A DNA stretch of 64,000 bases from Spirogloea muscicola. Lineage: Eukaryota; Streptophyta; Zygnematophyceae; Spirogloeales; Spirogloeaceae. Both the position numbers and the translations under genes were made by a program. Shown piece after piece: positions 1 to 64,000 of the stretch (positions are counted from its first letter, which is position 1; each line of letters starts with the position of its first letter). The stretch covers positions 748,013 through 812,012 of the forward strand of contig WELB01000007.1 of assembly GCA_009602725.1 (NCBI GenBank). The letters run 5' to 3'. Under the pieces are notes generated by a model. It saw only the letters and a program-made list of their open reading frames with translations. It ran no database searches and was not told the DNA's origin.

Positions 1-31
<31 letters not shown>

Positions 32-2160
32 GGCGGAGCCGTCGCTGCCCCCGTCATCTCCCGCAACCTCACGGCGGCGGCGAGTGCTCCCACAGGCCGG
101 CCAAGACGCCGTGACCAGCCCTCGGACGCCGTCACGGAGTGGTGGCGACGATGGCGGCGGCGGTGGCTGCGACGACGGAGCCGGCGGCGGCGGCAGTGCC
201 ATGGTCCAGAGCCTGCGCGAGGCCTTCGCCAAGGCCCTGGCCAGCGGCCCGGCCGCCGCCGGCCACGCCGCCGCCGCGGAGCTGGCTCCAGCGTACGCCT
301 GCCAAGCGAGCTCCCGCTCGCCGCCGCTCCCGGCCTCGGTCCTAAGCACAGCTGCTGACGGGCGACGCAGCGCGCCTTCCGCAGGGCGAGCTACTCGGCT
401 GCGCTGCAGCGCGCTGCGCAGCGGGAGCGGCACCTGCGCCTGGCGTTTGCCAAGCGGCTTCAGGAAGGCCGCCCTCCTCTAGGTGGGTCCCCACTTTCCT
501 CGGCGAAACGGCCTGTCACATGGCAAGCTGCAGGGGTACACGGCCATGGCTTCTGGCCGTGAGTTGCACTTGCTGCGCCCAGGTGCCACTGCAAGTCGCC
601 GGACGCTTGAGAGAACCCTCTGGTCTGCTCCGTTTCCTCGCATTCGACTGTGCTGGCAGACCTCTCCAAAGTCGTGGACGTCCGCGTTCTGGAGAAGAGC
701 CTCGAGGCCCACATTGCCAAGTGCAACTGCCAAGTCCTGCGATCACCTAAGGTGTGCTAGTCACAATTCGGACTACAGTGGTCATGCCATTGTGAAGCGC
801 ACCCGCATACTTCGTGCGAGATGCGCCAAGGTTGGCAGGGGAGGGCCAGTGATTCCACCTCCTTTGCTTGGTGCGTATGCAGGGGTGGTTGTTGCCTCCG
901 CCACCTACTCCTGACGGGCAGTCAGATGTCAAGGTGTATGTCATCTTCAGCCTGAAGGGGAGCCTGGACGGCGACATTGAGCCTCAGCAGGAGATTCGTA
1001 TACACCCGCCCTGGCAAGTACTCTGTCTCTCGGCCTAGCAGTAATTTTGCAAATTAATTGGCACATGTGTATTGAAAAAAACTATAGTAAATAGCAATCC
1101 GAAGTGGTACTGTGACTTTTGATGTGAGTTTTGGTTGCACTGCAGGAGGGAGCTCTTTGTAGAAGCAGCCCAGTCGAAGGTTATTGTCTGCCCGTCACAA
1201 TGTGAGACGCTGCTGCCGGTTGCTTCAGCTTGTGAGCTCCCACGTCATCAAGTTCTGCCTTTTTGCTCTCCTGTGCGTCCACCTTACTCATGTGAACAGC
1301 TGAAAGGTCTGTGTAACTCTTGCTTGTGACTTCCTGGGAGCAAGTCTCATACACAGTCCCTGCAAGGTGGAGTTTGATAAGCAAGTAAAGCCTCTTCAAG
1401 CAATGGCCAGGTTACTCGTATGTCAATGCAGTGCCAGGTGCTTGCGAAAATTTGCGCTGATGACACCAACGCGCTGGTTACTGATTGGCCTGGTGCATCA
1501 CACCCTTATGGTGTGGAGTACAGACACACATACAAGTGGGCCACCGGTACTGTGATCCAGTGAGGCGGTCCCTGCCAAATGCACTCCAACTCTGAGCAGC
1601 TTGCCTTGGCCCAGCTTCTCAAGCCAATCTATATGGAGCATGCCGCAAAATCTTGCAAATGCATCCACAACCTAACAGATGTACTCTTGCCTGCAGTCTG
1701 CTGACACAAACTTCAACCACTTGACGGTGACTGGCGTACATGCAGGGTATGGCAAGCCACAGATGATCAGATGATACTATTGCTCCTCGCCATCAGCACT
1801 CGTGTAGCCACCCAGGGCTTCAATAGATGGGCTTTTCAACACAGGCTGGCACTGCAGGCCAGTGCACGTGACTTGGATTGCCTATGGCTGAATGCTTGGG
1901 ATTGCCATAGCTGTGGTTTACCAGACGAAAACAGGTTTCCTGAAGTGCCTCTTTCCAAATGAGTGATATCACGAAGTACATACAGAGGAACTTGTACTGC
2001 AGTACCCGACATTACATTACTACTGATGCTGTTTTGCAGTGATTGTATACCCCACTACTACTACAATACTCTCCCAAAGGTAGACCAATGCAACTTGGGG
2101 ATGGAATTCTGCAAATATGGGCGATACTCCTATCTGCAGCAAGTATCGTGACTATCTCCC
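1..2160 (+). CDS. Unrecognised multi-exon gene, 5' end cut by window
   Basis: I do not recognise this gene. The first 480 bases are CCG/GCC-rich, as at other gene starts here. Four stretches on the plus strand read like exons. One around 368-481 is rich in Arg, Ala and Gln. One around 649-751 contains LEKSLEAHIAKCNCQ. One around 927-1018 encodes a beta-rich stretch with EIRIHPPWQV. One around 1430-1561 contains DWPGASHPYGVEY. Plausible GT and AG splice sites flank several of them, but I could not join them with consistent phase. No motif identifies a family; the beta-rich exon could belong to an OB-fold, but that is a guess. 1600-2320 shows nothing further. The gene would converge with the minus-strand oxalate gene. 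Confidence 0.3.
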
Positions 2161-2328
2161 GTTGCTGACAGGTCGGTGACTTTGAAGTACTGCTTTACAC
2201 CCATATCTTGTGACCTGAACATATGCACATGTTGGGACGCTCACAAGAGCTGGACAATTAAGAAGGATCAGGCAGTGGCTCCGGTAATTGCAAGAGTGGG
2301 CAGGTGCACCTCCATTGCTGCTTTCTAG

Positions 2329-5300
2329 CTAATTGCGGTGCCCCATAGTGGCACTCTCTGACCCCGCCATAGGATCGATGATGACATTGATCAAAGCGGG
2401 TTTCTTGGCGCCAAATGCCTCAGTAACGGCCACCTCCAATTCCTGCAGCGTTTGGCAGCAACATGATGTTGACTATTTAAAGTGCACGCAACAAGAGCAG
2501 CCTCGATGTGGGGGGTCCAATGACAGTGGGACCCTTGTCATGCTCGCATTGCTTCAAGAAAAACCTTGGGGCTACAATCTGTATTCAATGGCCAACTTAC
2601 ACTTAACAAGAATGCAGCAAAGTTGCTGGGTTCAAGACCCTGGTTGCAGCTGCTACACTTACTTGCGAGGTGGTGACATGGTAGCCTTTGCCACCGAAGG
2701 CCTCCATAAGGAGGTCATACTTGGCATCTGGCACAAACGCAGTGGGCGCAGGGTCTGACGCAATGGCCTCTGGTAAGGATACTGGAGCTCGTCGTTCGCC
2801 ACCATATACACCACCATTGTTCATGACAATGATCACAATGGGTAGCTTGTACCTAACCATTGTCTGCCAACAGCAGGAGCAATTGATCACGACGCTGCAG
2901 CTTCTGTGACAGGATGTCAATGGAATAGGTCTGCAGCAGCAAGCTGCTGACTCGCAAGCGGATGCATTCATGTGAATGCTGAAAAATACTGCGGTCCTAG
3001 AAGGCCACACTATGGCAGAAGGGCCTTAAGATGACAGTCCAAGACCTCTCACCTCTACCTCCATGCCGCTGAAGCCAAATGCAGAGTCGCCCTCCACAGC
3101 AACCACCAACCTCTCCGGCTCGACCACAGCCGCGGCAATGGCATAGCCCAGCCCAACTCCCATGGTGCCCCATGTGCCGGCATCCAGCCGCGTGCGGGGC
3201 TCTTTTTGTTCAAGGATCGCTCGGCCGATGTCCATCGTGTTGGCCCCTTCTGACACGAGGATTGGTGCTGGCTTCCCTAGCGCTGAAATTGCATCCCGGA
3301 TGATCCTCAGGGAGCAGTGGAAGTTGAGCGGGGATGTATTCTTGGCCAGCATTGCAGACATTTTCTCCACATTTCCTCTAGCCTTGCGCTGCAGGGGACA
3401 CCAGTATGAGTGTCTCCCTCAAGTTCAAATGAGTGATACTTGCACAAATAAGCTGTGCGTCTAAGCAACCGACTGACCTGAATGGCCTGCAGCCAATCTT
3501 GACAGTGCAATTTATCTTTCACAAGCTGCGTCAGCTGCTCCATAACCACTCTGGCGTCCCCCAACAGAGGCACCGCCGGATTCCGCAGCTCCAGCTCCTT
3601 TCCGTCAATGTCGATGAGGATGAACTTGGCATCAGCTGACCACCTGGCAAAACGACAGCACCTGAGTGCAAGCTTCCTCTTGGATTGCTGCCATCACCAC
3701 CTTCCTTGCCAGACCAGCTTAGTAGAGGATGCTAGCTGAGTACCTTGGTGGCTCGCCGAAATGTAGCATCCAGTTGAGCCTGGCTCCCACAACCAGGACG
3801 ACATCTGCCTCGCTGAGAGCCAACGACCTCGCGGCTGCTGCGGATGCCGGATGGCTGTCAGGGAGCAGACCCTTGCCCATCGGTGTTGCCAAGAAGGGCA
3901 GGCCAGTTGAGTCGACGAATTGCGCGACAGCCTTCTCTGCTCTGGCATAGGCAGCTCCCTTGCCAAAGACAAGAAGCGGTTTCTTGGCTGAGCACAGCAG
4001 GTCAACCGCCTTTGACAGCATGCGGCTGTCTGCTTGGAGCCCAGGCGGTGGGTCTTTGGCCTCCCAGGGAGCCAGTACTGGCTGAAGAGGGGCAAGTAGA
4101 TCTTCGGCCTCAGCTTCCGTAAGAAATTCATGAAGTACATCTGCCGGAATGTCAATGTACGCCCCGCCTGGCCTGCCCTGCAGTGATGCCTTGACAGCCT
4201 CTGCAGCAACCTGAGGAATCAACTTGATATTGGTGACCTTACCTGCAAGAGAGTATGAAGGATTGAGGATGGTTACTTGACGGGTGATGCAAGTGTGAAC
4301 CAGCTCAAATGCCTGGTTAAACCCTCACTACAACTTCATGCTGCTTAGTTGCTCTTGCTAACAGTTCTACGTACTAACACAAATCGTACACCAATAAGAC
4401 ATAAAACTCACGACTGCCTTAATCATGAGGCCTGCCAGTAGACAACCTTGACCATTAGGCATCGGAGCAATATCATTTTCTGCTGCAAAGTAAAAGATTT
4501 CTCTTGTGCCGGAGGACACATTCTCACTTGCTCTGGAGTGCTAGCATGAGTAGTATACATGCACAACCACAGAAACTGAGGGAGTGCAGGGGTTGGTGCT
4601 CACCAGCAGCTTTAACAAAGGGAGCCACAGCAGCAACTTGGTCGAGCTCCTGAAAATCGCCGCGGCCCACGTCGGCCTGGACGGGTGACCCAGACACCAT
4701 GACCATCGGCCACGCGTTGATCATCGCGTTGCTCAGGCCCGCCAAACCGTGCACGGCACCCGGGCCGGACACAGTCAGCAGGAGGCCAGGACGCCCCGTC
4801 AGATACCCTGCTGCTCCCGCAGCGTAGCTTGCAGACTGCTCATTTCTGAAGGCTATGAATCGTATACCAGCCACCTGGCAGGCGGTGGCCAGAGAGGTGA
4901 CCGGTATCCCAACAACCCCAAACATGTAGTGCAGGCCGAGCCGGGCGAGGGCCCTCGCCAGCATTGCGTTGCCGTCCAGTCTGGCCGTGCCTGCCTGGCT
5001 TTTGGCTGGACCTGCGCACCATCATGGCCGCCCTACCAGCACCATGATGGTCAGAGGCGCTCTGTGCTACTGAAGTGTGGCATACTCTGCAGGGGCATTC
5101 GCTGAAGCTATGAAGTGCTCCAATATCTGTGACCTACTGCGAGCAAGGCAACAAGTCACCTTCTTCGCTGGCTCCACCACTAGCCTTCTTCACAAAGGCA
5201 TCCACCATCATGCGGCGCTGAATCTTGCCCGTGGCCGTCTGGGGCAGCTCCTGCGCGAAGAAGATGCGCTTGGGGACCTTGAATGCTGCCAGCTGCTTGT

Positions 5301-7323
5301 GGAGGTAGTCCTGGATGGTCTTCTCCGAAGCATTGGCGCCCTTGTTCAGCACTACCGCGGCATTCACCTGTTCAAGGTGCAGGTATGAGATCGCAAGCTA
5401 TTGTCAGGAGCTTGCAGGCCTGTTGTGCCAAGAGATGTGAGCAGGGCAGCCTGAGGAAATCAAGATACGCCTTACCTCCTCGCCGTACTTCTCATCCGGG
5501 GCTGCAAATGTGACAGCCTCTGCGACATCAGGGTGGCCCAAAAGCGCAGCATCCACTTCCAATGGTGAGATCTTTTCCCCTGTGCATGGTGGCATGGCAG
5601 GGAACGATTTGTTAACACGTGGACGCAAATGATTAGAGCATGTCGCCAGTTGCAGGCAGTGGCTTAAAGGTAGTCTTGATGTAAGATGCGGTCACGATAG
5701 TAGCGGGAACATGCAAATGGCCATTCTTTAACATCCAACAGTAAATGGAGGGCTCAGAGGCACTCACCTCCTCGATTAATGAGCTCCTTTATTCGGCCAG
5801 TGAGCGTAAGGTAGCCCTCAGCGTCAAGCTTCCCACGATCTCCAGTATGGAACCATCCATATGCAAATGCAGTCTTGTTGGCCTCAGGATTGTCCCGGTA
5901 TCCATGTGTCACATTGGGCCCATTGATGCAGACCTCGCCCTCCTCATTAGGCTGGAGAACCTTGCCGTTGTCATCCAGGATGCCCAAGTCGATGCCGGTT
6001 GGCTTGCCCACAGTTCCGGGCTTGTGTGGCCCATGCGCCGGCAGCGGATTTGCTGTCATCTGGTGGCTGGCCTCGGTCATAGCATAGGCCTCCAGCACAG
6101 GAGCACCAAATGCTTCCTCCAGGTTTGCCAGCACAGCCGGTGCGAGGCTTGAGCTGCAGCTGCGGATGAAGCGGAGGGACGGGTACTCTGCCTCTGGCTG
6201 GCTCTTGTGGCGGCTGAGTAAAATCTGATGCATGGTTGGCACAGCGGTATACCAGGTGACGCCCAGCGCCCGCACGTCAGCCCAGAAAGCCCCTGCTGAG
6301 AAGCGGCCTGCCGCGGGAAGTGCAATGGATCCACCAGCAGCTAGTGAGGCCAGCAGTGCAGCCATGAGGCCATGCACGTGGAAGAGCGGCATGACCACGT
6401 ATGAGCGGTCCTCAGTGCTCAGATCGTATGTAAGGATGATGTTCGCTACAGAGGCGGCAAGGTTGGCCTGCGTGAGCGGCACGCCCTTGGGCCGGCTCGT
6501 CGTGCCGGACGTATGTAGGAACAGCGCCTCGGCTTCCGGGCTCGGCAGGGGGCCAGCAGCGTCCTGGGGCTCCTCACTGGCCACCTCGAGGCGCGCCCGC
6601 GGCTCAAGCCCCACACCAAGGCCTTCTTGCAGCCAGCTGGCAATGCCGGCAACAGGCAGGCCGAGCGCCTCGGCGGCCGCCTCAGCAGGCCGGTTGCCGT
6701 CCGGCTGGGAAACCAGCAGGAGCCGCGACTTGGCGTCCTCCAGGAAGAACCGGAACTCGTCCTCCTTGTACGCGGCATTGAGAGGCGCAGCCACCGCACC
6801 CATCCTCACCACTCCCAGGAAGGCCACCACGAACTGCGCAGCATGCAGCAGCGTGCGTAAGCTCAGCTCAGCTCAGCTCAGCTCAGCTCAGCAACTCAGC
6901 TCAACTCAGCTCATCGCCGTCCTCCCCAGCTGCTGAGAAACGGCCGAGAGCAGAAGACCCTGTGCTGTATGCAAGCACACCAGGCCGGAGCACCTCAATG
7001 GAGTTGGGGAAGACGAGGGAGACGAGGTCTCCCGACCGGATGCCTGCCCGCCGGACCTCAGCGGCACAGTGCTCGATCGCAGCGTGGAGCTCGGCGTGCG
7101 TCTTCTGGGGGCCCCCCTGAGAGACAGCAATGGCCACGCGGCTGCCATGCGCTTCTGCGGCGGCCGCCAGCTGGCCCGACAGCGTCTGCGCCATGGCGGG
7201 CAGGGCAGAGGGACGGCGGCGGGGCCGCGGTGCCGCTGAAGTTGCCCTGGCTGGCCCAGCAGCGGCGAGCTCAAGCGCCCTCGCCGCCCTCGGCAGTCGA
7301 GTGAAATTGCCCCTGACTGCCAC
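2329..7323 (-). CDS. AAE3-OXC: Bifunctional oxalyl-CoA synthetase / oxalyl-CoA decarboxylase fusion
   Basis: Ten exons join without a frame break: 7323-6994, 6833-5768, 5579-5476, 5367-5160, 5011-4604, 4242-3744, 3643-3478, 3388-3053, 2863-2663, 2442-2329. They total 3432 nt, or 1143 residues. The first half (to about residue 569) matches plant AAE3/yeast Pcs60, which activates oxalate with ATP and CoA: AMP-binding loop HTSGTTSRPKG, GRIKELINRGGE, catalytic lysine in TASGKIQRR-type TATGKIQRR. The second half matches plant OXC, a thiamine diphosphate enzyme that decarboxylates oxalyl-CoA to formyl-CoA: FGVVGIPVTSLA, the glutamate in RNEQSASYAAG, GDSAFGF followed by NNGG for the cofactor. OXC homology begins at LDGN, upstream of the first Met of that half, so the second half has no start of its own. 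The first 43 residues are Arg/Ala-rich, which may be an organelle transit peptide; the family-like start is Met44 at 7194. No peroxisomal C-terminal tripeptide is seen (ends HRN). Confidence 0.88.
6859..6913. repeat. GCTCA pentanucleotide microsatellite
   Basis: A run of AGCTC/GCTCA units with slight decay near its right end lies inside the first intron of the AAE3-OXC gene. Confidence 0.85.
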
Positions 7324-7580
7324 AGCCGCCAGTGCCGATAACGGCCCTGCGCCCGCCGAGAGAGGGGCGACGGCGGCTGCGGCGGTGGCGGCGCGGCGGC
7401 GCGGCNCGGCGGTGGCGGCGGCGGCGGCGGCGGCGGCGGCCGCGGTGGAGACGGCGGCGGCGACACGGCGGCCTTGTGGCAGGGAGTGTAGTGTGGATCA
7501 AGTGATGGAGGGTCGGTGTAGCCAAGCAGGCAAGCACACCGACAGACGTACATCAACCCTGGTGCTAAGCTGACCCGCAG
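7324..7580. promoter_or_regulatory. GC-rich 5' region of AAE3-OXC with CGG tract
   Basis: This DNA lies just upstream of the first AAE3-OXC exon and holds a CGG/GGC trinucleotide tract (about 7365-7465) with one N at 7405. It is the likely promoter and 5' leader. No individual promoter motif can be called. Long reading frames here are by-products of the triplet repeat. Confidence 0.4.
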
Positions 7581-7581
7581 A

Positions 7582-7731
7582 AGCAAGCGCGGCCAGATTA
7601 ACTGGTGGCTGGGAGAGGCCAGCCCAAGGTTACCTCTAGTAACCTAGGGCTTACTCTCTAGTAACCTTGTCCTTGCCCATTCCTTTTGGGCTGGCCTCTC
7701 CCAGCCACCAGTTAATCTGGCCGCGCTTGCT
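7582..7731. repeat. Inverted pair of retroelement 3' arms (foldback)
   Basis: Arms of about 45 bp at 7582-7626 and 7687-7731 are near-perfect reverse complements. Each carries the recurring GCGCGGCCAGATTAA and GGCTGG-GAGAGG-CCAGCC elements. The 60-bp centre holds short GGTTACCTC / AGTAACC pieces resembling the stop-codon region of the same element. It is a compact version of the tail-to-tail pairs seen at 31284-31648, 51490-51590 and 62446-62805. Confidence 0.8.
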
Positions 7732-7734
7732 GTT

Positions 7735-7805
7735 TACTAGTCAGCACGTCGAGGTCGCTAACTGATGCCAGAATACCGGACGGCACCGGCCCTGCCACGT
7801 GGCAG
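7735..7805 (-). mobile_element. Retroelement family-2 3' coding tail
   Basis: Read on the minus strand, this encodes a piece ending SVSDLDVLTS, the same C-terminal tail as copies at 33200-33290, 51810-51870 and 52095-52150 (SVSDLYVLTRGY). It is a short fragment with no other domain. Confidence 0.55.
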
Positions 7806-8035
7806 GTCGGGTAGGTGCAGCGCATCTGGCTCTCGCAGCGAGCTACGCTGTGCCTTGTTATCTTGCTACATGCTGTTTGCAAGTGAGTCCTCGGGGAGCC
7901 GTGCTCTGGCTGCTCTTTCTCCGACTAGTTGCAGCCACTGGCTTTCGGCAGGGGGGGTGGTTTTGGGGTTTAGGGTAACCCCCAAACCTTCCCTCCCCGC
8001 TCAAGGAGGGCTATACCTCTCGCCCGTGTTGGAAC

Positions 8036-8838
8036 ATGTCAGAGGCTTATAATGGGGTACTTAGAAAAGTGGCACTGATGCAAGGAAGGTCCAGTCCAAA
8101 AACGGCAAAGAATGCAGCAAAAGCACCGGAAAAACTGAAAGAGCAGATCGTCCACTTTGCACGACAGGCTGTCTCTCTTCTAGTCCTGGCGTTAGCCCAA
8201 GCAGATACACAAGTGAAGAAGCCAAGGTATGGTCTAGAACAAAAGGCAGTCCTGCAGTCCTGCATGACATGCGCGCAGGCGACCTTTGTGGAGGGGGGGA
8301 CATTCCATACGTGGTGAACACAACAGGCTTTGAGGAGAATATGCCGAGCAGGGCGTGCTGCTGCCGGAAGTATAATGCGGCATCGACTGCTACCTGCGTG
8401 GTCTGGCGCACAGCCCCCTGCATATGCTCGCTCTTCTGGTGGCTCCCGTGGCTGCTCAATAACAGCAGCCCACTGCTTCCGCGCAGTCGCACGAAGGGAG
8501 AGGGGGTTGTTTCGGCTCAAATTATGCATATGAACTCCAGCATTAGCAACCTCAACTCCCTGGACTGTGTGACTAGCGGCAAAGAGCCTAGAGTATGGGA
8601 GCGAGAATATCTCTCAAACTGGGCAGACTATATTCGACGCTTCAGTGCACTTGTCAGATATTGCAGGGATTGGCCCCTGCCCCTTCTGGCAGGGTTTCTT
8701 CAGCACCTCAGAAGCAAGCTGGAGGCAACTCCAGAGCTGTTGGCTACAGATATCATCCACAAAACAGTAAAATACTTTCATGCAAGCGGAGAGCATCTGA
8801 TGCTTCATGCTAATGCCTCAGCAAAAGTCCTGAAATGA
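8036..8838 (+). CDS. Hypothetical protein, uncertain
   Basis: Two adjoining plus-strand frames could be exons of one gene: 8036-8317 (93 residues, with KTAKNAAKAPEKLKEQIVHF) and 8269-8838 (189 residues, ending in a helix-like stretch with WADYIRRFSALVRYCRDW). No family is recognised and the join is not resolved. Minus-strand frames of similar length overlap the first half, so coding is unproven. The second frame ends 53 bases from the 3' end of the convergent BUB1 gene, which leaves room for two coding ends but little untranslated DNA. Confidence 0.25.
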
Positions 8839-8891
8839 TCTGCCTGCTGCGTCTTCTGTGGAATTAATGATCACCATATTTTTGTAAGCTT

Positions 8892-11800
8892 CTAAAGTTG
8901 GCGATTGTGAAGGTAGTCAAACATTAGAATGTTCTGTTTCATAAGCAAGAGCTTCAGTTGCTTTGCTTTTCCTGGGGTGGTTGCAAGGTACTGCTCAAAT
9001 TTCTGTCGGATTTCAAGTAGCTGTTGGTGTTGGCCGCCACAGCTCCCGCTTGCATTGAGCAGGATGGAGAACAATTGCTGCCACAGGTCAATTTGCCAAT
9101 ATCTGCCAAAACGGATGTCAGATATGTATCTTGAAATTGATAAACTCACTGCATTGTTTGCATTGCAATCAAGTGGTCTTGATGCAATACATACAAGTCA
9201 TGTGCATGTCATAAGCATCCTAACTTCGTCTGCAATAGCAAAGCAATGAATAGAACATATTTTTCAAGAGTTGTTTGACAGGTCTCTAGTCCTTTAGAGG
9301 ACAGTGCACAATGCGTATCCATGCAGCCCTACCTCTTCAAAGACGACGTTGGGCGGTATCTCAGATCGCCCGACTCTGTTACGACTTTTTTAACGTCCAT
9401 ATACGATCCATGCACCAGGCAATGAGCAACTCCACATATGCCAAAGTAATCAACCTGACAACATGCTCACAAGAGAATTGGATTTTCACTGTCCACCCTC
9501 CACAAGGAAACAACCTGCTGAAGGTGTACATGGCAGCCCTTGGTCTCAAAGACAAGTGTCACTGGACCTCCACATCGTCTACAAACAGATTAGACTGGTC
9601 ATTCCATGTTTATCCAAGCAACAGTAGCTTGCAGTAGTTCTGGTTAACAACAGCTAGGGCCCAGATGAAGCTGACATGAAGCTGCCATCAGGATAGCTGA
9701 CCTGGTATGCCCAGGGCTTTCCTTCTATCATCTCTGTGCATCTGAACGCTTCTGTCCCACAGTCTGCCATGAAGGCTGTGCCCTTTGGAAAGCATCTCAG
9801 GTCGATACTTCGACCCCAATCAATCAATGTCAAGCCCTGCAAAGAGAGGACCCGCCACCGATCAGGAACTCTTAAGAAGAGGTTGGAATGAAGCGTTAGC
9901 ATCAACAAGTCACTGAGAAGGTTTGACTTAGACAATCCTGCCTTCCATTGAAGAATGAACCCACCTTTTGCGACCAGCAGCCTGGCCTGTCAGGCGTCCA
10001 CTCACACCATGTATCACTGCAGGTGATCATATAAACAATGAGTTGTGCTAGTCAAGGCTAGCACAATCACAGCAGCTTTTTTGAGCGAGCTCAGACAGCA
10101 CGGCACTTTCAGCAGTTGCTACAAGTGAAAGTCGTTTGAAAGGCATGTGCATCCATCTTTCAGACGCACGGGAGATTGGCTCATCTCATGTTGATGCAAT
10201 AGATAAGCTTTGACTGCCTGGATGCTTACCAGTCATTGCAAATGAGAAGGTTGTCAGGTTTAAAATCAGCATGAAGAATGTCAATAGCATGTAGTACTTC
10301 AAGACTTCGAAGCATCTCTATTGTGTAGTACATGCACAGAGGCTCCTCCATTCGTTGTCCATTTGCCAAGTAGGCATTGATTACATCCTGAAAAGGGAAT
10401 CACAGAATGTGGTAGTTTGAATGCAAGATGGAAGGCATGAATTGCGTGACACGTCCAAATGTGTGACGAAGATAAGACCATGACATTTGCTACATGTTCC
10501 AGTTGACTGATCTGGACATCCCTGACAACAACTAAGCCAGAGGCCCAATATGTCCTGCAACCAAACCTCATTTTTCAGCTAGCGCCTACCTGCAGTGTCC
10601 CATGCTCGCCATAGTCGCAAACCATGACACTGTAATCACAGAATTCATGGAAACGTCTTGCACAGCCAAATCGCTTCCGCTGCAATTTGCAAATTAGCCA
10701 AAGTTGATCTTAAAAGTCTGCTAACGTCAAGGCACACAGGCAGCTCCACCCTTCATCCTCAATCATGGCATCTGAAGCTGTATTAAGGTTTTCTTCAAGG
10801 AAGTTACTCAGATTTCAGGGTGTGCAGCAAGTATGTCACCTCTTCTGAAGGCACCCGCAGATCCAACTGTCGGTAAATGTAAAACTCCCATGGCCATGCA
10901 GGTCTTTGGACCTGCACTGAACAGTGATAAGTTGGCCTGCTAGGCTTGCATAGCCTGGGTAAGACATGAAGAATATGAGACCTTCCTAGCCTGGACAAGG
11001 GGGCCTGTAATGTTCGCCAGTGTTGGCCCCTTTGTCACACAGCTTACTGTCTACTTTTGACCCAGTGTTGGCCCCTTGTGTCACATAGCTTACTGTCTAA
11101 TATTGGCCCAGTATTGGCCCCCTTTGTCAGATAGCTTTCTGTCTAAGAATGCAGAACAGCAACATAGCTGTTGACATCGGCAGTACATATTTGCAAGGTA
11201 CCTTGAGAGCAAGCTCATTGTCATCCATCCAATGTGCAGAGTCAGAGTCGCCTGGATCATCGACCCGGAATGCAGTATACACCTTGGCATAGGCCCCTTG
11301 CCCTATGCAGGCCTTGACCATGTAGTTCTCCTTCCCTTTTCCAAACAAGAAGTACGCAAGGATCAGGCACCAAGAGACTCTCATGGTAATTAGTGTGTCA
11401 ATGTAGACCAATGATTGTGCTTTGACTCTGTGAGCTGTGGCAAGCTGCTGTAGAGGCTGAATGTCATACCCAGTCTCAAGGATAAGCCGCCGCTCTTTGA
11501 CCTTGTTTTCACTGACTTCAGATCCGCAGCATCTCCGAAGTGCTCTTGGCAGGAGTTATTGTACCCCTGGACAGCATTCACACAAGAATGTGACAAGTCA
11601 GCCAATTTCAGGAGAATTTAGGAGGATTTTACAGATTGCAAGACTGATCGAACAACTTGACTTCTTCCTTGACACAGAGCAAAGCTGTACAACTTCTCAG
11701 CTTCTCCAACGAGAGGCCTCAATTTACCTGTCTGCTCTAACAAGGATTGCTACCAAGTGTCACAACACGCTGACATAGCTTGGAAGGCTGCAGAAAATCA

Positions 11801-14800
11801 ATGAGTTTGGAACCTGGAGCAATTGCAAGGTTGGACTGTGTGTAGCCAAAAGCTCAGCACACAAAGCAGCATCCCAGGGATCCTTTACAAGCAGTCCACG
11901 CTGACCTGCTCCAAGAGAGCATCCCTAGTATATACATGGGCGTGTCACATGATGAGCTTTCTCAGACTAATCTTGGTGTTTGTAGCATCATAAGTGAGTT
12001 TGCAACTTGGTGCTAACATTGACATGTTACATACACAGCTCACTATATAAGTGAAAGCCTGTGAAATAGGCCCGTACCTGGCCATTAATGTCAAGCTTGT
12101 GATCAGCATTGCTGCAACCATCCTCATTGTCGGAGGCAATACTCTGTTGTGCAGCGCTCTGTTCCGCCTCCGACCTAATCCGATTCTCGAATACGTGATG
12201 CTGGAGAAGTTTTGCAGTGCCAAGTTGCTGAGTATTAGCCACTCCGAGGAGCTGAGGGTGTGCCTCCTGGTCCTTAATATGCCCAGACCTGGTACATCCC
12301 TCATTGACTGTGTCCCCTGGCCATATTGTGAAGTTGTCTTGCCTGGAACTGCCAGACCTGCAACCAGCTAAGCGAAGTCAGGTCGCTGTTGCATTATCCT
12401 GATCCTCCAACTTTGAATAGCCCTCAACCTCGATAGAGGCCTATACAGTTCATGTATTCACATTGTAATCAAGGAATATTTGATGCTAGATATGCCTGAT
12501 ATTGCTCAGTGTAACTCCATGAGAGGGTGGAGGGCTCACTCTTCTAAATGTAGGTCACTTGCAGCATCATTGCAATCTCCCAGAACAGCATCATTGCTAG
12601 GCCCAGCGTCACCAACATTTATTTCGAGTAGCTTCATGCGCAAATCAGTCATGGGCTTCAAGACAGCCTCTTCGTCATTATGAGTAAATGGCTGCAGCAA
12701 CCTCTTTCTCTTTCCTTGCCCACTTGGAGACTGAGAGCCTCCACCCGCAGCCTGCTTTCCTCCACCATTCTCCTTGTCCTCCTGCCCAGACAAGGAGGTG
12801 GGCTCTGCAAACTGGTCTGCCGCAACATCGCTTGAGGTGACTGTAGGAGTGTCTGCTGGAGAGCGCCGCCCTTCACACGGTAGAGGCTTGCTAAACATAG
12901 ACATTATGTCAGCAAAGGCTTCCTTGGTGTTTATAGTTGGGTCAACAAGGCCCCTATGAGTAGCTTCTGGAACATCCGAAAACGTCATTGGCACAAGATC
13001 AATGTGGCAGGTTGTCTCCGTAATGCTTGGATCACGGCCTTGCCGGATAGTTGAGGGCACAGCGTCGTCACTCTTGGCTGGAATATCCTCTGCAGCACGT
13101 TAATGTGCATGAATTACAGTGTGGCAGTCCAGCAACCTTCTGAGCCTTTCGAAGGCGACTACATGCAATTGCGAGTCGCAGCAGAGATGCAAATGAATGA
13201 TGGGATGTCCTCCAACGTTGAACAAGTAAGGATTAGCCGTACCAATCTGATACTGTTGGCGATTGGGTTTTACCTGGAGCAGTGACGGCTTGCCTTTCTC
13301 GTTTGCTGGAGGACATTGGCTGGTTTGTGTCAGAGGATGGAAGCAGTGGCGTGTTGATCTGCTTGTCTTTGCTCCTGCATTGTTGCCGGGTTGCTCCTTC
13401 AGAAGCTTGACACATGCTGATTAATTCTTTACTTTGCTGCAGAAGAAAGAGCATTGCCTTCATACCTGTGAGACATAGCTTCCTTAAGGTGGACCAGTTG
13501 TGATGCCTCCGTAGAGCCTTGCTGCTTTGTCGAGCAAGCTTGTGGCCTGCACAAAAGCATGCATACGACAGGCGATTGCTAAGCATGTTGTTACTTGGTG
13601 AAAGCTGATTTGTCAAGCAGAACTGGAGGAGAGGCACAATAGCAGCAGATGTCTGCTATAGACATGATGGGGCGTGGATTTGCAAGCCGCTAGAGCACAG
13701 ACAGAACAGCACCCAGCACTATGAACTTGAGTTGCAGAGGACCTGACTTGGAAAACTCCTCATCCACAAAAACCTCCAGCGGGGGGCCCTGTGGTGCAGC
13801 CTGTGACCTCTTCCGACTCATCTGTCCATGGTCACACTGGCGCAGCTTAATACCTTGGGAATGTCTCCTCTAAGCATCTGCCAAGCTATCCACTGAAAGA
13901 GCACAGGAGGTGTCAAGGACAAGGCAAGGGTCTCATCATACCTTAGCAGCAGTCCACTTGCTTGGTTGCTGCACATTCTCCTTGGTCCTTTCTGCTTGAG
14001 TCCCCATATTACTCCAATGCAGCTGTTTACTTGTTCCCAGCTCTCCAGTAGCCGTAGTGCAAGGAGTGTTTTCATCTTCAGGTCCTCTGAGGTCCTCATC
14101 CACATATACACGAATTCCAGTACCCCTGCAAAGGAAGCCCTCTGAGTAGTTGACCTGCTGCTCCGCCTGACAAAGCTTATGAGAAACTACTGTGCCTTCA
14201 ATGCTCACCTGGTGGTAGGAGGCCGTTGAGGTCTTTGGGCTGCCTTCTCTTGTTGCTGCTGTTGGCAGTGTACACTACTTTTTCTGCCTGTGATCACCAA
14301 GTTGCCCACTCTGTAAATTGTGACGAGCAAATGTCAGACTGATGCCATCTAATGTTTGAGCATGCCTTAATCGCACTTACCTTGTAGTGGTTGCAGGCTC
14401 TGCCTAGGTACGAAGGACCTGCCAATGTCTTCCTTCTGATCTGCTCTAGTCTCCGCAGCTTCCTCCTGTACCAATGTAGAAGTCCACATATACCTCAGCA
14501 TGCCAATGAGCTCCTCTAATCCCATAGTGACCAATGTTGGTGACAAAGGCTTTGTCAGTATATTACTGCTCTCTTGAGCAGCTCCAGAGCAGGCATTCAA
14601 TTTGCTCCATCTATCATAAGCTCTGCTAGACCTGCATTACCTACCGCCTGCATCTTTCGCTGGATGCGTTTGGCCATCCGCTGCTGAAAGTCTTGAAATG
14701 TACTTAGAAGCCTTGCCACGGGTTGGGCTTGCCTACAAGTTTCAACAAACAGAAATTTTCAAAGCAAGCAAGACAGTGACTGTGAGCGGGCAACGAAGTT

Positions 14801-16070
14801 TCAACATATGTCAGTCCAATTTTCCAGTCTTGAAAGGGTAGGACCACCCGAAGATCTACATTTGTCGAGGTGTGGGCCTCAGCTCAAGGTTGACGCAGAA
14901 AGGTGTAAGAACCGCTAATCCATTTGGGATAACGATCAATGCATGTTAAACAAAAGGCTAGCTTATGGTGCTCGCGCTGCCTGGCAAGGTGTGTGCAAAT
15001 GTCAAAGTAGGTTGCTGATTGTAAAGTAGGTATCTCTTTCTAGTGCTCAAAGGGCTTGCTTTGGCAGGCACAACGATTGCACGAGTACGTGATTAAGTGC
15101 AGACCTGCTAATGCCTGCTTCGTACACAGCCTGTGCTTTTCCGAAATCGCGGCAAAGCTCCAAGTAGGTGGCATAGGCCTCATAAAACAGTGCATGATCT
15201 TGACCAATAGAATGCACATCCAGGAAAGCAAAAACGTCTCCTGGCTCACGACAGCAGTCTGCCTGTCACCAGAAGGGCGTCGAGTCATGTCAGTATTCAG
15301 GTGATTTTCAGTGGTGCCGATCAGCCTGAAGAAGCAAGAAGTGAAGCACAGTGTGACTTACATATTGGATCCAGATACGGAGGTAGCGGATGTCCGAACG
15401 ATATCTCCCGTCCTGTTGAAACCGTTTGGTGCATTTTTCAAGGACAGATAAAGTCTCTCCCTGCAGGCCTCCCGATGGAAAGTGCAGCTTGATCCATTTG
15501 AGGTACCTGCGGTCAAGTACATATACACCTGATATAGAGTTTGGAGGGGCATTTTGCATGTCCCTAGATGCAGCAGCTCAAGTTGCAAGTAATACTCAAG
15601 AATGCTCAAGCTGTTTGGACGAAGCTGTCTGGCCAAGGTCAACTCAATGTGGACACAATCAGAAAAATTGGCATCCACTTACTTGAGCCATGGTCGAAGA
15701 GGGTCTTCACCACTATAGCTGTCAATTGCCTGAAGTAGCAATCTGCAGTGACATTTAGGCAGAGGTGTTCATCATAGTGATACTCATTAGGGCTGCGTGT
15801 GCCGATGCGCACAGCCTTACGAATGAACTGAACTTTGGACAAGGCGTCTCATCTTAAGGGCGTCCGAAAAGTACGGCCTACATCCACGCACCGGCGCTCT
15901 TGCTCGCGGCTGGCAGTACCAGTATCCCCAGAAACCTTCAGCTTGAGGGCTTTGTTGAGGGATTCTACATCGCGACCACCCTTCAGAGGCTGGACATTCT
16001 CCTTGCTGAGCTCCCACTCCTCCATGCCAACATGTGCTCTGTGGAAGTGGACTTCCACGGGGCCAGGCAA
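8892..16070 (-). CDS. BUB1: BUB1/BUBR1-type spindle checkpoint kinase
   Basis: A many-exon gene. Exon 1 (from 16070, or Met at 16025) encodes WELSKENVQPLKGGRD, the Mad3/BUB1 N-terminus with a KEN box that binds APC/C-Cdc20. The TPR-like Mad3 homology region follows: DSYSGEDPLRPW near 15700, YLRIWIQY near 15370, and IGQDHALFYEAYATYLE near 15190. A middle exon (about 13060-12536) has DPTINTKEAFADIMSMF, a motif shared by BUB1/Mad3 proteins, and a second KEN box (EDKENGG). The kinase domain shows the glycine loop IGQGAYAKVY and ALKVP lysine near 11230-11310, catalytic loop HADFKPDN near 10270, and LIDWGRSID with FPKGT near 9800. Last exons: 9454-9333 (VDYFGICG) and 9102-8892. All key kinase residues look present; DWG replaces DFG (human BUB1 has DLG). 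Intermediate exon borders are not all resolved. Confidence 0.87.
11018..11148. repeat. Three tandem ~46-bp repeats
   Basis: Three diverged units start at 11018, 11063 and 11109, each with CAGTGTTGGCCCC and then CTTACTGTCTA or a close variant. They lie in a BUB1 intron upstream of the ATP-lobe exon's continuation. Confidence 0.8.
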
Positions 16071-16588
16071 GCGGGAGCCTGATTGCTGCGGATAGCCCAG
16101 AGACGCAGCCTCCAGCAGAGCCAGGCGAGTTAGCGTCGGCGTGGCGCGCAGCAGGCGGTGGCGATGACGGCCAGAGCGATGGCTACGCCGCCGGCGGCGG
16201 CGGTGGCAGCGGCGGCGGCGGCGGGAGGGCGGGCCGTTGCTGAAGCAGGCCCGCTCCTTCTCGCGCAGGGAAAGTGTGGCTGGCTGAACGGAACGCAGCT
16301 GCCGGGGGCGGGCGCAGCCGGTACGGTGCTGGTGATGAATGTTGAATGAGCGTTTATGGGTGGCCCTGGCAAGGGAAAAGCGGTGCTGTCACGGGGATGC
16401 GATTAAGCGACGGCGACGAAATTGGCGAACGCGGCGTCGACGAAATGGCGGGGGGCTATGGGCGCGGGACGGCGAGATACGAACTTTCAAATTCTGGCCG
16501 AGCGGCGGGGTTGGGAGCGCGGGACGCCAGGCTCCGAAGCCCACTACGGGATGTGCCCTCTTTATTGAGGACCTGACAACGGGGGCCC

Positions 16589-16630
<42 letters not shown>

Positions 16631-16645
16631 TCGCTGGTCGCCGCC
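16071..16645. promoter_or_regulatory. Shared promoter region of BUB1 (-) and ankyrin gene (+)
   Basis: About 575 bp separate the two divergent starts. The DNA is GC-rich, with GGC/CGG tracts at about 16195-16235 and 16590-16630 (the latter read as a proline run on the plus strand). No TATA box or named motif is evident. The arrangement suggests a bidirectional promoter, which is inferred from layout only. Confidence 0.5.
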
Positions 16646-19600
16646 ATGGGCCATCAGGGGAGCGAGCACGGACCGCAGGCGGGCGCGCGGGCGCCGGCGG
16701 CACTGCCGGAGGCGGCGGCGGCGCTGACCGGGGAGGCCGACGCGACTTCCCGCAGCGCCATGCACTCGCGCTCCTGCAGCTGCTTCGACAGCGAGAGCGA
16801 CTACTTCTGCAACCTGCACATTGATGTCGAGTACCTGCCCCCCTCCAACGACGCCTCTGGCGGTCACGTGTCCAAGTCGCAGCCCGGGGGCGGGCTAGCT
16901 GCCTCAGGAACGTCCAAGGAGAATCCTGCAGGTCTGCAGAGGCCTGCAGAGGCTCAGAAGGCTGGAACGCAAACAGCTCGCACTTCCTTGCCACCACTAC
17001 CGACGGCCGTGTATGTACAGTCACCCCAGCAGAAGCCGAGTGCAGCCATGGCTGGTACAAATCCTCCTACCACAGGTCAAGCTCCACCAATATATCCAGC
17101 GCCGCAGGCTCCTCAGCTAGCAGCTGCAGCGGCACTGCAACCTGGGCAACCGGGAGGACCTGGCTTTGTGCTCAATGTCTCGACAATGCACGTAGATGCC
17201 AGCACTGGCAATGTCAGCTCAATTCGACGAAGAATCGCACAAGGGGAGGATGTCAACGCTATCAGTTACGAGCTTGTGAGCGACCCAGATGCCCTGGCCC
17301 GCAGATCTCACTTGTAGACATTGCATTGCTCCTTTTGGTCAGACTATGATGTGAAAAGTGCACGAGATAACTGCACTACCCTTGTTGTATCTTAAAGCAT
17401 ATGTTGTTGGCTGTATTACTGTGACTGATGCTGGTGCTGACAAGCAACAGCTATCCTTTGCTGCCTATTTACTCTGGTGGCTGCTGCCTTGACAACAGGG
17501 GGGGCAAAGTGCTCTGCATATAGCAGCTGGGCAAGGTCGCACAGCTACTGTGCAGTTGCTTTTGGAAGCAGGCGCTAAGCATTCAGCACCTGACGACGTG
17601 AGTATCACATCAGCTTGTTAATGCCTCCCGAAGCTATCTTATGACCCTTCTTCATTCTGCAAATCTGCGTGAGCATTCATGGTCTGGACATGTCCCCAAT
17701 GCTTATCTCCTTGTCTGAGACAGGGAGGACTTACAGCATTGCACTTCGCGGCTGCCAACGGGCACTCGGCTACAGTCGTTGCCTTGCTCAAGGCTGGTGC
17801 TGACAAAGAGGCACGGACTGATGTAAGGCAGTACATGATCCCTACTGCACGACTTTTTATCTGTGCTATCTTTGAGAGCTCCCATGAGACACTGAGCTGA
17901 AGGCAGCACTTCTAACAACCCTTAATGCTCGATGTTGATGTTGCAGTCCTTTCAGACGCCCTTGCATATCGCTGCTGGACATGGAAGGACGGCCGCAGTC
18001 GAAAAGCTCTTGCAGCACAAGGCAGATATTGACGCTCCTTGTGATGTATGATTCATGTCAGCTCGTTACTCTTGCATCTGAAGTCTCACAATCTACATGT
18101 GAAATACAAAATTGCTGCTGTCTAGCAAATCTGCGGTTCAGCAAGTCAAGCTCAATAAGCCATCAAATTGTCAGATCTCTGAGTGTCATTGTAAGTTGTC
18201 ACAGATGGGTCAGACAGCTCTCCACCTTGCTGCTGCTCTGGGTCAGACATCAACTGTGGCTCTGCTCCTCAAGTCTGGAGCAAACAAAGAAGCACGAGAT
18301 GATGTAAGTGACACTGAAAGATGGCACCCTGATGATGCTTTCCAAGCAGACCTTACTTGCTTGAATATGCAATTCATAGCACCATGGAGGCAGTACAGGC
18401 ATTGCTTTTACTAATCTGCCCATGTCTGAGAACTTGACGTGGTGATTTGCGCAGGGAGATTTGACACCTCTGCATGGGGCCTGCGAGACTGGACGGAAAG
18501 CGACTGTTAGTGTCCTTCTCAGCAATGGGGCTGATTTGGAAGCAAAAGACAAAGTACGTCTTTATCAAGCTCCATAAGTCTCCACGGGGTATTACTGTCC
18601 AGCCATTCAATATACACTTTTCTTGGACAAATACAAAATGTCCTGCTGCAGTGAACGATATCTGCAATATATACAGAAGCCAGGCAAAGCAGAGCTGCCT
18701 CAGTCTGAAAGTCAACAGCGTCTTCAAGCTGCAGCCATATTTCTTGCCGCTGACAGTAAGCTTCAGCTATAATGCACAGAACACTACATGCAGGTGTCTG
18801 AGTAAGGACGTTGCTCACAATGTGGTGCGTATACCGTTGTCCTCATCTTCAGGGAGGACAAACGCCTCTTCACGTGGCCGCTTCTAAAGGTCTTAAGGGG
18901 ACTGTGGAGTTCCTCTTACAACAAGCTGCAAGCCTTACAGCAGTAAATGATGTACACATCTGATCCTTTGAGAAGCTCATTTCAATGCTCTTATAAGCAT
19001 GCAAACCAAACCCCAAAATCATGCAGCCAGAGCTGTATGCCTCATGCTTTGCCCTCTTACAATGGCATAGCAATGCCGTGCAGTTTGGCATGACGCCACT
19101 TCATATGGCCGCAAGGAATGGAAAAACGGCAGTAGTAAGTGTACTGCTTGATCAAGGCGATGACAAGGAGAGAACTACAGACGTAAGACTCCTACCCTGG
19201 ATCAGCAACTCTCTGGTTGTACAAGCATGAGCAACGAGGATCAAGCCAGGCAGAATGACTTTCAACCTGTTGATCTTATGATTGTTCTCAAGCATCTTAT
19301 TTCTCCGGGAGGTATGAGTGTGATTTCCAGATGTCCTTGTTGTGACTTTGAAAGCTCACGATCTTACCAGAATTCGTCGCTTACCTCATTGCCTGGATGC
19401 AGAATGGGCAGACTCCAGTGCATTTAGCAGCTGCCATGGGCCGCACAGCCACAGTGGATTTGCTTGTGCGGCAGGGTTGCAACATCAACGTCGAAGACGA
19501 TGTGAGTGCCGAGGGCTCCAGTCCACTTTCTCTGATGCAGGTGCTATCCGTCTGAAATATTGTGCTTCTTGTGCTGTTTTGTCCCTGACACTCTGGACTA

Positions 19601-20276
19601 TTCAGGACAATCACGCACTTCTTACCTTGTGCAGTTGAGACAGATACCACTCCATCTGGCGGCAGCAAGTCCTCAGCTCACTTTCAGAGTTGTTGAGAAG
19701 CTCTTACAACATGGCGCCAGGATGGATGCTCAGGATGATGTGAGTAGGGCAAGCATGAGAAGCACAAAAACAGAATCTGATTAGGCTCAATGCAGCAAGG
19801 ATATCCTCTTGTCTCCTTAGACGGCAGAGCAGCTTGCCAATGCCTCTAAATGTCACAGTGCTGGCTTATTTGAGTGTCAAATTCTACTACAACTGCCTTT
19901 GAGATTGTCAGTCTTACCGCAATTTGTCCAGATCTGCATATCAGCTGATTGTGCATCCGCTGCCATGAAGCAGTTTGGACGAACACCTGTACAAGTAGCG
20001 ATGGAGCAGGGGGGAACCTTGCTGCTGGAGCTTTTCAGCAGCACCTTGGCAGCTGCCCAGCTCGAGCATCATGGTGCCAGGAAACAGCACGAGGTGAGCC
20101 ATCTTTTGCAGCAAATGTCTACTACGTTCCTCGTTTTCCGCTGGTGCAAGTCAGAATCCAGCCTCAAGATTTGATTTCCACTGCAGGGGCGTATGACAAA
20201 GTCGCCTGCAAAGGTTCCCAACAAAAGGGAAAGTGGAAAGGAGAATTTCCCCTTCATGCCACTTAATGTTGGGTGA
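16646..20276 (+). CDS. Ankyrin-repeat protein, one repeat per exon
   Basis: Exon 1 (16646-17275) encodes 210 residues: a low-complexity N-terminus with SCSCFDSESDYFCN and TSKENPAG, then a partial ankyrin cap. Nine exons follow, each one ankyrin repeat of the form GxTxLHxAAxxGxxxxVxxLLxxGAxxxAxDD: 17499-17597, 17724-17822, 17947-18045, 18205-18303, 18455-18553, 18853-18951, 19084-19182, 19403-19501 (all exactly 99 nt, 33 codons) and 19635-19739 (105 nt). All begin and end in phase 0. A short possible exon starts at 19821 (TAEQLANASK). 19974-20093 holds a degenerate repeat (FGRTPVQVAMEQGG), and the last exon 20187-20276 ends GKENFPFMPLNVG. Ankyrin repeats bind proteins; the partner is unknown. 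Both ends carry a KEN triplet. The gene is divergent from BUB1. Confidence 0.85.
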
Positions 20277-20433
20277 AGTTGGAAAGGTCCCCCTTCCAAA
20301 GAACAATGATCCTCGTCGCCTTGGTTGCAGCAGTACTTCTTGCATGTATCCTTACCTTTGCTCTCCGGAAATGGCTCTGAAGTATTTAATGACTTATGTT
20401 ATCCTCATTAGCAGTGCTCCATTCACAGTACTT

Positions 20434-20588
20434 GGCAAGCTCAGGCAACAATACCTGCTGGGCATAGTTCGTAGGTGTATAGATCAGGAGAGCTTATGTT
20501 ACTATTATACTGGCAAGCTCAGGCAACAATACCTGCTGGGCATAGTTCGTAGGTGTATAGATCAGGGGAGCTTATGTTACCATTTCAC
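20434..20588. repeat. 78-bp tandem duplication
   Basis: Two nearly identical units start at GGCAAGCTCAGGCAAC at 20434 and 20512, differing by only a few bases, just 3' of the ankyrin gene. This looks like a recent local duplication in non-coding DNA. Confidence 0.85.
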
Positions 20589-20856
20589 AGTCATTTTTAT
20601 GAAGGAACCGCCACATCACAAATGTAGATAATGATGTACATGTTTCAAAAAACTAAGTGATTACTAGATTTACGACTTGCGATATGTCGTGCATGGTGCA
20701 TGGCAAAATCAAGAAGCAATCAATTTCGAACCATCTGTACCTCATTAAGTGCTCCAATACGCACACCAGGAGTACGTCCTGGCCAAAGTTTGAGGAGACT
20801 GTAAATGCAGCAAAAAGCTAAAGCCGCAGCAGCCAGTGATGGACAGCGCAGAGAAG

Positions 20857-21260
20857 CGGCTGCTGATATTAAAAGAGCGGCTGTAAAAGCCATCCAGATG
20901 CATACTGGTGTTCATGTTGGAGCCACAAGCTAAGCTAGGCAGACGGGGAAGCAGCAAGCGCGGCCAGATTAACTGGTGGCTGGGAGAGGCCAGCCCAAAA
21001 GAATGGACAAGGTCTGAAGGAGTCGGAGTGCTAAGGACTGAGACAGCAGTAAGCGAACTCTCAGTAACCTCTCGTCAGTAGATGCAAGTCTGAGTAGCTA
21101 GCAGGCGGAAAGACGTCGCCCTGACGGAAGCCGGAGGCCGCCGCCAGAGCGCGGCCTGCGCGCAAGTGGACCGCAAAAGCTAGGGACCGCTGCAAAGAGA
21201 CGGCCAGGCGCATCCGCAAAGAGACGGGGAAGGGCTCGCACATAGAAAAAGGGGCTAGCG
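20857..21260 (-). mobile_element. Retroelement family-1 3' end (C-terminal tail and 3' region)
   Basis: On the minus strand the DNA encodes MRLAVSLQRSLAFAVHLRAG through to YSDLHLLTRGY and a stop near 21061. A 3' region to about 20947 follows, with the GGCTGG-GAGAGG-CCAGCC hairpin. 20857-20946 matches, inverted, DNA at about 30464-30560. Its coding part is the same sequence as the 3' end of the plus-strand fragment next door. It is a partial, probably young copy. Confidence 0.7.
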
Positions 21261-21360
21261 AAGCCAGCCAGACAGGACGCTCCTAGTACCCCCGTGTCAG
21301 CAGTAGGAAGTCAGTTGAACTAAGGGGAGGACGAGCAACCCCCGCTGACAACGCTTTTTC

Positions 21361-22075
21361 ACGGACGCCGCATTCCGAACGGCGGTGCACCGCCTCCTCG
21401 GCCTCCACCCACCATGCCTAGGTGGAGTACAACAGTGCGAGTGCGGCGAGCGCAGCCCGGACGCGGCGTCACTGGCAGCTCACATGCTCCGATGCGCACG
21501 GGGAGGGGAGCGGACCGGCACACACGACCTGCTCCGGAACGCGATGTTTGGCATATTTGTCGAAGCCGGTTACACTGTGGCGCTGGAGAACTCCAGCATC
21601 ATGCCTCTGACTGCTGGGGCGGACGGCCGCCTCCACACCCGGCGCGCCGATCTCGTCGCTAGCGTGCTGGGCGGGGGGCCTCGGCTCATTGCCGACGTCG
21701 TCACAACGGACTCCTCAGATTCCAGGAGCGCAACACGCTCGGCGGAGGAGGCGGGCTACGCCGTCCGCCAAGCGGCCGCCGCAAAGGAGCGCAAGTACTC
21801 AGATCACCCGGTAGGCGACGAGTTTATCCCACTCGCCGTCGACGTACACGGCGCCTTTGGCGCCAAATGGCTGGACCTCCTTCACCGCCTTGCGCGGCGA
21901 GCAGCGGCCCGCCGCGACGGGCAGCAAGGCGAGCAGCCTGGCTTCCATGTCGCCGGGTCCCTCGCCCAAGTTTACCGGATGCGCCTGGCCGTCTCTTTGC
22001 AGCGGTCCCTAGCTTTTGCGGTCCACTTGCGCGCAGGCCGCGCTCTGGCGGCGGCCTCCGGCTTCCGTCAGGGCG
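21361..22075 (+). mobile_element. Retroelement C-terminal ORF fragment (zinc knuckle and nuclease-like region)
   Basis: The reading frame (Met at 21385) shows a Cys/His cluster, CECG with HMLRC, then RRADLV followed by GGGPRLIADVVTT, an arrangement like the PD-(D/E)XK nuclease region at the C-terminus of some non-LTR retrotransposon polymerases. It continues through VDVHGAFGAKWLDLLHRLAR to HLRAGRALAAASGFRQG, where an N gap begins. No reverse transcriptase core is present here. The class (non-LTR) is inferred from C-terminal layout only. It lies in opposite orientation to the tail at 21061-21243. Confidence 0.6.
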
Positions 22076-26452
<4,377 letters not shown>

Positions 26453-26836
26453 ATGGAGACATGCAGGATCCAGATAGAGGGTAGCTCAAGGACGTCGTCT
26501 CCCCAGACAGCTACTAAATTTCTCAGGAAATATGATAGCCAATAAAACAGCTATGCCTTGCTGCAGATGCGAAGATGACCTTGGACGCAGGGAAGAGTGC
26601 AGTAGCTCTCAAATACTTGCCACAAGTCTACTGCACAGCATATCCCCAAGCCCTCAGTGAATGGCAATGCGGACAGCTCGAACATAAACATTATGAAGAA
26701 GGGCATTTATGGACAATTTGGCAGGTGAGAAGCACCAAGTGGCTTGTCAAGGCTTGTCTTGCAGAAGTTGTACATCATTGGGATGTGAGACTACTTCATG
26801 TCCAAGCTAACACGGTGGTGACTGCAATCTTTACTC
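26453..26836. other. Intergenic, convergent 3' ends
   Basis: 384 bp lie between the stops of CCDC93 (+) and the SEC12-like gene (-). No gene, repeat or other signal is evident; it should contain both polyadenylation regions. Confidence 0.5.
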
Positions 26837-29800
26837 TCAGAGTTCCTCCTCAGGAGGCATAGTCTTGGAGAGGAGCACATTGCCAGTGTCTGCTGTTGTT
26901 GATGCTGGCAAGTTCGCCACTGGAGACGGTGTGGACCATGTGAACCAACTAGGGATTGCCGGCGTGTCTTTTGGGAGTGCAAAGAAAGTATCAGAGTACA
27001 TGACATAGAAGAGTCCAAACAAGATGATGGAGCCGAGGAACATTGCTGCCAGGATGAGCCACGCCTTCCACTCTGCCATCAGACATGAGGCAATAGGACA
27101 TTGCATTTATATGATCAAGAACCTGCATCGACTGCGCCATTATTTGACGTTAAATTTTTATTCAGTTGAGGTTGTTCAACCCTTGACGGATTGCTTTCGA
27201 TGCTTTCTGTAACAGCCTGTACTCGTACTCAGTGCACTCAAAATTCAGTCACTCATACCTGTGAGTGGCTATGAGTGGCTATAAGGAGAATATCTGACTA
27301 AAGAGCTCAGAGCATGCTGGAGTATATGTAATGACAGACCTGCGCTGCAGGTAGATGTGCACAACACTGCCACAAGGGGAGTATCTACCTGGCATGCTCT
27401 TGTTGATCGGCACCTGTGTCACACGGGCACTAGAGTCCGCCGAAACTGACAGGACAGACCTTCATATTCAAGATCATCACACAAATGGTACGTCAGCAAT
27501 ACGAGGCAAAAAGCAGACAAGGTAAGGGGCAAGGAGACAGAAGCACACCGACACACCTTGACAAGAGACGAGATCTTCTTGGAAGGTTGGGCTGGCTCAA
27601 TGAAGTCGAGCATGCATAATACCCTGCAAAGAGCTTACCAGCCACTGGGAGAAAACTGAACTGCTGTAATAAACACCATGTGTGCACTTTTCACTTTTCT
27701 CTTTATGATCATTGTCTTTATATCGACAATGGCAACATCACCAGCTGCAGAACCGCTGTTTACAGTGTGGTCATTGGTCAATATGTGGAACACGTATCCA
27801 GGGGGTCACGAAACTTCTGTCTGTCAAAGAGCAAATGTGTGCTCACAAGAATTCGATGACATTGGAAGCTTAGCAGAAGAAGCAGCACTAGGATCAAGTC
27901 CCTTGAGAAAAACCCTGCAGACATTAGTATCCGACCACAGTCGAATCTGCTCACGTTGCAAGATGCTTGCCACAAGGACTAGCAGCAAATGCTGAGATGG
28001 GCTCCTCGTGGAGCTTCTTCGCACCCAACAACTTCCAGTCGGGGACATTATATACTGCCACAAAGCCACCAGTTTCTGCACAGCACAACATTGCATATCA
28101 CTGTAAGTAGTGCTGCCAAGAGCTGCTACTTGCTGAAGAGCTGAAACATTGGACAGACAGCATAGTCATTGTAGAGATGCAGAGATGGACACCTGATGCA
28201 CCAAGTCAGAGTAGTAAACCGAAGGGAAGGTTCTCACTGCGAACAATCGTAATGTACAAAAAGGGCATTGCATCAACCCTGGTGAATCGGCAAAACCCGA
28301 ACCTTCCACCCTGTAAACACGCCCATGTACCAAACATGAAGTGCTGAGCACTTCAATGCTGAGCACCAGTTTACATCCCTTGCTGCTCGAAGCAAGGTAT
28401 TGTTTAGATGATTTTCAAGCAACAATGGCATCGTCAACTGACAAGTTGATCTCACCGCAGCAAACTCAAGAGTCGCAATTGGGCTGGATTCCGTCAGCTT
28501 CCACACTTTGCAGGGCCCAGCATCGGCTGTGGAAGCCACCATGTCGCCCTCAAGGCTGAATCCCCAGGAAATTACACTGTTTAGGCACTGGTTGCTTCTC
28601 AGCCAGCTGACGACCCATGTACAGTAAGCTCTATAATTTGGGGCGAATGAAAACCAGAACTTGTCGAGTTGCTGTCACCTGAAATCCAGATCCTTGATTG
28701 AAGTTGAGTGTGCCTTGGGCACATCTAAGACAACCTCCAAGCTTGGCCACTTCATCACTCTCAAGTGACCATCCTGCGCATTCAAGAACTCGAATCCAGT
28801 ATGTGGGCCTTGGCTGCTTCTTCACGTCACAGAAGGCTCAAAGCCAAGGGTGTGATGAGGAGACTACAGCTGAGCGAGGGCATTCATTGTAATCCATTAG
28901 CTGATAGAGAATCTGAAAGCAGAAATAGCTGTCCACATGGAGCACTGCAGCAGTCGTTTGCAGGTAGATCGCATGTAAGCAATGCTATGGGAGGGGTGGA
29001 AGCTTGGACCTTCTACCTCACCCCCTGCGGCTAGATGAGATCCATCTGTGCTGAAGACCAAGCACTTCTGCTCTCCAACCCCTTGAAGCACAGGAAGACT
29101 GGTCCTACTGGCAGATATTGAGGGTCCATCCTCGTCGTTATCACCAAGGCGCAAAGAGAACAATCTGCAAAAGACTGCCAGATAGATGTCAAGCTTCTTG
29201 TCAAATAAGCTCACCGGCACATCCCTGGGGACCTTTCCGCTGCTGAATGCTTCAGTGAGAAGAGGCAGATGAACAGGACAAATCAATGTCTAGTGTTCCA
29301 GCTTCACTATTGACCACAGTTCCCCCTAAGTCAAGAGACGGCCTCTGCCACACTGTTTTACTAGGAACAGATACCTGGAGTGTCTACTTATATTGTTTGT
29401 GCTCCTGCCAATACCTGCAGTCATTAGAGAAGGAAGCCACAATGCCATCGCCACCAGGGTCCACAGCACATCTAAAGGGAGCATCGTCTTCAGTATCAAT
29501 CTCAGCTACCTGATTGTCCAGAAGAACATTGGGGATGAGCTTGGTGCTGCAAAATCATGCTAGCCAAGCAACCATGAAAACAATCAAAGAACAACCTGAA
29601 AGAAACCCAAGACCTCAGCAACCGAGTACCACCGAGCGGGTAAATTAGTGCAGGTAGGCACGAGTAGGGGGGAAACCGAAGTAGAAGAGGTCATGCTGAA
29701 TATCTTGGGTGTTCCGAACGTTCATGCAGCATTGTCAGGGTTTGGCTAGGAGGTCCAGCAGTGGGGGAGGCCTGATGACTCATAAGGCAGAGATGTGCAG

Positions 29801-30113
29801 CTTCTGCCCAAGCAGGGTCAGATATTCAGATCGGCTTGAAGAACCGAGGCCGTCACAACTTCTAGGTTTGGGAAAGGCTTAGAAAGGCTATGAAAGGCAG
29901 TTGACGTGCCTGCTCCGAAAGCTCGTCCGCAGCTTCGTTGTACCTGGCCAGCAGAAGGCGATTCTTGACGCCGTGCTTACGATCGCCCCCTCCGCCGCCA
30001 AAGAGCACGAGGTCGCCGTGCGCGCTGTCGGCCTTCGTGCTGGCCCAGGAGGCGCAGAAGAGTGGCACGTCGTACTTGCGCGAGCACTTGAGGTAGTTCG
30101 TGCGCCTGGACAT
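26837..30113 (-). CDS. SEC12: SEC12/PHF1-type WD40 membrane protein
   Basis: SEC12 is the ER membrane exchange factor that loads GTP on SAR1 to start COPII coats; PHF1 is a plant relative that helps phosphate transporters leave the ER. Exon 1 (from 30113) encodes MSRRTNYLKCSRKYDVPLF and LVLFGGGGGDRKHGVKNRLL, the typical first blade. Later exons give CAVDPGGDGIVAS (near 29450), CLVFSTDGSHLAAGG (near 29060), LRVLEWPSMEVVLD-like and VPKAHSTSIKDLDF (near 28700), EGDMVASTADAGPCKVWKL (near 28520), EEPISAFAASPCGK (near 27980), and a blade with AIVDIKTMIIKRKVKSAHM (near 27700). The last exon (about 27106-26837) has a hydrophobic segment, AWLILAAMFLGSIILFGLF, that fits the single C-terminal membrane anchor. 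Whether it is the true exchange factor or the PHF1 form cannot be told here. Confidence 0.8.
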
Positions 30114-30426
30114 GGCTGCCGGGGTGGCTGGCCCCGCTCAGCCGCGCCTGGCGCCCCGGTGGCGACGAGCCCGGAGGAAGCGACGACTGGCTGAGGCTGA
30201 GGAGCAGACGACTCCGCCTCTGCGAGGCCGCGGCCGTCGCCGGCGACGGCGGCAATGGCGGCGGGCGAAGAGGAGGCAAGACTGCGAGTATGGCAAAAAC
30301 GACTACGGCTGCTTATAGGTAAAGAGCGGCTGTAAAAGGGGCAAGCAGGGAATGGGCGCCTTGACGTCGTTGGCCCTCAGATGGACACCAGCTGCGGGCA
30401 AGCGCTTCATGGCACCTCGCTAAAAG
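30114..30426. promoter_or_regulatory. GC-rich upstream region of the SEC12-like gene
   Basis: GC-rich DNA with CGG/GGC triplets lies directly upstream of the first exon and is the likely promoter and leader. Repeat-derived DNA begins at about 30320 (AAAGAGCGGCTGTAAAAG also occurs near 20875). Confidence 0.35.
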
Positions 30427-30770
30427 ACTTGCATCTACTGACTAGAGGTTACTGAGAGTCCGCTTGCTGCTGTCTCCGTCCTTAGCCTGTGGCTCCGTCA
30501 AGAACACCTATATGCATCTGGCTGGCTTTCACAGCCGCTCTTCCAATATCAGCAGCCGCATTCTTCTTTCTTTCTTTAGCACTCCGGCTCCTTCAGACCT
30601 TGTCCATTCCTTTGGGCGGCCGGCCAGCCCCATTCTTTTTTGGGCTGGCTTTGCCAGCCCCTCTTTTCTATGGGCGCGCTCTTCTCATACGCGACGCGCC
30701 GACCTGGTCGCCATCCCGCCCGGCGGCGGTCCCCGCATCATCGCTGATGTGGTGACAACATACTGCAGAA
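30427..30770 (+). mobile_element. Retroelement family-1 tail, 3' region and a nuclease-like fragment
   Basis: A short coding tail (DLHLLTRGY-like, stop near 30450) is followed by a 3' region with CCTTGTCCATTCCTTTGGG and GGGCTGGC-TTT-GCCAGCC. Then, from about 30686, comes a separate piece encoding RRADLVAIPPGGGPRIIADV. The pieces are out of their normal order, so at least two insertions or rearrangements are layered here. Confidence 0.6.
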
Positions 30771-30794
30771 CACAGAAACGATGCAGAGGAAAGC

Positions 30795-30912
30795 TCAGTA
30801 CCCACGAGTGAGCAACATCAGGTCTGAGTAGCTCGCTGCAGGGAAAGAGGCGCTCCGCCGAGACCCAGAGGCGGCGGCCATAGCACGGCCTGCGCGCGTA
30901 TGGACGACGCCG
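30795..30912 (-). mobile_element. Retroelement family-1 C-terminal tail
   Basis: The minus strand encodes TRAGRAMAAASGSRRSASF through YSDLMLLTRGY. It is inverted relative to the fragment starting at 30946. Confidence 0.65.
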
Positions 30913-30945
30913 ATCTGGTGGGATTGGCGGAGTCGATGCAGGCAG

Positions 30946-31335
30946 TTGGTGTTTGCAGGGCACGCGGTCGGCCAGGCGGCCCGGGGCAAGGAGCGAAAAT
31001 ATGCTGATCACCCTGTGGGGGATGAATTCGCGGCCCTGGCGATGGATGTACACGGGGCTTTCGGCAGCCGCTGGCTGGATCTCATTCAGCGGCTTGCCCG
31101 ACAGGCCATTGACCGGCGGCCGGGTCTGCCAGGGGCGATGCCCGGCTTCAACGCCGCCGGTTCGCTCGAACAAGTCTTCCGCATGCGGCTGGCCGTATCG
31201 CTTCAACGCTCCCTTGCCCACGCCGTCCACACGCGAGCAGGCCGTGCTGTGGCCGCCGCCTTTGGGTCTCGGCGGAGTGCCTCTTTCCCTGCAGCGAGCT
31301 ACTCAGACCTGATGTTGCTCACTCGTGGGTACTGA
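30946..31335 (+). mobile_element. Retroelement family-1 C-terminal fragment
   Basis: The frame encodes KERKYADHPVGDEFAALAMD, VHGAFGSRWLDLIQRLARQA and RMRLAVSLQRSLAHAVHTRA and ends YSDLMLLTRGY. It corresponds to the last about 125 residues of the 21361 copy without the zinc-knuckle part. Its 3' side forms one arm of the foldback with 31476-31648. Confidence 0.7.
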
Positions 31336-31648
31336 GCTTCCCTCTGCATCGTCTCTGTGTTCTGCAGTGTTTTGTCGTGTAGTCCTTTCTCCGGCTCCTC
31401 TTTCTTTGGCTATGGACATTGTCCTTTCTTTTTTGGGCTGGCTTTGCCAGCGAGAGAAGTGCGCGCCCATAGAGAAGAGGGGCTGGCAAAGCCACCCCAA
31501 AAAGGAATGGACAATGTCCAAAGCCAAAGAAAGAGGAGCCGGAAAGACGACTACATGACAAAACACTGCAGAACACAGAGACGATGCAGAGGGAAGCTCA
31601 GTACCCACGAGTGAGCAACATCAGGTCTGAGTAGCTCGCTGCAGGGAA
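31284..31648. repeat. Foldback: inverted arms of ~170 bp
   Basis: Arms at about 31284-31457 and 31476-31648 are reverse complements with a few differences. Each runs from the coding tail (TTTCCCTGCAGCGAGCTACT) through the 3' region to the GGCTGGCTTTGCCAGCC hairpin. The centre is under 20 bp. Two element 3' ends thus meet tail to tail. Confidence 0.8.
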
Positions 31649-31984
31649 ATGCAAGCGCGGACAGATTAAGTGGTGGCTGGGAGAGGCCAGCCCAAGAGAA
31701 TGGACAAGGTCTGAAGAGGCACTCCGCCGAGACCCCGAGGCGGCGGTCATAGCACGGCCTGCTCGCGTGTGGACGGCGTGGGCAAGGGAGCGTTCAAGTG
31801 ATACGGCCAGGCGCATGCGGAAGACTTGTGCGAGCGAACCGGCGGCGTTGAAGCCGGGCATCGCCCCTGGCAGACCCGGCCGCCGGTCAATGGCCTGGCG
31901 GGCAAGCCGCTGAATGAGATCCAGCCAGCGGCTGCCGAAAGCCCCGTGTACATCCATCGCCAGGGCCGCGAATTCATCCCACAC
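31598..31984 (-). mobile_element. Retroelement family-1 C-terminal fragment, inverted copy
   Basis: The minus strand encodes the same C-terminal region as 30946-31335 (VHGAFGSRWLDLIQRLARQA, ending YSDLMLLTRGY). A second element's 3' region is inserted within it at about 31653-31715, carrying the GCGGACAGATTAAGTGG and GGCTGGGAGAGGCCAGCC pieces. Confidence 0.7.
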
Positions 31985-32310
31985 CGGGTGATCAGCCTCT
32001 CCCAGCCACCACTTAATCTGGCCGCGCTTGCTATCTGAAGAGACGAGAACAGCTCTGCCAACTTACGGCCACAGGACTCGCGGAGCCGTCCGCCACGTGG
32101 CGTGCAGGCGCTATGGAGAAGAAAGGACGCTTCCAGGTTACCTTCCCTTCCAGGCTAGCTATTCAGATTTGCATCTACTGACGGGAGGTTACTGAGAGTT
32201 CGCTTACTGCTGTCTCAGTCCTTAGCACTCCGACTCCTTCAGACCTTGTCCATTCTTTTGGGCTGGCCACTCCCAGCCACCACTTAATCTGGCCGCGCTT
32301 GCTCTTCCAG
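31985..32310 (+). mobile_element. Retroelement 3' ends
   Basis: A short arm at about 31995-32032 (CTCTCCCAGCCACCACTTAA) precedes a fuller plus-strand 3' end at 32154-32303: DLHLLTGGY-like tail, stop, CTTAGCACTCCGACTCCTTC, CCTTGTCCATTCTTTTGGG, then CCAGCCACCACTTAATCTGG and GCCGCGCTTGC. Confidence 0.65.
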
Positions 32311-32439
32311 AGGAGGGCGGTGGCTGTGAGAAGTGGCTCTCCAAATGGGGGCAAGGGCTGTGAGAAGCCTGCCCAAAAGGGAATTGACAAGATATAAAGG
32401 GGCCAAACTACAAAAGGGCCAAACGCGCTATCTCAGAAC

Positions 32440-33125
32440 TGTTGGAGGAAATTGTTGTGGTGTTTTGAGTGCTTCATCCTCCAGGAGATGGCAGTGGCAG
32501 TGAGAGGCCAGCCCAGAAAAGGAATGAACAAAGTTCGGACGGGCCAGAGACGCTGACCTCCCGCGGGAAGACGAGTTCTTCCCGCTCGCCATCGACACCC
32601 AAAGTGCGTTGGGCGCTCGGTGGCTCGAACGAACAAGGATTCCACATTAACTGGTGGCTGTGAGAGGCCAGCCAAAAAAAGGAGCTGCTCAACCAGCTCT
32701 CGCGTCACGCCATTTTCCACAGATCCCATTGCGGAGCGGGTGGATTTCCATGCAGCAGGCTCGCTCGCGCAGGTGTACCGCAGGCGCCTGTCCTCTCGGT
32801 GCAGAGGTCCATGGCTCGCGCGCTGCATCTGCGTGCCGGTCGTGCCCTAGCTGCAGCCTCTGGCCCTGGCCAGGGGACCAGCTACCAGGAGAGAGACGCT
32901 TCCAAGAGAGGGCGGTGGCTGGGAGAAGAAGTGGCTCTCCCAATGGGGGCAAGGGCTGTGAAAAGCCAGCCCGAAAAGAATTGACCAAGTTTCGAAGGGG
33001 CCACAATGACGGAGGGGCCTAAAAATGCTGGGAGAGGCCAGCCCAGAAAAAAGAATTAACAACGCTACCAGGAGCCCAGCTTCTCCGACCTGCGGCTGCT
33101 TAGCAGGGGAATATCGTGTATTTGA
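32440..33125. mobile_element. Mosaic of retroelement 3' fragments
   Basis: Several short pieces of related elements lie side by side. One encodes AAGSLAQVYRRRL (near 32750) and another ends SFSDLRLLSRG (near 33080-33110). Repeated 3' regions contain GAGAGGCCAGCCCAGAAAA and GGGGCAAGGGCTGTGA (32340, 32945). No piece carries a recognisable enzyme core. Confidence 0.5.
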
Positions 33126-33189
33126 AACAAACGAAGGCCAAATGGCCAAGTACAAAGGCAAGCAAATCTTAAGACCTACATAACCTACA

Positions 33190-33300
33190 GTAGATTGACC
33201 CGCTCAGAAACCACGGGTCAAAACATAAAGGTCGCTAACCGATGCCTGGATACTAGACGGCAGATACGAAGCCCTTCTGCCACCAACTAGAGCTCGCCCA
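33190..33300 (-). mobile_element. Retroelement family-2 tail
   Basis: The minus strand encodes a piece ending QASVSDLYVLTRGF, followed by GAGCGGGTCAA, the same tail and 3' start as the plus-strand copies at 51810 and 52095. Confidence 0.6.
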
Positions 33301-33318
33301 GCTTTCTGGTGCAAAGCA

Positions 33319-33975
33319 TTAGCCTGAGCACGCTGCAAACAGGCTTATCTGTCGTCGCAACAACGACAGATAAGCAGCTGGCAAGCCCATCTCAGCCGGG
33401 AACACATCTGCATGTCGTGTGTAGCCTAGATTGGCTATGTCTTGAAGGAGAGTAAGGAAACGAGGACCTAAGCAGGCAAAGATGTCGATTGCTGCTGGCA
33501 AGAGCTGATCACATCGGGGGTAATCGGAGTAGTGCTGCAACTTTCTTTGTTCAGCACTGCCCACTGCGTGGCCAGCGATGTGTGTCGATGCTGGACCTTT
33601 ATAGGCCTCCGTAAGCACAATATCGACCAAAGCGCTTGATCCTCCACCAGGTTGCACGCCCACAATGTCAAGTGTGCGGCGATGATGACGTCCCTGGGCA
33701 TCCGTGGTGATAGGCATGATGTTGTTCACTTCCACGACCGCACGGTACCCGGCGTCGCGCATCAAACCCGTCAGAGCATCACCGAGGAGGTTGTGGATGC
33801 CCAACACTTCTGGTCCAGTGGGGCATCGCAGCATGTGAGTGGCGAGCTCAGCACTCTCTGCGCGGAAGCCGCACTCACACTGGCGCACCCCAATCAGGCA
33901 GTTAGGTGGGAGGCCGAGGAAGAGTTGAAGCAACGTCCGAAAGGCCTCGGAGCTGATGCTGAAGGCGCTGGCCAC
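33319..33975 (-). mobile_element. Retroelement C-terminal ORF fragment, divergent family
   Basis: A 218-residue frame has the same order as the 21361 fragment: CECG with HMLRC, then RRTLDIVGVQPGGG and SALVDIVLT, and a region with AAIDIFACLGPRFLTLLQDI. It differs strongly in sequence from family 1, so it is a separate, probably older lineage. It lacks the polymerase core. A 13-bp hairpin lies within its 3' end (33343-33375). Confidence 0.6.
33343..33375. repeat. Perfect 13-bp inverted repeat, 7-base loop
   Basis: GCTTATCTGTCGT at 33343-33355 and ACGACAGATAAGC at 33363-33375 pair perfectly around CGCAACA. Confidence 0.9.
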
Positions 33976-34794
33976 GGCGTGTGAGGTGATCCAGTCTGTG
34001 GCTCCAGGTGTGGCGAGGGAAGTAAGTCTTGCCAGGCCCCTTGGATTGTTGTGAATCTCTGGCAGCCTCCTCAGGGGTTACTGAGTGTTTTGTAGCTGCT
34101 TGCTTTCATAGAAATGGTTCCATAGGGGCTAGCTTTAGCGCTTCCCCTTGGCCAGAGAAGACGCCAAAGCACGCAGGGAATCAAGTAGCCACGGCACACT
34201 CAGTAATGAAAGGGTGGCCAGTTTAAGCCAAAACAATGGTCATACAGAGAACGGTAGTGCAATAGTTGGCCTACATGAAACGAAGCCCTATGCTAATGTT
34301 GCTAAGGTAACCGTGTGACGTATGCGGCGAGGGCTGTGAATAGCAGCCCAGAAACAGGCTAATACAGGAATGAACACAGCTCTTCCAGTTTAAGGCAATG
34401 GCTGTGAGAGGCCAGCCCAAACGAATGTACAAGGCGCGAAAAGCGCGAAGGCGCAACAACGATAACTGTGCAAATCTGCAGCGGGGGGACCAAGGCCAGC
34501 CCGGCCTCCGGGCTGGCCGGTGGCCGCGGCCTCCGCCGGCGCCGGAGCCGCCNCCGCCGCCGGCGCCGCCGCGCGAGGCGGCTCGGCACAGTCGTCGCCG
34601 GCCACTGCGCCGCGCTCCTTGAAGAGCCTGGACCGCCGCGCGACCCGCGGTTGCCCGCATTGCTGCGCCAAGCGCGCTAGTCGAGCCAGAAAGCCCGCTG
34701 GTTGGTTGGGCAAGGCCGAGTGGTGGGCTCACGGCGCGGGGCCGCCGAGGCCCCGGGCTGGCAGCCAGGGCCGCGTGGCGGCTGGCTGCCAGCC
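33976..34794. other. Upstream region of the NCL gene
   Basis: The left part (to about 34450) holds degraded element 3' DNA, including GGCTGTGAGAGGCCAGCCC near 34400 and a variant near 34330. From 34480 it becomes GC-rich with CCG triplets and one N (34553), resembling the gene starts elsewhere in the window. An open frame runs from a Met at 34702 into the NCL gene, so part of this DNA may encode its N-terminus. Confidence 0.45.
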
Positions 34795-37700
34795 ATGAGT
34801 ACGACGGCCGGGAGCCAGTGTCGGGAGAGCTACGGCTTCCTGCCATGCTCCAGCACCCTCAAGGGCAGCTGCACGCTCATGCTCTTCTACGGCTACCTGC
34901 TCTTCAAGGGCGCGCAGCTCATCGCCGATGGCTCCGAGCTACTGCTGGAGGTGACTCTCCGACGGCAACCATTTAGCGCCACCGGACCACTGTCAAATAC
35001 TTCGCAGCCAGGGCGGCTTGAGTCAGCCGCATCGACTTCGTCTCCTTGGCTCCTTGCCCAACCCGCAGGAGCCACGATACGGACCATCGAAGCTCGGGCC
35101 ATGACGCAGTAGGTGCAGGTGGATCACACGGCAGTGATCTTGACGGAGCTGTTGTGACGGCCTTGCTGGCAGCAGAGTATGCTAGCGTGATAGACGTTAA
35201 ATAGCACTGAAGCTCAAGTGCCACAGCACGTGTGGTGCACATTGTGCTGCAAAGGTCTCTATGCTGCCTCTACTATAGGTCGTTAGAGGCGTAGTATGCT
35301 CGAGAGAGAAGCAGTTGTGTCAAGTGCTTACCCCTACGACTATGTGCCGTGCAGCTGTCAGAATCAAAGCAGCAAGTGCTGGCTTTGAGGGCGGTATGAC
35401 ACTTGATGTCCCTGACCTGTGCCTGTGCATCGACTGCGTGTTGCAGATCCTTGATCCAGGCCTCATAGGAGGCCTTCTCCTACCTATTCTTGGTGCATTG
35501 CCGGATTGCTTCATCATTGCCATGTCAGGGCTTGGCTCCAGTCCTGATGTTGCTCAGGTCAGCTTTCAAGCACACAGTGCCACTCACGCCTGTTGTCTTC
35601 TGCCCGTACATCTGCCATTGCAACTCCAATACTGCGCTGCTAAGTAGCTATCGTTTAAATATTGAGCATCATTAGGATCTAATATAACATGAGCATGCTC
35701 TGCAAGTTGCTGCCACAGGCACCTGATCGCACCTATCACTCGCATCCTTGTGGGCAAGCTTGACTTATGCAGACGAAGGTCGCAGTAGGCATTGGTACGC
35801 TAGCAGGCTCCACAATCATGCTGCTTACAATAGCATGGGGCGGCTCGCTTCTCATTGGCCGCTGCGACCTGAGAGAGTTGGATGGCCGTTCAATTGATAA
35901 GCAGCTTACTCGAAGCTGTGATTTCGTCAATACTGGGGTTACCACTGACGGGTACGACACAAGGAGAATATACTACTGACATGCACATGACTGCATGTAA
36001 GCTTACAGAAGCTCCTGGCTGTGGCTCCTTGTTTCTGGCTGTTTCATCACAGGTGTGAATGTATGCAATATACTTCGACATATAGCCAGTACCTATGTGA
36101 CAGGGAACAGGGGTCAGAAGTGGTTGCACTGAAGTCCATCTTACATTTCCATCATGTGCAGGTTGACACCTCCCAATGCTTATATCATGCTCGCATCTGT
36201 GTCGCTCTACCTCATTGTTCAGGCTCCCTCGTTGGCAGGGCAGACGCACAATGAGTACACCGTGCTAGCTGCACTTGCTCTTGCATCCGTCGGCCTTGTC
36301 GCATACTGCTGCTACCAGGTACATTGTACTCGCAGTCTTCTTGCTGATCTCAATACCAGTTATTCTCAATTAACAGCAAGTGGATTCAGCATGAAGGCTC
36401 GTCTCGCCATGTAGCTGTGGTCAATGAGAGCTTTGTATTTGTTCTGCGACCAATACTGAGGACCTTCAAGTTTTCAGGTAGTGGTGCCGGAGCTTCAAAA
36501 GCGCCAACTACTGGCTGCTCGAGCCCGCTTTGTCAAGTCCCACAGTATCAAGACTGCCAACATTATGGCAGGTAGTCTCTTAGTTGCTCTGAAGTGGCTG
36601 CTGCAAGCTCTCCCTGACATTTTTTGCTCTCCATTGTCATTGCCCTCACCTGCAAGTCACTCACATTGTCATCCTGCTTATTCTCAACGCCGCTCGCAAA
36701 TTCCACGGCCAGCCCGGCAAGGCAGCTTCAGCAGCCCTGTGCAGCGGGCTGGCCTCCGCCAGCTTCGCCTTGCTTGACACAACTTCACGACTCAAACTCT
36801 CAACACCGTGCTATTCTGCAGTCCAAACTGGGAGAACACTCTTTGACGCAAATGGCAGTGTGGATGACGCATCTCTGATGCACATATTCCACATGTTTGA
36901 CACTGATCACAATGGGCACATTGAGAGAGATGAGCTGACGGCAAGCAATCTGACCATCTCTTTTAGCCTCAAGCCCACCTTCCTTTGAGCTTGGCCACCT
37001 TTGTGATAATCCTCTGTGCCTCTTTACTTGTATGTAATGAAACAACTTATCTACATCAATATAAGTAGTTGGTCCGCCAGGATCACAAACACGAGTCTGG
37101 CTTTGGTGAGGCTGTTGCTTCAGTATCATACATGTCAAGACTAGTTGGTGATGGCATATTATAATCTGACTGGAAGACAGCTACTTCTTCTGTGGCAGGC
37201 GTTGGTGGCGGGGATGACCTTTGGAGCATCAGGCTTTGTTGCACGCGATATAGACGTCCAGCTTTATCTGCAGCAATTCGACATAGATAATTCCAACAGC
37301 ATCACGGCTGACGAATTTTTGTGGGGCATGAAGCAGTGGATAGAACAGGTCCGCTCATTATCATCTCGAAGTGCCCTTTAAACCAGTGTTAGACAGCCTC
37401 AGACTGAGGCGCATCATCATCCTCTTCTGACTGACTCCCACCACCTAAACCTAGGGTCGACCTAATCATGAGGTTCATGCGCATGCAGCATGGTCATGCA
37501 ACTTTGAATGGCTCTTCCTCGGGGAAAATTGAGATCTATTGTGAGCCATCCACGGAGTGTCTGCTTGGGAAGCCACTTTTAGAGGCTGCGCTCGAGGAGA
37601 AGGAGGAAGAGGAGGACGACAAGAAGCAACCACCCACTAAATCCCAGCTTGCTATCGAAGCCATTGTGTACCTATGTCTTGGAAGCTTCTCCATTGGCTT

Positions 37701-38556
37701 GTTCTCAGGTCCAATGGTGAGTTGCAGTCCTCACTATCAGGAAGGTTGACTTCTCGTCCTGGATTGATGGACAGCTAGCATGGCCTCATTCTCTTACAGG
37801 CACATGCTGCATTTTGTTTGTTGCCTGCAGGTGGAGTCCATCTCAACCTTAGCAGAACGCTCTGACATTCCAGCTTTCTTCATCTCATTTATAGTCACCC
37901 CAATGGTGTCCAATGCTAGTGAGCTTGTCTCATCGTTCGCTTTTGCAAGCAAGAGGAGGCAGCGGAACATATCCCTCACATTCGCTCAGGTGACAATCTA
38001 CCATCTTTTCTGACTGAAGCCGCCTGGCAACATGTGTTTCAACTGCAAGCTGCTCAATCTTGCGATGTACATACCTCACACTTAAGGCAGCTGCTCTTCC
38101 TGGATTGGTGGATCGTTTAACCACCTAGTCTGCTTGGATGCATCCTACCTTATTGCACAAATGGCAGGTCTACGGTGCTGTGACCATGAACAACACCCTT
38201 TGCTTGGCTGTCTTTTTACTTCTTGTCTACCTCAAAGACATAGCATGGGACTTCTCCGCTGAGGTGCGCAAGCTCATGCCTGCTTTGCAATCGGATGGGT
38301 GTTTGCTTGTCTAATGGAGGTCAAGTGTAAGCTCAAAACGATAGGGGTCAATGGGGACATGGTGGAGCCTCTTCATGTTGTGTTGGGGGCCATGCTCCTG
38401 CAGGTCACTGTGATCTTTGTGACGGTCATGCTGGTGGGAAGCTTGGGAGCGAGCAGACTTACCTTCAAGGCGTGGCTTGCCTTCCCCGTTCTACTCCTGT
38501 ATCCCTTCTCGCTTGCACTGGTGGCATACCTTGACCAAGTGCTGGGTTGGCACTGA
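34795..38556 (+). CDS. NCL: NCL/EF-CAX-type Na+/Ca2+ exchanger with EF-hands
   Basis: A membrane cation exchanger of the plant NCL type. Exon 1 (34795-34950, possibly extended to a Met at 34702) has CRESYGFLPC and a first membrane helix. Exon 2 (35447-35557) and the next (from about 35769) carry the first alpha repeat, LPILGALPDC with SGLGSSPDVAQ and GIGTLAGSTIMLLTIAWG. Further helices lie near 36165-36318. A cytosolic loop has two calcium-binding EF-hands: DTDHNGHIERDEL near 36900 and DIDNSNSITADEF near 37280. An acidic linker (EEKEEEEDD, near 37590) follows. The second alpha repeat is near 37870-38000 (FISFIVTPMVSNASELVSS), followed by helices to the stop at 38554 (ends VLGWH). In plants NCL moves Na+ and Ca2+ across internal membranes. 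The calcium loops suggest feedback control by Ca2+. Confidence 0.85.
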
Positions 38557-39584
38557 TGCTCCTTGACACCAACTCTCCACCCCTACTCTTTTGAAAGTCT
38601 GTATGCTGGCTGCCCTGCTACTTCAGTGAAGCAAGTGGCGGAGATGTGATGCCATTGATGACGGCCTGGTGGCTATGTCTGCGGTGTTGCCAATCTGATG
38701 AACGGCAGGCCTCCAGCGTCGTCGCTCCTGTAGTACCCTGGAGCATGAAGTCTCTGGCTGCTTGTGAAGTTGCCAGGAGAGCTGGTGAGCCTGTGTACAT
38801 AGCAAGGTCGGAGTGATTCATGCCACTCCAACGGCAGAGCCAGCATCATGACGACAAGCGCGATGCTTCAGCAGAAACCGATTTATGCCAACAAGGGCCC
38901 CCGCCAGGCCTACAAGCGCTGTCTTGTTAAAGCAGAGGGCGACAGCAAAGGAGACACCGGGGAAAGCGGTCTGTGCTGCTTGGCGGCTCGCCGCCTGCAG
39001 CGTGGTGCAGGCCATGACTGCAGTACGAACCCTGGGCCTTGACTGTGCACAGCCATCGCCCTCTGCGTGCTGACCCGTGGTTAATGAGCGGGTCAGCTTA
39101 GCAGCAAAGTGATGTACATCTGTCAACGGGCTTGCCTTGGTACTTGGCCACTGAGGCCCTCCATCACTCACGACACACTCATTCCTCCACTGGAAGACTC
39201 TTTCTTCCCCTTTACCCCTCTCTCCTCCCTCTTTCCGTGCGGACTGCACTGCCAGCTCCGCCTTGGGGAGCTCTTGTTACTGCAGTGCTTAGGGTGTAGT
39301 AATCAGGGCAGCAGCGCCGGCGGAGGTGGCGACGGCGGTGGGCGAGGCTGTGCCCGTGGAGCCTGGAGGAAGGGGATATCCAGCGGACGCTGACAGAGCT
39401 TCCTTTACGCGCACGCCGACAAGCGCTGCCTGGCAGCAGCGGCTGCCGCCTGCCTTCAGTGGCGAACCTTCAGTGGCCCTCGCGGCAGCATGGCCTTTGC
39501 CGAATCCTGTGGCCGTATAGTGGCCGTGTAGTGGCCGCCGCTGATGCTGCCGCCGCCACTTAGCGAAGGCTGCAGTGGCTGGCG
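38557..39584. other. Intergenic region with a family-2 3' piece
   Basis: 39062-39190 is a retroelement family-2 3' end (GACCCGTGGTTAATGAGCGG, then GTGATGTACATCTGTCA and GGCCCTCCATCACT), which matches 51850-51960. A small plus-strand frame at 38848-39042 (MTTSAMLQQKPIYANKGP) overlaps a minus-strand frame; neither is recognised. From about 39310 the DNA is GC-rich and leads into the PHD gene. Confidence 0.45.
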
Positions 39585-42500
39585 ATGCCGGTGGTGGCGC
39601 GGGGCGTGAAGCCGCAACGCCCAAAGCGGCGCCGGCTCGGCGGCGGCGGCGACAGCGCCCGCCGGCGCTGTGGGCTGCCGGCTGCCGGAGCTGCCGCCGC
39701 CCATGACGTGGCAGACGAAGAGGCCTCGCGGGGCTTGCCGCCAGCTGATGGCGAGAAGGCGGCGGCCCGTGCAACCGACAGCGACGAGGGCAGCCTCGCG
39801 GCCGCCGCTCCACCGGCAGAGCCGCGGGACTGCCCACCAGGGAGCGCGCCGACTGCCGAGGAGGACGACGGCGGCGAGGCCGACAGCGGAGTCGATCAGG
39901 AGGAGCCAGACGCCGACGGATCCCGGCGGGCTGGCGAGGGGCCGCGCCGGCCGAGAGCCGCTCTCCAGCTGGGCTCCTGCGTCGACTGCGCCGACCTTGC
40001 TGCGTGCTGCCCAGACGACAACGGCCACCGGAAGGATGCAGTCAGCGAGGCCAAGACGGTGCCGCCAACATCCGAGCAGTCCCCAGCAGAGGCTCTTGGT
40101 GTTGGTGCGGTGCATGGTCTGCCGACCGGTGACATGGCCAACGGGCTTGGCGCTGGGCCCACAAGAGCACTGGTAGAGAGGAGCGCCGGTGCAGCCTGCG
40201 GCGACGAGCTGTGGCGGCCTGGCTGGCCACTGCGTCCCTGGATGGGCACGCTCGGTGCCCACTGGGCGCCAGGCAGCGCTGCCGGCGTACCCAGTGCCGA
40301 GGACCGGCCTGCTGCGTCCCACCCCGGGTGCGTTGGCGACGGTGCAGTGGGGGGGGTTAAGACTGCAACGTGCCGGGTATGCGGCGAGGTCGAGGCCGCC
40401 GGCTGCACGCTCATCTGCGACACCTGCGGCTGCTCCTTCCACTTGCACTGCTTGCAGCCAAAGCTTCAGCACCCACCCGTGCTCGACGAGTGGTTCTGCG
40501 GTGCCTGCAGCATTGTGAGCTCCATCAAGCGAAGATGCTGTCCCTGAGGTTCATCTGCTGGTCTTCTTGCTGCAGTCTGCCGCAAGCATTGCTCCAGAAA
40601 GATGTTGGGACCACTACCATTGTCTCGCCCTCATGTCTGGCGACCTTGCACCTGCACCTGCCGCATCTGCAGGTGAAGGGGCAGTCGGGCAGCGCGCTCA
40701 TGGTTGACGACATGATGGGTTGGGACGCCGCTGCCGTTGCTGGTTGCGTTGCGGCCGCAACAGCGGACCTGTTTGCAGCCGCTAGTGGCAGCGCCAATAT
40801 TGCTGCGCCGGGGAGGGAAGACTGGGGCAGCGGCGGCAGGGAAGGCGAGTGCCTAGATTGTGGGAGTGGCCCGCAGCGCTACCTGTTCCTCGGCGGCTCG
40901 TGTGGCCGCGTCCGCATCGGGCGCATGTGCCAGGCGTCCGTCCCTGCTTGGGCGGAGCAGCAGGCCATGGTCATGGCCGCTGCTGGCAATGAGGGTTCAG
41001 GGTGAGGGCTTGACCCGTGCAGTATCGCTTGCTGGCCTTTCTTAAGTCTATAATGCTCTGGCCGTTCGTACGTCTATAATGCTTTGCAAGTAGTCAAGCT
41101 TTGGACCGGTGGCAGCTGCAAGCAGCAGGTAAGGAGCGTGCTGCATGCCGCCACGACTCAGCCAAGATGTTAATGTTTCTTAGTAGTGCTTAAGCTACAG
41201 TTGGAGGGACCAGCCGCTGGCACGGGTGATTGAAAGGTCTTGTTGCACTGCAAGTTTCCAGATCTGGCTGATGCTCTTTAGTGCTTGCGGGCATTGGCAG
41301 GGCGCCAGCTTTGGGCCAGGAGGCAGAGGTCAGCGTGCAAGAGAAGAAGCGTGAGCTGCGCGAAGCGGTGGAGCGAAATGTGCGTGCTAAATGCCAGAAA
41401 CTAGGCCAGGCCCAGCCAACTATGCAGTGGCTTGCTTGGAGAATGTAGGGGCTTTAGTCAGCACAATGCCGATTGCTTTCTGATGTGAACACTTTCTATC
41501 AGCGTGACTGCTAAAAGCACCGCATCTTGCTTGGCCTGCAGAGAAGATGGCTTGCAGAGGAGCGGAGGCGGTTGGAGCAGCTGAAGGTGGAGCCCCTTGC
41601 TGGGAAGGGTGAGAAGTGGGTGCAGTGCCGCGGTGTCCTCGTGAAGGAGGGGCAGCCCAAGTCCGATGGCCGCCCGGCCAAGCGATCCATCCTCTGTGCC
41701 AAGTGGCGGAGGTTGGCGCAGTCCACCATGCCGACCCGGTCGGTTGTTTAGCAGAAGCCAGCCTGGTCAGACATTTGCAGTTGTTGGGCAACCTATGCAT
41801 GCTTAATCTGCCAGGTTACTTGCTTGCGGTTTGCTTATCTACGGCTCTTTGTATGGCTTGTGCACCAGGGTGCCAGCCACAGTGCAAGTTAGCGACAAGT
41901 GGGAGTGCTTCGACAACGTATTTGCCGATCCTTGGAGGGCGGATTGCAATGTGCCCCAGGTGAGATGTGGTCCATACAAGACCATGGTAAACATCCAGTG
42001 AAATGGCGTGAACTCTTGGGGAGCCCTCGAATGTTCTTGTAATTGTTAGATTGGACAGCCAGCAGTACCCAGTCGAGCTATGCCAATGCTGATCTGGGCG
42101 CAATGCTCAGGAACTGAGCAGCAAGGAGTTGGAAGTCATTCTGAGGGCGCAGGAGGAGACTCGGCAAGCTAAAATGCAGGTCAGTTGCTGCATTTGTCTC
42201 ATTGCATCACCTGTGGGCTCGGCATATCAGCTCACCGCTCATCTGTTGTACCTCTGCACCAGTCTGCTGATACAGCGCTCACAAGCACTAGTGCAATGCT
42301 CCCCTCAGCTGATACAGCACAGAGAGAGGTCAGCATGAGGAGAACAGCTCTCTGTTGGAGCACGCTCTTATTACAGTCTGTGACTTCCATCAGAATGCGC
42401 AAGATCCTCTCTCCTTGTTTGCCAATGCAGGAAAGAGACTGGGAACAGAAGTTCCAGGAGCTGGAGGCCTTTCTGAGAATAGAAGGTCACTGTCATGTCC

Positions 42501-43133
42501 CACGGCGGACTTTCCTCGGCCAGTGGTTGCACTCGCAGCGCATAGATGCCAAGCGGGGCCGCCTGACGCCGCAGCAGAAGGTGTTCTTGCAAAATGGGCA
42601 GAAGAAAGCAGCAGTGGCCAACTCGAACACGCACTTCTGACAATGTTCATACGACATTAAGATGTAAAAATAGAGAATTGGAAAGCCAGGGCCAACATAT
42701 TACAAGGCAAGGACTAGCAGGCCGCCTGGTTGCAAGCTCCCAGCCTTGGTAGGCCTGGCCAACCCTTTTGTTCAGTCAGTCTTGCTGTGTATTGAATTCG
42801 TATTTGGTGGTTCTGCAGGCAAAGCTGGAAGGAGTGGGCACTGTGATGGACATCCAGGATGCGCTGTGGGAGGAGGAGTTCCAGGCGCTCAGGGCATTCC
42901 AGGTCAAGCATGGGCACTCCGACGTGGCCCGCCAGCTGGCAGCCCAAGAGAGCCCGCGCTCGCGCGAGGACGCCCAGCTGGCGCAGTGGGTGCGCGCTCA
43001 GCGGCTGGGTGCGCGGCAGCCCTTCAAGGGGAAGCGGCAGCTGCAGCGCATCTGTCGCCTGCTAGAAGCCGATTTTGACTTCACTGTGCTTCCGCAGTCT
43101 TCGTCCCCGCCTCGTGCACATCTGCAGCAGTAG
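39585..43133 (+). CDS. PHD finger, CW-type zinc finger and helicase-associated domain protein
   Basis: A probable chromatin-linked nuclear protein. Exon 1 (39585 to about 40513) begins with a basic stretch (QRPKRRRLGGGGD), then a long acidic, low-complexity region, and ends in a PHD finger: CRVCGEVEAAGC, LICDTCGCSFHLHC, WFCGAC. A later exon (about 40674-41005) has ECLDCGSGPQRYLF. A helical exon near 41300-41430 has EKKRELREAVERNVRAKCQ. A CW-like zinc finger is split over two exons: KWVQCRGV, CAKWRRLAQ near 41600-41720, then DKWECFDN and WRADCNVPQ near 41900-41960, with an insertion between the first cysteine and the KWRRL part. Two helicase-associated (HA) domains follow: EAFLRIEGHCHVPRR with LGQWLHSQRIDAKRG near 42430-42590, and RAFQVKHGHSDVARQ with LAQWVRAQRLG near 42880-43010. 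PHD and CW modules read histone H3 methylation; no helicase core is seen. Confidence 0.7.
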
Positions 43134-43971
43134 GATCTGCCGGCTCACACATGATTGTATTCTGTCATTCATGTGAGCTCAATGGGCTTCACTTGGCTCC
43201 GTATGGGTCATTTGTGGTCGACCGTGTCCCTCTATGCCTGCATTTTCATGAGCTACAACCTTACTTGTAGGGCATGAGATCACCCTGAGATGATCGAAGA
43301 GCAGTAGCTGCAGGATACAACTCAGCTCCCGCTCTTCTATTACTTTTGATTGCTGTGGCCCGTTGCTGCAGGATGATCGAGTTGTAAGATTTGCAAGTGG
43401 ACTTTGTTAAGGATTCAACGTATCCGCAGCCAGCTGCCTTAAAATCTCTCTTACAGGAGCCACCAATTCTGGGAATAGGGCAACAAGCAACCAAGTCCAA
43501 CTTCTTTGGCCTTGGAGGTGCATTTACTTGAAGCCTTTGTTTCCAGATTTGAAGAGAACTTGAAGAGGCATGTGTGCTTCTGACAAGTGTCTTTGAATAA
43601 AGAAAGTCGCCCACTATCGCACTAAGATGCTTCCAATGTAGGTTAATGACGACGATAAGTGGATAAGAATGGCATGGCCAGCGTGGTAGTCTAGGCGAGC
43701 CGCTGAAAGTCCATCCTTTCAAGCGGCTCACAGCAATGTCTACAGTCATCAAGAGGCAGAGCTTGCCCCACTGAAGAAAGAAGTGGCTCCCATAAGGAGG
43801 CAGTGCCCCACTGGCCGAAAGTTGGGCGATCGAGGCAGGCAGGTGTGGAGTGCAGGATAGCATACAGTGCTTGATCCTGGCTGTGCTCGGCTTTGGTTAC
43901 CTCTCACGCCATCTCTCCATCAGTGGACAACTTCATTGCTGTCTTGCTTCTCCCATACCAAGTCTGCTGTG
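43134..43971. other. Intergenic region between PHD gene and NRPS gene 3' ends
   Basis: The two genes converge here. A 200-residue minus-strand frame (43863-43261) has no recognisable domain and could be 3' untranslated DNA of the NRPS gene, or hold its last exon if the donor-like site at about 44117 is used. No repeat is seen. Confidence 0.35.
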
Positions 43972-46900
43972 TTACCTTTGCTGGAAAGTGCTCCTACCAT
44001 TTGGGCTGGCCGTAGGTCGGCTCCGAAACCACTTCTTGCCACCGGATGTCTCCAAACGAGAGGCTCCAGAAAGTGGGTACGGAGCTTGGCGGGTGGAGGC
44101 AAGCACCTGCTTGTCCAGAGTGAGCCTGTCACCTGCCACTGCACTTTCCAGCAGTGCAGAATAATGACGGCACATGGCAGTCATGAAGCTCCTCTCCAGT
44201 ATGTCAGCCTGCCATAACAGAAAGATATGCAGGATAAGAGAGGTGTTTATCCCAGCCAACTGAGTAGGTCCATTAGCTGAAGATAAGTGCTATGAGACGT
44301 TGCATTAGCTTGGTCAACAGCCTTGCAGCAAGCATCCAATGTACTAGGCAGGCCATCAGACGATATTAGTCAAGGACTCCACACACATCGGACGGCACTC
44401 CGTGCGGGTAAATGACAATGTGCTACGGGCATGCATAGTGGCCAAGAGCATGTACTAGAACCTACGGGACGGCCATAAGGCTACCAGAAGATAGTAGGTG
44501 AGGCTTTCACCTGGTAAACCATTCGTCCAACAACTGAGCCGTCCTGCTCGGGCCGCATAAGCAAGGAGACCGCAGACAAGGACGTCTCTCCCTCCCTCAA
44601 CCATGAGACATCCATGTCATACTCTCCCTTGAGTTCATCATCAAAGTGTAGCCTCCAGGGAGCAGCATCCCTGCAAGCACAGAACATATCGAGTAAGAAG
44701 CTCAACAACGACGCCCTCCGCTTCACAGGTGCAAAGAGCAGCCTGCCAAGACTCAAGAAGATGCGCAGATGTTGACAGACTGTCTGAAGAACTTACTTCA
44801 ACAGACAGTGAAGAGCCCAGTCAATGGCTAGTCAGGACTGCTTGCAACGCATCTGCTCACAGATTCTGAACAGTTTGTGAAGATGAGAATTGCAACAATT
44901 CTTTGTCCAGCCAGATGAATGAAGGACACGTACGTGCCAGGCTGGAGGAAGTTGAAGTAGGCCGAGATGATAGCGTCGCGTGAGAGGTCAGGCTTGGACA
45001 AGTGCGTGGCAATGAGGCGGAAGGTAGTGCGCTGGTGCTCGATGGCAGCCAACATGCCCTCCTTCACCTGAGCCAACATGTCCAGATAATCCAGCCCGGG
45101 TGCCGCTGCTCGAGCAGTGGCGTCCATCTGTGCCACCTCCGTCAGTATCGGCCTCACATCTGCAAGGTGCCCGACAACACCTTGCAGCGGCGCAATCGGC
45201 CGCCGGCTGACCAGTGTTTCAACCAAGATGCGGCTCTGGCGTGACCAGAGGTGCAAGGTGGAGTTGAAGAGGGCCAGGAGTGCCATGTTGAGTGTCGCGC
45301 CTTGCTGCCGGGCCAGCCCCTCGAGCTGCCACCGTGAGGACGGCAGGATCACGAACTTGAGCCACGCGCCCCTCCAAGGCAGCGCCACTGAGCGGTTCTG
45401 CCGGGGGCTCAGCCGCAGCGTTTCAGGGACTCTCCCAATGGTTGCTCGCCAGAATTTGAGCTCGGCATCCCGACGGCTGCCCGCCAAGTCTGCCACTTCC
45501 CAGGCGACGTAATCGTTATAGGCCGGCACAGGCGGTAGGCCCTCCAGGGAGCCGGTTCGGTACACGTAGGGCAGCTCCCTGTACATGATGGCAGCTGAGA
45601 TGCCATCGCAGATGAGGTGGGAGGCTGTGATGACCAGCACGTGCTGCTGCTCGCCATCGTCGCTGCTGATCCCGCCAATCAGCGTGGCACGGAACAGCAG
45701 CCCCCGCGGGGCATTCATGTCAAACGGCTTGAGGGCCGCATCAATGGCGGTGCTCAACGCCGCCACCTTGTCGCCCGCCGATGCAAGCGAGAGGTCCGTC
45801 TGGTGCAGCCGGAAGGGGGTGTCCAGCTGGTCCACCTGGGACACGCAGTCGAACACGGAGTCCAGGTGGCGCAGGAATAGGGGGCCAGCGGCGCCAGCCA
45901 ACGCCGCCGCCAGGCCGCCGCAGCAGGACGGAGCGGGCCCAGCTGCCGAAGCCTCGACCGCGGACTCGACCGGGGATGCGCCATTGTTGCCCCACGTCTT
46001 GAGGGCCATGCGCAGCACACGAGCCTTCAGACCCTTGGACTCGACGGCAAAGCGCAGGCGCAGGGCCTGGTGGCGCTTCAGGAGCAGCTGGAATGCGTGC
46101 TCCAGCCGGGTCACGTCGACCCTGCCCCGCAGCCGCCACACGTCTGACGAATCCAGCAGCTCTGGCCTTGGAACCACACGCTTGACCAGGTAGATCATGA
46201 GCTGCGCCTCCGAGAGCCGCGCCCGCCGCGGGGGGCTGTCTCCCGGCGGCCTGGCCACCAATTGGCGACCACCATTGAGAAAGCTCTTGCCGGTGTTATG
46301 GCCCTTGAGGTCTTTGTCCTCCTCCTTGGCAACCTCCTCCTTCGCACCTTTTGCGTCTGGTTCTGCGGCTGCTGCTGCATCTGTCGCAACCCGCCTTTGC
46401 CTAAGCGCGTCCGCAAGCCCAGAAACCGTGGGGTTCTCGAAAAACTCGCGGATAGTCAGGACCGGAGCTGAGGAACGCTCGGCGGCAGCAGCCCCACCCT
46501 GCGAAGCGGACTCCTGGTCGACCAAAGCCTGTGGGAGCCGCGCGATAGCCTGCGACGCTGTGAAGGAGTTGCCGCCCAGGTCGAAGAAGTTGGAAGCTGG
46601 CCCCAGCACGTCAGCGACGCCTCCGCCACTCGGCAGCACGGCCGCAAAGACTGCGGCGACGGCGCGCTCCTCTGGCTGCTGCAGCAGCTGCTGAGCTGCC
46701 CAGGCATTGCTATTGTCGCCACCGGCTCCACCTTCGGCGCCTCCTCTGCTGCCTCCAGCTGCCTCAAAGCGGAAACTTTCTGGCGGGGGCTCTGGCAGGA
46801 ACTTGCGGTCCACTTTGCCGGAAGCTGTGTAAGGGAGCTCGTCCAGGATGACAAAGGCTGCCGGCATCATGTACGATGGCAGCCGTTGTCGGATGGCATC

Positions 46901-49900
46901 ACGCACGGCCCTGGTCACAATGTCCCGGCTTGTCGGGCCACCCAGCCTGATCTTGAGGTAGAGCGCCAGGTATGGCGGCCGGCCATCGTCGCCCCCTGGT
47001 CGCAGCACGCCGACGCAGCGCACAACCCCTTCTACACGGCTCGCTACATCCTCAATCTCTGCCGGCTCAATGCGGTGGCCCCTCACCTTGACCTGCACTC
47101 ATCAGCCAGATCCTCAATTAGCTAATGCAATTTGCCTGGCCTGATGCTTGTAATAAGATCTTGTAGTCAGCAACAGGCAACTGCGACACACCCACAAATT
47201 GCAGAGGACATTGCAAGCCCAAGAGAGGTAGTGTCACCAGCTTCTGCAGCTGCATGAACAGACCTGAAAGTCAATGCGGCCGAGGAATTTGATGCGCCCG
47301 TCTGCAAGCCAGCGACAGCGGTCGCCCGTGCGGTAGAGAACACGATCGTGCGGCCCAGTGCTGAAAGGGTTCTTTTGGAATTTCTTAGCTGTCAGGTCAG
47401 GTCGCTTCAGATAACCTCGCGACACGTGCACTCCAGCAATGCACATCTCCCCTGGAACCTCCACCGGCAGCAGCTCAAGGTGCGGACCTAGTACATAAAA
47501 CTGCACACATGTACAAATTGACCCAAGGTAAATAAGGCCTGATGCAGCTGCAATGCTAAGCTTTTGAAGCCAAGTACTTCACTATCTGCAGATTCTACCA
47601 TGCTCTGTACATGACAGGCAGGGCCTAGACAACAAGCATTGCAATGACTGCAGGTTTCAAGACAGTAGGTATCAACGTGTCCTTTGGCACACTGACATGA
47701 GCTCCCGGCCATGGTCGGCCAAGATTGTCCTCCACAGGCTGGTGCGGACGCCACACAGCTGAGCAGGCTGCGATGGCGCACTCTGTCGGAGCATAGTGGT
47801 CAACAACCGTCCTGCCCGCCAAGGTCCACTTCCTGCAAAGTGCTCGTGGTAGTACCTCTCCGCCCGTGGCCAGCCAGCGCAGGGAGGGCGCCAGATCAGG
47901 CTCTAGCAGCGTCATGACAGTAGGAGTAAGCACCACTCCTGTGACGTTGAACTTCCGGATGAAAGCATTGGCGTCAGTTAGCAGGTCCTCCTGCACAGGG
48001 TTTGACAGCAGAAGCCGTGAGCCCATGCTCTGGCCCACTGGTTTGAAAAGCAGACCTGCCATTGCACCCCTGAACCATGATCTGCTAGCTTGCAAGGAGC
48101 ACTGGGATGCTTCCCTTTCTCATAAGCTGGAGACATTGTGATGCCACTGCAAGCTTGACAATTTGACAATGCCATGTAAAACCTGCTCACCTTGGGGCAT
48201 ATGGCCACGGCAGCCCCGACGTCAAAAGCACAGTAGCAGTCCATTGCGTGCAGATCGAAAGTGGACGCGCTCAGCTGCCCGCGCACGTCGTTCTCCAATG
48301 GGGGCAGCAGCTCACGGAAAGAGTGCGCCATGTTCACGACACCCCTGTGTGTGACTAGCACTCCTTTAGGTGCTCCTGGCAGACTCAGTGCAAGGATGAG
48401 GTCAGTAACTGGCACATATCTTGAGCCTAGTCATGGCTAACGCAATGAATTGCAACCAAGATAAGAGGCCCTCTCCTTCACACTGATGCAGCTGCCGAGC
48501 GAAATCTTAGGGCATGCAGTCAGGATATGAATCAGTAACTAATAGCTGTGAGGCCTGAAGGCGCAAAATTAGATGTGCAGGATTTGCAACATTGAGCTCT
48601 ATTAGACTGTCTCCGCGAGCACGTTAGAGCAGCTGTTATTGTGCATGGCTTCCTGCGATGGTACACTTGACAACTGACCAGTGGAGCCGCTCGTGAAGAG
48701 CACGTAGCAGATGCTGGAGCCGGCCGGATAAGCTGCAGCAATGCGTGCCGCATCAATCACGTGCCCCTGCAGGCTCTCAGTGCTCACTAGGCGGACGCCC
48801 TCCCAGCCATCGGCCCACTGGAACGTGCCAGCGCTCTCCCGGTTGCTGAGAATAATGCGCAACTTCGTCTGCTCCAAGAGCTCCTGTGACCTCAGCTGCG
48901 GGTGCGCGGGGTCCAGGGGCAAGTACGCACGGCCGCTCATCATCGTGCCCAGCATGCACGCCACCCAGTCGATGCACCGGTCCATGCCGATGGCCACCAC
49001 GTCCTCCTGCCGGTAGCGAACTTCCTCAGAGGGGAGGCCGAGCGTAGCAATCAGGAAGCTCGCAATCCCCTGCGCTCGCTCGTGGAGCTCGCGATAGGTT
49101 ATGGACGCCCCGTGCTGCAGAACAGCCACCCTGTCTGGCCACGTGCGCACTGCTCGGTTGAACAGCTCGACGAGGTTGTCATCCACATCGGCCTTGGCTT
49201 CGACTGGGAAGGCTGCTCCCTGCCGCCGCTGCTCCATGTCGCCTTCGGGGTCTTGAGCCTGGAGCCACCTATGCAGCCGCTCTGGCGTCATCTTCTGGTG
49301 CAATGCGCGGGCCACCTTCTGGCCAGAGAACTCCACCTTCACCAGCTGCCGCTCCTCGGCGCAGAGCACATCCAGCCGATGCACAGGTATTGCAGCCACC
49401 TTGACGGCAGGCAAGGATGCCAGGGACTCCAGCAGGGATTGGAAGTTGGCTGCGAGCCGCCGTATGGAGGCGGCTGCATATGCCTGCATGCTGAACAACC
49501 ACGTCAACTCCAGGGAGCCGTCCTTCTTGAGAGCCGAGCGCAGCACGAGCTCACGCCCGTTGAGGCCGCCCTTGCTGGTGACACCAGGCTGGCACTCGAG
49601 ATCTGTGAAGTCAAAGAGCGCCTCCGCTCCCGTGGCCCACGCGTCCGTGTCTGCACAGTCCTCTGCTTCATCTCTTGCAGATGATGGTGTGGATTGGCGG
49701 TCCATCCCAGCCAGCAGCTGCGCAGCGACCTGCGACACCACAATGGCAAAGGGTGCCGCGCCCTCCTCGCCAGCATGCCATCCATTTTCCGCAGACGGTA
49801 GTGCAGTTGAAGGACGGTGGCTGGCAGTGGGCTCGAACGAGACCCTAACGGGCAAGTCCTCTACATCGCCGCCCTGCCAGGCCTCCTTCCTCGGCTCCGG

Positions 49901-50422
49901 CCCTCTCTCGCCGTTTGCATCCTGCAGCAAGGATGTGTCATGGGAAAAACCATTGACTGCCAGCTGCACCGTCACATGGCCGTTCTCCATGGCAAGAGCC
50001 TTGAGGATGGTGGGGTCGGTGGGCTGCCGAGCGTGGCCATTCAGCAGCTTATGGAAGGGGCCGACATGGCCGTTGACGGGCTTCTGCGCTGTCACCGTGA
50101 CGGCCTTGGCCAAGCCGCCGAGGCCATTGACTGCCGCTGCCGGTCGGCGGCAGGCCAAGGTCGCATTCACAGCGACGCGCTGCTCGGTGGGGTTATAACG
50201 ATGCAGCAGAGTGACGAAGGCCGAGAGGAGGACGAGTGGGAGCCCCTGCGCGTCGTCGATGCCGGCGTCCGAGCCAGTGTGGGTGGTGAGCTTGGCTCCA
50301 AGCCGCGATATCGCGGCAGCACTCTGAGCGGGCACCGTCGAGGACGTCTCGCCGAACGCCCGCGGCTGGACGCCATTGTCCACTCCCGGCTCCGCAGGCG
50401 CTGCGAAGGGAAGCAGCGCCAT
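43972..50422 (-). CDS. Non-ribosomal peptide synthetase: partial C, A, PCP, C
   Basis: Seven exons join in frame: 50422-48679, 48375-48191, 48029-47697, 47500-47264, 47092-44934, 44670-44511, 44208-43972 (5055 nt, 1684 residues). Domains in order: the C-terminal half of a condensation domain (GLPLVLLSAFVTLLHRY; floor-loop part near residues 270-350), interrupted by low-complexity sequence. An adenylation domain spans about 410-930 with VLFTSGSTG/APKGVLVTHRG (split by a phase-1 intron), STFDLHAMD (keeps the Asp that holds an amino acid's amino group), HYAPTE, YRTGD, GRIDFQVKVRGHRIEPAEIE and TASGKVDRK (catalytic Lys). A carrier domain has FFDLGGNSFTASQA near residue 1007, its Ser taking phosphopantetheine. 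A full C-terminal condensation domain has SHLICDG near 1305. No thioesterase or reductase is seen. The last exon may splice further at about 44117. The start is uncertain because a gap lies 215 bp upstream; the amino acid used is not predicted. Confidence 0.85.
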
Positions 50423-50636
50423 GCTTGCCAGCGGCGGAGCCCTGCCAGAATCATCTGCGGAAGCTGGGGCCGATGGATCCGGCAGCGGCCATGTCGGATC
50501 CGGCTCCCTCGGCGCTCAATGCCACAGGCAACCATGGCTGCCGCTGCGGGTGGCGCCGCGACGCTCGCTCAGTGGTCTCGCCGGCGGGGCCGCAGCAGCG
50601 ACGGCAGCGGCGTCGGCGGCGCGGGCCGCGGCGGCG

Positions 50637-51169
50637 NNNNNNNNNNNNNNNNNNNNNNNNNNNNNNNNNNNNNNNNNNNNNNNNNNNNNNNNNNNNNNNN
50701 NNNNNNNNNNNNNNNNNNNNNNNNNNNNNNNNNNNNNNNNNNNNNNNNNNNNNNNNNNNNNNNNNNNNNNNNNNNNNNNNNNNNNNNNNNNNNNNNNNNN
50801 NNNNNNNNNNNNNNNNNNNNNNNNNNNNNNNNNNNNNNNNNNNNNNNNNNNNNNNNNNNNNNNNNNNNNNNNNNNNNNNNNNNNNNNNNNNNNNNNNNNN
50901 NNNNNNNNNNNNNNNNNNNNNNNNNNNNNNNNNNNNNNNNNNNNNNNNNNNNNNNNNNNNNNNNNNNNNNNNNNNNNNNNNNNNNNNNNNNNNNNNNNNN
51001 NNNNNNNNNNNNNNNNNNNNNNNNNNNNNNNNNNNNNNNNNNNNNNNNNNNNNNNNNNNNNNNNNNNNNNNNNNNNNNNNNNNNNNNNNNNNNNNNNNNN
51101 NNNNNNNNNNNNNNNNNNNNNNNNNNNNNNNNNNNNNNNNNNNNNNNNNNNNNNNNNNNNNNNNNNNNN
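50637..51169. other. Assembly gap (533 N)
   Basis: The gap is flanked by GGC/CCCGCC-rich DNA just upstream of the NRPS first exon. It may hide the NRPS promoter or more N-terminal exons. The flank to about 51440 is GC-rich and has no recognisable gene. Confidence 0.9.
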
Positions 51170-51484
51170 GCCCGCCCGCCCCCGCCCGCCGCCCCGCTGG
51201 GGACGGCGGCCCTAGTGTGAACGGGGGCGCGGGGGGCCCTCCCCCGCGCCGGCGGTTGGCCCAGCTTCTCGAAGGCCAGGAGGCGAGTCGCCGCTTCCCG
51301 ACAGCCGACGAAGGCCTCGCGAAGCGGCGCCGCGGGCCCGACGGGCGAGGCTGCGGATGTGTGTTGACGGCGCGCTGAAGCCGCCGTCTCCTTCGGCGCA
51401 CCTGCCTGACTGTCTCCAACTTGAAGCGGCTCCTTCTGTCAAATATTGTATGGCTGGCTGTTCACAGACCTTGACCATTCCTTT

Positions 51485-51592
51485 GGGCTGGGAGCAAACG
51501 CGGCAAGATTAACTGATGGCTGGGAGAGGCCAGCCCAAAGGAATGGGCTGGCCTCTCACAGCCATCACCAATCTGGCCGCGCTTTCTTGCTT
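51485..51592. repeat. Foldback pair of retroelement 3' arms
   Basis: Two arms of about 45 bp (GGCTGGGAGAGGCCAGCCC with AAGATTAACTGATGG on the left; GGGCTGGCCTCTCACAGCC with CAATCTGGCCGCGCTT on the right) face each other across about 10 bp. Confidence 0.75.
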
Positions 51593-51719
51593 GCCCCTTT
51601 GGGAGAGCCACTTTCCTCACGGCCCTTGCCTCCTTTAGGAGAGCCACTTTCTAGTCGACCTTGTTCGTTCTCTGGTTGGCTGGCTTTTGTGGGCTAGCTG
51701 GGATTTGTCACTCCTCGCA

Positions 51720-52330
51720 CCCCTTGTCAGCTTGTCTGCAGCGAGCTCAGACTCAGGCGTTGCATCAGAAAGCTGGTCGAGCCTTAGCTGGTGGCACAAG
51801 AGCTTCTCGATTGCCGTCCGGTATTTGGGCATCAGTTAGCGACCTCTATGTGCTGACTCGTGTTTACAGAGCGGGTCAGCTTCGCAGCAGGTGATGTACA
51901 CTTGTCACTGTACGTGGCCACACAGGCCCTCCATCACTTCATACACACTCCATTACCTTCGGATGAGTCAGCTCTCTCAATGATAATGAAGGGGGGGCAG
52001 GGCTGTGAAAGGCCAGCCCAGAACACTGGACGAGGATTCAAGGGCCGGAAGAAGACCGACGGGAAAGCGCTGACTCACCCTTAAGAGTCTGCCATCTAGT
52101 ATTCAGGCATCGATTAGCGACCTTTATGTATGGACCCGTGGTTACTGAGCGGGTCAATCTGATGTGGGTGATGTACGTCATTAGATGTACTTGCACTTGT
52201 ATTCAGCCTTTGTGGCCTTCGTTTGTTTCAAATACACGTAACCTTCTCTTGGAAGACCCCTTTGTTAGTTCTTTCATCTGGGCTGGCCTCTCCCAGCCAC
52301 CGCCCTCTCCTGGAAGAGTCTTTCTTCTCT
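51720..52330 (+). mobile_element. Two retroelement family-2 3' ends in tandem
   Basis: The first copy encodes LHQKAGRALAGGTRASRLPS and ends WASVSDLYVLTRVY near 51870, followed by GAGCGGGTCAGC and a 3' region matching 39070-39190. The second has a tail near 52095-52150 (SDLYVWTRGY-like, then GAGCGGGTCAATC). A family-1-like 3' region with GGGCTGGCCTCTCCCAGCC and CCACCGCCCTCTCCTGG ends the block near 52310. Confidence 0.6.
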
Positions 52331-54407
52331 TTTTTGGAAGAAGCTGCTCATTGTCTGCGTGCCCATGCAGAGGCATTGGTGCTTGGTTGCGTGTTCCATC
52401 CACTGGCCCGCTCCAACCAGCGCCTGGACCATCATCAGCCCGTTACTCCCGCTGTGGGACCGACTTGCGGAGTTGTCCTCGTCAAAGGTGCAATGAGTGC
52501 GCGTCCTCGCCTGCTTGCCTTCAACCCAATCCTTCCTGCGATTTGCCTTGCTTAGGCACTCGCAGAACCGGCCACCGCGCCTTCATGTGCACCACGCGCC
52601 TTCTCTTTCTTCACGACGAGTTGGCGCGCTCAGGCTAAGGCGGCCGAGCACGCAGACCATTGTCCGTAGGCACACTTGTTACGTTGGCCATCACTGCTCA
52701 CGACCTTCTGCAACCCAATGGCTGCCGTTGATGCTGTGGCAACACGTCACATAATAGCACGGCAGCAGGAGCCATCCGCTATCAGCCATGCTATATTTCC
52801 TCATATACATGCATAGGCACACACTGATTGCATCTTTACATTTTGGCGGGCACCTCCTTCTATTGACTCAGCAAGCTTCTATCTACAAGACTGGGGTCTA
52901 AAATTTCGGCATTCCCAGAAGGCCTTCTATTAGGGTCTACTCGCGCTTAAAAGGAGATTGCTTGTTTGGAAACTTTACCAATAAAACACCAACAAGCTCA
53001 CCACTTTCTGCCAAGGGGCCACAGTAACACCGCCATGCCTGGCTGCCAGCGAGGCAACTTCTCCCCTGCTTCCAGCTTGCGGTTGCTAAGTAGGATACAC
53101 TGAGTCGATATCCATAGCAGCCCCTTGTTCTGCCAAGGAAGTTGTGCGTTCATGTTGGGGTTCCCGTTGACTATCTGTCCACACGTACTGACCTTGCTAT
53201 TAACAGTCATCGCTCCTTAGATATTTGTGCTCTGGGAAAATTCCATTACTCTCCCAGAGTTGACACAGTGGCCGCCCAGACTGTGGCAGAACTGGATGCC
53301 GGGCTGGAGCCCCCGTGGACCATACCAAGAGATCCTTGGGGGCGGTGTGAGAGAGACCCTGGCAAGCCCTCACCCTCAGGCACTTGGGGATTTGGTTTTG
53401 CAATATGTGCTGCTCCCGTCTATCCCTTTGTCTTTCCTTGAGTTCTTGCACACCTTGATGGACGTACCCTTCTCATATCTGCATTTCGCGCTGAGGCTTG
53501 GCAATCTGACGCCGTCTATAGGTGCAATGCAAATTCAAGAAGACGAGCCGAACATGTTCTGTAAGAAGTGCCTGATGGCTGTCTATTTCTACTTAATTGC
53601 CTATGCAGGTAGATCTGCATTCATGAGTTTGCAATAAGATTGTGGCAGTGCTGCTACTGTGGCAGCAAAGAGGTGGACTACTCTTGGTCAAACATCCCAG
53701 ATGGACTACTCATTTGCCAAAATGGTAGCAGCACGACAATGATGTCATTGCCATCTTGTGTAACTAGTCTCATGTCTCCCAAGTAGCCCACCGCTTGATT
53801 GCTGCACGTACTTGCGACTTACTTGCGATCTCAGACTTAACGAGTTTTGTCCTACATCTCACTCTTGAGATCCATGATACTTATGCATTTTTGTTGCTGT
53901 GCGCCGTACTTACCTGGCTTCACTGTCAATGTCATCAATAAGGTCGCAAGTGTTGTAAGTGATACCTGAAGTCATGACATGGGTCTCGTGCCAGAAGCAG
54001 CAGCTGAAGCGCGGCCTGCCCGCGGATGCACCGCAAAGCAGCATTTGCGTCAACCCAATCTGCTGGGCAATCAGCAGGCCATATGGCTTCACCTTCGTCA
54101 TGTTGCCGTGAGGATGCTCACGGCCTCACTGGGCCTCTACTTCGAAGCGGTGTGTTCTACTCATGGAGACGTTTGCTGGCAAGATTTAATGGCGCGATTC
54201 CGCTAAGAAAAAGGTTCCGCCCAATAGGGCAGCCACAAACGGAACCCCGCGGTTCCCCGGCCCCCTCGCCTCCGCCATCATCCCCCCCGCCGCGCCCTGC
54301 GGCGCAGGGCGCGGCGAGGCTGGCGCGCGCCCCTCCGGCGAAGCCCCACCGCCTCCGCCGCCGCAAGGCCCGGCCAACGCCGAGAGCTCGGCCGCGTCGC
54401 GGCCGCT
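52331..54407. other. Gene-poor stretch with one retroelement tail
   Basis: 53040-53102 encodes NFSPASSLRLLSRIH and a stop, the family tail motif. Open frames at 53142-53441 and 53227-53637 are unsupported by any domain or splice pattern. The rest shows nothing to about 54180, where the GC-rich leader of QCR10 begins. Confidence 0.4.
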
Positions 54408-54793
54408 ATGTCGTCGCTCCTGCGGCCGCTGTTGCGCGCCATCCCGCCGGCCATGCGCCCGCAGTACGAGGACGTGAGCGGCGCCGTGCTGTGGGGCACC
54501 ACCGCCGCCGTCGGGGCCCTGTGGCTCGTCCAGGTGTGGGCCTAACGTCTAGGGTTTAGGGTTTTTGGGTTTAGGGTTCCTCCCCACTGCGCCCCGCGGA
54601 GCGCCTGCCGGCCTCCAGCAGGGTGCCCGAGACGAGGTCTGGCTTGCCAAGGGCCCGTTGCTTCGGACGCCATTGCGCCTCTGGAGCTCACACCACTGCT
54701 GTTGTGCTTCGTCGCCCGCAGCCATTTGGGTGGATCAAGGACCAGATCTACCCACCGAAGGGGGACGACGAGGGGAAGAAGGATGACTCCTGA
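54408..54793 (+). CDS. QCR10: Cytochrome bc1 complex subunit 10 (QCR10)
   Basis: Two exons, 54408-54533 and 54722-54793, joined in phase 0, encode 65 residues. QCR10 is a small single-helix subunit of mitochondrial complex III. The pattern SGAVLWGTTAAVGALWLVQ followed by PFGWIKDQIYPP matches plant QCR10 (AAAAGAIWVVQPFGWIKKTF), including the helix and the PFGWIK motif right after it; the intron falls exactly between Q and P. The start MSSLLRPLLRAIPPAMRPQ is basic, as expected at a matrix-facing N-terminus. The tail is charged (DDEGKKDDS), an extension relative to plants. Confidence 0.85.
54550..54578. repeat. TTTAGGG-like telomeric motif in intron
   Basis: AGGGTTTAGGG, TTTTTGGG and TTTAGGG occur in a row within the QCR10 intron, two exact plant-type units plus variants. 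A single GGTTTAGGG also occurs near 7967. Confidence 0.8.
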
Positions 54794-55526
54794 CGAGGAG
54801 CGACAGCAGCAGTGGGGAGCTCACTGCTGATGCAGACCCTGCTAGACCTTCAACCAGTGCCTGACTTGCAGCTCCTATACCTAGCTCGACGACCTTGCGA
54901 GAACAGCCATGAGCAGGAACTGCTTGTGAACAATGAGTCCACGGCAGAATGATGCCCGTGGCAAAAGGCTGCCCACAAGGAAGCCCACATACTGCTGTGA
55001 CCAAAGTAAAAGTCGTGCAGCTGGTACCAATCACGTGTTGTGAGACTTATCTGGTGTCTCTGTAGATGTGCTTGCACTTTCAATCGAGAAAATGCTCAGT
55101 GAGCCTGAGGAGCTCAATGTCTCACCCTAGATATGTCAGGCGCTCATCCAACCAGTCGACTCTGGCACTAAGCTAATAAACCGTCGTTGTCTTTGTGGCT
55201 ATACACAAAGCTTAATTAGAGGCATCCACATGAACACAAGTGAAGAGGTTCGCATCCGTTGAGACACCCTTCAATATGAAAACCGAGCAATGCAACTGCT
55301 GCGCTCTGCTCTGCTAACCAGGTAATCTCCTCTGCTATCAGATTCGGTGAGGGGCCAAGACCGCTGATGTAGGCAGTGCTGTGAGATTATGCCGCCCTGA
55401 TCATGGTAGGAGGCGATCATAGCAACATCCAATAGCAGTTGTATGGCCAGGGACGGAAAGCATGTAGGATGTCTGCAAACGGGGAAGAGAGCAAAGGCAA
55501 GCAGGGCATGGGTGCCAGGTAGCAAT
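54794..55526. other. Intergenic, convergent 3' ends of QCR10 and DUF427 gene
   Basis: About 730 bp with no supported gene, repeat or RNA; moderately AT-rich, as expected of untranslated and spacer DNA. Confidence 0.45.
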
Positions 55527-56386
55527 CTACCAGCCCCAGGAACCTGGGGCACCCTTAACAGGACCAACAATGTCAGAGGTGACCCAGCCACCATAGAACC
55601 CGCCTGGTTGCGGCTGTGCCTTCTCATCTCCAACATAGCAAGCATCCATGGGGCTTGCATAGAACGCAATGTAGCCCTGCATGGGCTTGTATGAAGAAGT
55701 GATGCTCTCGTAGCTCCAGCCAACTTTAGGAGCTGATTTATCCCCTACCTATAAGCAATAATCAGCACAACTGGCAGTCAGTACTAGCTAATTCAGCTGA
55801 GAGTCCCATGAGATAGTTGACTGAGCTGTAGGGGGGTATTTTGCCCGTCTGTACAGCCTTACTGAGAACGTGCCTCAAAGGATCTGAGGACTTACCTTCA
55901 CAGTCCAATAAGTTGCATTGCCCTTCCACTCACAAAATGAGCTACCTGCTGCCTTGGTTACGTATGTCATCTGAATGTCTTTGGGAGGTAGGTAGTACAC
56001 AGGGGGGTGGCTTGTCTCCAGAATTCTGTGGCGACCCACACAGGCAAGTGGCAAGTTGTTAGGATTCTCACAAGGACATGCTTGGATGTGTGGAAGCAGA
56101 AGGTCGTGAACTCCTCAATGCAAATTGTATAAGAGCAGCAGCTGATCGTATTTGAGACCTTCTAGCGTCCAGGAACAAAGAGAGTGACAGCAGAGCAGCG
56201 GGTTATCCAGGTTCCAGATTATCCAACTCTTCAAGCTTGCCTGAAGGCCTCAGTAGTGTCTGCTATGGTCTCGCCATTGAAGATTATCCTGATGCGCTTG
56301 TTGACCCTCTCCATGCGGGGCGGTCGAGGGTAGTCCCATACAGACTCCTGGCCTGGCTTCGGCTCGACGCGCTGGACTGGCGCCAT
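55527..56386 (-). CDS. DUF427 domain protein
   Basis: Three exons, 56386-56241, 56025-55896 and 55748-55527, give 165 residues in one frame. The protein matches the DUF427 family: ESVWDYPRPPRMERV, RIIFNGETIADT, LETSHPPVYYLP, CEWKGNATYWTV and SYKPMQGYIAFYASPMDA. DUF427 proteins are small beta-rich proteins of unknown function found in bacteria, fungi and algae. The first intron starts with GC (AG/GCAAGC) and ends CACAG; only this join keeps the family sequence in frame (phase 2, restoring Arg). The chosen start follows the family; an upstream Met at 56578 in the same frame is less likely. Confidence 0.85.
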
Positions 56387-57526
56387 AGCCCCGGCCACGC
56401 TTAGCCGCCTTGTGGTCACGTGTGGAGGGAGGGACCTTGTAAGTGGTCTGTCACAGTCATAGTCCCAACAAGGACCAGTATATGTACGTGTCACGAGAGC
56501 GAGTATGAGCAAAGATCCAGGTCCAGCTAAGGACTCGTTGAGACTCCACTGCAGCCGTGCGCTTTGCAAGCCCACCATTGGAGAAAGCGTGTTGAGCTGC
56601 AGCTACTCTCGTTGGCTTGGCCTTGAAGGGCGCGGGCCCAACTGCAAAGCAGCCAGCTGTTCAGAAGCGGAGAAACATTGACAAAAGTCGGGAAGGTGCA
56701 GACCTCTTGGTGCTGAGGAGCAAGCCGCCGGCCCCAGGCCTGCGAGACAGGCCGGCCCGAGCGAGCTCTGCTGCAATCCTACGGGCCTTGGCAGCTGCAC
56801 CAGCTGTGGAGCAGCCGAGCCCAGCGGGCGATGAGGTGGGATAGAGGACGCGAGCTGCGGCCGGGACCGCCAGCATGCTCGCCAGCGCGGGGTCGCGGCG
56901 GCGGGCGCGGCGGCGGCGCCAGAAGGTGGAGAGACGGCGATCAGGCGCTGTGACGTTTCCACTGACATATGTGAGGCCCTCTTGACGGATGAACGAGAGA
57001 GCAACTATTCTTCCAATGGAAGGCAGTGGCAAGAGGAAAGGCGCGGTGCGAAACGAAAGGGAGGCCAAATGAAGCACATACTCTGTGAGGCAAGCAGACG
57101 AAGCAGCCTTCGCGAGAGTTGAGCAGCTTCGCGAAGCAGCTCTGCAAAGGGGGCGAGGCTGCGTAGGTCCGGCCCACAAAGGAGGGCCCAGTAGAAGAAA
57201 GCTCGGCCAGATTGACGGGTGGCTGTGAGAGGCCAGCCCAAAGAAGAAGAAGAAAGCCCGAAGGTATGGACCAAGTCTGAAGGAGCCGGATGGAGCCAAA
57301 AATGATGCGGCCGGGCGGCGCCCCAAGATGGAGGCCATCTGACAGTGGCGCCCACCCGCTTAGAAGAAGAACTGGCACTCCCAATCGGGGCAAGGGCAGT
57401 GAAAAGCCAGCCCGAAAAGAATTGACAAAGGTTCACAGGGGCCAAATGACGGAGGGGCATTAAAAGCGCTAAGCAGCTACGAAGGGGCCTGAAGATGCTA
57501 TGTCAGAACGGGGGAGGATGGACCAC
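56387..57526. other. GC-rich flank plus retroelement 3' pieces
   Basis: 56600-56930 is GC-rich with open frames on both strands (plus 56617-56844; minus 56880-56660); neither is recognised. 57200-57470 holds element 3' DNA: GGCTGTGAGAGGCCAGCCC, then AAGTCTGAAGGAGCCGGA and GGGGCAAGGGCAGTGAAAAG, in the orientation of the minus-strand fragment that follows. Confidence 0.4.
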
Positions 57527-57913
57527 TCAGTAGTTACGAGTGAGGAGCCTCAGATCCAACAGACTAGCTGCCGGAAAATTATCCCCCTCACAAAAGCTGG
57601 AGGCCGCAGCGAGAGCACGGCCAGCACGTAGATGCAAGGCGTGGGCCATGGACCGCTGAATGGAGACGGACAATCGCATACGATATACCTGAGCCCACGA
57701 GCCAGCGGCGTTGAAGTCAGCCGGCTCACCGCGCCTGCGGGACACGGCGCGCCGCGCAAGCCTGGCCAGCAGGTCGAGCCACTGGGACCCGAGAGCCCCG
57801 TGCACGTCCACGGCCAGGAGACCACCCGCTGGCACGGCCAACGTACAAAGAAAGTGGCCCTTCCAAAGGGGGCGACGTGCACGTACAAAAGGGGGAAGGC
57901 GCGCGGGGCGCAT
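57527..57913 (-). mobile_element. Retroelement C-terminal fragment
   Basis: The minus strand encodes AVDVHGALGSQWLDLLARLA, then RMRLSVSIQRSMAHALHLRA and a tail ending SLLDLRLLTRNY. It is related to, but diverged from, the copies at 21361 and 30946, so it is a third subfamily or an older copy. Confidence 0.65.
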
Positions 57914-57930
57914 GAAATGAAAAGGGAGGC

Positions 57931-58025
57931 CAATTCAAGCCAATACACAGTTCAAGCAGAGGCGAGTGCAAATTAAACAATTCAAGCCAATACAGTGTAC
58001 AGGCAGAGCCTAGTGCTAATCAAAC
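57931..58025. repeat. Degenerate 47-bp tandem duplication
   Basis: Units starting CAATTCAAGCCAATACA at 57931 and 57978 share most positions over 47 bp. 58030-58440 downstream shows no gene. Confidence 0.7.
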
Positions 58026-58637
58026 AAGGCTACATAAAATACGGACAATACAAAAGAAAGAAAGTGGCTCTCCCAATGGTGGCAAGAACAAGAGGCACTC
58101 CCAATGGGAAGGGCTATTTGACGGTGGCCGCGAACGTGCTGCTCCACCGGGTGCAGGTGGTCCTGTTTGGGCTTAATGACATCTTGTGTGGGGCCGGGGC
58201 CTAGGGCCGGCCTGGCAGAAATTCTCAGCGACCCTTGCGGGCCGGTGAGGGGGTTTGGAATTAGTTTTCAACCAGCAATTGACGCGTCTCGGATAAACCT
58301 CATGAACTGCGTCATTGCCCCAAGCGCAAAGATACCCCAACAGTTGTCGCCGCCGCCATATATAGCAACCCGTGCCGCAAGGCTGGACGGCGCGACCGCC
58401 ATGGGATTAAACACCGGCCGCCCACACTTAAACCCCTTCCTCCAAAAACCCTCGATCCCCAATCCCTCGTCTCCCCCGCCTTCCACCGTTCCTCCCTCCC
58501 GTCTGCACATTCCTTTCTTCCCTCTCCCTCTCCCTCCCTCCCCCCCCTCAGCAGCCGCATTCTTCTTCCTTTTCTCTCTCTCCCTCCCTCCCCTCATCTC
58601 TCCCCCTCCCCCCCCTCTCCCTCAAGAAGTGAGCTCT

Positions 58638-58639
58638 CC

Positions 58640-58684
<45 letters not shown>

Positions 58685-58685
58685 N

Positions 58686-58757
<72 letters not shown>
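58638..58757. repeat. (CT)n microsatellite in a pyrimidine-rich tract
   Basis: About 115 bp of CT dinucleotides with one N (58685), preceded from about 58440 by C/T-rich DNA. It ends 120 bp before the BPG2 start and so lies in that gene's promoter or leader. Confidence 0.9.
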
Positions 58758-58760
<3 letters not shown>

Positions 58761-58877
58761 GCCCCCGGGCACCCCTACCCCTCCCGCTCCCCGCCCTGAG
58801 GCTGATGTCGCTCAAGTCAGGGCGGCTGTGGATGCGCCTGGCAGCTGCCGGCGTCCCACCACAGTTGACAGGCGGCT

Positions 58878-61800
58878 GTGCTGAAGCGGTCCCCAGGAGA
58901 GAGGCTGACAGCTCGGCCTTGTCAAACTGCCACTAGCGTGTGTTCTTTCTGCTGCTGCCGCCGCCTGCCGAAGCTGGCTGCCCGGGTTGCAGCGCCGCTC
59001 CTGCGGGCCGTGTGGCGCAGGCGCCCCACCATGGCAATGGCGGCCACGTGCTGGCTGCCAGCGCCCTTTGCGGCGGCAGAAGGCCGATGCATGGCGTCCT
59101 ACTCCGCCTCCACCAGCGGGCTACCCAGAGCCAGCCCGCGAGCTCGCCGCGCCACCGGCCAGTGGCGGGCTGCTACGGCTGTCCCGGTTTCCGACGGCAG
59201 CAGCAGAGCCTCCGCTGGCACAGCCGAGATGGGAAGCGAAGGGCGGCTGGTGGGGGAGAGAGGCGCTGGCGGGCGCTCGCCCAAGGCCAGCATGCCGCGC
59301 TGCCCGGGCTGCGGCGTGCTGATGCAGGACCGGAGGTCGGACGCGCCGGGCTTCTTCCAGCTCCCGGCGGTGCGGGATGTGGTTGCAGACGGCGATGGTC
59401 AAGATGGCGCTAATGACGACCTGCTTCAGGAGATGGAGGATGAGGAGGAGGACGAGGAGGAAGTGGGAGGAGATGAGGAGGAGGAGGGAGGAGGGAGGCG
59501 GGAGGACGCCGGAAGGTGGGCAGCGGCCGCGACTGCCGATGTGGGCTTTGAGGACTTTGACGAGGCGGAGCTGCGGGAGGACCTGTATGGGTTCGGCCCG
59601 GCGGGCCCCGAGTACGGCCGCTGGGAGGATGCAAAAGATGGCCGGCGATCGCAGCTCGACGCATGGAGCCGGCTGTGGGACAAGGATGACGACGGCAGCA
59701 AGAGAAGGAGGCAGCAGGACGAGGCCACCAAGGAGCGGCGGCCGGCTGAGCGGCTCGTGGTGTGCGCGAGATGCCATGCCCTCCGCAATTACGGCCAGGT
59801 TAGTGACCTCCCCCATACCACTTACCTCCTCCTCTTCTATGTCGTCTGCCCTGTCCACATTCAGCACTCACTTTCACGTATATTGGAGGAGATCGAAGGT
59901 TCAGCTTCGCTAGCCTATACTTGACCATCTGGAGTGGACTCATTATGGATCGAAGCAAGCTACGGACACGGCCATGCTTCTTGCTGTCAAGCTCTCTGTG
60001 ATGCTTCTTGAGCCGCCAGTCTCTGCATCGTCTGTGACTGCGCAGGTGAAGGACGAGCGCATGGAGAACCTCCTTCCAGACTTTGACTTTGAGCGTGTGG
60101 TGGGTGCACGTTTACGCCGGGCCTATGCAGGGCGGCGTCGTCCTGTCGTCGTTCTGGTCGTGGATGCTGCTGATTTCGACGGATCGTTTCCGCGGCGCGC
60201 CGCTGCCTTCTTGGCGGACGCCGCACGGGAGAGGAGTTCTGGCGATGCAGCTTCTGGCAGCTCAAGCGCCAGCTCCACCACAAACGTGCCCCGCCTGGTC
60301 GTCGTGGCGAACAAAGTTGACCTCCTCCCAAGGCAGGCTTCGGCGGCGCGGCTGGAGGCGTGGGTGCGTCGGCGGGCGCGTTCGGGCGGCGCTCCACCTC
60401 TTGCAGGCGCACACTTGGTGTCGGCGCGCACAGGTACCGGTGTCGCTGCGCTCGCAGCCCGCCTGGCGCAGCTGGCTGGCTCACGCGGAGACGTCTGGGT
60501 GGTCGGCGCCCAGAATGCCGGCAAGTCGTCGCTCATCAACGCGCTCAGCCGATACCAGGTAAGGTGGTGCACCTCTCTCCACCGCTTCATACTCAGCTGG
60601 ACGAAGGAGCAACCAAATTGTGATGGCCTCTTGCATCATGGAACCTCCAGTACAGGAGCTTAACGGATGCTGTTCTCATGCTGCACGGCTGAACCTTTGC
60701 TCCTCATTGCAGCTGGACGCCAAGCCAACGCAGCTCACAGAGGCGGCTCTACCGGGGACGACAGTGGGCATTGTGACGCTGGCTGGCGTCCTCCCATGCG
60801 GGGCACGGCTTCACGACACGCCTGGCCTGCTTCACCCGCACCAAGTCACTCTGCGGCTGCACAAGGAGGAGCAGCGTGCAGTGCAGGCTCGCCGAGAGCT
60901 CCGGCCCCGCACGTTCCGCTGCAAGGTGACTGGCATCCCCCTTCTAAGTGCTTGTTGATTCTTGATCAGAGAGCAGCGGGAAGCTCCATACACTTGAGGT
61001 TGACTGTATAAGGTCATCCTTTCCATCGTTCACTATCTGGATTTCTTTTGACAGCTATGCGCATGCCAAGGGGGCTTGCTATTGATCGTGAATGGCGTTG
61101 GGAGTGCGTGACAATGTATGCAGGTTGGTGGCACGGTGCTGGTTGCGGGACTGGTGCGTGTCGACGTCATGGAGGGGCCCGCCGAGACCGTCTACCTGAC
61201 GGTGTGGGCCTCAGCCGCGCTGCCGTGCCACATGGGCCGCGTCGATCGTGCAGAGGAGGTCCTGCAGCGCCACATTGGTGGTCGGCTCCAGGTGAAGGGG
61301 CCTCATGTTGCTCGAAAGCCAAGGAGCTCGCCTGGCAGCTGCTCTGCGATTGCTCCATATTATATCGTGCAAGTGTACAGATTAAAAGTAATAATAATGA
61401 CATTAATAACATTGATAACAGTTTAATATAATCCACTAGCTTCAAGTACAACCCTTCAACTCCCGTGTATACCCTATTCTTCACAAGGCTTAAGTTTGTA
61501 TCATGCTATGGGCTATGAGACTAGGACTCTGGGAGCTAGCTCCTGATTCTCTGTACTGTCATATGCTTGTTTGCAGCCGCCGTCAGGCGGGTCTGAGCGT
61601 GCGGCAGAGCTGGGCGACTGGCGGCCACGCACTGTGCGGGTCCCGGGGGAGCGGTGGGATGCGAGCTCCACCGACATCGCGGTCGCGGGCCTTGGGTGGG
61701 TAGCTGTGGCAGTCAAGGGCGTCACGACTCTGCGTGTGTGGACGTACGAGGGCGTGGGCGTCACGACGCGCGAGGCGCTGGTGCCGGACCTCGCCGCCGT

Positions 61801-62047
61801 CCTCGAGCGGCCGGGCTTCAGTTCGGCACCAAGCGGTGACGGCGGTGGTGGCCGCAGCAAGGGAAGGGCAGGCAAGGGCGGTGCACAGTTCCGCGGTGAC
61901 TCGCTGGCTGATGCCGAGGAGGAGCAGGAGCGTGGCAGTGGGGCTGACAATGGGGGACAAGAGGGAGGCTTCGAAGCAAGAAGAGAGGTGGACCGCAACG
62001 ACCAGGGCCAGCTCAGTGGTGCCCAGGCGACAGTGGCGTCACTTTGA
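58878..62047 (+). CDS. BPG2: Circularly permuted GTPase, BPG2/YqeH type
   Basis: Five exons, all phase 0: 58878-59798, 60046-60558, 60713-60925, 61124-61291, 61577-62047 (761 residues). YqeH/BPG2 GTPases assist small-subunit ribosome assembly; plant BPG2 acts in chloroplasts. The zinc finger is CPGCGVLMQ with VCARCHALRNYGQV, split by a long acidic insertion (about residues 180-200). The GTPase motifs come in permuted order: G4 NKVDLLP, G5 SARTG, then G1 GAQNAGKSSLIN and G3 DTPGL. The C-terminal part (VVVAVKG-like region with WAVAVKGVTTLRV) ends in a glycine- and acid-rich tail. The N-terminus is rich in Ala, Arg and Ser and could be a chloroplast transit peptide; a later Met at 59031 is an alternative start. 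Confidence 0.88.
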
Positions 62048-62369
62048 AAGCAGCCACCAGCAGAGTTTCTGAGGCTCAACCATTGAACCTTATGGAGTGC
62101 AACCCGAGTATCCGAGGCCATAGTCCCAAAAGCTGGCTCGCTTGCATGCCATGCTGTGCCGGCAAGCATGGTCTGACATTTGTTGCTCTTAGTGGTCTGT
62201 TGAGGCTCACGGGCGGGTGCATTTGCGAGAGGTTTCCCATTGACATGCGCTGCGGGAACTGTCTGCCTCGTATGGCGGCCTCACCAGCGACTTCTGTCGG
62301 TCAGGAGCGTCACGGCAGCAGCGAGCTGCCAAATGTGGCAGAAGCTGGGCGAGGCCATGGAGCTGAGAC
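62048..62369. other. 3' flank of BPG2
   Basis: About 320 bp with no supported gene; presumably 3' untranslated DNA running into retroelement sequence. Confidence 0.4.
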
Positions 62370-62455
62370 ATAGAGTCTCTGGCTTTGGCCAGGGGACCCG
62401 CTTCCAGGAACCCAGTCTCTCTGATTTGAGGCTGCTTAGCAGGGCTTACTGAGTG
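62370..62455 (+). mobile_element. Retroelement C-terminal tail
   Basis: Encodes GFGQGTRFQEPSLSDLRLLSR then AY and a stop near 62452, the family tail motif, feeding straight into the foldback that follows. Confidence 0.6.
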
Positions 62456-62805
62456 CTTCGTAGCTGCTTCGTTTCTTTTCTGTGCTTGTTGTTCTTCGTA
62501 CTTCCCCTGGCCCCTTCTCGTCCTTTGTTCATTCTTTTCTGGGCTGGCTTTTTCCAGCCCTTATCCTTAGCACTCCGACTCCTTCAGACCTTGTCCATTC
62601 TTTTGGGCAGAAGGGCTTCGTATCTGCCATCTAGTATTCAGGCATCGGTTAGCGACATAGAGAGAAGAAGGGCTCGCCCATTGAGGATAGGGGCTGGAAA
62701 AAGCCAGCCCAGAAAAGAATGAACAAAGGACGAGAAGGGGCCAGGGGAAGTACGAAGAACAAGCAGCACAGAAAAGAAACGAAGCAGCTACGAAGCACTC
62801 AGTAA
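62446..62805. repeat. 121-bp foldback of a retroelement 3' region
   Basis: Arms at 62446-62566 and 62685-62805 are near-perfect reverse complements. Each runs from the stop codon (TTACTGAGTGCTTCGTAG) to a GGGCTGG-CTTTTT-CCAGCCC hairpin. The 118-bp centre carries pieces of two other 3' regions (CTTAGCACTCCGACTCCTTC; GGCATCGGTTAGCGAC). Confidence 0.85.
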
Positions 62806-63238
62806 CCCCGAGGGCTGCCTTCTTGGATCGCAGCCCTCGCCCTCACTGGGAGAGCCACTTGGGTCCGATCGATTGGCTCCGAGGGCCTGCCGGTCGCGAC
62901 GCAGTCGCCGTTGGTGGGGAACGGCGGGAGACGGTGCAAACGAACGGTGGCACTGGCCGAGCAGGTAGCTTCTGCGAAGGGTGCTGGAAGTCTCTGGCAC
63001 GCAAACGCCCCGAAACTGCCGACGTGGAAAGGTGTGCCGAGGAAGCCGAGAGGTACAGCCGTGACCGCCTGCGGCTTTCGCCGTCGACGCCACCTCCCCC
63101 CCGCCGGCGGCGGCGGCTGCGGCGGCGGAGGCGGCGGCGGCGGCGGCGGCGGCGGACCTCGTCGAGGATGCGGTGCGCGGTGCAACTGAGCCGCCGAGAG
63201 CATCCGCGCCCGCCGACGCCGCCGGGCGGCGCCTCGGC

Positions 63239-64000
<762 letters not shown>

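Follow-up and report, generated by a model that had tools for sequence, protein, structure and literature searches.

The window analysed here is a 64,000-nucleotide stretch of the Spirogloea muscicola genome (contig C7, positions 748013-812012) in an assembly of 153 Mb and 471 contigs. It contains a nonribosomal peptide synthetase (NRPS) gene at window positions 43972-50422, exactly where the initial annotation had placed it; to this we add its strand, which is minus. The gene runs from an ATG at 50422 to a TAA finishing at 43972 and comprises seven exons and six introns. When spliced, the exons give 1,685 codons with a sole, terminal stop, encoding a protein of 1,684 amino acids with a half condensation (C) domain, an adenylation (A) domain, a thiolation or carrier (T) domain, and a terminal C domain, a model based on splicing and translation, Pfam searches, and a comparison of three gene copies. 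The initial annotation referred both to six junctions, which agrees with the six introns we spliced, and to seven introns, which is one too many. All six introns are GT-AG and measure 161-303 nt, and the reading frame stays open across every one of them, which counts against a chance arrangement. The G+C fraction is 0.46-0.50 in the introns vs. 0.54-0.65 in the exons.

Exon 1 (48679-50422) encodes the first 581 residues and one further base and covers the N-terminal half C domain, a linker, and the start of the A domain. Exons 2 (48191-48375), 3 (47697-48029), and 4 (47264-47500) encode A-domain sequence, and exon 5 (44934-47092) encodes the AMP-binding_C region, the carrier domain, a second linker, and the bulk of the terminal C domain, followed by exon 6 (44511-44670) and exon 7 (43972-44208, including the TAA stop). 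The intervening introns, likewise on the minus strand, lie at 48376-48678 (intron 1, 303 nt), 48030-48190 (intron 2, 161 nt), 47501-47696 (intron 3, 196 nt), 47093-47263 (intron 4, 171 nt), 44671-44933 (intron 5, 263 nt), and 44209-44510 (intron 6, 302 nt). Less than 1 kb downstream, on the opposite strand, are two helicase-associated (HA) repeats (42173-43133, plus strand), and a PHD finger is encoded at 39564-40547 (plus strand). These adjoining open reading frames fit a nuclear setting, as the initial annotation had proposed for the flanks.

The A domain (46793-49162, minus strand; approximately residues 421-933, exons 1-5) carries the motifs LFTSGSTGAPKG, YRTGD, and TASGKVDRK. The spliced protein matched Pfam AMP-binding (PF00501, E 1.2e-58) and AMP-binding_C (E 1.5e-6) above the family cut-offs, the A domain scored above the cut-off of TIGR01733 (amino-acid adenylation), and it matched tyrocidine synthase 1 and LgrA. 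At positions that we take to correspond to those of GrsA, the pocket residues are DLMVAGHIAK. The Asp and Lys that presumably hold the amino and carboxyl groups of the amino acid are both present, and pockets for acidic residues have Lys where this one has Val. The DLMVAGHIAK code gave no good fit to any substrate. The T domain (46337-46618, minus strand) has its LGGNS motif with the phosphopantetheine serine, Ser1009, at 46565-46567; Pfam PP-binding (PF00550) aligns to residues 992-1022 with E 7.8e-5 and 23.3 bits, slightly above the cut-off of 20.8, and the end of the domain at around residue 1085 is an estimate. The gene thus encodes both amino-acid adenylation and a carrier with a phosphopantetheine serine, as expected of an NRPS.

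The terminal C domain (44089-46135, minus strand; approximately residues 1153-1646, exons 5-7) is closely preceded by a C1-like LSEAQ at residue 1126 and matches Pfam Condensation (PF00668) with E 1.2e-45, again above the family cut-off. Its active site reads SHLICDGIS, in which Ser replaces the first His of HHxxxDG and the second His, His1325 (45617-45619), is kept, so that the catalytic His of an NRPS C domain is in place. The adenylation, carrier, and condensation domains reported in the initial annotation are therefore present, but its statement that the key motifs were in place does not hold for the terminal C domain, which has SHLICDG rather than HHxxxDG. Among 259 bacterial C or epimerization (E) segments, a simple pattern found HH at the first active-site position in 177 and another residue in 4, one of them SH; the remaining 78 did not match the pattern.

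An SH-type active site is known from fungi, and it raises the alternative that the terminal C domain is of the cyclizing or releasing fungal CT kind and that the enzyme works iteratively, freeing a small cyclic or oligomeric product. We consider this unlikely. Solved C domains of several types sit near one another in a fold comparison, and the 115-aa linker between the T and C domains, whose length would suit a CT domain, appears by eye to be of low complexity. On the other side, SHLICDGIS fits the motif SHXXXDXX(T/S) that, according to PMC10212144, characterizes the fungal LCL-A subtype, and SHxxxDG is described for a fungal CT domain in PMC6518819. The C domain is also the last domain of the protein, with the stop at 43972, which is a feature of the CT subtype, and PMC10212144 reports longer linkers for CT-like types. 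The likeness to the fungal CT/FUM14/LCL-A domains of that paper is one of motif and position, comprising the SHxxxDxxS shared with LCL-A and the terminal place and long T-C linker shared with CT. Fungal CT enzymes differ in having upstream modules, which are absent from the algal NRPS. HtmB2-CT, which its PDB entries (8z0q and 8z0r) describe as a special NRPS condensation domain, was the second-best sequence match among solved structures, extending from the motif to the end with E 4.4e-15.

A search of the genome for the condensation family revealed matching C-domain exons on contigs C1 and C4, and the gene could be aligned in full on both. The genome therefore has three collinear, intron-bearing NRPS copies, located on contigs 2.3, 1.6, and 1.5 Mb long. 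In 30 kb blocks from C1 and C4, about 16 kb was collinear with the window, and more shared blocks followed past an assembly gap. Pairwise identity among the three copies was 0.92-0.98 in exons and 0.77-0.88 in introns, and GT/AG splice ends were kept in 18 of 18 introns. Substitutions concentrate at third codon positions (13, 8, and 59 at the first, second, and third positions of the A domain, window vs. C1 copy). Between copies, dN/dS (NG86) was 0.15-0.18 over the protein as a whole; by domain it was 0.12-0.14 (A), 0.02-0.09 (T), and 0.04-0.08 (terminal C), as against 0.34-0.48 over residues 1-395. The C1 copy retains the stop. In the C4 copy, exon 7 differs by one base close to the very C-terminal end, which shifts the frame there and leaves no stop at the corresponding place, so that its stop differs. 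As judged from these substitution ratios, purifying selection is shown to act on the A, T, and terminal C domains in all three copies, and the gene is genuine and probably working. We regard the three-copy comparison as strong evidence of function.

The genome as a whole looks triplicated: window positions 34567-50636 and 54177-56994 are collinear with C1 and C4, mostly at 85-93% identity, a segment of contig C150 is copied on C158 and C220 at 83-84% identity, and an RNA polymerase domain is spread over two sets of three contigs. The ribosomal gene S3Ae, unlike the triplicated blocks, was found on one contig only. The organism might be a triploid hybrid, each set amounting to about 51 Mb.

Taken together, the introns, the three copies with kept splice sites, and the low dN/dS make a strong case against contamination and render a pseudogene unlikely, in line with the view of the initial annotation that the gene is resident. 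That it was recently acquired from bacteria, or is a contaminant, is extremely improbable in our judgment. The best sequence matches are indeed bacterial, as would be seen in either case, in collections that hold no eukaryotic genomes, but the introns and the three homeologs on large contigs speak against both explanations. Comparison with bacterial sequences points the same way with respect to acquisition. We drew the bacterial set from a single pattern scan that yielded 113 stretches, of which 93 were confirmed and 80 kept, representing 79 loci. Over aligned columns, the identity of the A domain to the 209 bacterial A domains did not exceed 40%; this set was itself selected with query-derived patterns, and only about 2% of the 209 had an equally low best cross-phylum match. 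All 2,449 plasmid records with a match to the NRPS were below 60% identity, and the best among the 15 matches listed was 36%. A phylogeny of the A and C domains had been proposed in the initial annotation; in our trees with bacterial domains, both were on long branches outside every starred (well-supported) group, and the C-domain query had a branch length of 1.98. An old resident gene fits these results, while ancient transfer is neither demonstrated nor ruled against by bacterial-only trees.

The N-terminal ~395 residues hold half a C domain that the initial annotation did not mention. A C-domain profile built from the bacterial loci aligned to residues 64-105 (model positions 218-258, weakly) and 225-347 (model positions 275-412) out of 414 model positions, which places a C-lobe at 49382-50233 on the minus strand (residues 64-347), interrupted by an inserted stretch of some 120 aa; Pfam and NCBIfam detected just the end of this domain, weakly. 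The N-lobe with its HHxxxDG motif was absent from the available NRPS sequence. In the second part of the C-lobe, dN/dS was 0.50-0.66, unlike that of the terminal C domain. On the sequence at hand, the N-terminal C domain is a C-lobe only, lacking the catalytic half and under relaxed constraint.

An assembly gap at 50637-51169 starts 215 nt before the ATG, and a run of Ns occupies the corresponding place in all three copies (533 nt in the window, 427 nt in C1, and 4,581 nt in C4), so the 5' end of the gene is not certain. This raises the alternative that the gene runs on into the gap, that the first C domain is whole, and that the protein is a normal C-A-T-C elongation unit of a longer assembly line. 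The 214 nt preceding the ATG are 93-98% identical among the copies, matching the conservation of exons, which would suit such an extension, as would the large C4 gap. Against it, the frame in the window copy is closed upstream at 50516, so that an upstream exon would need to be spliced in. We estimated the missing part of the N-terminal C domain at roughly 570-650 nt; if the gap sizes are right, the gaps of 533 and 427 nt are too short to hide it, the former only just. No N-lobe was detected past the gap in 13.6 kb upstream of the window copy, about 11 kb upstream of the C1 copy, or 10.8 kb upstream of the C4 copy (4.6 kb of it Ns), and the dN/dS of the C-lobe is not that of a domain maintained like the terminal C. 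For the full C-A-T-C arrangement, the HHxxxDG lobe is thus absent from the sequence present, with the gap lying upstream, and we think it rather improbable that the first C domain is whole. Window positions 22493-22616 and 63325-63446, which lie beside Ns, match a single-base run adjoining the gap that precedes the C4 copy, indicating that several gaps sit at simple repeats.

The half C domain, the SH in place of HH, and the shifted C-terminus of the C4 copy might also be taken as signs of a degenerate or non-functional relic. A lone N-lobe elsewhere in the genome would fit with this: several exons at C150:186041-187237 (minus strand) encode only the N-lobe of a related C domain, which is 40-50% identical to the terminal C domain and carries WSHMISDG. 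In 30 kb around the fragment, neither a second half nor an A domain turned up. A stretch of 20 kb of C158 likewise gave no match, and the counterpart expected on C220 coincides with a run of Ns. The C150 fragment itself looks like a relic. For the NRPS gene in the window, however, such decay is very unlikely, given three open frames (shifted in C4 at the extreme end only), the 18 intact pairs of splice sites, and dN/dS of 0.02-0.14 over the A, T, and C domains.

On balance, we lean towards a resident nuclear green-algal single-module NRPS acting as a stand-alone A-T-C conjugating enzyme, with the N-terminal half C domain as a remnant. In such an enzyme, the A domain would activate one alpha-amino acid with ATP, the amino acid would be loaded onto the phosphopantetheine arm of Ser1009, and the terminal C domain would use His1325 to transfer the aminoacyl group onto an acceptor with an amine or a hydroxyl, whether that acceptor is free or is presented by another protein. 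Such a reaction would follow the A-T-C conjugation logic of AmbB from Pseudomonas aeruginosa, and the half C domain would be the decaying remnant of an ancestor once inside a longer assembly line. AmbB presumably lacks an N-terminal half C domain, unlike the algal gene. Among eukaryotic enzymes, Ebony of Drosophila likewise has a single A-T module and couples one amino acid to an amine; its acceptor domain differs from canonical C domains. The A-T-C order of AmbB is present in the algal gene, upstream of whose 5' end the gap lies. According to PMC8968710 (structures 7x0e, 7x0f, and 7x17), AmbB consists of an A domain, a T domain, and an aminoacyl-donating C domain that needs its second His, whose loss abolishes activity. 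The two C domains are 18-20% identical in the aligned part, with HHxxxDG in AmbB vs. SHxxxDG in the alga. More tentatively still, the gene could represent a green-algal A-T-C conjugating lineage apart from bacterial and fungal NRPSs, in which the upstream C domain is decaying, SHxxxDGxS arose independently, and three copies are kept for an important aminoacyl conjugate; this broader proposal is doubtful but deserves mention.

The initial annotation had called NRPS genes rarely described in green algae, and the literature agrees. In PMC4661987, a survey found NRPSs in 7 of 32 algae, including 2 of 12 chlorophytes (Chlorella variabilis and Coccomyxa subellipsoidea, with one C domain each), and PMC7073580 gives NRPSs in 3 of 22 green algae (one in Chlorella variabilis, two in Parachlorella kessleri, and three in Cymbomonas) and none for Coccomyxa. 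The likeness of these to the Spirogloea gene lies in their green-algal hosts and, for Chlorella and Coccomyxa, in C-domain counts; the Parachlorella and Cymbomonas genes are known here by gene counts. The PMC4661987 genes were selected by requiring HHxxxD in the C domain, whereas the Spirogloea gene has SHLICD in its terminal C domain and no N-lobe in its N-terminal one, and so falls within only a broader definition of an NRPS. Among the open-licence papers listed in our searches, none dealt with a characterized green-algal NRPS product. The gene is thus rare, not unprecedented, in green algae; most unusual are its halved N-terminal C domain and the SH-type active site of its terminal one. As a short, strongly conserved single-module gene, it is a much easier target for expression or knock-out than a multi-module NRPS.

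Searching the genome with the whole A-T-C protein gave at least 29 matches, including the exons of the three copies and the C150 fragment. A second A-domain gene, 36% identical over part of the A domain, is present at C99:525000-534999 (minus strand) and C298:11517-12044; in five open reading frames of the C99 locus, Pfam found just AMP-binding and AMP-binding_C. Within the window, a separate AMP-binding (acyl-CoA-synthetase-like) gene at 5206-7170 (minus strand) is also present in three copies; it and its two homeologs matched the NRPS query weakly. A green-algal source is borne out by the plastid-like contig C392 (positions 1-10000, G+C 0.34), which contains an rpoC1-like frame of 684 aa, adjoined by long frames that we take to be rpoB, rpoC2, and rps2.
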